Below the pieces are notes generated by a model, which saw only the letters and a list, made by a program, of their open reading frames with translations, did no database searches and had not been told where the DNA came from. DNA of 64,000 nucleotides from Sulfurimonas sp. (GTDB lineage: Bacteria > Campylobacterota > Campylobacteria > Campylobacterales > Sulfurimonadaceae): NCBI RefSeq assembly GCF_028714975.1, contig NZ_JAQTLH010000008.1:1-64000 (forward strand). Reading direction: 5' to 3'. A program made the position numbers and the translations under genes. Positions within the stretch are counted from its first letter, which is position 1. Every line of letters begins with the position of its first letter. Positions 1-64,000 of this stretch are shown here, one piece after another.

Positions 1-100
1 ATTCTTTATAAAACGCTAAATTAAAACATCTAAATAATTCTAACTATTAACTTTTAAAATCATAACTACAAATTGAACTCTCTGAATATTTTTGTTTTTA

Positions 101-136
101 GATTGCCGCGCTTCTAAAGAAGCTCGCAATGGCGAT
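101..136 (-). repeat. Dispersed GCAAT-type palindromic repeat, copy 1
   Basis: The sequence has ATTGC...GCAAT arms around an inner GCTTC/GAAGC pair. It resembles, in opposite orientation, the stretch at 59961-59986 (TCATTGCGAGC...GCGGCAATC). Both lie between genes. Similar elements recur in many bacterial genomes. Nothing else is evident in 1-210. Confidence 0.45.
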
Positions 137-210
137 TACTCTAAGACTTTAAAAAATATTATAGTAATGGTTGTTTGGAATTTATTTGGGTATACAGTTT
201 GAGAGAGGTT

Positions 211-234
211 TGACATGTAATTATTTACATGTCA
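211..234. terminator. Inverted repeat downstream of purM
   Basis: TGACATGTAA and TTACATGTCA form a perfect 10-bp stem with a 4-nt loop, 9 bases past the purM stop codon. There is no clear T-run, so a role in termination or mRNA 3'-end protection is inferred from position. Confidence 0.45.
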
Positions 235-242
235 ATTTTGAT

Positions 243-1238
243 TTATATTAGAACTGCTTCTCTTTTTCCCTCTTTAATCTCACCGATTAGGTAACCGTCT
301 GTTTTTGAAAGAACTGTTTCAACATCTTCTTCTTTTACGACTAAAATCATTCCTACACCCATATTAAAAGCTCTGTACATCTCATTTTCTTCTACATGAT
401 CAGAGATTAGTTTAAAAATCGGTAGAACTTTTATAGCATCTTTTTTTATTTCTGCTTTTAGGTTTTGCGGTAGAACACGAGGCAGATTTTCTACAATTCC
501 GCCGCCTGTTATATGAGCTAACGCAATTATTTGATTTTTTAACTCTTTAAATGTTTTAACATAGATTCTTGTCGGTTCAAGCAGTGTCTCTATAAGAGGT
601 TTCCCGTTAAAATCATCTTCAAACTTCATAGCCATTTTTTCAAACAGAACTTTTCTTGCAAGTGAAAAACCGTTTGAGTGGAGTCCTGAGCTTGGAAGAG
701 CGATTAGTTTATGACCTGCTCTTACCATTGAAACTCTATCCATCTCTGATTTTTCTGCTACGCCTACGGCAAAGCCTGCTAAGTCATAATCGTTATGTGA
801 GTACATTCCCGGCATCTCGGCAGTCTCGCCGCCGATTAATGCGCATTCGCTCTGTCTGCAGCCCTCTGCAATGCCGGCAATAACATTTGTTGCAGCCTTA
901 ACATCAAGTTTTCCCGTAGCGTAATAGTCTAAAAAGAATGAAGGAGTGCCAAAATTGCAAAGAAGGTCGTTTACGCACATAGCGACAAGGTCAATTCCGA
1001 CCGTGTTGTGTATGCCTGAGTCAATAGCCAGTTTTAGTTTTGTTCCGACACCGTCAGTTGCCGCAAGCATTACAGGCTCTTTAAAGCCTTTTGGCAGCTC
1101 AAACGCTCCGGCAAAAGAGCCTATACCGCCCAGTACTCCCGGAATATTTGTAGATTTAACTAACGGCTTGATGTTTTCAACGAAACTGTTGCCGGCATCT
1201 ATGTCGACGCCTGCATCTTTGTAGCTTATTTGGCTCAT
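243..1238 (-). CDS. purM: Phosphoribosylformylglycinamidine cyclo-ligase (AIR synthase)
   Basis: This 331-residue protein closes FGAM to AIR with ATP in de novo purine synthesis. The PurM signature is clear: the N-terminal SYKDAGVDIDAG, then GVGTKLKLA, GETAEMPGMY and HITGGGIVENLPR. The start MSQISYKDAG is preferred over an ATG four codons upstream, because SYKDAGVDI is normally close to the N terminus. Length is near the family norm. It appears to be monocistronic, followed by the inverted repeat at 211-234. Confidence 0.95.
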   Translation of the reverse strand: MSQISYKDAGVDIDAGNSFVENIKPLVKSTNIPGVLGGIGSFAGAFELPKGFKEPVMLAATDGVGTKLKLAIDSGIHNTVGIDLVAMCVNDLLCNFGTPSFFLDYYATGKLDVKAATNVIAGIAEGCRQSECALIGGETAEMPGMYSHNDYDLAGFAVGVAEKSEMDRVSMVRAGHKLIALPSSGLHSNGFSLARKVLFEKMAMKFEDDFNGKPLIETLLEPTRIYVKTFKELKNQIIALAHITGGGIVENLPRVLPQNLKAEIKKDAIKVLPIFKLISDHVEENEMYRAFNMGVGMILVVKEEDVETVLSKTDGYLIGEIKEGKREAVLI

Positions 1239-1287
1239 TATCGGCTCCAATATTAAAGTATGAAATTATACCTAATGAGAGTTAAAG

Positions 1288-1470
1288 TTACTTGATAGAA
1301 CACTTTTTAGTGATGATGCAAAGCGGACAAAAGTCTGCTATTCCTGCAATTAAAGGAATTACTCCCAGATAAAACCATGCATTACCCGTAATTACACCCG
1401 TTGCGATAAGAGCTAAACCGACAACTATCCTGATAACTCTGCAATTTTTTCTTATTTTGTCATAATTCAT
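1288..1470 (-). CDS. Small DUF2892-type membrane protein
   Basis: About 60 residues with two short hydrophobic segments and the DUF2892 (YgaP-like inner membrane) pattern RIVVGLALIATG...GVIPLIAGIADFCPLC. The start at 1470 is chosen because AAGGAC sits 8 bases upstream; an in-frame ATG at 1488 lacks this. The CPLC pair near the C terminus recurs in the family, but its role is unknown. The function of the protein is not established. Confidence 0.75.
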   Translation of the reverse strand: MNYDKIRKNCRVIRIVVGLALIATGVITGNAWFYLGVIPLIAGIADFCPLCIITKKCSIK

Positions 1471-1613
1471 TTTTAAGTCCTTAATCATTTTAATTTATAA
1501 TTATATTTATATAAACAAATAATTGACTTAAAATCGGCTGCTATTTAAACTTTTTAAAGCTTTTTAATGCAAATATGATAAAATCGCGCTAAAAGAAGTT
1601 AGGAATTATAAAA

Positions 1614-2159
1614 ATGAGAGATTTTATATATGCGGAGATGATGGTGCATGTGCCTATATGTACATCTAAAGAAGCAAAGAATATTTTGATAATAAGCGAT
1701 AATGCAGATAAGTTAAGTGCAGAGGCGGCAAGACATTTTGAGTCAAATTTAAAAGTGATTCCTTGCAATTTAAATGAAGTAAGCTCTTTGGCTGATGGCA
1801 GTTATGATGTGGTTATATCTGAAATGCCTAGCGAAGGGGCGCTCTTTTCGCAAATTAACCGTGTTTTAAAGGTTGACGGACAGTTTGTAACTACTCATCC
1901 ATCTTTGGATGATGTAGATAGAAATAAAAATATAATGGTCGCTTTGGCAAATTATTTTAAAATAATAATGCCTTATAATATCGGAAACGGCAAAACTGCG
2001 CTTTTTTGTTCAAAAGAGTATCATCCGACTGCCGATATAAATCTTCAAAGAGCCGATATGATTGACGGATTAAGTTATTATAATTGCGATATCCATCCGG
2101 CTGCATTTGCAATGGGGAACTATATCCGCAAAGAGTACTTAGGAATCATTAAAAACTAA
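1614..2159 (+). CDS. speE: Short spermidine synthase-like protein
   Basis: A 181-residue protein with a reduced Rossmann-like methyltransferase/aminopropyltransferase core: NILIISDNADKLSAEAARHF, then SYDVVISEMPS and INRVLKVDGQFVTTHPS. Helicobacter pylori also has speE next to coaE, which supports the call. At about 180 residues it is well short of typical SpeE (260-290), and no canonical GGGDG loop is seen, so catalytic activity is doubtful. The stop overlaps the coaE ATG by one base, indicating co-transcription with coaE and dapF. Confidence 0.6.
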   Translation: MRDFIYAEMMVHVPICTSKEAKNILIISDNADKLSAEAARHFESNLKVIPCNLNEVSSLADGSYDVVISEMPSEGALFSQINRVLKVDGQFVTTHPSLDDVDRNKNIMVALANYFKIIMPYNIGNGKTALFCSKEYHPTADINLQRADMIDGLSYYNCDIHPAAFAMGNYIRKEYLGIIKN

Positions 2160-2761
2160 TGGCATTTGCTTATGCTATAGCATTAACCGGAGGAATTGCA
2201 ACGGGTAAGAGTACCGTTGCATCTCTTTTGGCACTTAACGGCATGAGAGTCATAGATGCCGATAGCATATCTCATGAGATACTTGACTCTTCGGTTGAAT
2301 GGGTGCGGGAAAACTTCGGAAATGAGTTTATAAAAGGTACAAAAGTAGATCGTTCTAAGCTTGGTCAATTGATCTTTTCCGACAATGAAGCAAAAAAAAA
2401 GTTAGAGAATTTTTTACATCCAAAAATCAGAGCCGAGATAGAACAAAGAAGCATAAAGCAAGACGGTTTTAAATTTCCATATCTTATTGATATCCCTCTC
2501 TTTTTTGAAAACGGTGCTTATGATATAAAAGAGAGTGTAGTAGTTTACACGCCTGCCGATATTCAATTAGAGAGATTTATGAAAAGAAACGGCTACTCTA
2601 AAGAGGAGTCGTTAAGACGCATAGCTTCTCAGATGGATATAGAAGAGAAGAAAAAAAGAGCTACTTGGGTAATAGACAACTCTAAGGACTTAAAACATCT
2701 GCAACGAGAGTGCGAAGAGTTTGTCGAGAAGATAAAAACTAAATATTTGGGGAAAAAATGA
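2159..2761 (+). CDS. coaE: Dephospho-CoA kinase
   Basis: Catalyses the last step of coenzyme A synthesis, phosphorylating the 3'-hydroxyl of dephospho-CoA. The P-loop ALTGGIATGKST lies at residues 8-19, followed by VIDADSISHEIL and the lid-like segment with RNGYSKEESLRRIASQ. At 200 residues it is typical. It overlaps the speE-like gene upstream and dapF downstream (ATGA), so the three genes form one tight operon. Confidence 0.95.
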   Translation: MAFAYAIALTGGIATGKSTVASLLALNGMRVIDADSISHEILDSSVEWVRENFGNEFIKGTKVDRSKLGQLIFSDNEAKKKLENFLHPKIRAEIEQRSIKQDGFKFPYLIDIPLFFENGAYDIKESVVVYTPADIQLERFMKRNGYSKEESLRRIASQMDIEEKKKRATWVIDNSKDLKHLQRECEEFVEKIKTKYLGKK

Positions 2762-3510
2762 GAGTGGCAAAATATAGCGCAAACGGAAACGACTTTGTAA
2801 TTTTTCACACATTTATAAAAAAAGAGAGAAGTGAACTTGCAAAAAAGGTTTGTCATAGACAAAACGGTGTTGGAGCCGACGGGCTTATTGTTTTGATTCC
2901 CTCTTTAAAGCAAGATGAATATGATTTTGAGTGGCAGTTTTACAATTCCGACGGCAGTGTTGCCAATATGTGCGGGAACGGTTCAAGAGCATGCGCGCAC
3001 TACGCATTTGTAAATGAGCTGGCACCGCAAGAGATGAAATTTTTAACGGGTGCCGGTGTTATAGGGGCTTATGTTGATGGAAGTATGGTCACAAGCGAAC
3101 TTACACCTCCGAAAATAGTAAATAAAGAGATTATAGAAAACTCTAAACTATGGTGGCTTCTTGATACGGGAGTGCCGCATTTAGTTCATTTTACGGATAA
3201 TATAAACGAGTTTGACATTAAAGAGGCAAGAGAGTTAAGACATAAATATAATGCCAATGTAAATATAGCTTTTGTAGAGGATAAAAACTTACGAGTCAGA
3301 ACTTATGAACGCGGCGTTGAAGATGAGACTCTGGCCTGCGGAACGGGAATGGCAGCATGTTTTTACAGAGCATATACGGAGAAAAAAGTAGCTAACGATA
3401 TAGAAGTTTATCCGACAAGCGGCGAAACACTTTATCTGGGTATGAATGAGAGAACTATTACATTCCGCGGTGAAGTTAAAAAGGTTTTTGTGACAGAGTT
3501 TGGAAATTGA
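2758..3510 (+). CDS. dapF: Diaminopimelate epimerase
   Basis: Interconverts LL- and meso-diaminopimelate for lysine and peptidoglycan synthesis. Both catalytic cysteines are present: NMCGNGSRAC (about residue 72) and LACGTGMAAC (about residue 195). The N-terminal KYSANGNDFVIF is diagnostic. At 250 residues it is slightly short but complete. It overlaps the 3' end of coaE by 4 bases and ends shortly before a long hairpin. Confidence 0.95.
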   Translation: MRVAKYSANGNDFVIFHTFIKKERSELAKKVCHRQNGVGADGLIVLIPSLKQDEYDFEWQFYNSDGSVANMCGNGSRACAHYAFVNELAPQEMKFLTGAGVIGAYVDGSMVTSELTPPKIVNKEIIENSKLWWLLDTGVPHLVHFTDNINEFDIKEARELRHKYNANVNIAFVEDKNLRVRTYERGVEDETLACGTGMAACFYRAYTEKKVANDIEVYPTSGETLYLGMNERTITFRGEVKKVFVTEFGN

Positions 3511-3532
3511 GAGTTCTAAGTAATATAAATTG

Positions 3533-3566
3533 ATGTTATGTACTTTTTTGTAATAGTACATAACAT
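3533..3566. terminator. Long inverted repeat between convergent dapF and prfA
   Basis: A perfect 12-bp stem (ATGTTATGTACT / AGTACATAACAT) with a 10-base loop lies between the stop codons of dapF (+) and prfA (-). Its position suits a bidirectional terminator, although the stem is AT-rich. Confidence 0.5.
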
Positions 3567-3589
3567 AATGAAGCGGTAAAACGATAAAA

Positions 3590-4657
3590 TTAGAGTCCTG
3601 CAGCCTCAACGATTTTAGCTTGGTGATCTGCTATAAGCGGCTCTACAATCTCATCCATAAGTCCACCCTGCATAATCTCGGCTAGTCTATAAAGAGTTAA
3701 GCCGATTCTATGGTCACTTATACGATTTTGCGGATAGTTGTATGTTCTAATTCTTCCGCTTCTATCGCCCGTTCCAACTTGAGCAGAACGATTTGCGCTA
3801 TCTTTAGCAAGTGCTTCTTGCATCTCAAGATCATAAAGTCTAGCTTTTAGAACTTTCATAGCTTTTTCTTTATTCTTATGTTGAGATTTTTGATCTTGGT
3901 TTGTTACTACTAAACCGGTCGGCAAGTGAGTGATTCTTACGGCAGAATCCGTCGTATTTACACTTTGCCCACCACAACCGCTTGAACGCATAACATCAAC
4001 TTTAAGATCATTTTCATTAATTTGTATCTCAACATCATCAACTTCAGGCATAACAGCAACAGTGATTGCTGAGGTGTGTACGCGACCTTGTGACTCTGTT
4101 GCCGGAACTCGCTGAACACGGTGAATTCCACCTTCATACTTCAACCTGCTATAAACCTGATCGCCTCTGATAAGTGCAATAACCTCTTTAAAACCGCCGG
4201 CATCTGATGGGGATGTGCTCATGATTTCAATTTTCCACCCTTTAAGATCTGCATAGCGAGTGTATGCCTCAAACAGATTTCCAACAAATATAGCAGCTTC
4301 ATCTCCACCGGCTCCCGCACGAAGCTCAACGATAATATTTCTATCATCGTTTGGATCTCTTGGTAGAAGTAGAAGTTTTATATCATCTTCAAGCAATGGA
4401 ATTCTCATCTCAAGCTCTTTGAGCTCCTCTTTTGCCATTTCAGCCATTTCTGGGTCATAAAGCATCTCTTTTGTATCGCTGATTTGAGCAATTACAGATT
4501 TGTACTCTTGTGCTTTTTCTACAATATCTTCGAGGGAGGATCTCTCTTTTGAGAGAGCTGTCATTCTTTTGATGTCAGAAGTTATGTCAGGTGAACTCAG
4601 CATTTCGCCAAGTTCATTATAACGATTGATAAACGGGGTAAGTTTATCGGCTAACAT
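3590..4657 (-). CDS. prfA: Peptide chain release factor 1
   Basis: RF1 recognises UAA/UAG and triggers peptide release. The catalytic GGQ ([20 protein letters not shown]) is at about residue 229. The PxT stop-codon motif appears as [14 protein letters not shown], which distinguishes RF1 from RF2. At 355 residues it is full length. It follows rpsT on the same strand with 12 bases between them, so the two genes are probably co-transcribed. Confidence 0.96.
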
Positions 4658-4669
4658 TAATAGTTAACC

Positions 4670-4930
4670 TTATATAGCGTTTACAGCTCTGTGAAGACGA
4701 CTGATTTTTCTTGCAGCAGTCTCTTTTTTCAAGATACCTTTGCTTACAAATTTTTGAATTTGTTTGTTTGCTACGCCCATAGCTGTTGTAGCTTCTTCTT
4801 TATTTCCTGCATCCACTGCAGAACGAACATCTTTTACAATGTTTTTAAGACGAGTTCTGTAAAAACGATTTCGTTCTGCACGAACGATAGTTTGGCGAAT
4901 TCTCTTAACCGATGACTTGTGATTTGCCAT
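4670..4930 (-). CDS. rpsT: 30S ribosomal protein S20
   Basis: Primary 16S rRNA-binding protein, 86 residues, rich in K/R, with the family N terminus [13 protein letters not shown] and C-terminal [21 protein letters not shown]. The start at 4930 has AAGGACT just upstream and matches the family start. A longer frame from 4945 is not needed. First gene of an rpsT-prfA unit, divergent from glmM. Confidence 0.96.
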
Positions 4931-5073
4931 ATGAGTCCTTCTCATAAAAATTTAGTGCAGAATATTAGCTTAAATATAATTAAAATTAAGTTAAAGCCAA
5001 GGTGAATCATAATAATTTCAATAATATTGACTAATTATGTTAAAATACAGCACATTAAATTTTGGAAAATATC

Positions 5074-6414
5074 ATGAAATTATTTGGAACAGACGGTGTA
5101 AGAGGTGAAGCCGGTACATTTTTAACTGCACAGCTTGCTATGAAAATAGCGATGGCTGCCGGAATATATTTTAAAGCGCACTCTAAAACCAATAAAATTC
5201 TAATCGGAAAAGATACGCGCCGAAGCGGTTATATGATAGAAAATGCAATAGTGAGCGGACTTACCGCCATCGGTTACGATGTTATCCAAATAGGTCCTAT
5301 GCCTACTCCCGCGATTGCTTATATAACGGAAAATATGCGCTGTGATGCCGGAATTATGATAAGTGCTTCACACAACTCTTATGAAGATAACGGGATTAAA
5401 TTTTTTGACAGCTACGGGGATAAACTTCCACAAAGTGTCGAAGAGGAGATTGAGAAGATATACTTTAACGAAGATATGCTTTTAGAGGCTCAAGTTAAAG
5501 GTAAAGAGATAGGAAAAGCAAAAAGAATCGACGATGTAATAGGTCGTTACATAGTTCAGTTAAAAAACTCATTTCCCAGAGATCTCTCTTTAAAAAATAT
5601 GAGAATTGTTCTTGATACCGCAAACGGAGCAGGATATATAGTAGGTCCGACTGTTTTAGAGGAGCTTGGTGCTGAAGTTATAGTTCTGCATAATAAACCT
5701 GACGGGTTTAACATAAATGATAATTGCGGTGCTTTGCATGTAAAAGATTTATGTGAAAATGTTATTAAATATAGAGCAGATTTGGGCATTGCACTTGACG
5801 GTGATGCAGATAGAGTCGTTGTCGTTGATGAAAACGGAACCGTGGTTGACGGAGATCAGCTCTTAGGTGCTCTTGGCGCTTATATGCATGAAACCGGTGT
5901 ATTAAAAGGCAAAGGTATAGTTTCAACCGTAATGAGCAATCAAGGTTTAGACGAATTTATGAAATTTCACGGACTAAAACTCTTTCGCTCTGATGTCGGA
6001 GATAAAAATGTTTTAGAAATTATGAAAAAAGAGGGTATTAATTTTGGAGGAGAGCAGAGCGGACATGTAATCGTAAGTGATTACGCAAAGACCGGAGACG
6101 GTTTGGTTTGCGCTCTTCAAATATTGGCACTCTTAATCAGAACAAATCAAAAAGCATCAATTGCGCTGCGTCCGTTTGCGCTCTATCCGCAAAAACTGGT
6201 AAATATAAATGTAAAAGTAAAAAAACCGCTTGATATGATAGACGGACTTGACGCAAAACTAAAAGCGTTGGATGAAAAAGGGATTCGTCATCTCATTCGT
6301 TACTCAGGAACAGAGAATAAACTTAGAATTTTGCTAGAGTGCAAGGATGCTAAAAAAATGAACTTGCAGATGGATGATATGGTAGAATTTTTTCAAAAAG
6401 CTTTAAATGCATAA
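5074..6414 (+). CDS. glmM: Phosphoglucosamine mutase
   Basis: Converts glucosamine-6-phosphate to glucosamine-1-phosphate for UDP-GlcNAc synthesis. It begins [13 protein letters not shown]. The phosphoserine loop is [16 protein letters not shown] (Ser at about 101), the metal loop is [11 protein letters not shown], and the C-terminal phosphate loop is [11 protein letters not shown]. At 446 residues it is typical. The ATG at 5074 is chosen over an in-frame TTG four codons earlier, because [11 protein letters not shown] is the family start. It overlaps lspA by 8 bases. Confidence 0.96.
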
Positions 6415-6862
6415 TAAAATTTTTCGTCTTTTGACAATACTTTTTTTTACGATAGCAGTTATTTTTATAATAGATCAATATATCAAGTCGCTATTTGTCG
6501 ACGGTTGGAGGTATTATACCGATTGTATAGATTTGATTTTAGTTTATAACAAAGGCGTGGCATTTTCAATGTTTGCATTCTTAGACGAGTCGCTAAAATA
6601 TATTCAATCCGTACTCATTTTCGGTATTTTACTCTACATTATTTATCTTAGGGAAGTTTGTTACGCTTTTCCTGCAGGTTTGATGTTGGGCGGGGCATTT
6701 TCAAATATATACGACAGGTTTGTTCACGGCGGTGTTGTAGATATGGTTTACTGGCATTGCGGATTTAATTTTGCGGTATTTAACTTTGCGGATGTGATGA
6801 TAGATGTCGCGGTTGCTTGGATTTTACTGCTTAATTTTAAGCCAAAACTTTGTAAAAATTAA
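6407..6862 (+). CDS. lspA: Lipoprotein signal peptidase (signal peptidase II)
   Basis: Inner-membrane aspartyl protease that removes signal peptides from prolipoproteins. About four membrane segments are visible. The catalytic aspartates are in [17 protein letters not shown] and [14 protein letters not shown], and the [11 protein letters not shown] motif is present. At 151 residues it is typical. It is translationally coupled to glmM, as in other Campylobacterota. Confidence 0.95.
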
Positions 6863-6921
6863 CTCTAAAGATAGATAAAAGCAGATTTAAGGTAATATTG
6901 CCAAAAATATAAAATAATAAA

Positions 6922-7097
6922 TCAAGCTTTAGTGCCGTAGCGGCTTTTTATTCTGACACGGAAGTGTCAAGCTTTAGTGCCATAGCGGCTAGCGTAGCCA
7001 AAGGAATTACTTTTCTTTAGCTTTTTATTCTGACACGGAAGTGTCAAGCTTTAGTGCCATAGCGGCTAGCGTAGCCAAAGGAATTACTTTCTTTGGC
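6922..7097 (+). repeat. Double-hairpin intergenic repeat, tandem array upstream of tig
   Basis: Two full units and one partial unit in tandem; the two full units are 77 bp apart (6967 and 7044). Each full unit has a hairpin TGACAC-GGAA-GTGTCA (6954-6969 and 7031-7046), then a conserved core beginning AGCTTTAGTGCCATAGCGGC. A second hairpin follows, GCCAAAG/CTTTGGC (perfect in the last copy, 7074-7097; one mismatch in the other). Related copies lie at 52894-52961, 56029-56096 and 58845-58911. The array occupies most of the lspA-tig gap. Confidence 0.85.
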
Positions 7098-7125
7098 GTT
7101 TTAAATTAAATAAAAAAGGAAATTG

Positions 7126-8427
7126 ATGAAAATCAAAACAAATAAGATTAATAGTGCAAATGCTGAGATAGAAGCTCAAATCCCAAAAAAAGTAGTGGAA
7201 GCTAATATAGAAAAACTAGCTAAAAAGTTGACTAAGACTGCTTCGGTTCAAGGGTTTCGTAAAGGTAAAGTTCCTGTAGCCGTAGTTAAAAAACAGTTTG
7301 GAGATCGTTTAGTTCAAGATGCAGAAGCAGAAGCATTGCGTGAAGTTTTAAACAGAGGTCTTGATGAGTTAAAAGTTGCAATGAATTCATTAATCGGTGA
7401 GCCGAATATCTCTAATTTTGTTAAAAATGCAGATAGCATTGATGTAACCGTTAAAGTTGCAATGAGACCGGATATAAATCTTGACGGTTATCTTGAAATG
7501 GTAGAGAGCTTTAAAAAGCCTCTAATAAGCGATGAAGATGTAAATGCAAGACTTGAAAAAATTGCCGATTCTCAAGGAAAATTTGTAGATCTTAAAGAAA
7601 AAAGAGCTGCACAAAATGGCGACAGCGTGATTATCGACTTTGAAGGTTCGATTGACGGAGTACTTTTTGATGGCGGAGCTGCTAAAGAGTTTGCTTTGGT
7701 TCTTGGTTCAGGTCAATTTATCCCAGGATTTGAAGATCAAGTAGTCGGTATGAATATCGGCGAAGAAAAAGTTGTAAAAGTTAAATTTCCAGATAACTAC
7801 GGCTCTGACAAATTAGCAGGCAAAGATGCCGAGTTTAAAGTAACTCTTCATAATATTCAAGCAAAAATAAAAGCGGAAGTAGATGAAGCACTTGCAGCAA
7901 AACTGCTTGCGGGACAAGATGATAAAAGTTTAGAAAACTTAAAATCTCAAGTAAAATCTCAACTAGAGTTTGAAGCTCTTTCAAAACTTTACAATGAAGA
8001 GTTAAAACCGGCGCTTTTAGAGACTTTTGTAGCTAAGATGGATTTTGACTTACCTGAGTTTGTAGTAGACCAAGAGATTGATGTTTCATTAAATAAAAAA
8101 GCTAGTACTATGAGTGAAGATGAGATACAAGAGCTTAGAGAAGATGCAGATAAACTAAAAGCACTTCGCGAAACTTTCCGAGAAGATGCGTCAAGAAGCG
8201 TAAAAGCAACTTTTATCATAGATGCACTTGCTACTGCGGAGAATATCAAAGTTGATGAAAATGAAGTTATGCAAACTATCTATTATGAAGCAATGCAAAT
8301 GGGTCAAGACCCAAGATTAGCTTACGATAAGTATAAAAATGCAGGTTATCTGCCTGCTATTCAAATGTCAATGATTGAGGATAGAGTGCTTACGCAAATT
8401 CTTAACTCAAAGATGAAAGAAGCTTAA
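7126..8427 (+). CDS. tig: Trigger factor (ribosome-associated chaperone and prolyl isomerase)
   Basis: Binds nascent chains at the ribosomal exit tunnel. The N-terminal ribosome-binding domain contains the signature GFRKGKVP (about residue 45). A central FKBP-type PPIase domain follows (NGDSVIIDFEGSIDG...FIPGFEDQVVGM, about 165-240), then the long helical C-terminal arms. 433 residues. The start at 7126 has AAAAAGGA 6 bases upstream. First gene of a tig-clpP-GGDEF-def run. Confidence 0.96.
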   Translation: MKIKTNKINSANAEIEAQIPKKVVEANIEKLAKKLTKTASVQGFRKGKVPVAVVKKQFGDRLVQDAEAEALREVLNRGLDELKVAMNSLIGEPNISNFVKNADSIDVTVKVAMRPDINLDGYLEMVESFKKPLISDEDVNARLEKIADSQGKFVDLKEKRAAQNGDSVIIDFEGSIDGVLFDGGAAKEFALVLGSGQFIPGFEDQVVGMNIGEEKVVKVKFPDNYGSDKLAGKDAEFKVTLHNIQAKIKAEVDEALAAKLLAGQDDKSLENLKSQVKSQLEFEALSKLYNEELKPALLETFVAKMDFDLPEFVVDQEIDVSLNKKASTMSEDEIQELREDADKLKALRETFREDASRSVKATFIIDALATAENIKVDENEVMQTIYYEAMQMGQDPRLAYDKYKNAGYLPAIQMSMIEDRVLTQILNSKMKEA

Positions 8428-8431
8428 TTAA

Positions 8432-9022
8432 ATGAGTTATATTCCTTATGTAGTTGAAAAAACAGCGCGCGGTGAGCGTTCTTACGATATCTATTCTCGT
8501 CTTTTAAAAGATAGAATCATTATGCTAAGCGGAGAGGTTAACGACTCTGTCGCCTCTTCTATAGTGGCGCAGATGCTTTTTTTAGAAGCAGAAGATCCGG
8601 AAAAGGATATCTATTTCTACATAAATTCTCCAGGCGGCGTTGTTACTGCGGGCATGGCGATATTTGATACTATGAATTATATTCGTCCGGACGTAGCTAC
8701 TATATGTATAGGTCAAGCCGCATCGATGGGGGCATTTTTGCTCTCTAGCGGAGCAAAGGGTAAAAGATACGCTCTTCCGCATGCTAGGATTATGATTCAT
8801 CAGCCTTTGGGCGGTGCAAGAGGACAAGCGACGGATATCGCTATTCAAGCCAAAGAGATTCTCCGTATGAAAGAGGAGTTAAATCATATTTTGGCAAAAA
8901 ACACGGGTCAAAATGTAAAAAAAATTGAAAAAGATACAGATAGAGATAATTTCATGAGCGCGCAAGAGTCCAAAGATTATGGTATGATTGATGAAGTGTT
9001 ATTGAAAAAAAGCAAAGAATAG
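8432..9022 (+). CDS. clpP: ATP-dependent Clp protease proteolytic subunit
   Basis: Serine protease subunit that assembles as a 14-mer with ClpX/ClpA. The N terminus [29 protein letters not shown], nucleophile loop [14 protein letters not shown] (Ser about 99) and catalytic His in [10 protein letters not shown] (about 123) are all seen. At 196 residues it is full length. It starts 4 bases after the tig stop. Confidence 0.97.
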
Positions 9023-9040
9023 ACGGGATAGGGGGTTGAC

Positions 9041-10090
9041 ATGTCGGGGTCTTTGAAAAATAAAATGCGTCATAGCGTAACGGATGCGGCACCCACCAGT
9101 GTAGTAAGAGATAAAGTGGTAGAAGAGGAACCGGAGAGCGAGTTGGATGCTTATTCAAAAGAAGTTTTAAGTGCGTTAATGAAAGATAGCTTGCCGCCGA
9201 CCCCCAATAATTTCTCTCTCTATTTTGACAGACTTTTAGAAGATAAAAGTCAAAACACCCGCAATCATATTGTCTCTATACTTGAACTTGAAGACAATAA
9301 TGAAGATGAAAACAGCATTATACTTGAGCAGAGTCTTAAGCAGGGTTTTTCATCGATAAAAAACATTCTCGGAGTTACCGCAAATATATATAAAAATATG
9401 TCTCTTATGACAAAAATACTTGAGAAGAGAAAACAAGAGCTTGAAGAGAGTTCGGATAGTCATAAAACGAGAGACGTAGCAGCATCTTTAGAGTCTGATA
9501 TTTTAAAATTAGGCGCTATATTAAAAAAGCAGAGTAGCAGCATGAAAACCATGTATGATGACACTGCAAAGATTATAAAAAATGTTGAAAATGAGACTAT
9601 ATTTGATAATCAATACGGGGTTTATAACAAACGCTACTTAATGGCTAAGATTGAACAAGAGATAGAGCTTATAAGTAAATTTAAGCATAAAAGCTCTCTT
9701 ATCATGATTGAGCTATCACGTGAACTTAGAAAAAATGTAAACAATGAAAAAGCCGTTATGTTGATGACAAGAACGATTGCGCGGCTTCTGCTTAAAACTT
9801 CCAGAAGAAGCGATATAGTCGCTCATTACGGAAATGGCGTCTTTGCAATGCTTCTTAAGCATACGGATATAGAAAATGCAAAAAGAGCAAGTGAAAGACT
9901 TTGCGATTTAGTTTCAAATAGCAACTTTTTTCTGGCAGATCGTGAAATTCAACTTAAAATATCTATCGGAATTACCGATATCACTGAAAATCATTCGGTA
10001 GAAGAGATTATTGTGAGTTCTATGAATGGAATCGAAAAGGCTTATGAAAACCCTAATTTAGACTTTGCAGTTTTATTAAGAAATATTTAA
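9041..10090 (+). CDS. Degenerate GGDEF-domain protein
   Basis: A 349-residue soluble protein. Residues 1-175 form a helical, partly coiled-coil region. The C-terminal about 165 residues follow a diguanylate cyclase fold (FDNQYGVYNKRYLMAKIEQEI, SRRSDIVAHYGNGVFAMLL, LKISIGIT). The active-site GGDEF is replaced by YGNGVF, so cyclase activity is unlikely; a c-di-GMP-binding or structural role is possible. It sits between clpP and def in the same operon, 18 bases after clpP. Confidence 0.75.
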   Translation: MSGSLKNKMRHSVTDAAPTSVVRDKVVEEEPESELDAYSKEVLSALMKDSLPPTPNNFSLYFDRLLEDKSQNTRNHIVSILELEDNNEDENSIILEQSLKQGFSSIKNILGVTANIYKNMSLMTKILEKRKQELEESSDSHKTRDVAASLESDILKLGAILKKQSSSMKTMYDDTAKIIKNVENETIFDNQYGVYNKRYLMAKIEQEIELISKFKHKSSLIMIELSRELRKNVNNEKAVMLMTRTIARLLLKTSRRSDIVAHYGNGVFAMLLKHTDIENAKRASERLCDLVSNSNFFLADREIQLKISIGITDITENHSVEEIIVSSMNGIEKAYENPNLDFAVLLRNI

Positions 10091-10110
10091 AAGCAGAAAT
10101 ATAAAAAGAG

Positions 10111-10638
10111 ATGAAGTTAACTATAGTAGAGTATCCGGATAAAAAATTAAAAGAAAAGTCTAAAGCTATTGAGAAGTTTGACAAAGAGTTGCATAAATTG
10201 TTGGATGCAATGTACGAAGTGATGATAAAATCAAACGGTATAGGTCTTGCGGCAATACAGGTTGGGCATGCTAAGCAAGTTCTAATTCTAAATATTCCCG
10301 ATGAAAATGATACTCAGCCCTTAGATAATTTGATTGAGATGATTAATCCGACTATTGTTCAAAGAAGCGGAGAAACGGTTTATCAAGAGGGATGTTTAAG
10401 CGTGCCTAGTTTTTATGAAGATATAGATAGACATGAGAAGATAATTGTTCATTATCATGATAGAGAAGGAAGTGCTCAAACCCTGTCGGCTGATGGTCTG
10501 CTAAGTATCGCTATTCAGCATGAAATAGATCATTTAAACGGAATTTTATTTATAGATAAACTCTCATACTCTCGCAGAAAAAAATTTGAAAAAGAGTATA
10601 AAAGAGTACAAAAAGAGAAAAAACTCTCTAAAGCCTAG
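10111..10638 (+). CDS. def: Peptide deformylase
   Basis: Iron/zinc hydrolase that removes the N-formyl group from new proteins. All three family motifs are present: NGIGLAAIQVG, EGCLSVPSF and QHEIDHLNGILF (metal ligands Cys plus two His, catalytic Glu). At 175 residues it is typical. Last gene of the tig-clpP operon, with comM downstream. Confidence 0.96.
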   Translation: MKLTIVEYPDKKLKEKSKAIEKFDKELHKLLDAMYEVMIKSNGIGLAAIQVGHAKQVLILNIPDENDTQPLDNLIEMINPTIVQRSGETVYQEGCLSVPSFYEDIDRHEKIIVHYHDREGSAQTLSADGLLSIAIQHEIDHLNGILFIDKLSYSRRKKFEKEYKRVQKEKKLSKA

Positions 10639-10748
10639 CAATCACCTCTAATAACCCTAATCTTTTATATGACATTTTGTCATATTTTTGCACACCTGAA
10701 AATTTAAATAGTAAAATAGTGCTAATTTATTAAAGGTTGGTATGTATT

Positions 10749-11894
10749 ATGAAAAGGGTTTCTTGTGCTACATATGAAGGTATAGAAGCAAAAGTTGTAC
10801 ATGTAGAGTCGACTTTAACAAAAGGATTACCCTCATTTAGCGTAGTAGGTATGGCAAGCGCCTCCATAAATGAAGCGAAAGAGAGAGTTAAGTCTGCACT
10901 TTTAAGCAATGAATTTTCATTTCCGCCAAAACGCATAACAATCAATCTTGCTCCGAGTGATGTAAAAAAAGAGGGAAGCCAGTTTGATTTGAGTATCGCA
11001 CTCTTAATCGCGCTTGATTATATACAAGATGATTTAAGCGAGTGGTTTGTATTTGGAGAACTTGGACTAGACGGAGCGGTAAAGGAGAATATTCAGCTCT
11101 ATCCGCTTCTGCTCTCGCTTGCAAATCAAAAAATCATTAAAAAAACAGTAGTTCCGTATGAGAGTTTAGAGAAATTATCAAATATATCAAACATTGAGTT
11201 TTACGGGGTTAAGACACTAAATGAAGCAATAGAGCTGCTTAAAAATTCTGCCGATGCCATGCCGAATGTTACTAACAAAAAAATTGAGTATCCTACATAT
11301 GATATCGCCGGTGAAGAGTACTATTTTGATGATAAATACATTGAAGATTTTTTAGATGTAAAAGGTCAAGAAGTCGCTAAAAGAGCGGCGCTCATCAGTG
11401 CCGCAGGGTTTCACAACATACTTTTAGAGGGAAGCCCCGGATGCGGAAAAAGTATGATTGCACAGAGGCTTAGGTATATTTTGCCGCCGCTTAGCAGTGA
11501 TGAGATTTTAGAGATTGCAAAGCTTGACGCTCTTGAAGCGATAGAACCTGAGTTTAAACCGCTTAGAAGCTACCGAGCTCCTCATCACTCGTCTACGACG
11601 GCGAGCGTGTTTGGGGGAGGAAGTCATAAGGCAAAAATAGGAGAAGTGGGTTTGGCGCATAGGGGGATTTTGTTTTTTGACGAACTGCCTCATTTTTCAA
11701 AAACTATTTTAGAAGCTCTTAGAGAACCTCTGCAAGACAATAAGATACGAATATCGAGAGTTAATGCAAAGGTTGAATATCCGAGTGATTTTCTCTTTGT
11801 AGGTGCTATGAATCCATGTCCGTGCGGTAATCTTTTAAATGCACAAAAAGAGTGCAGATTGTCACTTCCAACAAACAATGCTATATTCCAATAA
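10749..11894 (+). pseudogene. comM: comM (yifB family) 5' part, disrupted by the transposon
   Basis: ComM is an MCM-like AAA+ helicase that promotes branch migration during natural transformation. This part holds the Lon-like N-terminal domain (VVGMASASINEAKERVKSAL), Walker A (GSPGCGKSMIAQRL, about residue 232) and Walker B (GILFFDELPHFS). It ends at NPCPCGNLLNAQKECR, residue 370. The last 11 codons before the stop at 11894 come from the transposon end. The arginine-finger/sensor region lies 24 kb away at 36348-36745. The split frames rejoin perfectly (1111 + 398 bases = 503 codons including stop). The truncated protein is unlikely to be active. Confidence 0.95.
11855..11859 (+). repeat. Left 5-bp target-site duplication (CAGAT)
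   Basis: CAGAT precedes the left end and recurs directly after the right end at 36343-36347. Five-base duplications are the Tn7-family hallmark. Collapsing the two copies restores the comM codons for K-E-C-R-C-S-E-L-D-V. Confidence 0.93.
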
Positions 11895-12245
11895 ATATCG
11901 CTACAAGTCTATATTTTCAGGGCAATAAAAGAAAGTGACAAGAATGACGAATACTCTAAATTTATAATTTCATCTATAAAAGATATTTTTTCAACCCCTA
12001 CGGACAAAGCATTTTCTAAAGTTTCTGAAAAAATTGAAGATTCAAACGATTTAATTAATCTCACCAAAGCAGGGGAATTGATTAAATTATTGAAAGAAGT
12101 TCAAGCTAAAAAATTCTACTGAGACATAAGAACCAAATTATTTTATGTATTGTTTAAAATCAATTTCTTCCGTGCGCAACAACTCTTAATATTCACAATA
12201 GAGTATATCTTGTAAGATTATGACTTCCAATAAAAGGTGCTACAA
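11860..12245 (+). other. Transposon left end with three putative TnsB sites
   Basis: Sites share TTCCA-N6-NNNGCTAYAA: L1 11866-11886 (weaker), L2 11886-11906 and L3 12225-12245. L1 and L2 abut with a 20-bp period and L3 lies about 320 bp further in. All three point inward, and the right end carries the mirror-image set. Three left and four right sites match the Tn7 layout. L3 ends 5 bases before the ATG of the TnsE-like gene, so binding there could affect that gene. Confidence 0.8.
11895..12122 (+). pseudogene. Startless 75-codon reading frame inside the left end
   Basis: An open frame from inside site L2 to a TGA at 12120-12122 has no ATG, GTG or TTG at a sensible start. Its translation (AIKESDKNDEYSKFIISSI...NLTKAGELIKLLKEVQ) has the amphipathic, lysine-rich look of real protein. 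It is probably the C-terminal remnant of a gene truncated by the end. No family is recognised. From 12123 to 12224 I see nothing else. Confidence 0.4.
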
Positions 12246-12250
12246 AATAA

Positions 12251-14050
12251 ATGAAAAATGTTTTTATAAATACCAATATACCTACAGTCGATAATTTTCC
12301 AAAAGATGATAAGCTCAGAGTTGTGTGGGCTTATGGTGCAGTATATAAAAATACTGGGACAACTAGGGTGCCTGAAATCTATGTGATGTTAAAAGAGATA
12401 GATTCTAACGGAGCGATAAGCAGCGCACAAATCTTTAGAAGAATTTCTGTCGCGCAGCTTGATATAGTAAGATATATGACTATTTGGAAAGGAAATCGCA
12501 GAACTACTGATTTTTGGAAATCGTTTGACAATAATTATGTAGAAAACCAACTATTTTTTCTTGATGCAAATACAGCTACCTCTATAAGCTTTACAGAGAA
12601 AAGAAAAAATACTGATTATGGTTATTTTCCTCCATATAGGTATAAAATCGATAAAATTGATAATCCGAAAGACTACTATAGTTTTGCGAATGCTACATTT
12701 ACGAAAATAGAGGCTTTTAATGGAATAACTGTCATTGTTCCATCAATGGAGTTGCTAACTTCAACATATGTACCACAGGAGCAACAAATTAGATATAAGC
12801 TTATTCAAAGAGATTTAGATGATGTTCTTGATGAATATATAAAAAGCAGTAGTACAGATGGAAGTAAATATATAGTTGAATTATATGAAAGAAAAAATGA
12901 ATCAAACATATCTTTTTTAGCCTATGCAAAATTTAACTTGGTGACTAGGCAACGACTTAAAAAATTAAGAGCCAGCATAGAGACAGGAAGCCCTTACCCT
13001 GAAAGATATCCGGTTGTTCTGCCTTATCATCCTTCCGAATTATATTTACAGGGAGATGGCATCTGGTTAGATGAAGAAACTTTTTTTATGTTTAGAATAA
13101 ACCAATACTCATTACCAATAGATAATGAAATAGAATCTTACACACAAGAATTGGAGTTCGAAACAGATGAATCAAAAAAAGAAAATAGAAGTTATGTCAG
13201 AGTGCCTCAAAATTTAGATGACAATGAAATACCAGTAACAAATGAACACAACCCACACGGCAGGAATGCAGCGCAGCACATAATATCTGAAGTTTCAGTT
13301 TTAAACCCAAATAATGGTTCCATAAAACACCGAAGAGATGTGCTAAACATACCCATTAATAATAACATTAATATTGATATTGATATAGAAAATACCGAGG
13401 ATATCAATCAGATATCTTCCGCCCAATCAGATCAGGCAACTGATTCCAAAAATACGGCAGGCATTATAATTGATGAGCAGGATAAGTCTCATCTAAAGCA
13501 ATCAGAAGTTCTAGGAATGGTTATAGATGCACTTGAGTATATTAGAGATAATGCAATTGATATTTCTAGTGATGAAAGCAATCTTGATATTCTAGATATA
13601 TTGTTTGTAGATGAAGAGTGCGGATTAAGTGCGACGCAGACAGCAACACAATTTTCAAGAGTTTTGAAAAAGGCAAAAAAAGAAACTAATTTATGGGTAA
13701 AAAAGAGAAAAATTCAAAATCATAAAACTATTTTTTTAGGCTTTAGAAATTACATGCTCATAAAGGTTGTATTGAGTAATGGAAAATATGCATACTTGTT
13801 TGAGATTGATAGAAAAGATGAAAACGAGAGTTTTCTTGGAATGATATTTAACGTTGGTGGTGAAATTCATAATGGAGTACTTGTGGACTTATTATATAAG
13901 ATCATGGAAGAGCAAGGTGTTGTTAAAAAAGTAAAATTATCTGGATTAAAAACAATAACATTTAGGCATCAAACTAATAAAGAAGAGAACCTGAATGATA
14001 ATATTCAAAGTGCACTGAAAAAAGCTATAAAAAATGGTTTATTTAGTTGA
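12251..14050 (+). CDS. Probable TnsE-like transposition targeting protein
   Basis: A 599-residue protein with three parts. The N-terminal half has the pattern RVVWAYGAVYKNTG...EIYVMLKEI and VPSMELLTSTYV, ending in PVVLPYHPSELYLQGDGIWL. An acidic, Asn-rich linker covers about 330-430. The C-terminal domain contains FRNYMLIKVVLSNGKYAYLFEIDR. By eye this parallels Tn7 TnsE, which directs insertion to replicating DNA and conjugal plasmids through the sliding clamp. It begins directly inside left-end site L3 and is far from tnsABC, unlike Tn7. The assignment rests on remembered motif order, not an alignment; otherwise it is an unknown cargo protein. Confidence 0.5.
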   Translation: MKNVFINTNIPTVDNFPKDDKLRVVWAYGAVYKNTGTTRVPEIYVMLKEIDSNGAISSAQIFRRISVAQLDIVRYMTIWKGNRRTTDFWKSFDNNYVENQLFFLDANTATSISFTEKRKNTDYGYFPPYRYKIDKIDNPKDYYSFANATFTKIEAFNGITVIVPSMELLTSTYVPQEQQIRYKLIQRDLDDVLDEYIKSSSTDGSKYIVELYERKNESNISFLAYAKFNLVTRQRLKKLRASIETGSPYPERYPVVLPYHPSELYLQGDGIWLDEETFFMFRINQYSLPIDNEIESYTQELEFETDESKKENRSYVRVPQNLDDNEIPVTNEHNPHGRNAAQHIISEVSVLNPNNGSIKHRRDVLNIPINNNINIDIDIENTEDINQISSAQSDQATDSKNTAGIIIDEQDKSHLKQSEVLGMVIDALEYIRDNAIDISSDESNLDILDILFVDEECGLSATQTATQFSRVLKKAKKETNLWVKKRKIQNHKTIFLGFRNYMLIKVVLSNGKYAYLFEIDRKDENESFLGMIFNVGGEIHNGVLVDLLYKIMEEQGVVKKVKLSGLKTITFRHQTNKEENLNDNIQSALKKAIKNGLFS

Positions 14051-14297
14051 AAAATAATGTTATTTATATGGACAAAAAGATATAATGGTGCAATGCTTTA
14101 TTTTTGTGTGATGGCTAAGTAAAGCAGAATATTATTATGCTTGGTAATGATATTTTATTTCAAGTTGTGGCATTGTATCGGAGTTTAAATTAAATGTAAA
14201 TAAAGTTTAAATAAAAATCTTTAAAAATAAGGATTCGCTTCTTCGCCATTATAGAATGCTGATATCAAAATTTAAACCAAGCATACAAAGGTTTAAA

Positions 14298-14516
14298 ATG
14301 AGCAGAGTGTCTGTTTCAAAACATCCAGATGGATGGAAAGCAAAAATTGCTGGCAATGAGCGAGCAAGCAAGGTATGTACTACACAAGCTGAGTGTAGAG
14401 AGTTTGGTATAGGTTTGGCAAAAAAATTAGGTGCTGAATTTACACTCCATGGTGAAAATGGTCGTATTCGTGAGAAGAATTCTTATGGTAATGACCCTAA
14501 AAGTATAAAAGGGTAA
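14298..14516 (+). CDS. DUF2188-family small protein
   Basis: A 72-residue protein with the DUF2188 pattern: SVSKHPDGWKAKIAGNERASKVCTTQAE...HGENGRIREKNSYGNDPKS. The start at 14298 has AAAGG upstream and removes a non-conserved extension from 14256. The function of the family is unknown. It lies 4 bases before the next gene, so the two are probably co-expressed. The gap 14051-14297 is AT-rich with no clear feature. Confidence 0.75.
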   Translation: MSRVSVSKHPDGWKAKIAGNERASKVCTTQAECREFGIGLAKKLGAEFTLHGENGRIREKNSYGNDPKSIKG

Positions 14517-14520
14517 GTGT

Positions 14521-14865
14521 ATGGATTGTTCTAATATTCAGAAAATTACAGATGTGACAGATCAGGTTGGCTATGATGATACTAATAGTGGTGGGCGTGG
14601 TGATTCCAAATTGGTTAGTTGTGGACAAGATGGTGGTTATAATGAGTTAAAAGATAAGTTTATCAAATATTTTAATGGTGTTACTCAAGAGTCATATGTG
14701 GCAAAATTAATGTGTGAATGTTGTAAAAAAATGAAGCCAACTGGTAAAGAAAAAGTGCTTTGGGCAGATTTTTACAAATGTATGCTATCAAAAGTCACAA
14801 ATGAAACACCAAACACACTTAAAAAGCTTCAAGAGCTTATTAAGTGGCATGAAAAAAGAGAATAG
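14521..14865 (+). CDS. Hypothetical protein paired with the DUF2188 gene
   Basis: 114 residues, not recognised. The first 35 residues are polar and Gly/Asp-rich. The rest is helical with a Cys cluster (KLMCECCKKMKP) and a later YKCML, so metal binding is possible. No signal peptide or membrane segment. Its 4-base spacing to the DUF2188 gene implies a two-gene unit. The gap to 15030 holds short AT-rich inverted repeats only. Confidence 0.5.
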   Translation: MDCSNIQKITDVTDQVGYDDTNSGGRGDSKLVSCGQDGGYNELKDKFIKYFNGVTQESYVAKLMCECCKKMKPTGKEKVLWADFYKCMLSKVTNETPNTLKKLQELIKWHEKRE

Positions 14866-15030
14866 TTAAATAAGTTTTAGCCAGTTTCTGCTGGTTAAAA
14901 CTTCAGAATATTTTTAGGTCTGCCATCGTTAAAGGTTTTTTTTATTTAAGCTTTTATAGAAAAAACATAATAAATAAAAAATATTTTTAGATATTCTGTA
15001 GCGCTTGCTACTTTAGAAAAAGGACATTAT

Positions 15031-18000
15031 TTGAAACTCTTGATACTACATATAAGTGATTTACACTTTAAAGATAATGCAGATAACAGCGCTATCTCAA
15101 AAAGTAAAAATTTAGTCGATGCAATAAAGAATAAAACATTCAGTATAGCACATGTTTTTATTGTAGTTACGGGAGATATGGCTTACTCTGGAAAAGAGGA
15201 GGAGTTTGATCTGGTATATAATTATCTACAAGACATAAAAGAAAAGCTGAATAATGTTAATAATAGGCTAAAAATAGAGTTTATATTTAGCCCAGGAAAT
15301 CACGACTGTGATTTTTCAGATTTAAATCAAGAGGAAGTAAGGGAGATTCTTCGTTCTTCGGTATTGAGCAAACAGGATGATGTAAAACAATCTGTAGCTG
15401 AGCAGATAACTTTTGTTCAGAACAACTATTTTGAATTTATTAAAAAGTTTGATTCGTATCAATATATCAATCAGGATTTATCAAATAATTTATTTACAAA
15501 ATATGAATATGAAATAGATGGTTTCAAAATTTCATTTAATGCTTTTAACACTGCATGGATGTCTTCAAAAAATGAAAAGCAATCAGAAATGATATACCCT
15601 CTTAATTTAATAGGTAAAGTTAAAATTGAAAGATGTGAGGCTAATTTAAAAATAGCAATGTTTCACCATCCTTTTCATTGGATGCAACATCAAAATATCA
15701 GAGTGTTTAAAGAGTTCGTTAAAAACAATAACGACATTGTTTTTACAGGACATGAGCACACTGTGAGTGCAAACACTACTGAAGATATATTAAACTCATC
15801 AAATATAATTTATATTGAAGCAGGAACTATACAAGATAGCCACAACGAACTTGAGAGTAGTTTTAACCTTATCGAATATGATACAAGTAATAATGAACCT
15901 ATTTTACTTAACTCTTATAAATGGGAAAATGATGATTATAAGCATCATGTTGAAAAGGATATTTCTACAAATATTGATGGACAAAAAAAGATATTTGAAT
16001 TAAAAACTGAACAAAAAGAGAAGATTTCAAGACTACAAATAAAGATAAATCATCCAGAAAAAGATAATGTACAGTTGTATGATTTATTTGTATATCCTAA
16101 TGTCAAAAGATTAAACATTGCTGGCGATTTGACGAGAAAACAGTTTTTGGAAATATCTTCGAAGGATATTGTAAGCAAAGATACAATAGGTCATAATATT
16201 GTATATGGAGAGGACAACTCAGGAAAAACTACACTCTCACATGTTTTTCAAGACAATCTAATAAAAGATAAAGAGATTGTAACCATTATAATATGTAGCA
16301 GGGAATTTAAAAGCAATATTAATATCAAAACAATTGAAAAAATAATTCGACAGTCTTTTAAAAGACAATATATAACCAATGATAAAGTGTTTTCAGAGTT
16401 TGATAAATTAGATCGCTCTAAAGTTTTATTAGTTGTCGAAGATTTTCATAGATGCAGTGGAAATAATGAATATAAAAGTTTGATTATTAACACCCTTTTA
16501 AAGATGAAGTATCAAAATATAATTATAACAGCAAATGATTCATTGCAAATGGAGGCAACTAGTGAAACTGAATTGTCAAAAACCTTAAGTGAGTTTAACC
16601 ATTTTGAAATTTTAGAGTTTGGCCATAAATTAAGAGATAAGCTTATAAAAAAATGGATAGGACTTGGTAGAGAATATGACATTGAAAAAATGGAGTTATC
16701 AAACAGAGTTAGAAGTGTACGTAAACATATATCAAAGACAGTAGGCTTTAATATTGTAAAGGCATATCCTCTTTATTTAATTACATTACTTCAAGCAATG
16801 GAAATTCAAAATACTTCACTTGATAAGAGTGCCCTTGGACACTATTATGACTTTTTAATTCTTCAAAGTATAAAAAGTACAGACGGGCTAAAAAATATTG
16901 AACAAAAAGATATTAATACTGTCTATACTTATTGTTCAGAACTTGCTTTCCAAATGTTTATAGACAGGCAGCATGAGTTTACATTATCAGAACTGGAAGA
17001 ATTTGATGTAGATTATAAAAGAAAGAAAGACTTCTTCCCAAATTACAGTCTCAAAGACAGAGCAATAAAAACTACACTTCTTGTTAATCATGATGATAAA
17101 TATAAATTCTCACAAAAATATATATACTATTTTTTTGTAGCTCATTACTTCTCTAAACATATTGACAAGGGAGAGATTACAGATATTATTAAAGCTATGA
17201 CTCAACGTTTATATAGAACTGAGTTTTCAAATATATTAATGTTTATTTTACATCTTACACCAAAGACAGATATTATTAATATGATCCAAGATGAGGCAAA
17301 TAAACTATTTTCAGAAATTGAAGAATTTAGCTTTTCTAAAGATGAGCTACAGAAAATAAATTCTTGTGTTAAAAAAGATGTAGATAGTTCTTTGCGCTTG
17401 GAGAATCGAAGTGTAGACGAATCAAGAAGTAGAGAAGTAGAAGAAGATGAAGTTAGTAGCAATATTGAAAAGCATATCTATTATGATGATAGAGATGAAG
17501 CAGATTACAATGAGGAAATAAAACAACTCGATTTTTATAAAAAAATAAACCTCGCTTTTAAAATAATTGAAATTTTAGGTGAGATTACTAAAAGTTATTC
17601 CGGTACTTTAGATGGTGAGCCTAAAGCTCAGTTAGTTCAATCAGTATACTCATTAGGTCTGAGAAGTTTAAAAACTTTTATTAGTCTTTTTGAAGAAGAA
17701 CATGAACAACTTGTAGAACATATTCGACAAATTATTGTCAAAAAAAATAAGGTAACAGCGGATAAAATAGATGAATCTGTCCAAGGTATTATTTTTGGAC
17801 TAGCTTCATCTATTGCATTGAGCATTGTTAAGAAAATTTCTAAATCTGTTGGAACACAAGATCTTAATCATCTTTATAAGAGGATGCATGCTAACAATAA
17901 AGACAATATTGCTTACCATATTTTAAAAATAGCTATAGACCTTGATTTTCAAGGTGGGCTGAATGAGCAAGAGATAATAGGACTTTTTAAAGAATTAAAA

Positions 18001-18162
18001 ATACAAAAGAATGTATTGCCAAATTCTACCCTTAGAAACTTGGCACTTGAGCATCTTTATATGTTTGAGACATCAATATCTAGAAAGACTTCTTTATGTA
18101 CTAAATTGGAAATTGATGCCAATGACGCCAAAAAGCAACTTTCAAAGCAGATAAAATTATAG
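15031..18162 (+). CDS. Metallophosphoesterase-STAND-like NTPase fusion, candidate defence protein
   Basis: 1043 residues. The N-terminal 300 form a calcineurin-like phosphoesterase with a complete metal site: HISDLHF (Asp10, His12), VVTGDMAYSG, SPGNHDCDF, MFHHPFHW and FTGHEHT. The middle holds a P-loop NTPase, with Walker A GEDNSGKTT at about 393 and a Walker B-like KVLLVVEDFHR at about 465. A long helical C-terminal half with an acidic linker (about 790-830) follows. This effector-switch-sensor order is that of STAND-type antiviral proteins. The start is TTG with AAAGGA 8 bases upstream. It is single-gene cargo, and no identical named system is recalled. Confidence 0.7.
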   Translation: MKLLILHISDLHFKDNADNSAISKSKNLVDAIKNKTFSIAHVFIVVTGDMAYSGKEEEFDLVYNYLQDIKEKLNNVNNRLKIEFIFSPGNHDCDFSDLNQEEVREILRSSVLSKQDDVKQSVAEQITFVQNNYFEFIKKFDSYQYINQDLSNNLFTKYEYEIDGFKISFNAFNTAWMSSKNEKQSEMIYPLNLIGKVKIERCEANLKIAMFHHPFHWMQHQNIRVFKEFVKNNNDIVFTGHEHTVSANTTEDILNSSNIIYIEAGTIQDSHNELESSFNLIEYDTSNNEPILLNSYKWENDDYKHHVEKDISTNIDGQKKIFELKTEQKEKISRLQIKINHPEKDNVQLYDLFVYPNVKRLNIAGDLTRKQFLEISSKDIVSKDTIGHNIVYGEDNSGKTTLSHVFQDNLIKDKEIVTIIICSREFKSNINIKTIEKIIRQSFKRQYITNDKVFSEFDKLDRSKVLLVVEDFHRCSGNNEYKSLIINTLLKMKYQNIIITANDSLQMEATSETELSKTLSEFNHFEILEFGHKLRDKLIKKWIGLGREYDIEKMELSNRVRSVRKHISKTVGFNIVKAYPLYLITLLQAMEIQNTSLDKSALGHYYDFLILQSIKSTDGLKNIEQKDINTVYTYCSELAFQMFIDRQHEFTLSELEEFDVDYKRKKDFFPNYSLKDRAIKTTLLVNHDDKYKFSQKYIYYFFVAHYFSKHIDKGEITDIIKAMTQRLYRTEFSNILMFILHLTPKTDIINMIQDEANKLFSEIEEFSFSKDELQKINSCVKKDVDSSLRLENRSVDESRSREVEEDEVSSNIEKHIYYDDRDEADYNEEIKQLDFYKKINLAFKIIEILGEITKSYSGTLDGEPKAQLVQSVYSLGLRSLKTFISLFEEEHEQLVEHIRQIIVKKNKVTADKIDESVQGIIFGLASSIALSIVKKISKSVGTQDLNHLYKRMHANNKDNIAYHILKIAIDLDFQGGLNEQEIIGLFKELKIQKNVLPNSTLRNLALEHLYMFETSISRKTSLCTKLEIDANDAKKQLSKQIKL

Positions 18163-18222
18163 TTTTATCTGCTTTAATGAATTAAGGCGTAAACCCAATA
18201 TAAACAAGAATAAGGATAAATG

Positions 18223-18423
18223 ATGGCAAAAATAGTATATACACTAAAAGAGCATCTACGGACAGGTGAATATCATTTTTTTGAAGCAACACCAAATAAT
18301 GATGGTACATGCTCAGCAAAACAAAAGTCAATATGCTGAGTTTGGGAGAGAGGTATGCGGGGATTGCATAAAATAGGTCCAAAAATAACAATATTATTTG
18401 CTGATGTCAAAAGTCAAAGTTAA
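18223..18423 (+). pseudogene. Small 65-codon ORF interrupted by an in-frame TGA
   Basis: ATG at 18223 with AAGGA upstream reads MAKIVYTLKEHLRTGEYHFF and stops at TGA (18337-18339) after 38 codons. The same frame continues for 26 coherent codons (VWERGMRGLHKIGPKITILF...) to TAA. The simplest reading is a nonsense mutation in a small cargo gene. The TGA follows a Cys codon, but no selenocysteine element was identified. Nothing else is evident between 18163 and 18560. Confidence 0.5.
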
Positions 18424-18560
18424 TTGTATTTTCTCAAAGTATTATGTACAAAGTTAAAAAACTAGAATTCATTGTATGAAATTCAGTAGTCCTGTAGTGA
18501 TAAATATAAATTTTTAGGTAGTTGCCATATGTGTAAACTTATTATGTTCATTTGTAAACA

Positions 18561-19172
18561 TTAAGAGGTTTCATACAACTCTTTATTTATAGCTTCATAA
18601 TTATATTGTTTATCTTTAGCATTAGCCGTATATCGTTTATTAAAATGATTAAGAGTAAACCCACCGCTGCTAGGTGTTATTAAGAGATTGTTATCATGCC
18701 CTAATATAGTAAAAATTACCCATGGGTCCATTTCTTTCCTTATAGAAACTATAGCATCAGAAGGATATTGCGTGTCTTCGTTTATAACTAAATTTTTAAA
18801 AGGCTCAATAATTTCAATAACTAGATTGAAGGTATTGCTTGGAAATCTATCAATATCTATCTCTAGTAGAGCTTTATTTATATGTTTTTGCTTTGCTTTA
18901 GGAAACAAAGGAATCAACTCTTTTGTAAACATAACTATTCCTAATGGATGAAAACCTTTAAAATCAGATAGAGGCACACTTTCTATAATTTTTCTTTTTT
19001 TTCCATCATAACTAGTTCTCCACTCTGAACCATCTCGATGATATGAATTATGACTTCCATTTAATGAGCCAACATCATAATAAAGATCATTATTTATACG
19101 TTTAAAGTAGCCAATAACCCTTTTTTCACCATCATATTCGTTTTTTGTAATAATATACATTTCTTTTTTCAT
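18561..19172 (-). CDS. Hypothetical protein
   Basis: 203 residues, not recognised. It starts MKKEMYIITKNEYDGEKRVIGYFKRINNDLYYDVGS and is a soluble alpha/beta-type sequence without signal peptide or membrane segments. It is the third of three minus-strand genes with short gaps, behind a 90-residue protein and the NUC1 nuclease. Co-expression with the nuclease is possible, but no function can be assigned. Confidence 0.5.
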   Translation of the reverse strand: MKKEMYIITKNEYDGEKRVIGYFKRINNDLYYDVGSLNGSHNSYHRDGSEWRTSYDGKKRKIIESVPLSDFKGFHPLGIVMFTKELIPLFPKAKQKHINKALLEIDIDRFPSNTFNLVIEIIEPFKNLVINEDTQYPSDAIVSIRKEMDPWVIFTILGHDNNLLITPSSGGFTLNHFNKRYTANAKDKQYNYEAINKELYETS

Positions 19173-19188
19173 GTTTTATGCTTAAATC

Positions 19189-19461
19189 TTACTCAAACGG
19201 ATTCCGAACAATTTTAGCTGTTAACACTTCTATCTCATCAGGCAGCTCTTTTTCGTTCTCAAGCTTTTTGGCTATTGCGTCAATCTGCCGTTTTATAGCA
19301 CAGATTTTTTCTAGTCCTATTTTGTCTCTTGTTATATCAATTCCACCGGAGATAGATACTCTGTCAGTTCTGTTTTCAAATGTTAAATCCTCGATTATTA
19401 CAACCTCTGATTCATTTTCAAAAGTGTCAATCGTTTCAATATCTTTTATATCATTTGACAT
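19189..19461 (-). CDS. Hypothetical small acidic protein
   Basis: 90 residues, strongly acidic at the N terminus (MSNDIKDIETIDTFENESEVVIIEDL), with a helical centre (LEKICAIKRQIDAIAKKLENEKELPDE). No signal peptide. It lies 4 bases after the NUC1 stop and 16 before the next gene. Its acidity and position beside a nuclease would suit an inhibitor, but the nuclease is exported, so this is weak. Confidence 0.5.
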   Translation of the reverse strand: MSNDIKDIETIDTFENESEVVIIEDLTFENRTDRVSISGGIDITRDKIGLEKICAIKRQIDAIAKKLENEKELPDEIEVLTAKIVRNPFE

Positions 19462-19465
19462 CTAT

Positions 19466-20221
19466 TTATCCTCTCTTCTTTGGAGTCGGAAGTTCTAGCA
19501 TTTTTTCTTTTTGTGTTTGAATTAATTTTGGAAAGTAATTTATGCCGCTTATCTTTTCAAGCTCTGCAATAGATATTATCTTATAACTATCTTCGGGCAT
19601 ATTGTTTACAATATACACCGCTCCTTTTTGCTGTTTTGGGCTAAAGACTGCTTTATATACTTGAGTAGGAACCAATACATTGTTTCTGCCTATAGCTTTT
19701 AAATTGCCGCCTTGATATAAAGCTCCTGTTATTACAAATACGCCGCCCTCTTTATTTGCCAAATGTCTTGTAGCTCCCTCAATGGCAGACCATATTCCTC
19801 TATTGGAAGTACCGTCTTGAGGAATCATGTTTGCCAAAGAAAATGATTCTGCTTGAGCATTAACGCTTCCCATATCGGCAGATGGAGCTAAATGACCTCT
19901 ATCGTATCCTGAACGAGCATAATCGCTTAGTTCTGCTCTCTCGTTTGCAGGAAGTTTGCTCTCCGGATGGAACTCGTCTTTTCTTGAAATCTTTACGGCT
20001 ATTTTTTCTCTTGTTAGATGCTCTGCTGAATATAGGGCAGATTTGGTTATGCCGGAATGAATAATACCGAAACCCTCGTAGCAAACTTCTTGTGTTTTTT
20101 TAGAAAGTTTTTCATTGACTATATCCGGTGCTGTTCCGTCAAAATAGTGAGTAGAGCAAGAAGTTTGTGCGGCATATAGTGAAATAGTAAGTAGTGATGT
20201 GCTTAGTAGTTGTTTTAGCAT
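19466..20221 (-). CDS. Exported DNA/RNA non-specific endonuclease (NUC1 family)
   Basis: 251 residues with a signal peptide (MLKQLLSTSLLTISLYAAQT). The beta-beta-alpha-metal nuclease motif DRGHLAPSADM is at about residue 105, with the metal-binding Asn in SLANMIPQ about 25 residues later. Family members degrade DNA and RNA outside the cytoplasm. In Campylobacter jejuni, nucleases of this family on integrated elements reduce natural transformation. It is one of two unrelated exported nucleases on this transposon and heads a three-gene minus-strand unit. Confidence 0.92.
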   Translation of the reverse strand: MLKQLLSTSLLTISLYAAQTSCSTHYFDGTAPDIVNEKLSKKTQEVCYEGFGIIHSGITKSALYSAEHLTREKIAVKISRKDEFHPESKLPANERAELSDYARSGYDRGHLAPSADMGSVNAQAESFSLANMIPQDGTSNRGIWSAIEGATRHLANKEGGVFVITGALYQGGNLKAIGRNNVLVPTQVYKAVFSPKQQKGAVYIVNNMPEDSYKIISIAELEKISGINYFPKLIQTQKEKMLELPTPKKRG

Positions 20222-20389
20222 TGTTTTGCCTTTTAAATTTATTGTGGAATTATTGCATTTTTTTGATTTAATAGAGTTTGTTCTGTATGGCTTATTAAAA
20301 TCAAACTAATTAAAACATTGCTTTGTTGCATTCAGCTTTTAAATCCTTTTTTTATGATACTATTTTTAAAACTCAATAAGAGGTGACTT

Positions 20390-20563
20390 ATGAAAATTTT
20401 ACTCTCTATTTTTTTTACAATACTAATCTTACAGGCAAATGATACATCAAAACTTTCTTCGCAGGTAAATGTAGTAGAAAAAGAAAAAATCTGTAAAGAC
20501 ATTAAATTTGAAGAAATTCAACAAAGAGGTTGTTGCTCACAGTATCAAATAGATGCTTGCTAA
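20390..20563 (+). CDS. Small exported cysteine-containing protein
   Basis: 57 residues. The N-terminal signal-like segment is MKILLSIFFTILILQANDTS; the mature part has four cysteines (EKICKD, RGCCSQ, DAC). The start has AGGTGA 5 bases upstream. It is too short for confident homology but looks translated and exported. It lies between the two exported nuclease genes, divergent from NUC1. Function unknown. Confidence 0.45.
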   Translation: MKILLSIFFTILILQANDTSKLSSQVNVVEKEKICKDIKFEEIQQRGCCSQYQIDAC

Positions 20564-20683
20564 TAACAAAAATAACTTCATAAAAACCCTTTAATAATGA
20601 ATTTTGTGTTTTATTGTATCTAAATTATTTATAAATTAATTTTGAGATAAGCTATAATACTGATGTCTAACAGAGGGTCAAGC

Positions 20684-20995
20684 ATGAGATTAAAGTTTCA
20701 AATAGCATTTTTTGTAACGCTATTCATTTATTTAGCTATTTTATTTTCTGGAGAGTATGTAAGTGTCTACTATACTTACTATCTACTACCACTGCTGGCT
20801 TTTTTAGCACTTTTTGCTTTTGGAAGTCTAAGGAAAATCAATCAAACTGCAAAATTGGTTTTTGTATTGACATTATTTTTACTAATTCTCACGTTGGCAA
20901 CGGTTAGTTATGTGGGAGCTTATTTGCCAACTATCGTTGGTATAATATTTATGGTGTCTGGCATCATAATGTACTTGACGAAGAAAAAAGGGTAA
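20684..20995 (+). CDS. Small multi-span membrane protein
   Basis: About 103 residues, mostly hydrophobic, with about four transmembrane segments (FQIAFFVTLFIYLAILF, YYTYYLLPLLAFLALFAF, LVFVLTLFLLILTLA, YLPTIVGIIFMVSGIIMYL). The start at 20684 has GAGGG upstream; an ATG at 20663 would add seven residues. No family recognised. It precedes the EndA gene by about 85 bases, which hold only a weak 28-codon frame. Confidence 0.5.
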   Translation: MRLKFQIAFFVTLFIYLAILFSGEYVSVYYTYYLLPLLAFLALFAFGSLRKINQTAKLVFVLTLFLLILTLATVSYVGAYLPTIVGIIFMVSGIIMYLTKKKG

Positions 20996-21081
20996 TGTAT
21001 GCAAATAGATTTTTCAGAAGTTATGTTTTTTATTGGTTCTCGAAGCATGCTTGACTTACTTGCTGGCGCTTTGGTTAAAGG

Positions 21082-21825
21082 ATGAGTATCATGAGAGCTA
21101 TTTTTATACTACTATTTTTAGTTTTATCTCTATTTGCACAAAACGAGTCATTTTCTAACTCTAAAAAAGAACTCCGCAAAATTCATCGAGATCATCAAGT
21201 TACCTTTTATTGCGGCTGCAAATATAACTATACCAATAAAGACAACATGATTGACAGAGATTCATGTGGTTATGTTCCCCGTAACGAATATACAAAAAAA
21301 GGGAAGAAGAACGAACGTGCAAGACGTATAGAGTGGGAGCATGTCATCCCGGCTGAAAATTTCGGTCGTCAGTTTAGTTGTTGGAGAGATGGTGCATCTG
21401 AGTGTGTTGATTCAAAAGGTAAAGAATTCAAAGGGCGTAAATGTTGCGAAAAGGTAAGCAAAGAGTTTCGTATCATGCAAGCCGATATGCACAATCTTCA
21501 ACCTGCTATTGGAGAATTAAACGCAGATAGAAGCAATTTTAGGTTTGATTTTGAATTGCCAAAGCAGGGACAATATGGCGAGTGTAAGTTTGAAGTTGAT
21601 TTTAAAGCTGACAGAGCAAAAGTGAGAGAAGAGCTTCGTGGAGTGATTGCAAGAACCTATCTTTATTTCAATAAGCAATACGGTATGAAGCTCTCGACAC
21701 AGGAGCTTAAAAAGTTCGAAGTTTGGGATAGGCAGCATCCACCTTCAGAGTGGGAAAAAGAACGTAATCACAGGATTGCTAAGAAGCAAGGAAATTTAAA
21801 TGAGTTTATAGTAAAAATTTTTTAA
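21082..21825 (+). CDS. Exported endonuclease I (EndA/Dns family)
   Basis: 247 residues with a signal peptide (MRAIFILLFLVLSLFA). The EndA/Dns signature is complete: IEWEHVIPAENFGRQ with the catalytic His, and MHNLQPAIGELNADRSNFRF. Family members are periplasmic or secreted, often disulfide-bonded, DNases; several Cys pairs are visible. Vibrio Dns and a Dns-family nuclease on Campylobacter element CJIE1 both inhibit natural transformation. The true start may be the ATG at 21091. Confidence 0.93.
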   Translation: MSIMRAIFILLFLVLSLFAQNESFSNSKKELRKIHRDHQVTFYCGCKYNYTNKDNMIDRDSCGYVPRNEYTKKGKKNERARRIEWEHVIPAENFGRQFSCWRDGASECVDSKGKEFKGRKCCEKVSKEFRIMQADMHNLQPAIGELNADRSNFRFDFELPKQGQYGECKFEVDFKADRAKVREELRGVIARTYLYFNKQYGMKLSTQELKKFEVWDRQHPPSEWEKERNHRIAKKQGNLNEFIVKIF

Positions 21826-21908
21826 TAAGACCATTATCTGTGATTATTATTTATTGACTAATACAGTTACTATAGAAAGGGTCTCTTACCTAATGCTTGC
21901 TTGACATA

Positions 21909-22070
21909 ATGAACGATAGTCTTAATAGAATTAAAAATATTGATATTTTAGAAATTGGTGATGTATTGTTATTCAGCAGTAGAACAAAGTATATAAGTAA
22001 AAAAATAAAAACTAATACAAATGGAAACTATTCTCATGCTGCTATTTATATAGGAGGGTGTGGGTTATGA
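21909..22070 (+). pseudogene. N-terminal fragment of a papain-fold (YiiX/NlpC-P60-like) protein
   Basis: 53 codons read MNDSLNRIKNIDILEIGDVLLFSS...GNYSHAAIYIGGCGL and stop. The pattern GDVLLF plus YSHAAIYIG is that of permuted papain-fold hydrolases, which are normally at least three times longer. It is probably a truncated relic. The rest of 21826-22290 is AT-rich with no further gene seen. Confidence 0.5.
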
Positions 22071-22290
22071 GATTTTTGATTAGAGCATTATTAGGACGAA
22101 GGACGACGGTTTTTTCAAGGATAACACACTTTAGTGTATAAATTTCTATACATAATAAGATAAAAATATTTAATTAATATATATAATAACCAATGAATAT
22201 CATTTATATGATACAATAGGTATATAAATTGCTAATGTTAATTAAAAAAATATGGTAAAATTCCACAAAAATTTTAGAAGGAGTCTTGTT

Positions 22291-22722
22291 ATGGATATGT
22301 ATAGAGTTGATCCCGTCGCACTTGCGCAGAGTTATGACATTGAAGTTGTAGGGACTCCTTTTATTGATGTAGATGGAAGTATTGAAAAGAAAGATACTAA
22401 AATTGTACTCATGTATAATACTAACTCTCATCCAAATAGACAAAGATTCACTATTGCTCATGAACTAGGTCATTTTATTGCTGGACACCTTAATGGTTCA
22501 ACTAAAATGTTTAGAGATCAATCTAAAAACTTTACGATAGATAATTATGATATTCAAGAAGTTGAAGCTAATCAAATAGCAGCTCAAATTCTAATGCCAC
22601 AGGAAACAGTAAAACATCTTATAGAGGATGTGGGCATTAGTACTATTGAAGAGTTGGCAAGTATCTTAGATGTTTCGACAGGTGCTATGCATTATAGATT
22701 AAAAAACTTAGGCATTATCTAA
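22291..22722 (+). CDS. ImmA/IrrE-family metalloprotease
   Basis: 143 residues. The zinc-protease motif AHELGHFIAGH lies at about 68-78, with downstream EVEANQIAAQILMP providing the third-ligand Glu. A C-terminal helix-turn-helix-like stretch (IEELASILDVSTGAMHYRLKNLGI) follows. ImmA proteins cleave HTH repressors to induce mobile elements or toxin systems. The start at 22291 is chosen for its AGAAGGAG site. No XRE repressor is adjacent; the next gene starts directly after the stop. Confidence 0.85.
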   Translation: MDMYRVDPVALAQSYDIEVVGTPFIDVDGSIEKKDTKIVLMYNTNSHPNRQRFTIAHELGHFIAGHLNGSTKMFRDQSKNFTIDNYDIQEVEANQIAAQILMPQETVKHLIEDVGISTIEELASILDVSTGAMHYRLKNLGII

Positions 22723-23097
22723 ATGAATGGCGACATTGAAATAGACAAACCTCTTAATGCTTACGAGGCACAGCTAGATAACTCTAAGCTTAAAGATGAG
22801 GAGCAATTAAGAAGTTTTAAAACAGAGTTTTTTAAATTAATAAAGATAATGATAGTGGTTATGTTTGGTATAGCATATACTTTTATGCTATCAACTATAG
22901 CAAATAACCCAAATACTGGAGCCACTGTAATTGTTGTTACTTCTCTTATGGTTCCAACAGTTATAACATTAGCGCTTGTAAGATTTTTATATGCTAAAAA
23001 TACTCCAAGTGAAGAAAAGACAGCACCATCTGTTGGTTTTAACTTTTTTAAAGAACTACTCCAAATAATAAAAGATTATGTAGCAAAAAAACAATAG
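22723..23097 (+). CDS. Two-span membrane protein next to ImmA
   Basis: 124 residues. A polar acidic N terminus of about 45 residues is followed by two transmembrane segments (IMIVVMFGIAYTFMLSTIA and ATVIVVTSLMVPTVITLALVRFLY) and a short cytoplasmic tail. The ATG directly follows the protease stop codon, implying coupled translation. No family recognised. A membrane partner or target of the protease is a reasonable guess only. Confidence 0.55.
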   Translation: MNGDIEIDKPLNAYEAQLDNSKLKDEEQLRSFKTEFFKLIKIMIVVMFGIAYTFMLSTIANNPNTGATVIVVTSLMVPTVITLALVRFLYAKNTPSEEKTAPSVGFNFFKELLQIIKDYVAKKQ

Positions 23098-23108
23098 CTA
23101 CATATAAA

Positions 23109-23396
23109 TTGAAAATGCTCTCCAATGAGCTACGCACACTAAAAAGTGAGCCAAACTATTGGTGTAGTTCAATGAACCAATTTGGTAACCTTATTGAAGA
23201 ATATTCATCGTTAGCATCAGCATCACCTTCTCTACGTACACTGGAAAAAATCAGTATTACGGTTAGCTCAAATATTCATCTAAATTCATTTATGTATGAA
23301 TCTATCCTTGACCTAACAATTGAACATCTTATCAACTTATATGATGAAGTTTGTAGTCTATCTGCGGGAGCTATCAATGCCAACACAAATTCATGA
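23109..23396 (+). CDS. Hypothetical protein, third gene of the ImmA cluster
   Basis: 95 residues from TTG at 23109 (or 93 from the ATG at 23115), predicted helical and soluble (MLSNELRTLKSEPNYWCSSMNQFGNLIEEYSS). It begins 11 bases after the membrane protein gene, so the three genes form one unit. Not recognised. Confidence 0.4.
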   Translation: MKMLSNELRTLKSEPNYWCSSMNQFGNLIEEYSSLASASPSLRTLEKISITVSSNIHLNSFMYESILDLTIEHLINLYDEVCSLSAGAINANTNS

Positions 23397-23475
23397 CAAA
23401 TCAAAGTAGATAAATAAAATACAATTTACCTCAGAAAAAGAATTCATTTAAGAGAAATCCTTATTCCTGAACAAT

Positions 23476-23510
23476 ATGACAAAATGCAATATTTTTAAGC
23501 TTTTTGTCAT
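23476..23510. terminator. Inverted repeat after the ImmA cluster
   Basis: ATGACAAAA (23476-23484) pairs with TTTTGTCAT (23502-23510) and is followed by TTTTCAT. It probably ends the ImmA unit and insulates the restriction operon. Confidence 0.45.
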
Positions 23511-23537
23511 TTTTCATATAAAATATTGCAATATAAG

Positions 23538-23553
23538 TAGTATTATAATACTA
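23538..23553. promoter_or_regulatory. 16-bp perfect palindrome over a TATAAT box
   Basis: TAGTATTATAATACTA is a perfect palindrome containing TATAAT at 23544-23549. It lies about 140 bases upstream of the HTH gene that opens the restriction operon, and is a candidate operator for that regulator. A second -10-like TACAAT is at 23657-23662. Confidence 0.4.
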
Positions 23554-23690
23554 ATAATTTATTCTTTTATCTAATAATAAGTTATTTTAATATCTATATA
23601 AAATGCTAAAATAATATTATTAAGTATTTAAATATATAAAATTATTATTTTTATGGTACAATAAAGATAGTTTATTTACAGGTGGGATAA

Positions 23691-23966
23691 GTGGATTTGC
23701 CAGAATTATTTATATCGGTTCAGAACAATATCGCTACAAAAGAAAGAAGGAAGAATATTTCTTCTAAAGAAATGGCAAACAGACTACATTGTTCAAAAAG
23801 CACATATGATAAGTATTTAACTGGTAAATTACAACCCAAAGCCGTAAACAATATTATGTGTTTATTATCTATGTTAACAGATGATGATCTCTTAAGAACA
23901 GTCAAGCAATGGAAAGAAAATTCTGGGTGTGAAAAGAAAACTGCTAATATAAAGGATGCAGAATGA
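23691..23966 (+). CDS. HTH regulator of the restriction operon (controller-like)
   Basis: 91 residues from a GTG start with AGGTGG upstream. A helix-turn-helix is visible at about 25-45 (SSKEMANRLHCSKSTYDKYLTGKLQP), of Cro/CI-like type. It is the first gene of a co-directional run of six, in the place controller (C) proteins occupy in many restriction systems, including LlaI. It overlaps the next ORF by ATGA. Confidence 0.65.
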   Translation: MDLPELFISVQNNIATKERRKNISSKEMANRLHCSKSTYDKYLTGKLQPKAVNNIMCLLSMLTDDDLLRTVKQWKENSGCEKKTANIKDAE

Positions 23967-24163
23967 GTAAAATACCAGATATGAAAAAAGATAAAAATAA
24001 AACAAGTGATTTCTCTTTGGTGTATGCTGATGTGTTAAAAGGTATAGGTATTAATGAGGCTATCTATTATCAACGTATTCTTGATTTTATGTCATTGCTG
24101 ACAATAAATTCCTCACATTTAAATTCGATCATAATAACCATGTATAATCCAAGGGATAAATAA
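23963..24163 (+). CDS. Small ORF in the restriction operon
   Basis: 66 residues (MSKIPDMKKDKNKTSDFSLVYADVLKGIGIN...), not recognised. The ATGA overlap with the HTH gene and the 8-base gap to the first methyltransferase argue that it is translated. It may be a regulator subunit or a truncated domain. Confidence 0.45.
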   Translation: MSKIPDMKKDKNKTSDFSLVYADVLKGIGINEAIYYQRILDFMSLLTINSSHLNSIIITMYNPRDK

Positions 24164-24171
24164 TAACAAAG

Positions 24172-25539
24172 ATGATAAAAAAATCAATTCAACAGAATGA
24201 TTACTCAATTTTTAAAACAATGCAGTATTTAGGCTCAAAACATAGGTCAATCACTAAAATTATTGAGCAGAGTATTCTTTATTCCAAAAATGGCTATATA
24301 CTAGATTTATTTGCTGGATCAACAACAGTTTCTCAAGCATTCAGCAGTATTGGTAAAAAAACAATATCTAATGATATACAGCAATTTAGCAAAGCTTTTG
24401 CAAATGCAACATTACAAATTAATTTAGAAGAAAAAGATTTGATTTCATCTTTAGACAAGTTAGATAAATTAATTTCAAATCATGAAGAATATAAATATTA
24501 TAATACTTTTAAAAAATTCACAAACAAAGAAGAAAAGCTACTTGATTCCAAAAATATTAGTGAATTATTATCATTATATGCTGCCTTTCCTCTTATTTGG
24601 AATATTAATAGAAAAGAAACAATTGAAATTCAAAAGCTACACCATAGGTTTAAAAAAAATATAGATAAACCAGGATTTGAAATTGGACCAATTACGACAT
24701 TGCATTATGCTGGTTCTTATTTTGGTATTAAACAATCTTTAGATATTGACTTTTTAAGGACAATGATTGAACAAGAAAAACGCCAAGGAGAAATAAGCAA
24801 TTGGCAGTACAATATGTTTTTAACATGCCTTTTAACTGTAGTCTCAAAAATTGTTTTTTCGGCTGGTAAGCATTTTGCTCAACCTGTTAAGGCTACAGGA
24901 ATAATTAATACCCCAGTGTTAAACAAAAGATTAATTATAGATAGATCATATAGTGTAGTAGAGCTATTTAAAGAAACTGTAACCAGTTTTATTCAATATT
25001 CTAAAAATACTTCTCATTGTGATAAGAATATTGCGTTGAATAAGTCAATGGAAGAGCTTTTAAAAAGTGATTTTGACTTGCCAGTTATTGATATAATTTA
25101 TGCAGATCCACCTTATACAGCACAGCAATATTCGAGATTTTATCATATTCCTGAAATAATTATTGAGTATAAAATTCCAAGCCTTCAAGTACATAAAGGA
25201 TCTATAACTAAAGGGATATACCCTAACAATAAATACAAATCTAATTTTTGCTCTAAAAATAAAGTAAAGGATGCTTTTAAAGATCTTTTTTTATTGACAA
25301 AAAAACTTGATTCTGTACTTATTTTAAGCTACTCTGAATCAAAAAATAGTTCAACCGGTAATGATAGAATGATAGATTTTAATTCTTTAGATAGATTGCA
25401 AAAAGATATTATTCCTGATTATACTTCATTAAAAATTGAATTTGATTTCGAGTATCGACAATTGAATAAATCAAAATTTGTTGATAAAAACAAAGATGAC
25501 AAGGAAATACTAATTGTTTACAGCAGGAAATTAAAGTGA
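24172..25539 (+). CDS. D12-class DNA adenine-N6 methyltransferase 1
   Basis: 455 residues. Motif order is that of D12/alpha-class enzymes. Motif X is YLGSKHRS (about 18), motif I is LDLFAGSTTVSQAF (about 45), and motif IV is IYADPPYTAQQYSRFYH (about 313). A long target-recognition insert lies between I and IV. It should methylate adenine to protect host DNA. With its tandem partner it suggests an asymmetric site needing one enzyme per strand, as in type IIS and LlaI/FokI-like systems. Its 3' end overlaps methyltransferase 2. Confidence 0.9.
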   Translation: MIKKSIQQNDYSIFKTMQYLGSKHRSITKIIEQSILYSKNGYILDLFAGSTTVSQAFSSIGKKTISNDIQQFSKAFANATLQINLEEKDLISSLDKLDKLISNHEEYKYYNTFKKFTNKEEKLLDSKNISELLSLYAAFPLIWNINRKETIEIQKLHHRFKKNIDKPGFEIGPITTLHYAGSYFGIKQSLDIDFLRTMIEQEKRQGEISNWQYNMFLTCLLTVVSKIVFSAGKHFAQPVKATGIINTPVLNKRLIIDRSYSVVELFKETVTSFIQYSKNTSHCDKNIALNKSMEELLKSDFDLPVIDIIYADPPYTAQQYSRFYHIPEIIIEYKIPSLQVHKGSITKGIYPNNKYKSNFCSKNKVKDAFKDLFLLTKKLDSVLILSYSESKNSSTGNDRMIDFNSLDRLQKDIIPDYTSLKIEFDFEYRQLNKSKFVDKNKDDKEILIVYSRKLK

Positions 25540-26813
25540 TAGAAAGATACCTAGGAAACAAATCATCAATAATAAATCATATTATGAAAGAAGTTGATAA
25601 GTTATGTAATAAAGGAGATTATGTTTGTGATATTTTTTCTGGGACCTTGTCTGTATCTATAAATCTGAAAAAAAGTGGATACAGAGTTATTTCTAATGAT
25701 ATTAATCGTTTTTCATATTGTTTTGGTAGAAGTCATTTAATTGCTAATAATATTCCGAAAATAGATTTTGAAAGTTTGGGAATTGATTATAACTTATATG
25801 CAGAAAATGCGATTGCAAAAGTAAAATTGATAGAAAAGGGTGTTGGTTATAATTTTTTGAATGATAAGAAAGAAGAAAACAGCTACGTAGATTTAATAGT
25901 CTTATTAACTTATCTGGATTCAATTTCTGAGAAAGATATTGATCCTGAACATAGAAAGAGTTTCTTTTTTGATTATTACACAGAAGAAGGAAAATATAGT
26001 AAGTTCGTGAGTCAAAGAGGTAGCGAAGGTAATCGAAAGTTTTTCACTCCATCAAATGGTTCTAAAATTGATTTATATTTAAATAAAATTAGAGAGTGGC
26101 ATAAAAATAATTTATTACTAGATGATCTATATTATCTTCTTTTATCCACTATTTCAGAATCGGTAGAAAAAGTTAGTAATACACAAGGCACATTCCATGA
26201 TTTTCCAAGAACTAAATATGATTCTAGGGCCTTTAAAAAATTAGAATTAAGAGCTCCTAAATTTGACAATATTTTATCTGATATTGATGGACATATTCTA
26301 GGTAAAGAACGTGATTCAATGGAGTTTATAAAAGAGGTTCCATCACATAAACTTTTATATATAGACCCTCCGTATAATTTTAGACAATACACATCATATT
26401 ATTTTATGCTTAACTTAATTTGTGATTATTGTGAAATTCCAGATTTAAATAAATACTTCAATGAAGTTAAATATGTAAGAGGGCAAAATATGGATAAGAA
26501 TTTTATTTCATCTTTCTGTAAAAATTCTGAATTTATTTCATCATTACAAAAACTAATTGAAAATGCTGATACGGAATGGATTGTTATGAGTTATTTTAAT
26601 GGTAGAAATCATAAATCTGCTACTGCAGGAGATAAAGGAACTATTCTAAATGAATTAGAGCAGTTTTTTCAAACAGACTTATTTGAATCTAACTCTCTAA
26701 AAATAAAACCTATAAAAAGAAAAAATTACCAAAGTTATGGTGGACATAAAGCTCTAGAAGTTAATGAGTTATTGTATATAGTTAAAAAAAGGATGAAAGA
26801 TGAGATGGTTTGA
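25536..26813 (+). CDS. D12-class DNA adenine-N6 methyltransferase 2
   Basis: 425 residues from a GTG overlapping the previous stop. Motif X is RYLGNKSS (about 4), motif I is CDIFSGTLSVSINL (about 32), and motif IV is YIDPPYNFRQYTSYYF (about 277). It shares architecture with methyltransferase 1, including the unusual QY after DPPY, but differs in the middle region expected to read DNA. It overlaps the McrB-like gene by 14 bases. Confidence 0.9.
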   Translation: MIERYLGNKSSIINHIMKEVDKLCNKGDYVCDIFSGTLSVSINLKKSGYRVISNDINRFSYCFGRSHLIANNIPKIDFESLGIDYNLYAENAIAKVKLIEKGVGYNFLNDKKEENSYVDLIVLLTYLDSISEKDIDPEHRKSFFFDYYTEEGKYSKFVSQRGSEGNRKFFTPSNGSKIDLYLNKIREWHKNNLLLDDLYYLLLSTISESVEKVSNTQGTFHDFPRTKYDSRAFKKLELRAPKFDNILSDIDGHILGKERDSMEFIKEVPSHKLLYIDPPYNFRQYTSYYFMLNLICDYCEIPDLNKYFNEVKYVRGQNMDKNFISSFCKNSEFISSLQKLIENADTEWIVMSYFNGRNHKSATAGDKGTILNELEQFFQTDLFESNSLKIKPIKRKNYQSYGGHKALEVNELLYIVKKRMKDEMV

Positions 26814-28536
26814 TATTTTAAATAGCACGGCCTTTAAAGAATGGATAATTGCAACAGGAAGCGGAGGAACTTTACCGCAAGGAGAATTTAAATTAGATCC
26901 TTTTGGATCTTCAATGCGTAAATTTAATAACGCTCATACATGGCTTTCTGAACTTAATAATACTGGTGTTTTTAATCCATCAGGTAGAGAATCACAAGCA
27001 AAAAGCGATCTTGCAACAGCAGGATTTTTTATAGATGAGACGATATTTACCATATTAGGTCAAATGACAATTGATAAATGGGACGCTTTTGGTATTCCAG
27101 CAGGGGATGATGATTATGAAATCCATCGGTGTTTATTATTAGTAAATAATGCTATTTCTATTGGTGATAAACAATATCTTACATACTATAATCGATGGCT
27201 AAATCTACGAAAATTATTTGAGTATAATTTTTTAGTAACAAACAAAAGCTACTTATATTTGTTCTCATATTTTGATAAATATAGTAATGGATACAATCCT
27301 TTTAATGTAATAACTAGCTTGAAAATAAGTCAAGCATATTTTGATGCCAATATTGACTGGAACTTAATAAAGAATTACTATATAGACCCAGCAGTAGATA
27401 CTGCTGTAGATAAATATGAAAGCACTATTAATACATATACGGGGAGAGAAGGTCGTTCAAATATATGTATTGCTTATGAAATAATCTCTAAAGATGAAGC
27501 TGATAGAATTGATTTTATTAGCTCTTTAACAATGAGTCAGATATGTAAAGATAAATTAATAGAAATAAATGAAAATATAAAACCATTTGTCAATGCAAGT
27601 AATAAAATATATTATGGTCCTCCTGGTACCGGTAAATCTTATGAAGTAAATAAAATCACAAAACCACATAGGTTAATCAATCCAAAGAGAGTTGAAATAG
27701 TTACTTTCCATCCAGAGTATGATTATCATTCTTTTGTTGGAAGCTATAAACCAACAATGAAAAATGAAAAAATTTCTTATGAATTTATACCTCAGCCTTT
27801 TGCAAAAATTTATGTTTCAGCATGGCAAAATTTAGAAAATGAATATTTCTTACAAATTGAAGAAATCAATAGAGGAAATTGTGCTGAGATTTTTGGAGAT
27901 TTATTTCAGTTATTAGATAGAAACCCTGATTATAATGTTACAGCGGATGAAGATTTTAAAAAATATCTTCAAAGTGAATTAGGAATAGAGCATAAAGGTA
28001 TATTAGATGGTCAAATATCATTGCCTCCAAATTTAAATCTAATTGCAACAATGAATACTTCTGATCAATCACTATTTCCCATGGATAGTGCTTTTAAAAG
28101 AAGATGGAATTGGGTATATGTGCCAATTAAGTATGAGGAAGATTGCAATGATGTTTCAAAAGATTATTTAATTGAATTAGATGGATTAAATTATAAATGG
28201 CTAACATTTTTGGAAAAAATAAATAAAGAAATTTTCAATGCAACAGAAAGTCAAGATAAACAAATAGGTAATTGGTTTGTTACACCAAAACAAGGAAACA
28301 TCATTGATATTGAGACTATCGTCAATAAAGTTATCTTTTACCTATGGAATGATATTTTCAAAGATGAAGATGAGCATAATATTTTTAAAGTTACTGATGA
28401 TAAAGCTAGTGAATTTGGTATAGAAACAGATAAAAAAGTGATTACTTTCGAAAAATATTTTGAAGGTGAAGCTAGATATCGTATTCCAATATTAAAGTAT
28501 CTATTTAATGAAGTACTATCCGTGGAACCAATTTAA
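26800..28536 (+). CDS. McrB-like AAA+ NTPase, restriction motor subunit
   Basis: 578 residues. The N-terminal about 260 residues are a system-specific domain, presumably for DNA recognition. The AAA+ module has Walker A YYGPPGTGKSYEV (about 273), VTFHPEYDYHSFVGSYKP, Walker B FLQIEEINRGNCAEIFGD (about 350) and the McrB-type MNTSDQSLFPMDSAFKRRW. The MNT(S/A)D motif is typical of GTP-using McrB proteins. It is coupled to the nuclease gene downstream, with overlapping stop and start. Confidence 0.9.
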   Translation: MRWFDILNSTAFKEWIIATGSGGTLPQGEFKLDPFGSSMRKFNNAHTWLSELNNTGVFNPSGRESQAKSDLATAGFFIDETIFTILGQMTIDKWDAFGIPAGDDDYEIHRCLLLVNNAISIGDKQYLTYYNRWLNLRKLFEYNFLVTNKSYLYLFSYFDKYSNGYNPFNVITSLKISQAYFDANIDWNLIKNYYIDPAVDTAVDKYESTINTYTGREGRSNICIAYEIISKDEADRIDFISSLTMSQICKDKLIEINENIKPFVNASNKIYYGPPGTGKSYEVNKITKPHRLINPKRVEIVTFHPEYDYHSFVGSYKPTMKNEKISYEFIPQPFAKIYVSAWQNLENEYFLQIEEINRGNCAEIFGDLFQLLDRNPDYNVTADEDFKKYLQSELGIEHKGILDGQISLPPNLNLIATMNTSDQSLFPMDSAFKRRWNWVYVPIKYEEDCNDVSKDYLIELDGLNYKWLTFLEKINKEIFNATESQDKQIGNWFVTPKQGNIIDIETIVNKVIFYLWNDIFKDEDEHNIFKVTDDKASEFGIETDKKVITFEKYFEGEARYRIPILKYLFNEVLSVEPI

Positions 28537-30269
28537 TGAGAGTATTCATTGAAGGAGAGTCTTATGATCTAGCTCTATTAGAATCTCTTCTCGGTGACAA
28601 ATTTCATTCAAAGAATAATGATAAAGGAACTATTGAGCAGGTAGGATATTTCCATAGTAAAAATAATGAATTAATTTATCTATTGCCAAAAGTATTTATT
28701 AATAAAGATTGCTTAGTCCTAAATAAGTATCATAAAAATGATCTTGCTTTAAATCCAATTTCTGAAATAATTACTGACATAACAGAGTTAAACTGGATAC
28801 GTAGATTTTTAGTAGTTTTTTATAAAAGTTTAATAGAATATAAAAATCGTTATAGTGAAATACTATTAGCTAGAGAAGATGTCCTTCAGTTAAATACAAC
28901 AATAGGTAAATATGAGTTCTCTTATTTGGATATATCTTTAAGTGTTATTAATTTTTATAAAAAACATCAAAATACAATCATATACAGGTTAAAAGAATAT
29001 GAGTCTCAGAAACATAAGTCTGTAAAATGGAATAAAACTATTAGAAAAAACTCTCAATTTTTTACAGATAATAATGAGCCTATATACAATAGAACAAGAA
29101 ATAAGAAAAAAGAAAAAGATAATGAAGAAGAACTTTTATTAATTTACTATTCCGTGCTTTATCATTTAAAAAAAGAATTTCATTTTAATATAACAATAGA
29201 TAAAGCATTTGCTATATATAAAGGTGCATCATTTGATAACATGTCTAAAAGAGCGCCAAAAATATTAAAAAAAATTAGGTATAAATATTTTTCCGATGAA
29301 TTAGTAAAAATATATAATCTTCTTCAAATTTACTTCTCTAAATATAACGTAGCATCTGTTAAAAATAGAAGAGAAGACTATGTAATGGTAAAACAATATC
29401 ACTGGGTTTTTGAGGATATGATAGATAAGTTATTCTCCGATAATGTAAAAGAAAAAAAAACGAGTAAAGGTGTATCATTAAACAAATTAAAATCCCAAAA
29501 AGATGGTAAAGAAATAGATCATTTATTTGAATACAACTCACTAATTGATTGTGATGAAAGCATCTATTATATAGGTGACTCAAAGTATTATAAGACTAAT
29601 AATAGCTTACAAGAAAATTCCATATATAAACAATTTACATATGCAAAAAATGTAATTCAATTTAATATTGATTTACTGAATGAAAAGAAAAAAATAAACG
29701 AGACTCTAAGCTATAGAGATGAGATAACGGAAGGATATAATATTACACCAAATTTCTTTATTCAAGGAGTAATTGGAGATTTAAATGATTTTGAAAATCA
29801 TCATTTACAACAAGATAATAATAATAAAAAAATTGAACATTCCTACCACTACAAAGATAGATTATTTGATAGGGATTCATTGTATGTGCATTATTATAAT
29901 ATTAATTTTCTTTTTGTACTAAGTGCATATACTAAAAAAGATATTTCATTGTTAAAAAACTTTAAAAGCTCTACGAGAAGTGAATTTAGAAGCAATTTTG
30001 TTCGTTACTTTAATAAACAACGTAATTTTGATTTTTATAAATATGATTTTATTGATGTAGCTGAGCTTGAGGGGTTTGTTAATAAAGAGTTTAGGTTACT
30101 TATTGGAAAAATCTACAGGTCTAAGTCATTCCCTAATAGAGTGATTTTTGCAATACACAAAGATGATATTGTTCTTAAAGCAAGAACATCCTCAAGAGAA
30201 CCCGCATCAATTGAATACTGCGATTCAAGTGATATAAAAATCAAACTAACAAAATTTGAATTTCAATAA
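28536..30269 (+). CDS. LlaJI/McrC-like restriction endonuclease subunit
   Basis: 577 residues. The N-terminal region (IYLLPKVFINKDCLVLNKY) and overall layout resemble the LlaJI R2/McrC-type partner. A PD-(D/E)xK nuclease site is visible: FEDMIDKLF (about 293), KEIDHLFEY (about 326) and YYIGDSKYYKT (about 347). It should cut DNA after translocation or assembly by the McrB-like subunit. It ends the operon, convergent with the transposition genes and 35 bases from the tniE-like stop. Confidence 0.85.
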   Translation: MRVFIEGESYDLALLESLLGDKFHSKNNDKGTIEQVGYFHSKNNELIYLLPKVFINKDCLVLNKYHKNDLALNPISEIITDITELNWIRRFLVVFYKSLIEYKNRYSEILLAREDVLQLNTTIGKYEFSYLDISLSVINFYKKHQNTIIYRLKEYESQKHKSVKWNKTIRKNSQFFTDNNEPIYNRTRNKKKEKDNEEELLLIYYSVLYHLKKEFHFNITIDKAFAIYKGASFDNMSKRAPKILKKIRYKYFSDELVKIYNLLQIYFSKYNVASVKNRREDYVMVKQYHWVFEDMIDKLFSDNVKEKKTSKGVSLNKLKSQKDGKEIDHLFEYNSLIDCDESIYYIGDSKYYKTNNSLQENSIYKQFTYAKNVIQFNIDLLNEKKKINETLSYRDEITEGYNITPNFFIQGVIGDLNDFENHHLQQDNNNKKIEHSYHYKDRLFDRDSLYVHYYNINFLFVLSAYTKKDISLLKNFKSSTRSEFRSNFVRYFNKQRNFDFYKYDFIDVAELEGFVNKEFRLLIGKIYRSKSFPNRVIFAIHKDDIVLKARTSSREPASIEYCDSSDIKIKLTKFEFQ

Positions 30270-30304
30270 TTCGCTTTCAAAAATAGGGTTGACAGATCAT
30301 AATG

Positions 30305-31600
30305 TCATTTTGCTTTCTTATGGTTTAGTTCAGCAATAACAGCGTATACCTTTTCAGGTATGTTGAATATATGTCCACACATTCTGATATAACAATCCCC
30401 ATTTCTATTAAAATGAAAGTTATCATAGGCAATAAATACATTAATCGGTATCGAAATCCAATGTAAATAACCAAAAATGGCTGTATAAAAATAAGATGCT
30501 TTTTTATCAATTAATTGAGGATTTTGCATCAATTTTATAACTCTAGCTCGTAATATTTGATGTGATATACTTGGTCTTTTTAGCCTAGCTTTTGGTATTT
30601 TCGTAATTTGCAAGCTATACGCAAATTCATTGGTGAGAAAATTAATAAATTCTGTAATAGTCGCCCTCTGTCCTGAATATAGCCAAAGATATCCTTCTAA
30701 AGCTTTCATCGTAGGCTTATTTTCTTGGAAGTTTTCACAGTATTGTAAGAACTTTATTGCAGGAGTTAAAGCAAGACGGATAGATCTCAGAGTAATTTGT
30801 TGGTTTTGAAGTTTCGTACATAAATATTGATAATATTTGTGGATTAACTTATGTTTGTAGCTACGTGAATTAAATCTTTCTAGCTGCTTCTCTATTAGAT
30901 TAAAGTTTGAGTACTTCTCTGTAATATTTCCATCCATTTTAATAAGATGCTGTTCATCTAAGAAAGTATGGATCAGAAAATACTTCTTACCAGTTGCAAA
31001 CCTAAATCTACTGAGTAAAATCTCATAGCTAGGCATCTGTTTCAGTTCCTCGTACAATTTATCAATTTGATAGAAATATAATTGATAGTTTTGAATATAC
31101 GTTGCTGCAAAAAGCAAGCCTCTTCGATTGTTTAGCCACTTTGAAAAATCCACAAAACATTCACTTAGATGGGTAAAAGAGTTCGCAATAAAGGCTACTT
31201 TCTTATCAAGAGTTTGCCGGTAATGACATGCTTGACATGTTCTCCCTTGCCCAGCAGGAAACTCTTTTTTACATTTTATGCATTTTCTCGTCCTCTCGAT
31301 AGAGCAAAATTTACACAAAGGCTTTTGTTCTAAAATAAAAGTAAGTGTTTTTCTTCTGTATCCGCAACTATGGCAAACAGGAAGGTGCCCAGAGTAGCAT
31401 TTATCACACAGCAATCTGACTTCGCTATTAGGAAGAGTTCTGTTGGAAGTGGGATACATATTATCTCCGCATGTGGAACAACTTTCATATATTTGAAAAT
31501 ATTTTGCACAAGATTTACAGACTGTACCGGTTTCTAGTGTTTTTCCGATTACATAGTTTGTCTTTTCACATCGTAAACATGGGGTAGTTGGAGTTTTCAT
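30305..31600 (-). CDS. tniE: TniE-like protein with zinc-ribbon array
   Basis: 431 residues. The first about 125 hold eight CxxC pairs (CLRC, CKSC, CSTC, CDKC, CHSC, CKFC, CIKC, CQAC), enough for four zinc ribbons. The rest is helical. Residues about 275-330 recall the core-binding domain of tyrosine recombinases, and the C terminus (FNRNGDCYIRMCGHIFNIPEKVYAVIAEL) resembles only the start of their catalytic domain, with no R-H-R-Y set. Its place after tniQ matches tniE of Tn6022/AbaR, whose role is poorly known. The start overlaps the tniQ stop by 4 bases. Confidence 0.6.
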   Translation of the reverse strand: MKTPTTPCLRCEKTNYVIGKTLETGTVCKSCAKYFQIYESCSTCGDNMYPTSNRTLPNSEVRLLCDKCYSGHLPVCHSCGYRRKTLTFILEQKPLCKFCSIERTRKCIKCKKEFPAGQGRTCQACHYRQTLDKKVAFIANSFTHLSECFVDFSKWLNNRRGLLFAATYIQNYQLYFYQIDKLYEELKQMPSYEILLSRFRFATGKKYFLIHTFLDEQHLIKMDGNITEKYSNFNLIEKQLERFNSRSYKHKLIHKYYQYLCTKLQNQQITLRSIRLALTPAIKFLQYCENFQENKPTMKALEGYLWLYSGQRATITEFINFLTNEFAYSLQITKIPKARLKRPSISHQILRARVIKLMQNPQLIDKKASYFYTAIFGYLHWISIPINVFIAYDNFHFNRNGDCYIRMCGHIFNIPEKVYAVIAELNHKKAK

Positions 31601-32679
31601 ATCTTTATGTACTCTCTAATCTCATCAAACAATCTCTCTACTTCTTCTTTGCTTTTTGGAACAATCTCTCTTGATAGACTTCTTGAAGGCTTAAATATTT
31701 TTTTGGTATCAAGACGATTAAAAATATATTCTGCTGTCGGTGAGAGATTCCTGAAGGTTCTTTTAAAACCATTTTGAGCCATTTCTGAGTCTCTTAGCAG
31801 AGTGACTATCTCATTTAGTGATAACTTAAAGAGATTTGATATAATGAAGAGTAGATGTTCTTTGTCTTTAATATGCATTCGAGCAAATGTAGTGTTGTTT
31901 GAAGTTCTGAAAGCGTGTTTATCATTCATGTTTAGATACTTGAAAATTCCAGCAAATTTCTCTTTTTGATTCATGTGCACAAATAACGACAAGAAAAGCG
32001 TGAGTGTCAAAAATAGATCTTTTCTATTGTTCTCAATAAGTGGAAAGTCTATTTCCATGAAATCGTCTTTGAATGCAACTTGGGACAACTGCTCTTGAAA
32101 TACCAAAACCTCTTGATTGACATATTCAGTAGTTGAAGCGCTTAAGTTAAAGCCACAGTTTGTGCAATAACAAAGATAGGGATTCTCATATGTAATTTTA
32201 TGTGGTGAAAATACTTGTCCGCAATTTTCACAACTGAGTAGCAGAAGATTTTTGTGGATAGGGCAAGCGACAACCCATGCCAACTTCCACTGCTTTTTTA
32301 AATATGCATCATCCATAACAAGACATTTAGGACAAAAGTAAAATCCATTTGTACGAATCGCACCTTTGAGTCCTATTGGTGTTATGAGCTGCCATTTTGA
32401 GTAGGGGTTGTCTTTATGAGTCTTGTGAGAAAGATTCTGGATAAGTGACTCTAAAGTAAGAGCTCTAATCCCTTCTTGAGACAACGAGCACAGCAGACTT
32501 AGTTGCACCACCTTTTCATATGGGATATATCTGTCTATATCTCGATACCATGTGCTATCTTTTTTAAAGGCAGCGATTGCAAAACTCCTAGGATCAGAAC
32601 CATTGGCAATAGCATTTCTTATAACCCACGATGTGAGTGTTTCATCTTCATGCGGATGAACCTCTATTGCAAAGTTCAT
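31597..32679 (-). CDS. tniQ: TniQ/TnsD-family target selector
   Basis: 360 residues. It opens with the TniQ signature VHPHEDETLTSWVIRNAIANG and carries zinc-binding groups FCPKCL, CPIHKNLLLLSCENCG and CYCTNCG (about 110-180). A helical DNA-binding region follows. TniQ/TnsD proteins bind a chromosomal attachment sequence and recruit TnsC. As the only TniQ here, it is the likely reader of the comM site. It starts one base after the tnsC stop. Confidence 0.93.
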   Translation of the reverse strand: MNFAIEVHPHEDETLTSWVIRNAIANGSDPRSFAIAAFKKDSTWYRDIDRYIPYEKVVQLSLLCSLSQEGIRALTLESLIQNLSHKTHKDNPYSKWQLITPIGLKGAIRTNGFYFCPKCLVMDDAYLKKQWKLAWVVACPIHKNLLLLSCENCGQVFSPHKITYENPYLCYCTNCGFNLSASTTEYVNQEVLVFQEQLSQVAFKDDFMEIDFPLIENNRKDLFLTLTLFLSLFVHMNQKEKFAGIFKYLNMNDKHAFRTSNNTTFARMHIKDKEHLLFIISNLFKLSLNEIVTLLRDSEMAQNGFKRTFRNLSPTAEYIFNRLDTKKIFKPSRSLSREIVPKSKEEVERLFDEIREYIKI

Positions 32680-32680
32680 T

Positions 32681-33589
32681 TTAAATAGGTACTTCTCTTG
32701 GCGTGAGGGTACTTGTAGGTTTTACCCATTTAAATTGGTTGATTATATTCATGGTAATTTCTTCTACACCACTCTCTATTGCATAAGTTGCACATTCTGT
32801 TAATAATCTATGCAAATTCCCCAAATTTCCCTGAGAAATTGTGTACAGCAAAGTCGCCTTTTCTTTATCAGCCAAGTATGACGCTTTTTTAAGAGGTATC
32901 CTCTTTTCAAATGATTGGAGCAGTCCTCTAAAGTTCCTATCTAGTTCCCATTTTGTTAGCTTTATACTATCGAATCTACTGCTTAGTTGTGGATCTGATG
33001 TTAATATGAGAGTCGCTTCTTTTAATCCGACACAGACAATTGGTATCATAAGTTTATTACCAATATTTTTGAGTGCATCCATTACATTTCTTTGCTGCTT
33101 TGGAGTACCTCTTAAATAATGGTGTATCTCATCTATAATAAGCATCTTTACATTACACTCCTGAAGCAAGTGAAACATTTGGTGTCTAAGTTTTGCAAGT
33201 GAGTCAGCAGGATTAAATGGTGTCCAAAATGCTTCTAAAACTGAGATATATAAATCTTTTACATCTGCATTATCAGAAGCAAGTGCTAATATGACAGGTC
33301 GCACAATAGTTGTCATTTTTTGCTCATCTTCAATTGTATAACTTGAATGCATCTTCTCAAAAGAGGACACAACAGAAGTTTTTCCGATATTGGACTCACC
33401 GGTGATAAGCAAGTTCTGAGTCCGTGCTTTTTTAGGTCTATCCATCATCTGTTTTAAAAGTCTATGAATCTCTTTTATCTTAGGATATTCAATTAGGATC
33501 TCTTTGTATAAATGATGAACTCTCTCTTCTTTGGAAAGACGTATTATCTCTTGACACTCTTCATTTAAATGTGTGTATAAATTTTCCAT
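32681..33589 (-). CDS. tnsC: TnsC/TniB-family AAA+ transposition regulator
   Basis: 302 residues. Walker A GESNIGKT is at 64-71, Walker B MLIIDEIHHYL at 149-159, and sensor-type VGLKEATLILTSDPQLSSRF follows. It assembles on DNA at the target marked by TniQ and activates TnsA/TnsB. The short length is typical of TniB-type proteins rather than the longer Tn7 TnsC (about 555). It lies 8 bases after tnsB. Confidence 0.95.
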   Translation of the reverse strand: MENLYTHLNEECQEIIRLSKEERVHHLYKEILIEYPKIKEIHRLLKQMMDRPKKARTQNLLITGESNIGKTSVVSSFEKMHSSYTIEDEQKMTTIVRPVILALASDNADVKDLYISVLEAFWTPFNPADSLAKLRHQMFHLLQECNVKMLIIDEIHHYLRGTPKQQRNVMDALKNIGNKLMIPIVCVGLKEATLILTSDPQLSSRFDSIKLTKWELDRNFRGLLQSFEKRIPLKKASYLADKEKATLLYTISQGNLGNLHRLLTECATYAIESGVEEITMNIINQFKWVKPTSTLTPREVPI

Positions 33590-33597
33590 TATTAATC

Positions 33598-35487
33598 CTA
33601 ATCAAAATCCGGGATATCATCATCCCATATAGCTTCGTCAACATAGCTATTAGCAGGTAGAGGTTTTGTAGCTAATATCTCTTGCGTCGTACTAATCTCG
33701 GTGTCTTTATTTTTTAATCTCTGCTTCAGTCGTCTTGCTTTTTTGGTTCTATTGGTAGAGTCTTCAATCTGCTTATGCAGTTCTTCATGTGCCTCAATGA
33801 TTTGTGCAGTATTTATTTGTGTTGTACCGTCTTCGTGAAGTTTTTTTCTAATAAGCTCATATTCCCACAGTGTCATATTAGGCATATTCTGGTCAGCAAC
33901 ATTAATTTTAAAATACTCTTGAAGAACATTATCGTAGAACCAGACATATTTAATATCCCTAGGATCTCTTTTAAAGATGAATTTTTTCTTTCTATTTGTC
34001 CCTTCCTCCATCATATTTATTTTTGAGCGCAAAAGATGGTCATAGTAATTTAGCCCTTCAATATTTACTCCGTTTTTTTGAATCGTTCTATGAAAAATTG
34101 GTAAAAAGTCTATTGTTACACTCACTGAATCTGTAGGCTTAGGAAGTAACCCAACAGAAGACTCTTCTCCAAATATACCTTTCTCCCATAATTGTTCAGG
34201 AGACATTCCAATTCCTTCATGTTTTCTTTTATGATAGATTTTTGTAATAAAAGTAACAAGCCATTTCTCAAACTCTTTAAATGTCATAGATGAGTTTTTG
34301 TTTGAATCATATTCTTGGCGTTCATGAATACTAGAGAAAGTAGTTCCGGGTATTTCATGAGCTGCTTTCATTAATGTGCCGATGACCCTCTCAACATGAC
34401 CTCCGAAGTTTGATTTTCCAACAGGTCTAAACTCAATATTGATTCCATGTGCAAGACCTGCTGTTCTTAAAGCTTCGGCTCTAAAGTCAGCTCCGTTATC
34501 AACATGTATTGTCTCTGGAAAGCCCCACACATTCCAATCTGCTTCTATATCAAGCTCTAGCAGTGTTTTTTCTTTAGAGAGGACTGTATTAGTTATGCAT
34601 AGTGCAACGGATGTGCTACTAGGAGGGCTGAGAGTAAGATAGTACCCGACTATCATTCTGCTGTATACATCAATAGCAACAGTAATATATGGTCTGCCTA
34701 TGGGTTCTCTCGTATCATCATCAACTAGAATCAAATCTACAGGAGTATGATCTATTTGAATAAGCTGCATTGGATATTCAGCTTCAAAACTCCCGGGAAC
34801 TGGTTCAAATTTTGTTCTGGCGATTGAACGGTTGCCCTGTTTTTTAAGTATGTCATACTCAGAGAGCTTATGAATTCTATTTCTGATTGTATTTTTACTT
34901 GGTGCTATAATGCCTCTGTTTTTACATTCAATATTTATCTTATTTATTACGGATTGAACAGACGGTCTTTGTCTTGTAAGATAGTAATTATTTATGACTT
35001 CTTGCGTTACGTCTTCTGTCATAAAGTCTAATCGAGTCTCACCTTTTTTTCTTCCGGACGGTTTTGGTAAAAGTCCAGTAAGAGTACCTGTTGATTTATA
35101 TTTTCTTAGCCATCTATAAAGTGTTGTAAAGTGAACACCTATTTTCTCAGCATGTTGTTCAATCTCCTCCCGAGAAATATCATTGGAGAGTAAAGGTTGA
35201 ATTGCACTATATTTTTGCTGTATCTCTTTAAATTCTTCATCTGAGTATTCGTCAATATCTTTGTATATCGCTGGATTCATCTCAATATTTTCAGGAGTAA
35301 TCGGCTTCAAATATTTAATTTCTAATCTCTTTGGGCGCTTAGTCTCAATATTTATTCCAACAACCTCATGAAAATCAATAATGCTAGAGATTTTAAATAT
35401 CTCTTTTTTGTATTCAACAAACTCATTTTCTGCAATCTTAAGACTGCTCCTATCTAGCTTAACAGACTTTTGAACTTCTTGTGTCAT
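33598..35487 (-). CDS. tnsB: TnsB/TniA-family DDE transposase
   Basis: 629 residues. HTH domains at about 100-210 (HFTTLYRWLRKYKSTG) precede the RNase H-like core. The DDE triad is Asp246 (QIDHTPVD), Asp330 (HVDNGADF) and Glu366 (GGHVERVIG), with the usual 35-residue D-E spacing. A Mu-type C-terminal region follows. It binds the 21-bp end repeats and joins the 3' ends to the target. It overlaps tnsA by 4 bases. Confidence 0.97.
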   Translation of the reverse strand: MTQEVQKSVKLDRSSLKIAENEFVEYKKEIFKISSIIDFHEVVGINIETKRPKRLEIKYLKPITPENIEMNPAIYKDIDEYSDEEFKEIQQKYSAIQPLLSNDISREEIEQHAEKIGVHFTTLYRWLRKYKSTGTLTGLLPKPSGRKKGETRLDFMTEDVTQEVINNYYLTRQRPSVQSVINKINIECKNRGIIAPSKNTIRNRIHKLSEYDILKKQGNRSIARTKFEPVPGSFEAEYPMQLIQIDHTPVDLILVDDDTREPIGRPYITVAIDVYSRMIVGYYLTLSPPSSTSVALCITNTVLSKEKTLLELDIEADWNVWGFPETIHVDNGADFRAEALRTAGLAHGINIEFRPVGKSNFGGHVERVIGTLMKAAHEIPGTTFSSIHERQEYDSNKNSSMTFKEFEKWLVTFITKIYHKRKHEGIGMSPEQLWEKGIFGEESSVGLLPKPTDSVSVTIDFLPIFHRTIQKNGVNIEGLNYYDHLLRSKINMMEEGTNRKKKFIFKRDPRDIKYVWFYDNVLQEYFKINVADQNMPNMTLWEYELIRKKLHEDGTTQINTAQIIEAHEELHKQIEDSTNRTKKARRLKQRLKNKDTEISTTQEILATKPLPANSYVDEAIWDDDIPDFD

Positions 35488-36182
35488 ATCACTTCTCCCA
35501 TCTCTATTTCTTCATTAATCCAAACTAATGTTTTAATATTTAAAGCTGTCTCCATTGAACACAATAGTTGTCTATGTGCTACCATATTCCATATCTGCCC
35601 TAACGCTATTCCCTTTTGTTCCTGTGTAGCAAAAAGATGTTCTAATACATGTTCAACAGAGAGACTACCATTGGAATGAACAAGAGATAGAATGTTCATA
35701 GTGTCTTCCCTATTATATGTAAGCCTTTTGTATCTTTTCAAAAATTGTATATTTTTTAAATACATATTTCTAATTCTGCTTTCATCATAGACTTTAAAGA
35801 TCATGTCATTAGCATGAGCGTATTGAATTCCAACTTGAAATTTCTTTTTTAATTTTTTCCAATCTTTAATAAGTCTATCCCGTGGTTTAACCTCTATAAG
35901 TAGAGGTTTGCGTTGCATACGTAATAGGTCAGCATCTGGCTCGTTGAAGAATACGAGAAAGTCAGGAGTGTATGTTACATCTCTACCGTTTTCATTGGTA
36001 TATTCAATAGTAACTGGCTGTTCAACCACATCACTGACACTATCATTGAATTCTAATAATGTAAGTAAATCTCTTTCAAGAGTAGATTCAAAAGCAATAC
36101 TTTTTTCTTTACGAAAAGCAAAGTGCCCTGATACGCTTCCGTATGTGTAGCCTATCTTTCTATTTTTTGTTGAGATTTTCAT
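35484..36182 (-). CDS. tnsA: TnsA-family 5'-strand endonuclease
   Basis: 232 residues. The restriction-enzyme fold has FESTLERDLL (Glu32/Glu36), TYTPDFLVFF (Asp74) and LLIEVKPRD (Glu97, Lys99), matching the TnsA active site. Cutting the 5' ends makes transposition cut-and-paste. The start at 36182 is chosen for its AAGGAAAA site and because MKISTKNRKIGYTYGSVSG is a normal TnsA start. The longer frame to 36248 runs into end site R4. The promoter must lie among the right-end sites, so TnsB could autoregulate the block. Confidence 0.94.
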   Translation of the reverse strand: MKISTKNRKIGYTYGSVSGHFAFRKEKSIAFESTLERDLLTLLEFNDSVSDVVEQPVTIEYTNENGRDVTYTPDFLVFFNEPDADLLRMQRKPLLIEVKPRDRLIKDWKKLKKKFQVGIQYAHANDMIFKVYDESRIRNMYLKNIQFLKRYKRLTYNREDTMNILSLVHSNGSLSVEHVLEHLFATQEQKGIALGQIWNMVAHRQLLCSMETALNIKTLVWINEEIEMGEVI

Positions 36183-36208
36183 ACTCTGTTTTCCTTGAAT
36201 TGGTAAGT

Positions 36209-36342
36209 TTGTAGCATAGTATAATGGTAAATGACAATGTTGTAGCATTGTTCAAAGGAATTTTTAGTAACTTTTATTGGAATTTTCATTATTTTAGTCC
36301 TTCTTTAGTGTTAAATTGTAGCAATTTTTAATGGAAATGTCA
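36209..36342 (-). other. Transposon right end with four putative TnsB sites
   Basis: Inward-reading 21-bp sites: R1 36316-36336, R2 36262-36282 (weakest), R3 36240-36260 and R4 36209-36229. The pattern is TTCCATTAAAA followed by ATTGCTACAA in R1. The terminus reads TGACATTTCCA. Four right-end sites parallel Tn7. R3 and R4 lie directly upstream of tnsA. Confidence 0.82.
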
Positions 36343-36347
36343 CAGAT
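36343..36347 (+). repeat. Right 5-bp target-site duplication (CAGAT)
   Basis: Identical to 11855-11859 and directly outside the right terminus. The next bases, GCAGCGAACTTGAT, continue the comM frame. Confidence 0.93.
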
Positions 36348-36745
36348 GCAGCGAACTTGATGTGCATAGATATAAAAACAGACTCTCGGATCCATTTTTG
36401 GAGAGGATAGATCTGTGCGTCGTTATGCAATATGTAAATCCAAACGATAAAGCAACCATAAGCTCAAGAGAGATGCATAAAAAGGTTATAGAGGTTCATA
36501 AAAGAGTAAAGCTTAGAGGGCAAAAGAGTTTTACGGCAAAACTCAGCGATGCCGAGATAGAGAAGTTTTGTGTTTTAAGTGATGAAGCTAAAGCTGTTTT
36601 GGATATGGCAGTTCATAAATTTGCGCTATCTTTTAGAAGCATAAAAAAGATTCAAAAAGTCGCTCGAACAATTGCGGATTTGGATGAGAGCGAAATCATC
36701 CAAAAACCGCATCTTCTTGAGGCTTTGAGTTATAGACGGCGGTAG
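36348..36745 (+). pseudogene. comM: comM (yifB family) 3' part
   Basis: Encodes the last 132 residues of ComM: CSELDVHRYKNRLSDPFLERIDL, with the conserved arginine-finger segment, to the C-terminal KPHLLEALSYRRR. It lacks its own start signal; a GTG at 36362 has no good ribosome site. The TAG stop directly abuts the convergent metH stop. Confidence 0.95.
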
Positions 36746-39700
36746 CTACACATTATAGTAACTAGCACTCGGATGATAAACTACAAGAGCAGAGGTTGAC
36801 TGTTCAGGATGGATTTGAAATGTTTCGCTTAATTCTATGCCAAACTCTTCAGGCTTTAAAAGATTAAATAGAGGGCGATTTAGCTCTAAGTTTGGACATG
36901 CGGCGTATCCAAAAGAGTAGCGGCATCCCTCATACGCAGACATTTTTACATCGCTTAGTCTGTTTCCCTCATCTTTTGCGATGCCCAGATCTAGCCGTAT
37001 CTGTTTATGTGCAATCTCCGCTAAAGCTTCGGCAAGTTCGACTCCTAGCCCGTGAAATCGGTAATACTCGGCATAATCTCCCATCGCGTAAATCTCTCTC
37101 TCAACATCACTTAGTTTTGCCCCCGCACTCACACAGGTAAACGCTACCACATCGTGTCTGTCCCTATGAAAAAAGTCGCTGAGTGCGCGGTGCGGTTGTT
37201 TTGACTGGCGAGGAAATGTAAACTTCTCCTTTGCTCTGCCTATGATTTCATAAAGTGGTTCGTGGTTTATTTCGCTCTCACTGTTGTAGCCTTCGCTCTC
37301 ATCAAAAATCAAAAGCGTGTCATCGTCACTTCTGCATGGCCAGTAGCCGTAGATAATAGTCGGTTCAAATAGTTTCTCTTCGATAAAGCGTTTTTTGAGT
37401 TTCTCATAAGCGGGTTGCACAACTTCTTTTAACTGTTTTTCGTAAGCCTCTTTTGTTAATCCTTTTGAGCTGTAACCCCAACGAGCCTTAAAGAGAAGCT
37501 TATGGTTTAGCCACTTAAACGCCATCTCAATTTGTGACGGTGTGAGTTTTAATTCTCTTCTGCCCCAAAACGGCGGAGTAGGAACTTTGACATCTCGAGA
37601 TGGCATTTTAAGCTCTGAAAATGGAGGGATAATTATCTCTTCTTTAATTTTAATAATCTTCTCTTCGCCCTCTTTGCCGTGCAGGTCGGTATCAAAATTT
37701 CCTGCCTCAATACGGCTCATGGCAGTTACGCCGTCAAATGCATCTTTGCAGTAAAATATCGGTCCATCGTAAATAGGGCGGCAAAAATCATCTATAAACG
37801 GGCGTGTAAGTGCCGCACCGCCGAGAAGCACGGGGATTTTTATACCCTCTTTTTGAAGTGCTTCAAGGTTTTCTTTCATAACTTGAGTTGATTTTACCAA
37901 AAGCCCGCTCATGCCGATTGCACTTGCATTTGACTCTTTTAAGGTTTTTATAAACGCTTCTATATCAACTTTTATGCCGAGATTTATAACTTTAAAGCCG
38001 TTGTTTGAGAGGATGATATCTACTAGATTTTTGCCGACATCGTGAACATCCCCTTTTACGGTTCCTAAAATGAGCGTAGTATCTACTTTTTTATCAATTT
38101 TAGGCAAGTAAGGGTTTAGATAATCTACCGTTTTTTTCATGGTTTCGGCACTTTGAAGAACAAAAGGGAGCTGCATCTCTCCTCGACCAAAAAGCTCTCC
38201 GACAACTTTCATAGCGTTTATTAAAATCTCATTTACGATTTTCTCAGGCGCAATGGAGTGCCTTGCCTCTTCAACTAAAGGAATCATTCTATCTTTGTCG
38301 CCGTCCATTAAAAGTTTTGCGATTTTCTCTTCATCGCTCATCGCAAGGTATGCTTCGTCTACTTTTGTCGTGTCAATCGCTTCTTTTGTGCTGAAGTGCT
38401 CGATAAACTCAAAAAGAGCTGCTCCCTTTGGTTTGCGGTTAAAGATGAGGTTGTCGCATATCTCTTGGTCTATTTCGCTGATTTTATTTATGGGGATGAT
38501 GTGCTGCACATTGATGATGACGCTTGTTAAACCGGCTTGTATGCAGTGGTGTAAAAACATAGAGTTAAGGTATGGTCTTGCATCTTTATCTAGTCCGAAA
38601 GAGATATTAGAGAGTCCTAAAATAGTTCCTACTTCAGGGTGTCTAGTGCGGAGTTTTCTTATGGCTTCTATGGTGCTTATGCCTGCATCAACATACTCTT
38701 CATCCCCGCTTCCAAGGGTAAAAGTGAGCAGGTCGAAAACCAAATCCTGCGGTTTTATGCCATGTTTTTTGGTGGCAAGTTCGTAGATGCGTTCGGCAAC
38801 TTCAAGTTTTCGTTCAACCGTTTTTGCCATACCTATCTCATCGATGGTCAGACAAACAAGTGCGGCTCCAAATTTTTTAGCTAGGGCACAAACTTTGTCA
38901 AACTTCTCTATCCCGTCTTCAAGATTTACGGAGTTTATGATAGGTTTGCCGCCAATTTGCTTAAGTGCCTCTTCGAGTGCAGGGGTTTGCGTAGAGTCGG
39001 GCATAAGAGGAAGTGCTATCTTTTGAGCGTAAAGAGCCATAACGCGATTCATATCTTTTGTCTCATCGCGCCCTGCAAAACCCACGCTTACATCGAGCAC
39101 ATGCGCGCCGACTCTTACCTGCTGTTGCGCAACGCTAAGTGTTCCCTCATAATCTTCAGCAAGTAGAAGTTCACGAAATGCTTTTGAACCCGTTGCGTTG
39201 CTTCTCTCTCCGACAAGCAAAACGGATGATTCTTGAGTAAGTGAAACCGTGTTAAATAGTGAGGCAAGAGAGTTCGGCTGGCTTCCTGATGGCTCTTTTG
39301 GAGCGGTAGAACTTACCCGATTTACAAGAGCACGGATATGTTGAGGTGTTGTTCCGCAGCATCCGCCTAAAAAACTAACTCCGTCATACTTTAAAAACTC
39401 TTCTTGTTTCGTGGCAAACTCATCGGGTCCCATCGGGTAGTATGTGTAGCCTCCGCGGTTTTGCGGAAGTCCGGCATTTGCGTGAATACTGATGGGTTTA
39501 TGCCAAATCTCGCTTAGAGTTTTTACATGTTTTTCGACCTGCTCGGGTCCTGTTCCGCAGTTAAATCCAAGAGAGATGATGTCAAAAGGCTCTAAAATGG
39601 TCGCGATTGTAGCGGCATCTGTGCCGATAAGCATCGTTCCGCTTAGCTCAATCGTGACCGAAACCATGATGGGAATCTCTACGCCTCTTTGCCTGCAAGC

Positions 39701-40237
39701 TTCAGCACACGCATGAAGAGCGGCTTTTATCTGAAGTGGGTCTTGACAAGTCTCAAGCAAGAAAATATCAACTCCGCCCTCAATCAGCGCTAAACAAAAC
39801 TCCGTATAGCCCTCATACATCTCATCGTAAGTTATATGTCCTAAAGATGGGAGTTTTGTTCCCGGTCCGATGGAGCCTAAACAAAAACGCGGATGCTCTA
39901 GCGTGGAAAACTTTTCACACTCATCTTTTGCAAGTTTTGCTCCCGCTTTGGTCAGTTCATATGCACGATGTCCGATGTCATACTCATCTAAAACCCAAGA
40001 GAATGAACCAAATGTGTTGGTCGTGATGAGGTCTGCACCAGAGACAAGATAAGCGTGAAAAATCTCGCTTAAAACTTCAGGTGCGGTAACATTTAAAAGT
40101 TCGTTACACCCCTCATTGCCCTCCCACGCCTCTTTTGATATTTTTTCATCCCGTTGTTGAAGCTGAGTTCCCATAGCACCGTCTATAATCAACGGTCTAT
40201 TTTTTATAGTTTTTAAGATATACTCTTTTGTTGTCAT
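36746..40237 (-). CDS. metH: Cobalamin-dependent methionine synthase
   Basis: 1163 residues with all four MetH modules. The homocysteine domain has zinc ligands in GFNCGTG and GGCCGTTP. A pterin-binding domain follows (LLVGERSNATGSKAFRELL). The B12 domain has the cap and DVHDVGKN (the lower-ligand His motif DxHxxG), and the C-terminal AdoMet activation domain contains RFHGLGVELAEALAE and GYRYSFGY-like GCRYSFGYAACP. It transfers methyl from methyl-THF to homocysteine. Length is near the family norm. It is convergent with comM, with no gap, and divergent from ccoG. Confidence 0.97.
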   Translation of the reverse strand: MTTKEYILKTIKNRPLIIDGAMGTQLQQRDEKISKEAWEGNEGCNELLNVTAPEVLSEIFHAYLVSGADLITTNTFGSFSWVLDEYDIGHRAYELTKAGAKLAKDECEKFSTLEHPRFCLGSIGPGTKLPSLGHITYDEMYEGYTEFCLALIEGGVDIFLLETCQDPLQIKAALHACAEACRQRGVEIPIMVSVTIELSGTMLIGTDAATIATILEPFDIISLGFNCGTGPEQVEKHVKTLSEIWHKPISIHANAGLPQNRGGYTYYPMGPDEFATKQEEFLKYDGVSFLGGCCGTTPQHIRALVNRVSSTAPKEPSGSQPNSLASLFNTVSLTQESSVLLVGERSNATGSKAFRELLLAEDYEGTLSVAQQQVRVGAHVLDVSVGFAGRDETKDMNRVMALYAQKIALPLMPDSTQTPALEEALKQIGGKPIINSVNLEDGIEKFDKVCALAKKFGAALVCLTIDEIGMAKTVERKLEVAERIYELATKKHGIKPQDLVFDLLTFTLGSGDEEYVDAGISTIEAIRKLRTRHPEVGTILGLSNISFGLDKDARPYLNSMFLHHCIQAGLTSVIINVQHIIPINKISEIDQEICDNLIFNRKPKGAALFEFIEHFSTKEAIDTTKVDEAYLAMSDEEKIAKLLMDGDKDRMIPLVEEARHSIAPEKIVNEILINAMKVVGELFGRGEMQLPFVLQSAETMKKTVDYLNPYLPKIDKKVDTTLILGTVKGDVHDVGKNLVDIILSNNGFKVINLGIKVDIEAFIKTLKESNASAIGMSGLLVKSTQVMKENLEALQKEGIKIPVLLGGAALTRPFIDDFCRPIYDGPIFYCKDAFDGVTAMSRIEAGNFDTDLHGKEGEEKIIKIKEEIIIPPFSELKMPSRDVKVPTPPFWGRRELKLTPSQIEMAFKWLNHKLLFKARWGYSSKGLTKEAYEKQLKEVVQPAYEKLKKRFIEEKLFEPTIIYGYWPCRSDDDTLLIFDESEGYNSESEINHEPLYEIIGRAKEKFTFPRQSKQPHRALSDFFHRDRHDVVAFTCVSAGAKLSDVEREIYAMGDYAEYYRFHGLGVELAEALAEIAHKQIRLDLGIAKDEGNRLSDVKMSAYEGCRYSFGYAACPNLELNRPLFNLLKPEEFGIELSETFQIHPEQSTSALVVYHPSASYYNV

Positions 40238-40404
40238 GAAAATTCTTCTTAGTTATGTAAATAACCTTAATTTTATCAAAATTGAGCATAAAAGAGGCTT
40301 TTGGATATTTTGTAGTTGAGATATTAAATAATTATAATTATTATAATAACAGATTAAAAAAGATTGTGGTATAATTTTGTCAAAAAAGTGTCAGAGGAGT
40401 GGGG

Positions 40405-41838
40405 ATGAGTGAGAATAGCGTCGGTATAAAATTGCCGACTCCGTGGAGATATAAGAGATACCTCTTTTTTACTTTTTCAACGGTTTTTGCTTTAGTTTTG
40501 CCTTGGATAAAGATAAATGAGAGTTACTTTTTTCTACTGAGTTTTGACAAACTCAAGCTTCATCTTGCGTTTGTGCAGTTTGATATGCAGGAGTTATATC
40601 TTTTGCCGTTTTTGCTGATGATACTATTTTTAGGCATTTTTGGGATGACGGTTGTCGGCGGGCGTGTTTTTTGCGGATGGATCTGTCCTCAGACGGTATT
40701 TCGCGTAATCTACCGTGATTTGATTGAGACTAAACTTTTAGGTTTAAGAAAACGGATAAAAAACAAACAGCAAGAACCTGATATGAGTTTGACTGAAAAC
40801 AGAGTCAAAAAAGCGGTTGCTATTTTGATATGGACAGTTTTATCGCTTGTCGCAAGTGCAAATATGATTTGGTACTTTGTTCCGCCGGAAGATTTTTTTA
40901 ACTATTTATTAGACCCGTTTGAGCATGTTGTTTTATTTGGAACGCTTCTCTTTACGGCACTTTTTCTTATATATGACATAGTTTTTTTGCAAGAAGAGTA
41001 TTGTATCTATGTCTGCCCATACTCAAGGGTTCAGTCAGTTTTATATGATGAAAACACCGTTATGGCACTCTACAATACTAACAGAGGCGGGCATATTTAC
41101 GATGAGCATAAAGTCAAGCAGTTTACCAAACAGAGCGAGCTTCAAAAGGTTGAACCGCACGCTGAATGTACCGCCTGTGAGAGTTGTGTAACCGTCTGTC
41201 CGACACATATTGACATCCGAAAAGGGCTTCAACTTGAGTGTATAAACTGTCTTGAGTGTGTTGATGCATGTACGGTCGTTATGGGGAAACTCGGCAAACC
41301 TTCGCTTGTTACATGGTCGAGTGATTATGAGATAATCGATAAAAAAGGAAAAACGCAATATTTCCGCCCTAAAGTTATCGCGTATGCTCTCTTGCTTGTC
41401 GCTCTAACCGTCGGAATGGTTATGATGGGAAGCAAAAAAGAGCATATGCTTTTAAATATAAACAAAGAAAACAGGCTCTATTCCGTCAGTAAAATTCAAG
41501 ATGGCAAAGTAGCGGTTGATAATGCGTATGAGTTTTTACTTCAAAATACGCAAAACGATAAGATGGATTTTTACTTTGAAGTTATTTTGCCAAAAGATGC
41601 AAAAGGAAAGATAGAGATACTTAAGCCTACTGAGCCTTTTGATGTCACTCCTGATGTGAAAAAGAAAAAAATCGTAGTGCTTAGAACTTACGACATATTG
41701 GCGGATGACGCAAGACACGATACGATTATCCCTATTACAATCCGTGCTTATGCTATTGGACATGAGGATAAAATCACTGTTTTTAGAGAGTCGACTTTTG
41801 TATATCCAAGAGCCGATGTGATTAAAAACATAAAATAA
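40405..41838 (+). CDS. ccoG: Cytochrome c oxidase accessory protein CcoG (FixG/RdxA)
   Basis: 477 residues. Membrane segments flank a ferredoxin-like part with GRVFCGWICPQTVF, YVCPYSRVQ and two 4Fe-4S motifs, CTACESCVTVCP and CINCLECVDAC. The C-terminal Ig-like FixG domain is soluble. CcoG reduces copper during cbb3 oxidase assembly. The start at 40405 has AGAGGAG upstream. The divergent gap to metH (40238-40404) holds AT-rich promoter-like sequence. Confidence 0.93.
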   Translation: MSENSVGIKLPTPWRYKRYLFFTFSTVFALVLPWIKINESYFFLLSFDKLKLHLAFVQFDMQELYLLPFLLMILFLGIFGMTVVGGRVFCGWICPQTVFRVIYRDLIETKLLGLRKRIKNKQQEPDMSLTENRVKKAVAILIWTVLSLVASANMIWYFVPPEDFFNYLLDPFEHVVLFGTLLFTALFLIYDIVFLQEEYCIYVCPYSRVQSVLYDENTVMALYNTNRGGHIYDEHKVKQFTKQSELQKVEPHAECTACESCVTVCPTHIDIRKGLQLECINCLECVDACTVVMGKLGKPSLVTWSSDYEIIDKKGKTQYFRPKVIAYALLLVALTVGMVMMGSKKEHMLLNINKENRLYSVSKIQDGKVAVDNAYEFLLQNTQNDKMDFYFEVILPKDAKGKIEILKPTEPFDVTPDVKKKKIVVLRTYDILADDARHDTIIPITIRAYAIGHEDKITVFRESTFVYPRADVIKNIK

Positions 41839-41886
41839 TCTACATTTAAAAAACAATTCGATAGACTTAAGAAAAAAGGTCTGTCG

Positions 41887-44800
41887 ATGCTTAAGAAAAT
41901 AGTTCTAGCGCTACTCTTAATCTACCCGATTTTAGGCTTTTTAGTTTTACCCCCTATCTTAAAATCCCAACTTGAGAGCGTCGTCGCAAAAGAGACAAAC
42001 TCTAAACTCTCCATAAACAACATACGGTTTAACCCCTTTAGTTTTAAAGTAGAGGTAAGCGGAGTTTCTATTAAAACTCTTGAAGGAAAAAAAATAGCAT
42101 CGTTTGAAATGCTTGAAGCCAATCTGCAGCCTCTCTCGCTTTTTAGATTTGCTCTGCATCTAAAGAGCATCACGCTAAAAAAACCAGAACTTTTTGTTCT
42201 TTACAATCAAGACAAAACATTGAATCTTAGTAAGATATTTAAAGAAAAAAATGAGGCACTAAGCAAAAACGCAAATGTGCCGCTTAAACTGCCTAGAATT
42301 ATCATCGATAGCATTAAAGTTGAAGAGGGAATTTTAAACTATGAGGATTTTACAACGGCTAAAAAATTTGAGCTGTCGTTAAGCCCTATTGATTTTAAAT
42401 TAATTAATATGGATACGGATAGTCTCGATTCAAATCGCACGGTTTTTAGATTTTACAGCGCTTTGAGTGATGGCGGAGAGATTGATTTAAGAGGTAAAAT
42501 AGCGAGTTATAAACCGCTAAAACTTGATGGAAGCCTTAACTTGGATGAGATTAAACTCTATACGATTTGGAGATATATTCAAGAGAAGATTGCGCTTGAA
42601 GTTGCTGATGGAGTTATGTTTTTAAGTGGCGACTATCATATAAATTTTGATGATTTAAACTCGACAAAAGTTGATGAAGCGCATCTTAGTTTGGATAATC
42701 TAAGAGTAAAACCAAAAGATAAAAACAGCGATATTTTAAATCTAAAATCACTCTATGCAGACAGTATAGCCGCAAAGCCTATGATGCAGGATTTATATAT
42801 ACGAAATGTTGTTTTGGATCAATTAAAAGCGAATATAAAAAGAGATGCAAAAGGGGATATAGATTGGATAGAGTACTTTAAAAATAAAGAGAAGATTTCA
42901 GAAAGTAAAAAAGCCCAAAAAGATGAGAAAACCGCCCTTTTAAACATAGCCGTAGAGGATATTTTGCTAAAGAGAACAGTTGTTAATATTGACGATAAAG
43001 GCGTAATTCCCAATGTAAAAACAAAGTTGAATGAACTTAATTTGGATATTAAAAATTTTACGCTCTTGGCAGAAAAGCCGTTTTCTTATAATATGAATTT
43101 AGTTTTAAACGACAAAACCGCATGCAGCTCAAGCGGCGATATCAAAGATAAATGGTCGGAAGCAAAAACCCGTCTTGCTTGTAAAAATCTTGATGTTGTT
43201 CATTACCGACCGTACATAGACCAAATCGCCTCAAATATGTTAAAGAGTTACGATATTTTGCTAAAAAGTTCAATGCTGAATTTTGATGCGAATGTTACTT
43301 TAAAAGATGAAAATTCAGAGATAGCCGCTTTGGTAAATAGTGCAAATCTATCTCTTGATAATTTTGCGCTTAATCATAAAAAGAGCGATGAAAATCTGGT
43401 GAATTTTAAAAATTTTGATGTAAAGGGCGTTAGTTTAGATACTAAAACGAAAGCCGTAACTATTGAGAAAGCCTCTTTTGGCGGTTTGGAAGCAAATCTC
43501 AAAAGAGAGAAAAGCGGAGCTTTTAATTTTGAGGGCTTGATAGAGGCAAAACCGAATATTTCAAAAAACATAAAAAAAGATGATAAAAAAGATGAAAAAG
43601 CATATAGAGTAAAACTAAAATCATTTAATATAAATTCTGCAAAAATAAATTTTAATGATAAAAGTATAGAAAAAAGCGCAAAAACAACTCTGGATAAGAT
43701 AGATTTTAGCGCCGATGAGATAGATTCAAAAGAGAATAGCCTCTTTAAATACAATCTTGCGTTTAGAGTAAACAGCAGAGGAGTTGTAAAATCCGGCGGT
43801 GAGATAAAACACACTCCGCTTGAACAAAAAGGTACGGTTGCGCTTCATAAAATCCCTCTAAAAGAGCTTACTCCCTACATAGAGGAGTCTACATTTTTAA
43901 AAATCAGCGACGGATACCTCAATCTAAAAAGTACGACTGCTTATAAGCAAAAAGATAAAAAAGATGAGTTTAATGTTGATGGAGAGTTAAGCGTTGAAGA
44001 GTTCTTTTTGCACGACAACAGAGACGGCAGCACGGTTGCTTCTTTTTCAAAAGCCGATTTAAAATCGTTTAATCTCAAATCAGATCCTAACTCTTTATAT
44101 ATTGACGAGGCGCTTCTTGACTCTTTTTATCTGGATGCTATGATATATGAGAACAAAAGTATGAATCTTGCCAAACTTCTAAAACCAAAAGAGCTAGAAA
44201 GTCAAAAAGTATCGCAAAAAAGTGACGAAAAATTCGCATTTAGATTGTTAAAACTTAAAGTTTCAAACGGGAGTGCAAATTTTGCCGACTATTCGCTTCC
44301 GATAGATTTTAAAACATCCATTCACGACTTAAACGGCAATATCTATGCCATTTCAAACAATGATGGGGAAGTGGCCTATGTCGATATGGACGGAGCGGTT
44401 GATGAGTACGGTTCTACTAAATTAAAAGGGAGTTTTGAACCCTCACATATAAAATCGTTTTTGGATATAGATTTTAATTTTAGAAATCTAAATCTTAACG
44501 CCCTAAGCGGATATAGTGCGCAGTTTGCAGGCTATAAAATAGACAAAGGCAAACTCTTTTTAGATTTAAAGTACCGTATAAACAACTCCGAACTCCTTAG
44601 CAAAAACAGTATCGTCATAAAAAATATGAAATTAGGCGATGAGGTAAAGGATAAAAACATTACAAAACTGCCGCTTGGTTTTGCCATCGCGCTTCTTGAA
44701 AACAGCGACGGCGTTATAGATATAGATATGCCGATTGAGGGAAATGTGGATAAACCGGACTTTAAGTACGGAACTATAATAATGAAAGCTTTATCAAATC

Positions 44801-45396
44801 TCATACTAAAAGCTGTCGCTTCGCCGTTTACATTTTTGGGAAAATTGATCGGGATAGAGGGAGATAAGCTAAAAAATATAGATTTTGAAGCAGGTGAATC
44901 TTTAATTTTGCCGCCCGAGAGAGAAAAGCTTGATAATCTTGCAGATATTCTGCTAAAAAAACCTAAGCTTAGTTTAGCAATTAGCGGAGGTTTTGACGGC
45001 GAGAAAGATTTAGAAGCGTTGAAATCTAAAAAATTAAAAGAAAAAGTATTTGAGATAAGCAAGCAAGAACAGCCGACAATTCAAATTTTAGCAAGAATAT
45101 ATGTCCAATCGGGCGGCGACATAAAATCTCTTCAGAATGAAATTAGAGCAAAAACAGGCAGAGAATTGTCAAACGGAGAGTATCAAAAAGAGTTGTATAC
45201 CAAATGTGTTGATGCTCAGAGCGTTTTAGAAGGGGAGCTAAGCGAATTGGCAGACAAAAGAGCAAAAATCATTCAGAACTATTTGGCAGAGACTAAAAAA
45301 ATTGATGTTAAAAAAATCATAGTGCATAAGGCAAAAAGTGTGAGCGATTCGCAAGAAAATTTAGTTAAAACGGCGCTAAAAATAGAAGTAAAATAG
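41887..45396 (+). CDS. Large DUF748/AsmA-like envelope protein
   Basis: 1169 residues. An N-terminal membrane anchor (IVLALLLIYPILGFLVLPPIL) is followed by repeated beta-rich AsmA-like segments (LSINNIRFNPFSFKVEVSGVSI). The DUF748 module and a C-terminal OmpA/peptidoglycan-like helix-strand region (LPPEREKLDNLADILLKKPKL) follow. AsmA-like proteins bridge the periplasm and move lipids between membranes. Highly lysine-rich. No operon partner is clear. Confidence 0.8.
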   Translation: MLKKIVLALLLIYPILGFLVLPPILKSQLESVVAKETNSKLSINNIRFNPFSFKVEVSGVSIKTLEGKKIASFEMLEANLQPLSLFRFALHLKSITLKKPELFVLYNQDKTLNLSKIFKEKNEALSKNANVPLKLPRIIIDSIKVEEGILNYEDFTTAKKFELSLSPIDFKLINMDTDSLDSNRTVFRFYSALSDGGEIDLRGKIASYKPLKLDGSLNLDEIKLYTIWRYIQEKIALEVADGVMFLSGDYHINFDDLNSTKVDEAHLSLDNLRVKPKDKNSDILNLKSLYADSIAAKPMMQDLYIRNVVLDQLKANIKRDAKGDIDWIEYFKNKEKISESKKAQKDEKTALLNIAVEDILLKRTVVNIDDKGVIPNVKTKLNELNLDIKNFTLLAEKPFSYNMNLVLNDKTACSSSGDIKDKWSEAKTRLACKNLDVVHYRPYIDQIASNMLKSYDILLKSSMLNFDANVTLKDENSEIAALVNSANLSLDNFALNHKKSDENLVNFKNFDVKGVSLDTKTKAVTIEKASFGGLEANLKREKSGAFNFEGLIEAKPNISKNIKKDDKKDEKAYRVKLKSFNINSAKINFNDKSIEKSAKTTLDKIDFSADEIDSKENSLFKYNLAFRVNSRGVVKSGGEIKHTPLEQKGTVALHKIPLKELTPYIEESTFLKISDGYLNLKSTTAYKQKDKKDEFNVDGELSVEEFFLHDNRDGSTVASFSKADLKSFNLKSDPNSLYIDEALLDSFYLDAMIYENKSMNLAKLLKPKELESQKVSQKSDEKFAFRLLKLKVSNGSANFADYSLPIDFKTSIHDLNGNIYAISNNDGEVAYVDMDGAVDEYGSTKLKGSFEPSHIKSFLDIDFNFRNLNLNALSGYSAQFAGYKIDKGKLFLDLKYRINNSELLSKNSIVIKNMKLGDEVKDKNITKLPLGFAIALLENSDGVIDIDMPIEGNVDKPDFKYGTIIMKALSNLILKAVASPFTFLGKLIGIEGDKLKNIDFEAGESLILPPEREKLDNLADILLKKPKLSLAISGGFDGEKDLEALKSKKLKEKVFEISKQEQPTIQILARIYVQSGGDIKSLQNEIRAKTGRELSNGEYQKELYTKCVDAQSVLEGELSELADKRAKIIQNYLAETKKIDVKKIIVHKAKSVSDSQENLVKTALKIEVK

Positions 45397-45444
45397 AGTT
45401 TAAAACTATTTTGCTATAATTCATTTTTTAATAAAAGGAACTAT

Positions 45445-46491
45445 ATGCCGTTTTCACCAAAAAATAGAAAAGGTACTATTAACGGAGTTATTTTTGTAGC
45501 TATTTTTGCTGCAGCAGCCACCATGATTTCGGAGCTTGAGTTTATCAAGGCTCTTGGTATTTCGCCTCTTGTTATAGGTATAGTGATGGGTATTTTTTAC
45601 GCAAACACGCTTCATAATAATACTCCAAAAGAGTGGAGCGGCGGGATAACTTTTTCTGCTAAAAAGATTTTAAGATTTGCCATAGTTTTTTACGGTTTTC
45701 GCATAACCTTTCAACAAATAGCCGAAGTCGGGGTCGAGGGGTTTATGGTTTCACTTATCATGCTCTCAACTACATTTATTCTTGGGACTTGGGCAGGGCA
45801 GAGACTCTTTAAGATGGATAGAGACACTTCTATGCTTAGTGCTGCCGGAGCTTCCGTATGCGGAGCGGCGGCGGTTTTGGCAACTGAACCTGTCTTAAAG
45901 GCAGAGGAGCATAAAGCGGCAATTGCCGTCTCAATGGTTGTTCTCTTTGGAACGATAGCAATGTTTTTATATCCGGCACTTTACAACATGGGTGTTTTTG
46001 ATATGAGTGCAAAAGAGTTCGGCATATATGTCGGCGGAACCATTCATGAAGTTGCTCAAGTTGTTGCAGTTCCGGCTTCGGTGCCGGGTGCAAGCGCAGA
46101 GATGGCGAATTCGGCGGTAATTGTGAAGATGACAAGAGTTATTATGATTGCGCCGATGCTTATCATCTTGGGAATTTATCTCTCTTACAGCGCTAAAAAA
46201 AGCGGCACGGCTGCCGGAGGCGTTAAGCTGGTTATCCCTTGGTTTGCGGTTTACTTTATCGGTATGGCAGGATTTAACTCGCTTGGATTGTTGCCTCAAA
46301 ATATAGTAGATATTATTAATAGGGCGGACACTTTTTTACTGACTATGGCAATGACGGCTCTTGGAATGGGTACGATATTTGCAAAGTTTAAAGGGCTCGG
46401 TTTGGCACCTCTTTATACTGCCGGTTTAATGTTTGCATGGTTAATGATAGGCGGATATTTTATTACAAAATGGGTTGTGGCGGTGTTTTAA
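45445..46491 (+). CDS. YeiH-family putative sulfate exporter
   Basis: 348 residues, about ten transmembrane segments. Family motifs are GIVMGIFYAN, the glycine-rich AAGASVCGAAAVLATEP, and GGTIHEVAQVVA. The family (UPF0324, PSE) includes sulfate or sulfonate-linked exporters. In a sulfur-oxidising organism a role in sulfur anion export would fit, but this is inference. An AAAAGGAA site precedes the ATG. Confidence 0.88.
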   Translation: MPFSPKNRKGTINGVIFVAIFAAAATMISELEFIKALGISPLVIGIVMGIFYANTLHNNTPKEWSGGITFSAKKILRFAIVFYGFRITFQQIAEVGVEGFMVSLIMLSTTFILGTWAGQRLFKMDRDTSMLSAAGASVCGAAAVLATEPVLKAEEHKAAIAVSMVVLFGTIAMFLYPALYNMGVFDMSAKEFGIYVGGTIHEVAQVVAVPASVPGASAEMANSAVIVKMTRVIMIAPMLIILGIYLSYSAKKSGTAAGGVKLVIPWFAVYFIGMAGFNSLGLLPQNIVDIINRADTFLLTMAMTALGMGTIFAKFKGLGLAPLYTAGLMFAWLMIGGYFITKWVVAVF

Positions 46492-46552
46492 CCACTTGTA
46501 ACTTTTAACTAAAAACTATATAATAGATTTTTAAAATCAAGGAGTCAGTGAT

Positions 46553-47020
46553 ATGTCATATTTGCCAAATACGCTTAACTCCTATTGGCTTTGGCGGGAA
46601 GTTTCGTCAAAGCTAGGCGTATCAAATCCTGCATATAAATATTGGAAGAGTACTCCTAATTTAAAATTGAACAATAAATATCTCTTTATACAAAAAAATA
46701 CTCTGCCGCAAAAACATCAACATATAGAGAATATATTAACCGATCTCTCCGGTCATCTACCGATAAAGTATGCTTCAGACAGGCTGCATGTAAGCGAACA
46801 CATATTTTCATATGACAGGATGAAGCTTCACGGAGAGTTTGAGTATAAATTTGTTGAAGATGTAAAATTTGTAAATATAAAGAAATTTTTTGTAGAATTT
46901 GGCATAAAAGTGAACAAAAATTCTATTATTCAGCTTGGAAAGATTAAAGATTTGGAGATTACTTCAAACTCTACATTTTATAATCTAAAAAATGAGTATG
47001 GCTTGGTAGTGTACGAATAA
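46553..47020 (+). CDS. Hypothetical protein
   Basis: 155 residues, soluble, not recognised. Notable patterns are SYWLWREVSSKLGVSNPAYKYWKS near the N terminus and a His-rich middle (KHQHIEN). The start has AAGGAG upstream. The stop overlaps the ATG of the TPR gene by one base, so it belongs to the TPR-rnhA-rnc-aroC operon. Confidence 0.6.
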   Translation: MSYLPNTLNSYWLWREVSSKLGVSNPAYKYWKSTPNLKLNNKYLFIQKNTLPQKHQHIENILTDLSGHLPIKYASDRLHVSEHIFSYDRMKLHGEFEYKFVEDVKFVNIKKFFVEFGIKVNKNSIIQLGKIKDLEITSNSTFYNLKNEYGLVVYE

Positions 47021-48066
47021 TGAATACGTTTTTTTTAGAGTTTCGTGACCCGCTTTTTGGGATAATAATCTTTTTTGTTCTTATTTTCGTAATAACATTT
47101 TTTTCATATTGGTTTACTAGATATAAGAAAAAAGAGGATTACAAGCATCTTGATAAATTTTTAAAACAGTTTCACGCTGCCCCTTCTCAAGATGAGTTAA
47201 AAGTATTGATTGCAAAAGGTGAACTCTCTGAAAAATCTTGGCTTATACTAGCTAACTCATATGCAAAAAACGGCAATTATGAAAAAAGCATCGAGATATA
47301 TAGCGAACTTTTAAAAGTCGGCGATAAAGCAAACTACAGAGACACCATGTTTTTGTTGGGTAAAACTTACTTCAAAGCAGGTTTTCTTGAGCGTTCAAGA
47401 CAGATTTTTTTAGAGATATTAAAAAACAACCCGCGTACTCCTCAAGCACTCAGTTATCTGCTTTTAGTATATGAGCAGATGAAAAATTATAACTCGGCTC
47501 TTGAAGTATTGGAGCCTTTGGGTGAGTTAAAAAAAGATATTAGTACGGAGAGTACTTATTTAAACGCTTTGTTAATTTTAAATACTTCGGGAATGAAAGC
47601 GGAGGAAAAAGTTTATAAATTGCTAGAGATATATAAGAGAAGCAATCAATTGACATATCTTATTTTTGAGTATATATTTAGAGTCAATCCAAAAGTTGCG
47701 TGGGAAAATTTTGATACCTCTAAAGCAGAGTTGATAGTCGATATATTATGGAACTCTAATAAAAAAGATTTGAATTTTGATATAATAATGCAAAATGGCT
47801 ATTTAAGGGAACTTTACACCGCAAAAGGGTATATCAAAGAGGCGGTAAAAAGTTCTGTTTTTGAGCTTGATGTGCTTATAAATCTTGATTCAAAAGCTAA
47901 TGCAACGCTAGGTTTTGAATATATCTGCGATAACTGTAAAGTTGTCTATCCGTTTGCTTTTAGCCGCTGCAGCGGTTGTCACGCTATAGACACATCCAGA
48001 GTAGAATTATCTCTCGTTAAAGATTATCATAAGGATTTCAGTGAAGAAAATAGCTCTTTTTTGTGA
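47020..48066 (+). CDS. TPR protein with membrane anchor and rubredoxin-like tail (LapB-like)
   Basis: 348 residues. One N-terminal transmembrane helix (IIIFFVLIFVITFFSYWF) precedes about six TPR-like repeats (LANSYAKNGNYEKSIEIYSELL). The C-terminal zinc ribbon is YICDNCKVVYPFAFSRCSGCHA. This is the LapB/YciM layout, which controls LPS synthesis in E. coli; function here is inferred. Its 3' end overlaps rnhA by 26 bases. Confidence 0.75.
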   Translation: MNTFFLEFRDPLFGIIIFFVLIFVITFFSYWFTRYKKKEDYKHLDKFLKQFHAAPSQDELKVLIAKGELSEKSWLILANSYAKNGNYEKSIEIYSELLKVGDKANYRDTMFLLGKTYFKAGFLERSRQIFLEILKNNPRTPQALSYLLLVYEQMKNYNSALEVLEPLGELKKDISTESTYLNALLILNTSGMKAEEKVYKLLEIYKRSNQLTYLIFEYIFRVNPKVAWENFDTSKAELIVDILWNSNKKDLNFDIIMQNGYLRELYTAKGYIKEAVKSSVFELDVLINLDSKANATLGFEYICDNCKVVYPFAFSRCSGCHAIDTSRVELSLVKDYHKDFSEENSSFL

Positions 48067-48472
48067 CGGCAGTGCTTTGGGAAATCCCGGACCGGGAGGC
48101 TATGCGGCGATACTAAGGTTTGGAGATAAGGAGAGAGAAATTTGCGGGGGAGAGATTCATACTACAAACAACAGAATGGAGCTTTTGGCGGTTATTGAGG
48201 GCTTGAGAGCCTTGAAGGAGCCTTGCGATGTGGATATCATCTCAGATTCGTCATATGTCGTAAAAGGGATAAATGAGTGGCTTGAGGGCTGGATAAAAAG
48301 AGATTTTAAAAAGGTAAAAAATCCCGATTTGTGGGAAGAGTATTTAGAGGTTTCAAAGAGCCATCAAATAAACGCTATATGGGTGAGAGGACATGATGGG
48401 CATGTTGAAAACGAGAGGTGTGACGTATTGGCAAAACAAGAAGCCCAAAATATGAAAAAGGCAGTAAAATGA
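48041..48472 (+). CDS. rnhA: Ribonuclease HI
   Basis: Cleaves RNA in RNA-DNA hybrids. 143 residues from a GTG start inside the TPR gene. Catalytic residues are seen in [15 protein letters not shown] (Asp9), [13 protein letters not shown] (Glu), [11 protein letters not shown] (Asp) and ENERCDVLA (Asp), with [10 protein letters not shown]. It overlaps rnc by ATGA. Confidence 0.95.
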
Positions 48473-49152
48473 GTAAAAATATAGAAGATTTAGAAGAGGT
48501 TTTGGGTTATAAGTTTAAAAATCAAAAGCTCATTATCGAAGCGCTGACGCATAAAAGTTATAAACAGCCCTACGATAATGAGCGACTTGAGTTTTTGGGT
48601 GATGCAGTTTTAGACTTGATAGTAGGGGAGTATCTTTTTTTTAAGTTCCCAAACTCGGATGAGGGAAATCTCTCAAAAATCAGAGCAGCGCTTGTGAATG
48701 AAAACGGATTTGATAAACTTGCAAGATCGATTAATCTGGGCGAATATATCTATCTCTCAAACGCAGAAGAGAACAACGGCGGAAGAGAAAAAGCGTCGCT
48801 TCTTTCAAATGCTTTTGAAGCTATAATAGGAACAATCTATCTTGAGTCAGGGCTAGATGCAGCAAAAGCAATAGCAATTAGTATAATTGAGAAAAATCAT
48901 AAAGAGATATCATTGGACTCACTTTTTAGGGATTTTAAAACTTCCTTACAAGAGTTGACGCAGGCTAGATTCGGAGAAACTCCGGAGTATGTCGTAGTTG
49001 CAAGTCGTGGACCGGATCATCAAAAAGAGTTTGAAGTAGCGGTAATTATTCAAGGCATGGAGTATGCCAGAGCTGCCGGAAAAAGCAAAAAAATTGCTCA
49101 GCAGGAAGCGGCAGAGATGGCTCTAAAACTTTTAAATAAGGAAACAAAGTGA
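48469..49152 (+). CDS. rnc: Ribonuclease III
   Basis: Processes double-stranded RNA, including rRNA precursors. 227 residues. The signature [21 protein letters not shown] is at about residue 36, with a second acidic set in [17 protein letters not shown]-terminal double-stranded RNA-binding domain follows ([18 protein letters not shown]...[14 protein letters not shown]). It overlaps rnhA and aroC by 4 bases each. Confidence 0.96.
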
Positions 49153-50225
49153 ATAGTTTTGGTCAAAAATTGAAGTTTAGCACTTTTGGCGAGTCGCACG
49201 GCAGGGCAATAGGGTGTTTGCTTGACGGGGTTCCGGCGGGGCTTGATATAGACGAGGAGTTTATCCAAAGAGAGCTTGATCGCAGAAAACCGGGTAAAAC
49301 CGAGTTTGAAACGGCGAGAAAAGAGGATGATATAGTAGAAATTTTAAGCGGTGTTTTTGAGGGAAAAAGTACGGGAACTCCAATTGCGATGGTTATCTAC
49401 AATACAGACCAAAAGTCAAAAGATTACTCAAATATAAAAGATGTTTTTCGCCCCGGACATGCAGACTTTACCTACTTTTACAAATACGGCATCAGGGATT
49501 ATCGCGGAGGCGGGCGGAGCTCTGCAAGGGAGACGGCGGCAAGAGTTGCAGCCGGCGCAATCGCGAAACTTATGCTAAAAGAGTTAAATATTGAAGTTTT
49601 AAGCGGTATATGCGAGATAGACGGGATAAAATCAGAACTGTTTGACTACGAATCTGCCAAAAAAAGCGTCATCTATGCACTTGACCCAATTAAAGAGCAA
49701 GAGCAAAAAGATGCGATTTTAAGAGCAAAAAACGAACATGATTCTGTCGGCGGAGTCTCAAGAGTTCTTGTAAAAGGTGCGCCCAAAGGCCTCGGTCAGC
49801 CACTTTATTATAAACTTGATGCAATATTGGCAGATGCTATGATGGGCATAAATGCCGTTAAAGCAGTTGAAATCGGTGACGGGGTGCTCAGCGCATCTTT
49901 GAGAGGTTCACAAAACAATGACGAAATAAGAGCGGATGGATTTGTAACTAACCATTCCGGCGGAATTTTAGGCGGTATCAGCAACGGAGATGAGATAGTA
50001 ATGAATGTCTATTTTAAACCGACACCATCTATTTTTAAAGAGCAGAAAACCGTGACGACTAAAAATGAAGAGGTTGATTTTTCGCTCAAGGGACGACACG
50101 ACCCGTGTGTCGCCGTAAGAGGAACAGTAGTTTGCGAGGCAATGGCAGCTTTAGTTATAGCCGATATGCTGCTTTTAAATATGGGCTCGCAAATGGATAG
50201 GGTAGTTAAATATTACAAGCAATAA
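49149..50225 (+). CDS. aroC: Chorismate synthase
   Basis: Final shikimate-pathway enzyme, making chorismate from EPSP with reduced FMN. 358 residues from a GTG start ([18 protein letters not shown]). Signatures include [28 protein letters not shown] and the C-terminal [18 protein letters not shown]. Last gene of the TPR-rnhA-rnc-aroC operon; rnhA, rnc and aroC are linked in this order in many Campylobacterota. Confidence 0.96.
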
Positions 50226-50293
50226 ATAGAGTTGCTATTGATATATAAGTTAAATACTGTTAGAATGAGTCTACAAAAATTAGGAGAGCAGTA

Positions 50294-51145
50294 ATGCGTA
50301 TTTTTTTATCTATTTTAATTTTAACATTTAGTGTTTATGCGAAAACTCTGTTTAGCAATGATAAGCAGGTAGATAGCAGCCAATACATAAATTCATTAAA
50401 AGATTTAGTAATAGCAACACAAAAAACAAGAGGTTTGACAAATAGTTACTTAAACGGCAATCAAGTTGCTTTAATGTTGGTTCAAGACGCTAAAAGCGAT
50501 ATGAAAAAAGCTATTGATAGCATGGAGTCTTTGGGATTGGCATCAGATCCCGTGATAAGCCAAAAAGCAGCAGAAGTAAGTAAAAAGCTGGCAGAGCTTA
50601 ACCGTAAAGCGTTTAAACTTGATGCAAAGGTTGCTTTTGAGAGATATACCGAAGAGATAGCAAATGTTTTAGCACTTGCGCAAATGGTCAGCAAGCGAAG
50701 TTCAGAGCATATGAGTCCTTTTGCGAAAGAGGCTTCACAGGTTATGATGGAACAGATGCTGCCGCTTACCGAGAATGTAGGGCAACTAAGAGGTATGGGT
50801 TCCGGTATAGCGGCTAAAGGCGAAACGACAACGGAGCAAAGAGAGAAGCTGCTTATTATGATTAGCGAGACAAATAAGATAAACGATAATCTTCAAAGAA
50901 ATATGAAAGACCTTGTTGCTAAAGGCGGAAATCATTACAATCAAGATATCGGCTCGAAGGTTTTAAAGATGAACGAGTCCATACAGAGTTACACGGCATT
51001 TATAAAAAAAGAGTTTTATAAAGATGCAGTAAAAGTCAATCCTGATAACTATTTTGATGCAGGAACGCAGATAATCGTACAGATTATATCAATCTACAAT
51101 GAAACAAATAAGGCTATTCTAGATAACTCAAAAGGTTGGATATAA
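50294..51145 (+). CDS. Exported NIT-like (nitrate/nitrite-sensing type) helical protein
   Basis: 283 residues. A signal peptide (MRIFLSILILTFSVYA) precedes an all-helical domain with LKDLVIATQKTRGLTNSYLNGN, like the LVxxxQxERGxSAxYL pattern of NIT sensor domains. No kinase, GGDEF or chemotaxis output domain is attached, and no second membrane helix is seen. It may be a soluble periplasmic sensor partner. The ligand is unknown. AGGAG precedes the ATG. Confidence 0.55.
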   Translation: MRIFLSILILTFSVYAKTLFSNDKQVDSSQYINSLKDLVIATQKTRGLTNSYLNGNQVALMLVQDAKSDMKKAIDSMESLGLASDPVISQKAAEVSKKLAELNRKAFKLDAKVAFERYTEEIANVLALAQMVSKRSSEHMSPFAKEASQVMMEQMLPLTENVGQLRGMGSGIAAKGETTTEQREKLLIMISETNKINDNLQRNMKDLVAKGGNHYNQDIGSKVLKMNESIQSYTAFIKKEFYKDAVKVNPDNYFDAGTQIIVQIISIYNETNKAILDNSKGWI

Positions 51146-51151
51146 GAGAGA

Positions 51152-51177
51152 CCGAAGCAGTGAAATTACTGCTTTGG
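51152..51177. terminator. Hairpin between convergent genes
   Basis: CCGAAGCAGT pairs with ACTGCTTTGG (one G-T) around a 6-base loop. It lies just after the NIT-like gene and overlaps the last codons of the convergent gene, so it probably terminates both. Confidence 0.55.
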
Positions 51178-52137
51178 CTCAATCGCATTTTTAGCTGATT
51201 TTATAGCGGTGCCAAGAGCCGTCTTAGCAATTCCCCAAGCTTGAGTCCCCATTCTTTTTGCCTCTTTGGCAGTGTTTGAATGAAGTGCCGTATCTGCCTT
51301 TTTTACTGCCGTTTTAGCTAGTGAAGAGAATTTCTCTTTCATTACAAGCGCTGTCTCTTTTGACATATGAACCAACTCTTCAAGGTCGTAGTGCATCTTG
51401 CTATTTAGTTCTAAAAGAGTTTTCTTTGTAGTCGGAGTACTCTCATTTGCTTGGGTCTGAACGACTTGAGAGAAGAGTATGTCTGTTTGGTTTAGATCCT
51501 GCATAATCGTATCATAATCTTCTATAAGTATATGTTTTGCTTCAAGCGGCATAAAAGCCAATCTCTTTTTAAATCTCTCAATTGATTCTATAAGACCGCT
51601 TCTCATACCTTTAAGTGTAGCTTCTAAAATATCCTCTGAAAAGTTCGGTGATGCTTCGGCTATTTCTATCGATGAGTGCAGAATAGTAGAGAGGATTTTT
51701 CTGACTCTTATCGTGTTGAGCGTTCCCTCTTTAATGGTTTCAAAAGTAAGCTCTTTTATAATCTCTTCAATCATATTTTTTGCTTCGCTGTCTTTTGATT
51801 TCTCAAGCGCGGTAATAATTGCGCCCTCAACAGTTTCGCTAAGAAGGTCAAAAAGGTCAATCGACTGAAGTTTTGCCTGATGAAGTTTTGAAAGTGTCGT
51901 TACATCATTTTTATCTATAACAGACTCAATTTCATTAAAAATAGAGTATTTCAGCTCTTGAAGTTCATGTGATTTTTTTTCTATATTTTTTTCAAGCAAC
52001 TCTTTTTGTAACAAAAGCTCTTCTAGCTCGTCGCGTAAATTTTTTGTTCTCTCACCTATAATCGTCGATGTTATATCTTTAATTTCGTGAAGATTTAATT
52101 TTTCAAATTCAATCTTTTGTGTCTCTTGTAAATTCAT
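51166..52137 (-). CDS. Hypothetical helical protein
   Basis: 323 residues, almost entirely predicted helix, with an N-terminal coiled coil (KNLRDELEELLLQKELLEKNIEKKSHELQELK). An Ala/Lys-rich amphipathic C terminus (AKRMGTQAWGIAKTALGTAIKSAKNAIEPK) resembles phasin-like or membrane-surface proteins. No family recognised with confidence. It precedes nothing obvious on its strand; the upstream neighbour is DUF493. Confidence 0.55.
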   Translation of the reverse strand: MNLQETQKIEFEKLNLHEIKDITSTIIGERTKNLRDELEELLLQKELLEKNIEKKSHELQELKYSIFNEIESVIDKNDVTTLSKLHQAKLQSIDLFDLLSETVEGAIITALEKSKDSEAKNMIEEIIKELTFETIKEGTLNTIRVRKILSTILHSSIEIAEASPNFSEDILEATLKGMRSGLIESIERFKKRLAFMPLEAKHILIEDYDTIMQDLNQTDILFSQVVQTQANESTPTTKKTLLELNSKMHYDLEELVHMSKETALVMKEKFSSLAKTAVKKADTALHSNTAKEAKRMGTQAWGIAKTALGTAIKSAKNAIEPKQ

Positions 52138-52150
52138 AGTAAACTCCTTT

Positions 52151-52420
52151 TTAAAGTACCATTTTTATATGTTGGTGAGCCTTTAGGGCTTGATAGATAA
52201 AGTTTCTGTCATCTTCGTTATGCACAAGCATATCAAGATTCATACTTATATACTTGCCGCCTTTAGAATTATTTGAGTGAGTCAGTTTATGCTCTCTCTC
52301 ATCGATAACATCCCGTATAGCCTTTTTGAGTGCCTCTACTTCAGAGGCTATCAGCTTGTAAGACCAAGAACATGGATATGTAAGTTCTAGTTTCTCATCT
52401 CTAGCGTTTAAAATCTCCAC
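52151..52420 (-). CDS. DUF493 (YbeD-like) protein
   Basis: 89 residues, beta-alpha ACT-like fold: [24 protein letters not shown] and [25 protein letters not shown]. YbeD-type proteins are thought to be small-molecule-binding regulators. It overlaps the moaC 3' end by 20 bases, so it is translated with it. Confidence 0.8.
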
Positions 52421-52871
52421 TTTTGCCTCCCGATTTTTCTTCTAGCTGCACATTTCGTATTACCATACCTTTATCAATTGCTTTTACCATATCATAGATA
52501 GTTAAAAGCCCGATACTGGTGCCCGTTAGTGCTTCCATTTCAACACCTGTCTGACCTGTCAGTTTTGCGCTAACCGTGAGTTTAAATCCCGGAAGTTCTG
52601 CCAACTCTTCAATATCGCAATTGATTCCGCTTAGGTTTAGCGGATGGCACATCGGAATAAGTTCACTTGTCTTTTTTGTTCCCATGATAGCCGCTATAAC
52701 GGCAGTTTGAAGTACAGGGCCTTTCTTTGTCTTTTGGCTTACTATGGCATCATAAGCATCTTGACTCATCTCTATGATACCGCTGGCAACTGCAACTCTG
52801 GTTGTTTGATTTTTGTCCGAAACATCAACCATTTTCGGTCTGTCTTTCTCATCTAAATGTGTTAATTTCAT
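52401..52871 (-). CDS. moaC: Cyclic pyranopterin monophosphate synthase
   Basis: Second step of molybdenum cofactor synthesis. 156 residues: [20 protein letters not shown] at the start, then [18 protein letters not shown]-type motif and [28 protein letters not shown]. An upstream ATG at 52913 would extend the protein into a dispersed repeat and is rejected. mobA lies upstream on the same strand. Confidence 0.94.
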
Positions 52872-52893
52872 ATTTTCTCGTTTCTTATAGAAC

Positions 52894-52961
52894 GCAAAAT
52901 GAGCAGGGCCCATTTTGCTACGCTAGCCGCTATGGCACTAAAGCTTGTCTCTTACGAGACA
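52894..52961 (-). repeat. Double-hairpin intergenic repeat, copy upstream of moaC
   Basis: Reverse orientation. Hairpin 1 is TGTCTC-TTAC-GAGACA (52946-52961), and the core reads AAGCTTTAGTGCCATAGCGG on the minus strand. Hairpin 2 is GCAAAATG/CATTTTGC (52894-52918). Both stems differ in sequence from the 6922-7097 copies but keep pairing. Confidence 0.8.
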
Positions 52962-52963
52962 GA

Positions 52964-52991
52964 AGATTTCTTACAAAAATATAAGAAATCT
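52964..52991. terminator. Inverted repeat downstream of mobA
   Basis: AGATTTCTTA and TAAGAAATCT make a perfect 10-bp stem with an 8-base loop, just past the mobA stop codon and adjacent to the dispersed repeat. It is likely a 3'-end structure. Confidence 0.45.
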
Positions 52992-53017
52992 AATAAAATT
53001 ATTAAGTAAAGATTATA

Positions 53018-53599
53018 TCAAATAGTTGATAAATGAGAGAGTGCCTCTTGATATTCGTGCGGATGGTTAAGGTTTAGAAACGGTTTTTCATCTTTAAAAT
53101 CCACAAAGAGAGTTTTTGAATTTTTAAGCAAAAATCCAAGTTTATGGTTATCCTCTTTTAGCATTTGATTAAATTTTTCATCCATAGAGCGGTGGTAGAT
53201 TCCGCACATAGGCTGAATCCCGCTTTGAGTTTTGGCAATGGTGGCGTCATATGTGGATTTATCGGCATTTATGAGTTGTTCTATCTCATTTTTACCTACA
53301 AACGGAGTATCTACGCTAAGAGCAAAAAATCTATCGCATCTTAAATGTTCAAAAACAGCTACAAATCCGGCAGTCGGTGCATAGGTAGAAGAAATTTTTA
53401 TATCTTCTATAAAGTCAGCTTGAAAATTAAATTTTGATTTGTCTTTGCAGGAGATATATACATTTTTGAAAATTTTATGAAGACGGAAGAGTTGAAACTC
53501 CGTTAAAGTATGAAAACCGCCAAAAGGAAGAAGAGATTTATCTTCTCCCATTCGGCTTGATTTGCCACCCGCGAAGATGACACAGGGTATATCAAACAT
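53018..53599 (-). CDS. mobA: Molybdenum cofactor guanylyltransferase
   Basis: Attaches GMP to molybdopterin to form the dinucleotide cofactor used by enzymes such as nitrate reductase. 193 residues with the nucleotidyltransferase signature [22 protein letters not shown] at the N terminus and [15 protein letters not shown] for metal binding. Its start codon lies one base beyond the OmpA stop, so the two genes are read through. Confidence 0.92.
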
Positions 53600-54640
53600 C
53601 TATTTTTTGATTAACTCTGCTTCGATTCTTCTGTTTTCAGCTCTACCCTCAGGAGTAGTATTTGTAGTAGTAGGAGATTTTTCTCCCATGCCAGCTGTTG
53701 TGATTCTGCTTGCTTCAATACCCTCTTTAACAATAAGAGTTTTTACTGCATTTGCTCTGTTTTCAGATAGTGTTTGATTGCTCTTATCGCTACCGACGCT
53801 ATCTGTGTGACCTACAATTTTTGCATTATAGTTAGGCATATCTTTTAAAAAGTCGGCAAACTCTTTAATTTTTGGTTTTGATGCATCTTTAATTTTATAA
53901 GATGCAGTATCAAAATTTATATGTAAATTTACCAATTTTGAACATCCGTCGCTATCAACCTTATGCCCTATAGGTGTATTTGGACATTTGTCAACAGAGT
54001 TTAAAACACCGTCTTTATCATCATCACCGTCAACCGGTTTTGGTGCAGGTGTAGGAGCCGGAGCAACTACCGGAGCAACAACCGGTGCCGGAGCAGCAAC
54101 AGGCTCAGGAGCAACTTTTTGTGTTTTTGGTCCAAATGCAAAGTTTACACCTGCTAAAAGAGCAAGATTGCTGTCTAATCTGCCATCATTGTTTTTTGAC
54201 ATATAAACAGATTCTACTTTTAGAGCGATTGCATCAGTAAAGGGAATTTTCGCTCCTATACCTGCATTAACAAAAACGCTGTCTTTGTTGTCCGCTAAGT
54301 GTTTATCCATTGTTTCATAACCGATACCCACTTTTGCAAGCGGCTTAATCATACCGATTTTACTAAATTCATAAACACCGTTAAGAGCGATACGATATAT
54401 ATCCGTGCTTATTAGAGAGTTTTTATAATCAGCATCCGTATAAAGCACGCTAAGTTCAGGTTTTAAAAGTGAGTCACAACCGTTGTATTGTAATTCAGCT
54501 CCATATAGAGTTTGATTTTTTAGCTTTAGATTTCCCTCAGCTATGTTATAGCCGACAACCGGCGTAACTTCGTAGTTGTAATCTTGCGCAATCGCAAGGC
54601 TTCCTAGCAAAAGAGCCGGAATAAGTACTATTTTCTTCAT
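53600..54640 (-). CDS. OmpA-family outer membrane protein
   Basis: 346 residues. A signal peptide (MKKIVLIPALLLGSLAIAQ) leads an eight-strand-type barrel (about 20-185), then a Pro/Ala-rich hinge (APAPVVAPVVAPAPTPAPKP). A calcium-binding thrombospondin-3-like repeat (DGDDDKDGVLNSVDKCPNTP) precedes the OmpA peptidoglycan-binding domain (VGHTDSVGSDKSNQTLSENRA). The start at 54640 has a strong GGAGG site. Structural envelope link and porin role by family. Confidence 0.93.
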   Translation of the reverse strand: MKKIVLIPALLLGSLAIAQDYNYEVTPVVGYNIAEGNLKLKNQTLYGAELQYNGCDSLLKPELSVLYTDADYKNSLISTDIYRIALNGVYEFSKIGMIKPLAKVGIGYETMDKHLADNKDSVFVNAGIGAKIPFTDAIALKVESVYMSKNNDGRLDSNLALLAGVNFAFGPKTQKVAPEPVAAPAPVVAPVVAPAPTPAPKPVDGDDDKDGVLNSVDKCPNTPIGHKVDSDGCSKLVNLHINFDTASYKIKDASKPKIKEFADFLKDMPNYNAKIVGHTDSVGSDKSNQTLSENRANAVKTLIVKEGIEASRITTAGMGEKSPTTTNTTPEGRAENRRIEAELIKK

Positions 54641-54704
54641 GGTTTCCTCCGTGTTTTTCAGCATTGTATCATTTAGTGACTTAAAATATATGTAGATTTG
54701 GATA

Positions 54705-55970
54705 TTAGTTTAATCTAGGATCCGCAATATAGCCATTAATTGCCGAAATAGCCGCAACTGCAGAGTTCGCCAAGTATACTTTTGAACTTCTTGAGCCCAT
54801 ACGACCTACAAAGTTACGGTTTGTTGTAGAGACTGCTACTTCGTTATCTCCCAAAATCCCCATATATCCGCCAAGACAAGCTCCGCAAGTAGGATTGCTC
54901 ACGACTCCGCCGGCGTCTACGATGATGTCGATGTAGCCGAGTTTGTTCGCCTCTCTTAGTATCATCTGCGTTCCCGGAGTTACAATAAGACGGACATCGG
55001 GATGAACTTTTTTACCCTTTAAAATCTCTGCCGCAACTTTAAGATCACTTAGTCTGCCGTTTGTGCAGCTTCCGATAAATGCCTGATCTATTTTGATTTT
55101 ATCACTTACTGCTTGAGTTATGCTGTGACCGTTTGAGGGTAAAAACGGGTATGCGATAACTGGTTCAAGATTTGCAACATCTATCTCTAAAACTTGTACA
55201 TAAGAAGCATCTGCATCAGAGTGATGAATTTTAGGCGTACGAGCTAAATTTTTATCCGACAAGAACGCTTCCGTAACATTGTCATAAGCTACGATTCCGC
55301 TTTTTGCTCCCGCTTCAATAGCCATGTTGCACATAGAAAATCTATCATCCATCGTAAGGTATTCAATCGTGCTTCCGGTAAACTCTAAAGTTCTGTAAAG
55401 TGCGCCGTCAACACCGATCATGCGTATAATCTCTAAGATAATATCTTTACCGGTTGTATATTTTCCCGGTTTTCCGCTAAGAACGACTTTGATAGATTCA
55501 GGAACTTTAAACCAGTTTCCGCCTGTTACCATCGCAAATGCCAAGTCTGTTGAGCCCATACCCGTAGAGAATGCTCCGAGTGCGCCGTGCGTACATGTGT
55601 GTGAGTCTGCACCGATGATAACATCTCCCGGAACTACAAGCCCTTTTTCAGGTAAAAGCGCATGTTCTATTCCCATGTCTTTTTCGTCAAAAAAGTTTTT
55701 TAAGTTGTGCTTTTTTGCAAAGTCACGGCTGATGCGTGCTTGATTTGCACTTGCTATATCTTTTGCAGGGATAAAGTGGTCAAGAACTATGGAAAATCCA
55801 TCAGGATTTGCCAGTTTCGTAGCACCGCTATCTTCAAAAGCTTTGATAGAGATAGGCGTAGTAATATCATTTCCGATAACCATGTCGATATCACAGCGGA
55901 TAATCTCCCCCGCATAAACAGGTTTGCCGACATGTTCGGAAAATATTTTTTCAGTTATAGTTTGTCTCAT
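54705..55970 (-). CDS. leuC: 3-isopropylmalate dehydratase large subunit
   Basis: Isomerises isopropylmalate in leucine synthesis with LeuD. 421 residues of the aconitase fold. Fe-S ligands are in FIGSCTNGRLSDL and NPTCGACLGGYMG, and GADSHTCTHGALGAFSTGMGSTD is the substrate loop. It is of the archaeal/Campylobacterota short LeuC type. leuD is not adjacent in this window. Confidence 0.92.
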   Translation of the reverse strand: MRQTITEKIFSEHVGKPVYAGEIIRCDIDMVIGNDITTPISIKAFEDSGATKLANPDGFSIVLDHFIPAKDIASANQARISRDFAKKHNLKNFFDEKDMGIEHALLPEKGLVVPGDVIIGADSHTCTHGALGAFSTGMGSTDLAFAMVTGGNWFKVPESIKVVLSGKPGKYTTGKDIILEIIRMIGVDGALYRTLEFTGSTIEYLTMDDRFSMCNMAIEAGAKSGIVAYDNVTEAFLSDKNLARTPKIHHSDADASYVQVLEIDVANLEPVIAYPFLPSNGHSITQAVSDKIKIDQAFIGSCTNGRLSDLKVAAEILKGKKVHPDVRLIVTPGTQMILREANKLGYIDIIVDAGGVVSNPTCGACLGGYMGILGDNEVAVSTTNRNFVGRMGSRSSKVYLANSAVAAISAINGYIADPRLN

Positions 55971-56028
55971 AATATATGATTCCTTAATTTTATTTCATAA
56001 AATGAAGGAAACCCTCCATTTATTTGTT

Positions 56029-56096
56029 AGTAAAAGGAATTTGTACCTTTTACTTCGCTAGCCGCACAGGCACTAAAGCTTGACACTTTCGTCTAA
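56029..56096 (-). repeat. Double-hairpin intergenic repeat, copy upstream of leuC
   Basis: Hairpin 2 is AGTAAAAGG/CCTTTTACT (56029-56054), with its own complementary stem sequence. The core is at 56055-56080, with CACAGG where other copies have CTATGG. Hairpin 1 is eroded (TTGAC...GTC). Minus orientation. Confidence 0.7.
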
Positions 56097-56215
56097 GATT
56101 TGTTTTATAATGATATCGGAAGTAATCCTGCCGTCTATCATTTTATTTTTGCGATTATACCATTTTCTATTTTAATCCAAAAAATGTTATATTTAAACAA
56201 AAAAAGAAGCCATAT

Positions 56216-56917
56216 ATGCCAAACAGTTACAAAAGAGTAGATGCTCACCTCTCAAATCTAGGATATTGCTCAAGGGGTGAAGCCAAAAACTTTTTAAAAA
56301 TGTTTAGGGTTTGCGTCGATGGTGTGAGGATTTTTGAAGTAACCAAAAAATTTTATCATAACGATATAACGGTAGACGATGAGCCGCTTGATGCAGAGAG
56401 TTTAGTAATCCTTATGAACAAACCAAGCGGAGTAATCTGCTCTCATAATGATGCAGGAGTGCTTATCTACTCGCTGCTTCCGATAAGATGGCAAAGAAGA
56501 AATCCAAAAATATCGACTATCGGCAGGCTGGATGCGGATACTACGGGGGCAATTTTACTAACTGATGACGGGGCGCTAAATCATAAACTCACAAGCCCGA
56601 AAAGTGATGTTGCAAAAGTGTATGAAGCTACTCTTGCCCAGCCGCTTAAGGGTGATGAGGCAGATATTTTTGCTAGCGGAGAACTTCTTTTAAACGGAGA
56701 AAAAAAACCGCTTCTTCCAGCAAAAATGGAGGTGCTAAATCCAACGCTTGTAAGGCTGAAGATTTGTGAGGGAAGATACCATCAGGTAAAGCGAATGTTT
56801 GCAGCGGTCGGGAACAGAGTAATCGCACTGCACAGAGTAAGCTTTGGAGATTTTAGTGCAGAAGAGCTAATGCCATCAGAATATAAAGTTATAAATCTTA
56901 CAAAAAATATCAAATAA
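56216..56917 (+). CDS. RsuA/RluB-family rRNA pseudouridine synthase
   Basis: 233 residues. An N-terminal S4 RNA-binding domain (RVDAHLSNLGYCSRGEAKNFL) is followed by the catalytic domain, with the nucleophile loop GRLDADTTGAILLTDDG and the closing CEGRYHQVKRMFAAVGNRVIALHR. RsuA (16S) is the best guess over RluB/RluE, but the target base cannot be told from sequence. Confidence 0.88.
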   Translation: MPNSYKRVDAHLSNLGYCSRGEAKNFLKMFRVCVDGVRIFEVTKKFYHNDITVDDEPLDAESLVILMNKPSGVICSHNDAGVLIYSLLPIRWQRRNPKISTIGRLDADTTGAILLTDDGALNHKLTSPKSDVAKVYEATLAQPLKGDEADIFASGELLLNGEKKPLLPAKMEVLNPTLVRLKICEGRYHQVKRMFAAVGNRVIALHRVSFGDFSAEELMPSEYKVINLTKNIK

Positions 56918-56927
56918 GATTTATAAT

Positions 56928-57431
56928 TTAAAGTTCATATTTCAAGGCTTTTTTCATATATTCTGTTGAGCAAAAAAACATTGCTGCAAAAATAGGATTG
57001 ATTTTTACATAATTTTCTTCAACTGTTTCAAAAATTTTAAAATTAAAGCCGCCATTACTTTCATTACCTTTCGTAATCACGGTAAATTCGACTGGTGCTA
57101 AAGTTTTTACCATATTTAAAATCTTTTTCTGTTTTTTTAAACTATCATTTTTTAGTAGATTAAAATCTTGATTTTCTGAACTTTTGTGAGAGCGGACAAT
57201 CTCCTCTAAAACATCAAATTTATCTTTAAAAACTATTTTATTCCATTTAATCGTAAGCTCTTTAGAATCGACTTTACATGCGCTATGTATGAGAGCATTC
57301 GGCTTTTTCTCTTTCATCGCTTCAATCAAGCCTAAAAGGAAGTTAGTGCCGCCGACTGCCTCTGCACACTTTTGCATCAAAAGATGTATTAATGCTTTCG
57401 TATCGTCATTTTGTTTGTTAAAATTACACAT
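56928..57431 (-). CDS. Hypothetical protein
   Basis: 167 residues, soluble, not recognised. The middle is lysine-rich (LKNDSLKKQKKILNMVK), and a Cys-containing C terminus (AAMFFCSTEYMKKALKYEL) follows. It is convergent with the pseudouridine synthase and divergent from nifS. No signal or membrane segment. Confidence 0.55.
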   Translation of the reverse strand: MCNFNKQNDDTKALIHLLMQKCAEAVGGTNFLLGLIEAMKEKKPNALIHSACKVDSKELTIKWNKIVFKDKFDVLEEIVRSHKSSENQDFNLLKNDSLKKQKKILNMVKTLAPVEFTVITKGNESNGGFNFKIFETVEENYVKINPIFAAMFFCSTEYMKKALKYEL

Positions 57432-57544
57432 GAATTATTCCTGCTTTTGTTATATTGATATAATTATAGCTTAAATAGTTCATAAGTACAGTTTCGTTTA
57501 AGCATATCGTAATAACAAACCTATTATCATATCAAGAACAAAAG

Positions 57545-57561
57545 AAGACAAAAATTGTCTT
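57545..57561. promoter_or_regulatory. Small inverted repeat upstream of nifS
   Basis: AAGACAA-AAA-TTGTCTT, 35 bases before the nifS ATG. It is a possible operator or 5' leader hairpin; no known regulator site is recognised. Confidence 0.3.
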
Positions 57562-57592
57562 AATTAAAAAATAACTCGATTTAATGAGGTAG

Positions 57593-58825
<1,233 letters not shown>

Positions 58826-58844
58826 CACCTATTTTATATAGTCC

Positions 58845-58911
58845 GCAAAAGGAAGTAATTTCTTTTGCTTCGCTAGCCGCTACGGCTACTAAAGCTAACT
58901 CCTTGCGGAGT
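58845..58911 (-). repeat. Double-hairpin intergenic repeat, copy between nifS and nifU
   Basis: Hairpin 2 is GCAAAAG/CTTTTGC (58845-58868). The core is CGCTAGCCGCTACGGCTACT and onward, and hairpin 1 is ACTCC-TTGC-GGAGT (58898-58911). A fourth pair of stem sequences that again stay complementary. Minus orientation inside a plus-strand operon. Confidence 0.8.
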
Positions 58912-58950
58912 AGAAATTTTAAATTTATGAAATAAATTAAAGGAAAAAAA

Positions 58951-59925
58951 ATGGCAAAGAATGACTTGCTAGGCGCTTCACTGTGGGATGCCTACTCAAA
59001 TAAAGTAACGACTCTGATGAACAACCCAAATCATCAAGGCGAGATTACGGAACAAGAAGCGGCAGAGCATGGAAACAGACTTATCGTTGCAGATTTCGGT
59101 GCTGAGAGCTGCGGCGATGCTGTTCGCCTTTACTGGGAAGTTGACCCAAAAACAGATATAATCGTAAACTCTAAGTTTAAGAGTTTTGGATGCGGAACGG
59201 CAATAGCAAGTTCAGACATAATGACTGAGTTGTGTATCGGCAAAACTGTTAAAGAGGCTGTAAAGATTACAAATATCGATGTTGAGTTTGCTCTTCGCGA
59301 TAGTCCTGAAATTCCGGCAGTTCCGCCTCAAAAGATGCACTGTTCGGTTATGGCTTATGATGTTATCAAAAAAGCGGCGGGACTTTATATGGGCGTTGAT
59401 TCTGAGAGTTTTGAAGATGAAATAATCGTTTGTGAGTGTGCAAGAGTTAGTTTAAAAACTCTTCAAGAGGTTATTAGACTAAATGACTTAACAACGATTG
59501 AACAGATAACAGACTATACAAAAGCCGGCGGTTTCTGTAAAAGCTGTATTAAACCGGGCGGACATGAAAAAAGGGAGTACTATCTAGTGGATATTTTAAG
59601 AGATACGCGTCGTGAAATGGATGAAGAGAAGATGAAAGCAGCAGCCGATGCAGGCTCAAAAGGCAGTTTTGAGTCGATGACTTTGGTACAGCAAATCAAA
59701 GCAATTGATGCCGTAATTGATGAGAATGTTCGTCAGTTTCTTATAATGGACGGCGGAAATATGGAAGTTATCGATGTAAAACCGACTGAAGAGTATGTTG
59801 ATGTCTATATCAGATATTTGGGTGCATGTAACGGATGTGCAAGTTCTGCAACGGGAACTCTTTACGCAATTGAAGCAACTCTAAAAGAGAAACTTTCTAA
59901 AAAAATCAGAGTATTGCCGATATAA
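58951..59925 (+). CDS. nifU: NifU Fe-S cluster assembly scaffold
   Basis: 324 residues with the full three-domain NifU layout. The IscU-like scaffold has Cys in SCGDAVRLYWEVD, GCGTAIASS and HCSVMAYD. The central 2Fe-2S domain has VCECARVS and GGFCKSCIKPGG. The C-terminal Nfu domain has YLGACNGCASSATGTL. It receives sulfur from NifS, encoded 143 bases upstream. The gap holds the dispersed repeat. Confidence 0.96.
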   Translation: MAKNDLLGASLWDAYSNKVTTLMNNPNHQGEITEQEAAEHGNRLIVADFGAESCGDAVRLYWEVDPKTDIIVNSKFKSFGCGTAIASSDIMTELCIGKTVKEAVKITNIDVEFALRDSPEIPAVPPQKMHCSVMAYDVIKKAAGLYMGVDSESFEDEIIVCECARVSLKTLQEVIRLNDLTTIEQITDYTKAGGFCKSCIKPGGHEKREYYLVDILRDTRREMDEEKMKAAADAGSKGSFESMTLVQQIKAIDAVIDENVRQFLIMDGGNMEVIDVKPTEEYVDVYIRYLGACNGCASSATGTLYAIEATLKEKLSKKIRVLPI

Positions 59926-59960
59926 GTTTAAAGCGATGGCGTAATTACTTATGTCATCGC

Positions 59961-59986
59961 GTCATTGCGAGCGAAGCGCGGCAATC
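59961..59986 (+). repeat. Dispersed GCAAT-type palindromic repeat, copy 2
   Basis: TCATTGCGAGCGAAGCGCGG is followed by CAATC. This is the opposite-orientation relative of 101-136, located between convergent nifU and murB. It is similar to intergenic repeats seen in many genera. Confidence 0.5.
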
Positions 59987-60002
59987 TAAGCTATAAAGCA
60001 GT

Positions 60003-60833
60003 TTATATTGTTTTGTACGGATTTAAAAGCGGTGAATTCTCACTCATATACCTCACATCTAAAACCGCGATTTCACACTCAAGCCAAATTTTAAACTTAT
60101 TATAAACTCTATTTTGAGCCTCTTTTATCAAAAAAATCGCATCATCAAAAGACCCGTTCTCTATATTTACCAAAAAGTTTGCATGCCCTTTGCTAAACTC
60201 CATTCCGCCGACTCTAAAACCTTTTAGTCCGACAGCTTCAATGAGCCTGCCTGCATAATCGCCTATTGGATTTTTAAAACAGCTTCCGGCACTTGGGGTA
60301 GATGGTTGATTTTGTCGCATAGCTTTAAACATTGTAAGTTTCTCTTTGTCAAACCCGTATGCAAGCTTAAAAGTGGCTTCTAAAATTGGACTCTTAATAT
60401 CTGTAAATCTATATCCATAGCTGATATCATTTTTTTGTAAATCACCGCTACATGTACTAATTGATATAAGATTATTAAATATTTCAAACTCTTTAAGCCC
60501 TGCATTCATAAAAACAAGACCGCCCAAAGTTCCGGGAAGATGAGATAAAAACTCAAAGTTAGCTATATTGTTTTTTTTACAAAATGAAGCGATTTTTCCC
60601 GACGGGGTTGAACCACCGATTTTTAGAACACTGTTTTGGATTTTTATATAATCATATTTTTTGCTAAGTTTTAAAAGCGGCGGAGGCTGTGTGCCGATTA
60701 GGATGTTGTTGCATGAGCCGATAATATAGTAATCCTCATAGTTTGCGTTGCAATCTTCAAGTATTGAGACGGTTAAATTTCCTCCAATTTTGATTGAAGA
60801 AAATTTTGAAAAATCTATACTTTTTTTATGCAT
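60003..60833 (-). CDS. murB: UDP-N-acetylenolpyruvoylglucosamine reductase
   Basis: Reduces the enolpyruvyl group to form UDP-MurNAc in peptidoglycan synthesis. 276 residues with FAD-domain SIKIGGNLTV, NFEFLSHLPGTLGGLVFMNAG and the catalytic loop PSAGSCFKNPIGDYAGRLIE. GFRVGGMEFSKGHANFLVN matches type II MurB. The length is on the short side, as in Campylobacter. Its ATG overlaps the fliQ stop. Confidence 0.94.
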   Translation of the reverse strand: MHKKSIDFSKFSSIKIGGNLTVSILEDCNANYEDYYIIGSCNNILIGTQPPPLLKLSKKYDYIKIQNSVLKIGGSTPSGKIASFCKKNNIANFEFLSHLPGTLGGLVFMNAGLKEFEIFNNLISISTCSGDLQKNDISYGYRFTDIKSPILEATFKLAYGFDKEKLTMFKAMRQNQPSTPSAGSCFKNPIGDYAGRLIEAVGLKGFRVGGMEFSKGHANFLVNIENGSFDDAIFLIKEAQNRVYNKFKIWLECEIAVLDVRYMSENSPLLNPYKTI

Positions 60834-61099
60834 TATTCTAGAAATGTCGGCATCATATTAAATATATTTGTTGCAAAATCTATAATTGTATTTAACATCC
60901 ACGGCATCGTTAAAATGATAACAACGACAACACCGATTATTTTAGGAATAAAGCTCAAAGTCATCTCATTTATCTGAGTTGTAGCTTGAAATATACTAAC
61001 GGCTAAACCTATAAACATACCCGTTAAAAGACCGGGCAGTGCTAATATTAGGGCGACTTTAAACGTTTCAATCCCTAAAGCTATGAGTTTTGCTTCCAT
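60833..61099 (-). CDS. fliQ: Flagellar export apparatus protein FliQ
   Basis: 88 residues, two membrane helices (VALILALPGLLTGMFIGLAVSIFQ and IIGVVVVIILTMPWML), with the family motif FQATTQINEMTLSFIPKI. Part of the type III export gate with FliP and FliR. Start and stop overlap the mqnD and murB genes by one base each, so the three form one operon. Confidence 0.95.
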   Translation of the reverse strand: MEAKLIALGIETFKVALILALPGLLTGMFIGLAVSIFQATTQINEMTLSFIPKIIGVVVVIILTMPWMLNTIIDFATNIFNMMPTFLE

Positions 61100-61962
61100 T
61101 ATGAGTTCCTAAGTTCTTTATACTCGGCAGGTATCATAAAATCTTCTACTTTTATAAGCGAATCATAAAAGCCGTGTTTATAGCCGATTTCAAAAAGTTT
61201 GTTTATTGCTTTATATTGAATTTCGCTTAAAGTTACGGAGTCGTCATTTGCATAAAGTTCAAGATATTTATCAAGCGTAGGCGCATCAATACGGACTAGA
61301 TTTCTCTCTAAGAGCATTTGCGATAACTTATTTTTATGCTCTCTTGCAATTCGCACCGCCTTTGTCAGCGTTGCTTCATACTCTATAGCTTTACTCAGCG
61401 GGATTGAGCGCATAATCGCCATACCGCCAAGAGGAAGAGGAAGATTATCTCCTGCTAACTCTTGCCATATATCCCACATTTCTCGTTCAACTTCAAGTTC
61501 GCTGTCGTAAGTTAAAATGCTCTCGTGAATTAAGACGCCGGCATCGACTCTACCGTTTAAAACCGCTTCTTCTATCTCCAAGAAATTCATATAAGTAACT
61601 CTTGCATCCGGATAAGCTATACGAAAAAGCATCGCATTTGTCGTATGTTCTCCGCTAAGAGCAACTTTGAAATTGCGCTTGAGCTTGACGCCTCTTTTTT
61701 TGATGATTTTGGGTCCGTAGCCGTCGCCGAAGCTCACTGCAGTACGAAGCAGGGCATAATCTTCTCTAATGTGCGGATATAGGGCAAAGCTTATCGCCAC
61801 TATTTCATAAACACAATCCAGCGCTTTTTGATTAAGAGTTTGGATATCTTCGGCGACATTATCAAACTTAACGCCGTTCATATCCACCCAGCCAAATTTT
61901 ATGGCATAGTACATAAATATATCATCGGCATCGGGAGAGTGAGCAATAAGTGTTTTTTTCAA
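61099..61962 (-). CDS. mqnD: 1,4-dihydroxy-6-naphthoate synthase (menaquinone, futalosine route)
   Basis: 287 residues, periplasmic-binding-protein-like fold. Signature IAHSPDADDIFMYYAIKFGW at the N terminus and DAGVLIHESILTYD in the middle mark MqnD rather than MqnA. It forms dihydroxynaphthoate from cyclic dehypoxanthine futalosine. Its presence agrees with menaquinone-based respiration in Campylobacterota. Divergent from recA. Confidence 0.88.
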   Translation of the reverse strand: MKKTLIAHSPDADDIFMYYAIKFGWVDMNGVKFDNVAEDIQTLNQKALDCVYEIVAISFALYPHIREDYALLRTAVSFGDGYGPKIIKKRGVKLKRNFKVALSGEHTTNAMLFRIAYPDARVTYMNFLEIEEAVLNGRVDAGVLIHESILTYDSELEVEREMWDIWQELAGDNLPLPLGGMAIMRSIPLSKAIEYEATLTKAVRIAREHKNKLSQMLLERNLVRIDAPTLDKYLELYANDDSVTLSEIQYKAINKLFEIGYKHGFYDSLIKVEDFMIPAEYKELRNS

Positions 61963-62056
61963 AATATCTGCCTATGTGAATAGAGATTAGGGTTTTTATA
62001 GATGCCCATTAAAATATAAACTAAATTTTAACCAAATAAGGATAAAATCACACTAA

Positions 62057-62079
62057 TTTATATGGAATTTCCATATAAA
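62057..62079. promoter_or_regulatory. 23-bp palindrome upstream of recA
   Basis: TTTATATGGAA-T-TTCCATATAAA is a perfect palindrome about one base centre. It is about 85 bases before the recA ATG and between divergent mqnD and recA, so it could serve either gene. Campylobacterota generally lack LexA, so this would not be a standard SOS box. Confidence 0.5.
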
Positions 62080-62126
62080 AAATATGTCAATTTGCAATAT
62101 TTTTGATAGGAAATAAAAAGTTGACA

Positions 62127-62132
62127 TATAAT
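62127..62132 (+). promoter_or_regulatory. Putative -10 box of recA
   Basis: TATAAT lies 31 bases before the recA start, with no clear -35 at normal spacing, as is common in this phylum. An AGAGAG site then precedes the ATG. Confidence 0.4.
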
Positions 62133-62163
62133 TAAGTCTAAAATTAATACAAGAGAGCCAAAA

Positions 62164-63204
62164 ATGGACGCGAATAAACAAAAATCATTAGACTTAGCTA
62201 TGAAACAAATTGACAAAGCATTCGGCAAGGGTGCTCTTATGAGACTCGGTGATAAAGAAATTGTACCTATCGAAGCAATTAGTACCGGTTCTCTTGGACT
62301 GGATTTAGCACTTGGCATCGGCGGAGTACCGCAAGGCAGGGTTATTGAGATATATGGACCTGAGAGTTCAGGTAAAACGACTTTAGCGCTCCAAATAACT
62401 GCGGAGTGTCAAAAAGCGGGCGGTGTATGTGCATTTATAGATGCCGAACATGCGCTTGATGTCGGATATGCTAAAAATCTCGGCGTAGATGTTAACAATC
62501 TGCTCGTATCTCAACCCGATTACGGCGAACAAGCTTTGGATATCGTTGAGACTATTGCAAGAAGCGGCGCGGTTGATTTGATAGTTATCGACTCGGTTGC
62601 GGCACTTACTCCTAAGTCTGAGATTGAGGGTGAAATGTCCGACCAAAACGTGGGTGTTCAAGCTCGCTTAATGTCAAAAGCGTTGCGTAAATTAACAGGT
62701 ATTTTACATAAAATGAACTGTACGGTTATTTTCATAAACCAAATTCGTATGAAAATCGGTATGATGGGTTATGGCTCTCCCGAGACGACTACAGGCGGAA
62801 ACGCGCTCAAATTTTATGCTTCCGTTCGCATAGATGTTAGACGAGTCGCATCACTAAAACAGGGTGAGAGTCAAATAGGTAATCGTGTCAAAGCAAAAGT
62901 CATAAAAAATAAAGTTGCACCTCCGTTTCGTCAAGCTGAATTTGATATAATGTTCGGTGAAGGTATCTCCAAAGAGGGTGAGCTTGTCGATTACGGCGTT
63001 AAGTTAGACATAATAGATAAAAGCGGTGCTTGGTTCTCTTATGAAGATATAAAACTTGGTCAAGGGCGTGAGAATGTCAAGGCTAAGTTTAAAGAAGATC
63101 CGAAATTGGCTAAAGAGATAGAAGAAAAAATTAAAACGGCTATGGGTATAAATAATCTTATGACCATGGATACCGATGAGATAGAAGAAGCGGTTGATGA
63201 CTAA
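62164..63204 (+). CDS. recA: RecA recombinase
   Basis: 346 residues. Walker [13 protein letters not shown] is at about 67, Walker [12 protein letters not shown] at about 140, and loops [22 protein letters not shown] and [33 protein letters not shown] (DNA-binding L1/L2 region) follow. It drives homologous recombination, including the integration of transforming DNA that comM assists. It is followed by eno. Confidence 0.97.
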
Positions 63205-63245
63205 CCCTTTTAATTAAAAATAAAACAATACAAAGGTGATTAATA

Positions 63246-64000
63246 ATGTTCATAGATAATATAAGTGCAATTGAAGTAATGGATTCTCGCGGAAACCCTA
63301 CGGTAAAAGCGACGGTAGAGCTAAGTGACGGAACTAAAGAGAGTGCAATTGTGCCATCGGGTGCTAGTACCGGAAAACGAGAAGCACTAGAGCTTCGCGA
63401 CGGCGGCGGCAGATATATGGGTAAAGGCGTACTCAAGGCTGTAGAGAATGTAAACAGCCAAATTGCCGATGTTCTAATCGGTCTTTCACCGTTTAATCAA
63501 GCAGTGATTGATGCTACTATGAAAGAGCTAGACGGAACCGATAACTATGGGAACCTAGGGGCTAATGCCGTTTTAGGCGTATCTATGGCTGTTGCGCGTG
63601 CTGCAGCAAAAAGTTTAGGTGTCCCGCTTTATCGTTATTTAGGCGGTGCAAACGCTATGGTTATGCCGACGCCGATGCTTAATATTATTAATGGCGGTTC
63701 ACACGCCGATAACTCGGTTGATTTTCAAGAGTATATGATTATGCCGATTGGTTTTGAGGATTTCGCAACTTCGCTTCAAGCAAGTGCAGAGGTATATCAC
63801 AACCTAAAAGCTATCCTAAAAGCTAAAAAGCATAACACGGCACTCGGAGATGAGGGCGGTTTTGCACCGGATTTGAGCTCCAATGAAGAGCCTATTCAGA
63901 TTATTATGCAAGCAATTGAAAAAGCCGGATACAAAGCAGGTGAACAGATGGCAATCGCTCTTGATGTCGCTGCATCTGAGTTGGTAACTGAGGGCGGTTA
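63246..64000 (+). CDS. eno: Enolase, 5' part (runs off the window)
   Basis: The first 251 codons only. [42 protein letters not shown] and [22 protein letters not shown] are enolase signatures, with catalytic-site [10 protein letters not shown] and the metal-binding Asp in IALDVAASE near the end. Start ATG at 63246 with AAAGGTG upstream. It lies 41 bases after recA and is probably co-transcribed. Confidence 0.95.

Follow-up and report, generated by a model that had tools for sequence, protein, structure and literature searches.

Repeat copies within the window

The window, i.e., the whole 64-kb stretch of DNA analyzed here, contains a short, hairpin-structured repeat in the gaps next to tig, moaC, leuC and nifU. 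An exhaustive covariance-model scan identified five full copies and one remnant of this repeat, here called type 1 (Table 1). The full copies had E-values from 1e-22 to 5.5e-14, and the next match, at E 0.015, was separated from them by a clear gap to chance matches. The 25-mer core alone gave four matches at ≤3 mismatches in the window, compared with none in 100 shuffles. The locus at 6922-7097 is a tandem array in which a remnant core precedes two complete copies ~77 bp apart, the second ending ~23 nt 5' of the tig start codon (7126). Two further copies precede moaC (52401-52868, minus strand; Pfam MoaC) and leuC (54705-55970, minus strand; Pfam Aconitase). The fifth lies between a cysteine desulfurase-type aminotransferase gene (57596-58807, plus strand) and nifU (58951, plus strand), both assigned by Pfam. 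Gene context was called with a simple ORF caller on stretches of 2-3 kb. No copy of a sister family, type 2, was found in the window.

Table 1. Type 1 copies and adjoining hairpin modules in the 64-kb window
Feature	Position	Strand	Stems and sequence	Basis
Remnant, core without complete P1 or P3	6922..6944	+	TCAAGCTTTAGTGCCGTAGCGGC	Sequence; model match 6929-6945, E 0.058
Full copy 1 of tandem array, lspA-tig gap	6952..7026	+	P1 TGACAC/GTGTCA, core, P3 3' arm worn	80.7 bits, E 2e-19
Full copy 2 of tandem array	7029..7102	+	P3 GCCAAAG/CTTTGGC	88.2 bits, E 2.2e-21
Full copy upstream of moaC, sense	52889..52963	-	P1 TGTCTC/GAGACA, P3 GCAAAATG/CATTTTGC	93.3 bits, E 1e-22
Optional upstream hairpin P0, adjoining the moaC copy	52964..52990	-	GATTTCTTATATTTTTGTAAGAAATC	Sequence
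Downstream tail module of the leuC copy	55982..56024	-	Hairpins ATGGAGGG..CCTTCAT and TTTTATGAAATAAAA, then TTAAGG beside leuC start	Exact match 55982-56008, 0 expected
Full copy upstream of leuC, sense	56025..56098	-	P1 eroded, P3 AGTAAAAGG/CCTTTTACT	66.7 bits, E 9.6e-16
Full copy antisense to nifU	58840..58914	-	P1 ACTCC/GGAGT, P3 GCAAAAG/CTTTTGC	60 bits, E 5.5e-14

The four loci of an earlier note on this DNA, with the stems given there, are present in the sequence as described, and its one eroded first hairpin is that of the 56025 copy. Many copies exceed the length given in that note and may carry an extra hairpin at either side. P0 hairpins of differing sequence occupy the equivalent position in many copies, and the tail module of the leuC copy also stands 3' of many others; it is present at one locus of the related genome G063 (L294) and missing at the orthologous site of the source genome. 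Comparison with a second close relative, G062, showed a single orthologous copy in the lspA-tig gap that begins at the same point as the remnant, and a different copy in opposite orientation in the nifU gap. The moaC copy is present in both G062 and G063. A known structured RNA family was rejected, as Rfam 15 gave no match in the window above the gathering score, and the best sub-threshold match under relaxed thresholds reached 28.8 versus 53.1 bits.

Anatomy of the type 1 element

A type 1 element consists of a P1 hairpin, the near-invariant core CTTTAGTGCCNNAGCGGCTAGCG, which can itself fold into a small stem, a G[T/A/C]AG tag and a P3 hairpin, in the layout TC-P1-AG-CTTTAGTGCC-NN-AGCGGCTAGCG-[T/A/C]AG-P3-GTGTAAA or similar. 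The core is nearly unchanged from Sulfurimonas to Sulfuricurvum and Sulfurospirillum, and P1 and P3 vary freely. A P1 stem could be scored in 187 of 223 distinct copies, which together carry 134 distinct P1 hairpins (e.g., TGCCTC/GAGGCA, among many others). P1 loops were found in both orientations, including at a site shared between the source genome and G062 (L122/L319). The tag adjoining P3 is GTAG in 155 of the 223 distinct copies (~70%) and mostly GCAG or GAAG in the remainder.

This ~75 bp core length is extended to ~105-155 bp in many copies through extra terminal hairpins, namely P0 on the 5' side of P1 (ACTTCTTGC..GCAAGAAGT) and, 3' of P3, either GAGTTCTGCAAGAACTC or ATGGAGGGTTTCCTTCAT together with TTTTATGAAATAAAA. 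Single copies have further hairpins inserted into the P3 loop or the core, and hairpin modules are gained and lost separately between orthologous sites. The ends of type 1 are not uniform; candidate terminal inverted repeats (GACTTCTTGC..GCAAGAACTC) occur only in copies having both P0 and P4.

Copy number and distribution

A covariance model built on 23 copies of the source genome gave about 47 type 1 matches at E<1e-4 in its 2.06 Mb, and three weaker matches belonged to type 2. Independently of the stems, the core (20 specified bases, ≤2 mismatches) matched 36 times in the genome, versus zero for the reversed control. The same approach with the covariance model found 1-47 type 1 copies each in 32 of 60 close relatives and none in the others, and ~60 model matches in G062, in agreement with the dispersed nature of the element proposed earlier. 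In a phylum-wide sample the family was detected by covariance model in 30 of 249 genomes and 8 of 55 genera, every match falling within one order; one genus (g20 of family f20) had at least 10 copies in every positive genome listed, copies being scored up to a ceiling of 19. Among the matches listed for the exact core from 84,980 species genomes, all were Campylobacterota (Sulfurimonas, Sulfuricurvum, Sulfurospirillum and less precisely named relatives). No type 1 match was obtained in 50,697 phage and 72,556 plasmid records, and the exact core was present on two IMG/VR contigs.

The repeat family is real and apparently new to the literature, although of a generally known kind; we found no description of it in the open-access literature searched, and one may exist elsewhere. 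A recent REP survey counted many REP-like palindromes in Sulfurimonas gotlandica (PMC12306157). Being common in Sulfurimonas and relatives and placed in leaders of core genes, the family will bear on annotation, on the mapping of transcripts and on work with promoters in these organisms.

Covariation of the stems and its sources

Among 50 distinct copies of the source genome, covariation of the stems was 0.435, compared with 0.141±0.009 in shuffles. For 102 distinct copies from other genomes and contigs it was 0.560 versus 0.174±0.008 in shuffles and ≤0.099 for slid partners. In this second set 96% of cells were paired, and two-sided changes were observed in 6 of 6 pairs of P1 and 8 of 9 of the P3 helices. 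Both alignments were fitted to the model and hence lean toward structure, although the margin is still very large. The claim that stem pairing is kept despite sequence change, made on four loci, thus extends to many more copies, with covariation far above controls; the absence of covariation, which the earlier note had named as its refutation, was not observed.

The further step, from preserved pairing to selection on structure, was too strong. When orthologous copies in place were compared, we counted 19 single changes that broke a pair, 15 that kept it and 12 double changes, some of the doubles being replaced copies. Unpaired singles are therefore about as frequent as compensated doubles, and there is little sign that fixed copies are under strong constraint to pair. 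A second observation came from an orthologous type 2 site (L394/L393; G000:C1:102498, where G000 is the source genome, and G062:C3:42024), compared over 1.4 kb at 94% identity. Inside the element the two copies differ solely in that P3 is flipped into its exact reverse complement and that a P2 arm is overwritten to complement its partner perfectly. Hairpin flips and arm overwrites of this kind are the footprints of template switching described previously (PMC8794818, PMC8604942), and this site is a clean example of that signature. Since template switching rewrites or flips stems in one step, covariation in this repeat has a mutational source too; it probably also arises from selection on copies able to move. 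Strong covariation, usually taken as proof of a functional RNA, thus arises in a mobile repeat in which template switching between hairpin arms is visible on comparison of close relatives, and the family is well suited to testing which share of covariation is mutational and which is selected.

Empty, decayed and exchanged sites

Examination of the lspA-tig gap in 29 orthologues revealed that it is empty in most of them. It is filled by type 1 in the source genome, G062 and G063, and three more genomes contain decayed copies; in G005 a type 2 element occupies the same place, and G116 has another type 2 just upstream. Genome-wide, the source genome and G062 or G063 (flank identity ~90%) have many copies in common, and many others are found only in the source genome. 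At these, the orthologous site in G062 or G063 is cleanly empty in an otherwise collinear gap; one such copy (L032) has the AT-rich direct repeat TAAT. The equivalent gap of a related species may also contain another copy, another type or a copy in opposite orientation, and different elements occupy the gaps L127/L345, L049/L329 and L124/L316 in the source genome and G062, respectively. Apparent in-place inversions of the whole element (glmS-like and nifU gaps) were rejected as such, since stems and core differ, which indicates independent insertions or replacements. Arrays are head-to-tail, with the core central, and vary in number, with two copies in the source genome versus five in G062 at L122/L319 and two versus one elsewhere.

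Candidate target duplications of type 1, AT-rich and 4-7 bp long, were seen in single cases. Across copies, short direct repeats at the edges were about threefold more frequent than in permuted pairings (z 3-4.6, best of many offsets), a weak and diffuse signal. A 37-bp gene end repeated on both sides of one element (L051, G000:C2:249099) was considered as a long target duplication and rejected, because G062 has the unit of gene end plus element twice (L311, G062:C2:149216); the repeat is due to tandem duplication of that unit. At L158 and L195, type 1 is likewise flanked by long direct repeats of adjacent sequence, perhaps through the same process. Another dispersed palindromic family (CGTCATTCCAAACTTGATTTGGAATC / GATCCTGAATCAAGTTCAGGATGACG) was noticed in some of the same gaps in G062 (L288, L352, L358, L372).

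Type 1 is therefore a mobile element and not a fixed regulatory leader. It is short (<300 bp), non-coding and present in many dispersed copies, with precise presence or absence between relatives, as is typical of MITEs. We consider it likely that type 1 is a non-autonomous, MITE-like, hairpin-structured mini-transposon with a core of ~75 bp.

The type 2 sister family

Type 2 elements (125-154 bp) have the layout CTGAYSTTACGCAC...TAGCTTTAGGGGGTTG..GGGAC..GTCCCTGCC..P3..GTGCGTAACATCAG and have P1-AGCTTTAG and the P3 loop motif in common with type 1. Their 14-bp terminal inverted repeats (CTGAYSTTACGCAC..GTGCGTAACATCAG) are accompanied in several copies by 7-bp AT-rich target duplications (TTAATAA, ATGATAA, TTAAAAA, TTAGTTA, TAAGTAA), and for TTAATAA a matching empty site is present in G062 and G063. 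Because of these inverted repeats and duplications, type 2 is a textbook MITE. Its mechanism may, by analogy, extend to type 1 through the common P1-AGCTTTAG-P3 architecture.

We searched for an autonomous transposon with type 2 ends, using exact or near-exact ends and ~1.5 kb of flank. At the loci from 60 genomes of the genus all end pairs were 39-154 bp apart, and the viral collection contained no pair at insertion-sequence length with convincing ends. On an IMG/VR phage contig (L426, ~9808-9950), a GC-rich 143-bp insertion has ends matching type 2 (CTCACCTTACGCA..TGCGTAACATCAG) and a 7-bp duplication, TGAGTAA; it adjoins a gene that resembles a large terminase, as named by eye from its sequence. 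Such near-identical ends on an unrelated viral contig suggest that this enzyme specificity, or one close to it, may occur widely. A second IMG/VR contig (L482, ~1823-1930) contains a 94-bp insertion that has the ends CTGGAGTTACGCAC..GTGCGTAACATCAG and is flanked by the duplication TTAATAA; it appears to be a further MITE with this type of end. Plasmid pSULKU01 of Sulfuricurvum kujiense (NC_014754.1, 45717-45789) carries a partial type 2-like copy before a gene for an Rrf2-family regulator and is a possible vehicle between species.

Placement in leaders and a possible role as RNA

The element is found mostly in short gaps directly 5' of the ribosome-binding site, its end typically 17-30 or 52-56 nt before the start codon; in operons, a distance of 0-20 nt often separates it from the upstream stop codon. 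In gaps between codirectional genes the orientation was sense to antisense 29:7 in the source genome (P=0.0003) and 25:8 in G062 (P=0.005), i.e., ~4:1, two counts that are not independent, as many sites are common to both genomes and tandem copies were counted singly. Orthologous copies were 93.8% identical compared with 89-90% for mostly coding flanks, and this slightly better conservation leaves room for function after insertion.

These features, together with the covarying stems and near-invariant core, could be read as a cis-acting RNA leader, a riboregulator or a module for mRNA processing or stability, kept for control of the downstream gene. P1 is often capped by a GNRA-type tetraloop (39 of 88 tetraloops, versus 5 in flipped form). 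As proof of RNA function these loops were rejected, since among the commoner loops the base composition alone predicts a GNRA fraction of 0.43, nearly the 0.50 observed. No Rfam family matched the repeat. The downstream genes (tig, moaC, leuC, nifU and many others) are unrelated, and many copies are antisense or lie inside operons right after a stop codon. The tig ribosome-binding site is also present in empty alleles, so the element does not bring it. The tig survey and the comparison with G062 and G063 revealed that orthologous leaders are mostly empty or contain other elements, and that copies may be decayed, replaced or opposite in orientation, which speaks against the conserved RNA regulatory unit that the earlier note had offered as one option. 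We regard a leader maintained for gene control as unlikely. There is a marginally better, still slim, chance that the invariant core and the pair of covarying arms together form a new structured RNA, a mobile cassette kept in sense before ribosome-binding sites as a plug-in leader for mRNA processing or translation of unrelated operons, whose move may depend on the RNA fold. We infer that AT-rich targets (e.g., TTAATAA) followed by the A-rich Shine-Dalgarno region would explain placement, and perhaps orientation, without a regulatory role.

Candidate mechanisms of spread

According to the mini-transposon reading, type 1 would be moved by a putative transposase supplied in trans, possibly from transient or lost insertion sequences, that would recognize the hairpin ends and the core. 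Preferred insertion at AT-rich sites (e.g., TTAATAA), which in these AT-rich genomes lie just upstream of Shine-Dalgarno sequences, would place copies in leaders. Pairing could be maintained in part through mobility being confined to copies that fold, and in part through template switching, by which one hairpin arm is copied onto the other during replication.

Type 1 might instead have no dedicated mobility and spread through recombination, gene conversion and horizontal exchange of flanking DNA. The changes in tandem number (5 vs 2, 2 vs 1), the in-place replacement by other copies and the search that found no enzyme agree with this; however, the clean empty sites in collinear gaps at many copies confined to the source genome, and the true terminal repeats and target duplications of type 2, make it improbable.

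Movement by a RAYT (Y1, HUH) transposase recognizing the GTAG tag and P3, which would make the repeat a REP/REPIN-type element, is still less probable; a mechanism of this kind was raised in the earlier note. The position of GTAG next to P3 recalls GTAG-REPs (PMC3733652), tandem clusters are present, and the source genome has one Y1-like gene. However, tests of co-occurrence and flanking led us to reject the RAYT mechanism. Y1_Tnp is missing in the copy-rich genomes G021 (32 copies), G032 (21), G026 (14), G024 (11), G052 (11) and G031 (6), and it occurs in genomes without copies. No copy was found at any of 30 Y1 loci, nor in 16 kb around the local Y1 gene. The latter (G000:C3:177600-177935; L031, L139) encodes a Y1_Tnp-like protein of 459 aa with a degraded motif, MPHYFEFLA, in the expected HUH place; judging from this motif, it appears to have lost the second histidine and has probably been domesticated. 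The arrays are direct and not inverted doublets, and the REPIN layout of two inverted REPs around a variable hairpin was not found.

Spread through an RNA copy, as in a SINE-like retro-element, is very improbable: structured, sense-biased copies, some insertions that have no 5' hairpin (L123, whose site in G062 is empty) and a few copies between long repeats (L051, 37 bp) would suit it, but RVT_1 is missing in G062 (~60 matches), G032, G055, G026 and G005, the L051 repeat is the tandem duplication seen twice in G062, and the copies are without a common 3' tail.

Comparison with known repeats

MITEs and the small bacterial mobile repeats ERIC, RUP, Correia/NEMIS, CIR and RPE have been reviewed (PMC2229807). 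Similar to these elements, type 1 is short, non-coding, dispersed, mostly intergenic and structured if transcribed. Type 2 resembles MITEs in its terminal inverted repeats and target duplications, whereas type 1 differs from them by a conserved centre, variable covarying hairpins, and swappable hairpin modules as ends in place of one fixed inverted repeat.

BOX of pneumococcus and bcr1 of the Bacillus cereus group are dispersed repeats with modular or RNA-like folding, whose enzyme is obscure. Type 1 is likewise a dispersed, modular, folding repeat, likened to them by description and not by sequence, and its host belongs to a different phylum. To our knowledge, BOX and bcr1 have no core in common with type 1. 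BOX is named in PMC3049150 and bcr1 in PMC6542083.

According to PMC2800124, which cites Paquin et al. 2000, double-hairpin or repetitive hairpin-forming elements of fungal and sponge mitochondria also combine two hairpins, an intergenic location, a patchy presence between close species and an obscure enzyme. Unlike type 1, these elements reside in organelles. We know of no long invariant core in them.

The likeness to GTAG-REPs and REPINs (PMC3733652, PMC3116915) is found in the GTAG beside a palindrome in 70% of copies, in compensatory hairpin changes and in clusters. Type 1 differs from these repeats in being without an associated RAYT, in its direct rather than inverted arrays, and in a conserved part that is central instead of being placed at both ends.

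Follow-up and report, generated by a model that had tools for sequence, protein, structure and literature searches.

Mobile elements that interrupt comM in the Campylobacterota recurrently carry genes for predicted exported nucleases, and sequence comparison supports the view that such genes are rarer in the Tn7-like elements of the phylum that sit elsewhere. Two of them lie together in the window analysed here, a stretch of 64,000 nucleotides from a Sulfurimonas genome (contig NZ_JAQTLH010000008.1); the stronger result is the recurrence of the pairing within the phylum, which reaches beyond the coordinates of those two genes. We regard it as an even bet that comM-targeting elements in this phylum, whichever recombinase moves them, have convergently acquired, under selection, exported nucleases from four or more unrelated families as cargo: a two-step measure against curing, in which ComM is broken and incoming DNA destroyed, that would have been assembled many times independently.

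In the Sulfurimonas genome, comM is split by a Tn7-like element (Table 1) whose ends are exact (TGTCACTTCC.../...GGAAATGTCA) and match as inverted termini (TGTCACTTCC / (rc) TGACATTTCC), and each end adjoins a copy of the 5-bp target duplication CAGAT. With the element taken out, the flanks join into an uninterrupted comM frame of 506 codons that runs through the CRCS region, and relatives with similar terminal sequences also sit in comM. All four required parts of a Tn7-like core were found: TnsA, TnsC (TniB) and TniQ were called by Pfam matches above the cut-off, and TnsB by Mu-transpos_C. Among the cargo, the DS8-type protein matches its NCBIfam model at 865 bits, above the cut-off. The 599-aa protein at the left end is common to the TnsF-type elements described below and has no Pfam or NCBIfam match; a weak TnsE_C match appears in its counterpart in genome G276 and in that counterpart only. 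The 110-aa membrane protein has no homolog among the other comM elements compared.

Table 1. Features of the interrupted comM locus and its Tn7-like element, in window coordinates
Feature	Position	Strand	Basis or remark
comM 5' part (about codons 1-374), interrupted	10737..11859	+	PF13541 + PF01078; frame restored
Target-site duplication CAGAT, left copy	11855..11859		
Tn7-like element, 24,483 bp	11860..36342		Ends as given in the text
599-aa protein, candidate remote TnsE by position only	12251..14050	+	Homologs in G126, G305, G299 and G315 comM elements
DS8-type anti-phage protein (metallophosphatase + STAND NTPase)	15031..18162	+	NCBIfam NF053861; PADLOC PDC-S60
NUC1, predicted exported DNA/RNA non-specific endonuclease	19466..20221	-	PF01223; signal-peptide-like N-terminus
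57-aa exported mini-protein, truncated GCCS protein (predicted)	20390..20563	+	Full-length homolog in G282
110-aa membrane protein of no assigned function	20663..20995	+	
EndA/Dns, predicted exported endonuclease I	21082..21825 (start probably 21091)	+	PF04231
M78 peptidase (IrrE-like)	22252..22722	+	PF06114
Two adenine methyltransferases, D12 type	24172..26813	+	
McrB-like GTPase + McrC-like partner, restriction subunits	26800..30269	+	LlaJI-like module, named by analogy
TnsF-like comM target selector	30305..31600	-	Five homologs, all in comM elements; Acinetobacter homologs at 27-29% identity
TniQ	31597..32679	-	PF06527
TnsC/TniB	32681..33589	-	PF05621
TnsB	33598..35487	-	rve + Mu-transpos_C
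TnsA	35484..36248	-	PF08722 + PF08721
Target-site duplication CAGAT, right copy	36343..36347		
comM 3' part	36348..36745	+	PF13335; frame restored

The two nucleases belong to unrelated families, and each is the sole member of its family in this genome. NUC1 (251 aa) matches PF01223 with E=5e-45 (154 bits against a cut-off of 23), carries the motif YDRGHLAPS with its DRGH core, and begins with MLKQLLSTSLLTISLYA followed by AQ. EndA (247 aa) matches PF04231 with E=1.4e-32 (113.7 bits against a cut-off of 25), falls below the cut-off of NCBIfam PRK15137, and contains the motif EWEHVIPAENFG and, in EWEHVIPA, the WEH signature; its best start is probably the second ATG, giving MRAIFILLFLVLSLFA followed by Q, with AAAGGA upstream. 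Both signal peptides are predictions made by eye and with a crude script rather than with SignalP. The initial annotation had placed two unrelated, exported nucleases in a single transposon that disrupts comM, and the family matches, the signal-peptide-like N-termini, the exact element ends and the restored comM frame bear it out, with export as predicted. Small exported proteins with an Excalibur or GCCS motif lie near nucleases in G276 (L118:12477-12701), G315, G346, G126, G282 and the window itself; that of the G282 comM element is a full-length GCCS homolog of the window's 57-aa protein and also lies near EndA. It is possible that these small proteins are partners or inhibitors of the nucleases.

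Target choice is attributed to a 431-aa zinc-finger protein, which we call TnsF-like because its homologs within the phylum occur only in comM elements (five other genomes among 397 Campylobacterota, five of five inside comM-inserted elements) and because it resembles the Acinetobacter proteins at the identity given in Table 1. TnsF directs Tn6022 into comM (Faure et al. 2023, PMC10293859). A TnsF scan of the GTDB contig collection returned eight loci, all from Campylobacterota. On homology and this exclusive location, we think it rather probable that the element is a TnsF-guided, Tn6022-like branch of the Tn7-like transposons and, jointly with this, that its two exported nucleases serve as transformation inhibitors. 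With Tn6022 and AbaR of Acinetobacter it shares TnsABC, TniQ, a TnsF homolog and the insertion into, and inactivation of, comM; it differs in its Campylobacterota host and in its cargo of nucleases and defence genes, where AbaR carries antibiotic resistance. Its insertion point lies after about codon 374; near codon 295 is where several of its TnsF relatives in the phylum sit. These two points of entry for TnsF-type elements (~295 and ~370) flank the Walker B codons, and all three EndA-bearing TnsF-type elements are found at the later one.

A search for the ComM protein covered 397 Campylobacterota genomes, 36 of them in detail, and the inserts were retrieved and compared. The gene is split near codons 76, 222, 295 and 365-375, plus a few others, and 17 elements in as many genomes represent three recombination systems at about four insertion sites. 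TnsF-type Tn7 elements occupy comM in six genomes (the window's, G126, G234, G299, G305 and G315), a second Tn7 type without TnsF in another six (G276, G146, G029, G053, G073 and G323), and large tyrosine-recombinase elements in five (G282, G225, G238, G191 and G370). Some of the tyrosine recombinases show weak similarity, far below NCBI cut-offs, to GmtY/GmtZ of the Gamma-mobile-trio (GMT) islands, a likeness that does not extend to the window element. EndA is carried by the comM elements of the window, G299, G315 (Arcobacter caeni RW17-10), G276 and G282; NUC1 by those of the window, G146 (61% identity) and G238; SNase (PF00565) by those of G305 and G191; and a family with the signature GIDG...ExK by those of G126, G234 and G225. 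Thus EndA or NUC1 is present in 7 of the 17 elements and any of the four predicted exported families in 12, whereas none of the four was recognised in the elements of G029, G053, G073, G323 and G370. Every one of the six TnsF-type elements has such a gene (EndA in three, SNase in G305, the GIDG family in G126 and G234).

The comM pieces of G234 are on two contigs, but this genome was counted, its nuclease being found on that side of the comM 5' piece where the element is. G295 was left out, its comM pieces, a NUC1 fragment and EndA standing at the ends of different contigs, as was the EndA of G333, which lies far from the comM remnant. At the comM 3' junction of A. caeni (G315 C44, L030) there is a second, broken TnsA-TnsB copy, probably left by a further Tn7-like insertion that used this site too. 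In G053, apparently the same Tn7-like element, to judge by matching gene sizes, occurs both in comM (C1, L120) and on a 103-kb contig (C2, L137-L138).

The fourth family, with the fuller signature GIDG...AESK...QMS and a predicted signal peptide, comprises the proteins at L016:17163-17861 (G126 C23), L190:955-1626 (G234 C50) and L115:2265-2966 (G225 C1). It has no Pfam match, a PDB sequence search returned nothing, and Foldseek with its structural model gave no match at E<=0.001. VIA-align of the same model (mean pLDDT 72) reached Z scores of up to 8.6, the top chain being one without known function, below which many PD-(D/E)XK nucleases follow at Z 4-6.6; the model is thus suggestive of a PD-(D/E)XK-like fold with a moderate resemblance to restriction-type nucleases. 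Among its homologs in other places is the end of a polymorphic-toxin-like protein, and the family is apparently related to polymorphic-toxin nuclease domains. Besides the G126 protein, one further strong homolog was found among 200 genomes, and the family has been seen mostly in comM inserts. We flag it as an uncharacterised, exported, PD-(D/E)XK-like candidate nuclease family.

Whether comM-inserted elements are enriched for exported nucleases, a survey that the initial annotation had proposed, was judged against Tn7-like loci elsewhere. Searching 160 genomes from the families concerned for TnsB yielded 29 such loci that are not in comM. The loci, 1.03 Mb in all, were taken with flanks of at most 20 kb per side, as far as the contig reached, and the profiles and motifs used on the comM inserts were applied to them too; their 93 exported ORFs were covered in this way rather than by individual Pfam scans. 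Two of the 29 bear a nuclease: the G346 element has EndA next to it, and the G272 element has NUC1. When four nuclease motifs were scanned for as regular expressions, neither an SNase nor a GIDG protein turned up in the 29 loci. A NUC1 gene on contig C2 of G053 was removed from the control matches as lying outside the Tn7 copy. EndA or NUC1 is enriched in comM elements, at 7/17 against 2/29 (Fisher p=0.008) and across several independent lineages, in a small sample where comM targeting cannot be separated from the lineage of the elements. The Tn7 elements alone give 5/12 against 2/29 (p=0.016). Adding four further comM splits from one genus, without an EndA or NUC1 match, as negatives gives 7/21 (p=0.02), and adding a borderline control to that count gives p=0.05. 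With all four families the contrast becomes 12/17 against 2/29 (p=1e-5), a biased figure that overstates the case because the SNase and GIDG families were discovered by inspecting comM elements.

Against these counts it is very unlikely that the nucleases are chance passengers, taken from a pool shared by the phylum's mobile elements into a gene that happens to be a common insertion site. Quite apart from the Tn7 loci elsewhere, genome density would place about 0.09 nuclease genes in the inserts and 8 were observed, an expectation that ignores the preference of nucleases for mobile DNA. The small size of the sample speaks for such passengers, as does the pair of EndA and an Excalibur mini-protein common to the comM elements of G315 and G276 and to the non-comM element of G346, so one or more cassettes pass from element to element.

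Phylogeny points to repeated acquisition. When 31 EndA proteins are placed in a tree, those borne by comM elements (five) require at least four label changes and each falls in a clade with EndA from its own host group, which puts the separate entries of EndA into comM elements at four or more; the three comM-borne NUC1 proteins are likewise separate in their tree, with two to three label changes. This repeated, independent arrival of exported nucleases in comM elements of the phylum supports selection for their carriage. The benefit selected could in principle be the host's, through phosphate or nucleotide scavenging, or control of biofilm, by breakdown of extracellular DNA. CJE1441 of C. jejuni disperses biofilm (PMC4372405), the two nuclease families are widespread (61 and 96 of 397 Campylobacterota genomes), and the G+C content of the window's two nuclease genes (37-38%) is like that of the host, the remaining cargo standing at 27-32%. 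We nevertheless consider a host-benefit cargo quite unlikely, since it gives no reason why such genes should be concentrated in comM insertions that unrelated recombinases have made. Against a role as transformation inhibitors stand the five comM elements in which no nuclease was recognised and the occurrence of both families away from comM: EndA is also found on a Sulfurimonas plasmid and in Helicobacter prophages, NUC1 on plasmids, and the two Tn7-like elements outside comM have one or the other. The Sulfurospirillum plasmid pSulSP (NZ_CP118374.1, L112) holds a single copy of NUC1 along with several fragments of it, one of which lies next to a YHYH-domain protein.

The nucleases might instead form a layer of a defence island, acting in the periplasm mainly as a barrier to phage, plasmid and conjugative DNA, with any effect on transformation a by-product. 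Their company in the window (DS8, a restriction module and the M78 peptidase) fits this, as does the G146 comM element (C1, L122), where NUC1 is paired with a DS8 homolog 41% identical to that of the window. Tn7-like elements outside comM would gain equally from a barrier, yet only 2 of 29 have exported nucleases, and we know of no established role in phage defence for exported proteins of the EndA or NUC1 families; we therefore rate a defensive function as unlikely.

A block on transformation that protects the element is the best-supported reading, short of demonstration, and it leans on published work in other species. ComM is a helicase that helps to integrate heterologous DNA. In Acinetobacter baumannii, transformation rose about 300- to 1000-fold once AbaR had been removed and comM repaired (PMC7508600), and many elements, often carrying defence genes, strike comM in that species (PMC11472951). 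DNases with signal peptides on C. jejuni elements prevent natural competence, by the account given in PMC4372405 of earlier work (Gaasbeek 2009, 2010). Judging by homology and by the confinement of TnsF to comM elements, TnsF and TniQ would bring the transposase to comM; the insertion, whose break in the gene is plain, would inactivate ComM with the phenotype seen in Acinetobacter; and EndA and NUC1, by their families, their signal peptides and the C. jejuni precedent, would be exported to the periplasm or beyond and degrade DNA before or during its uptake. With fewer transformation events at the locus, an empty comM allele would less often take the place of the element.

ComEC and DprA are present in the window host and five relatives; E. 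coli also has both, so they are not diagnostic of competence. Within the Arcobacteraceae, Aliarcobacter butzleri is naturally transformable (PMC8308473), and we found no literature on natural transformation of Sulfurimonas.

Both halves of the arrangement are known separately, from the CJIE nucleases of C. jejuni and from AbaR in comM; the literature searched yielded no account of comM disruption and exported nucleases recurring together in unrelated elements. Compared by description, the CJIE1 dns and the CJIE2 and CJIE4 nucleases belong to the same phylum, are element-borne, have signal peptides and are published transformation inhibitors. They occur one per separate integrated element and are not known in comM, whereas the window has two unrelated nucleases on one element. 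IdeA of the Vibrio SXT-family ICEs is likewise a mobile-element DNase that inhibits transformation, on a conjugative element with another insertion site.

Theory holds that transformation allows cells to delete mobile elements and that the elements should be expected to counter it, and single cases are known. If our reading is true, the union of comM inactivation with exported nucleases across three recombination systems would make this conflict testable by comparison, and the transformability of environmental Campylobacterota would be predicted to be largely set by the occupant of comM. The recurrent pairing suggests that mobile DNA repeatedly evolves ways against the 'curing' of its host by DNA uptake.
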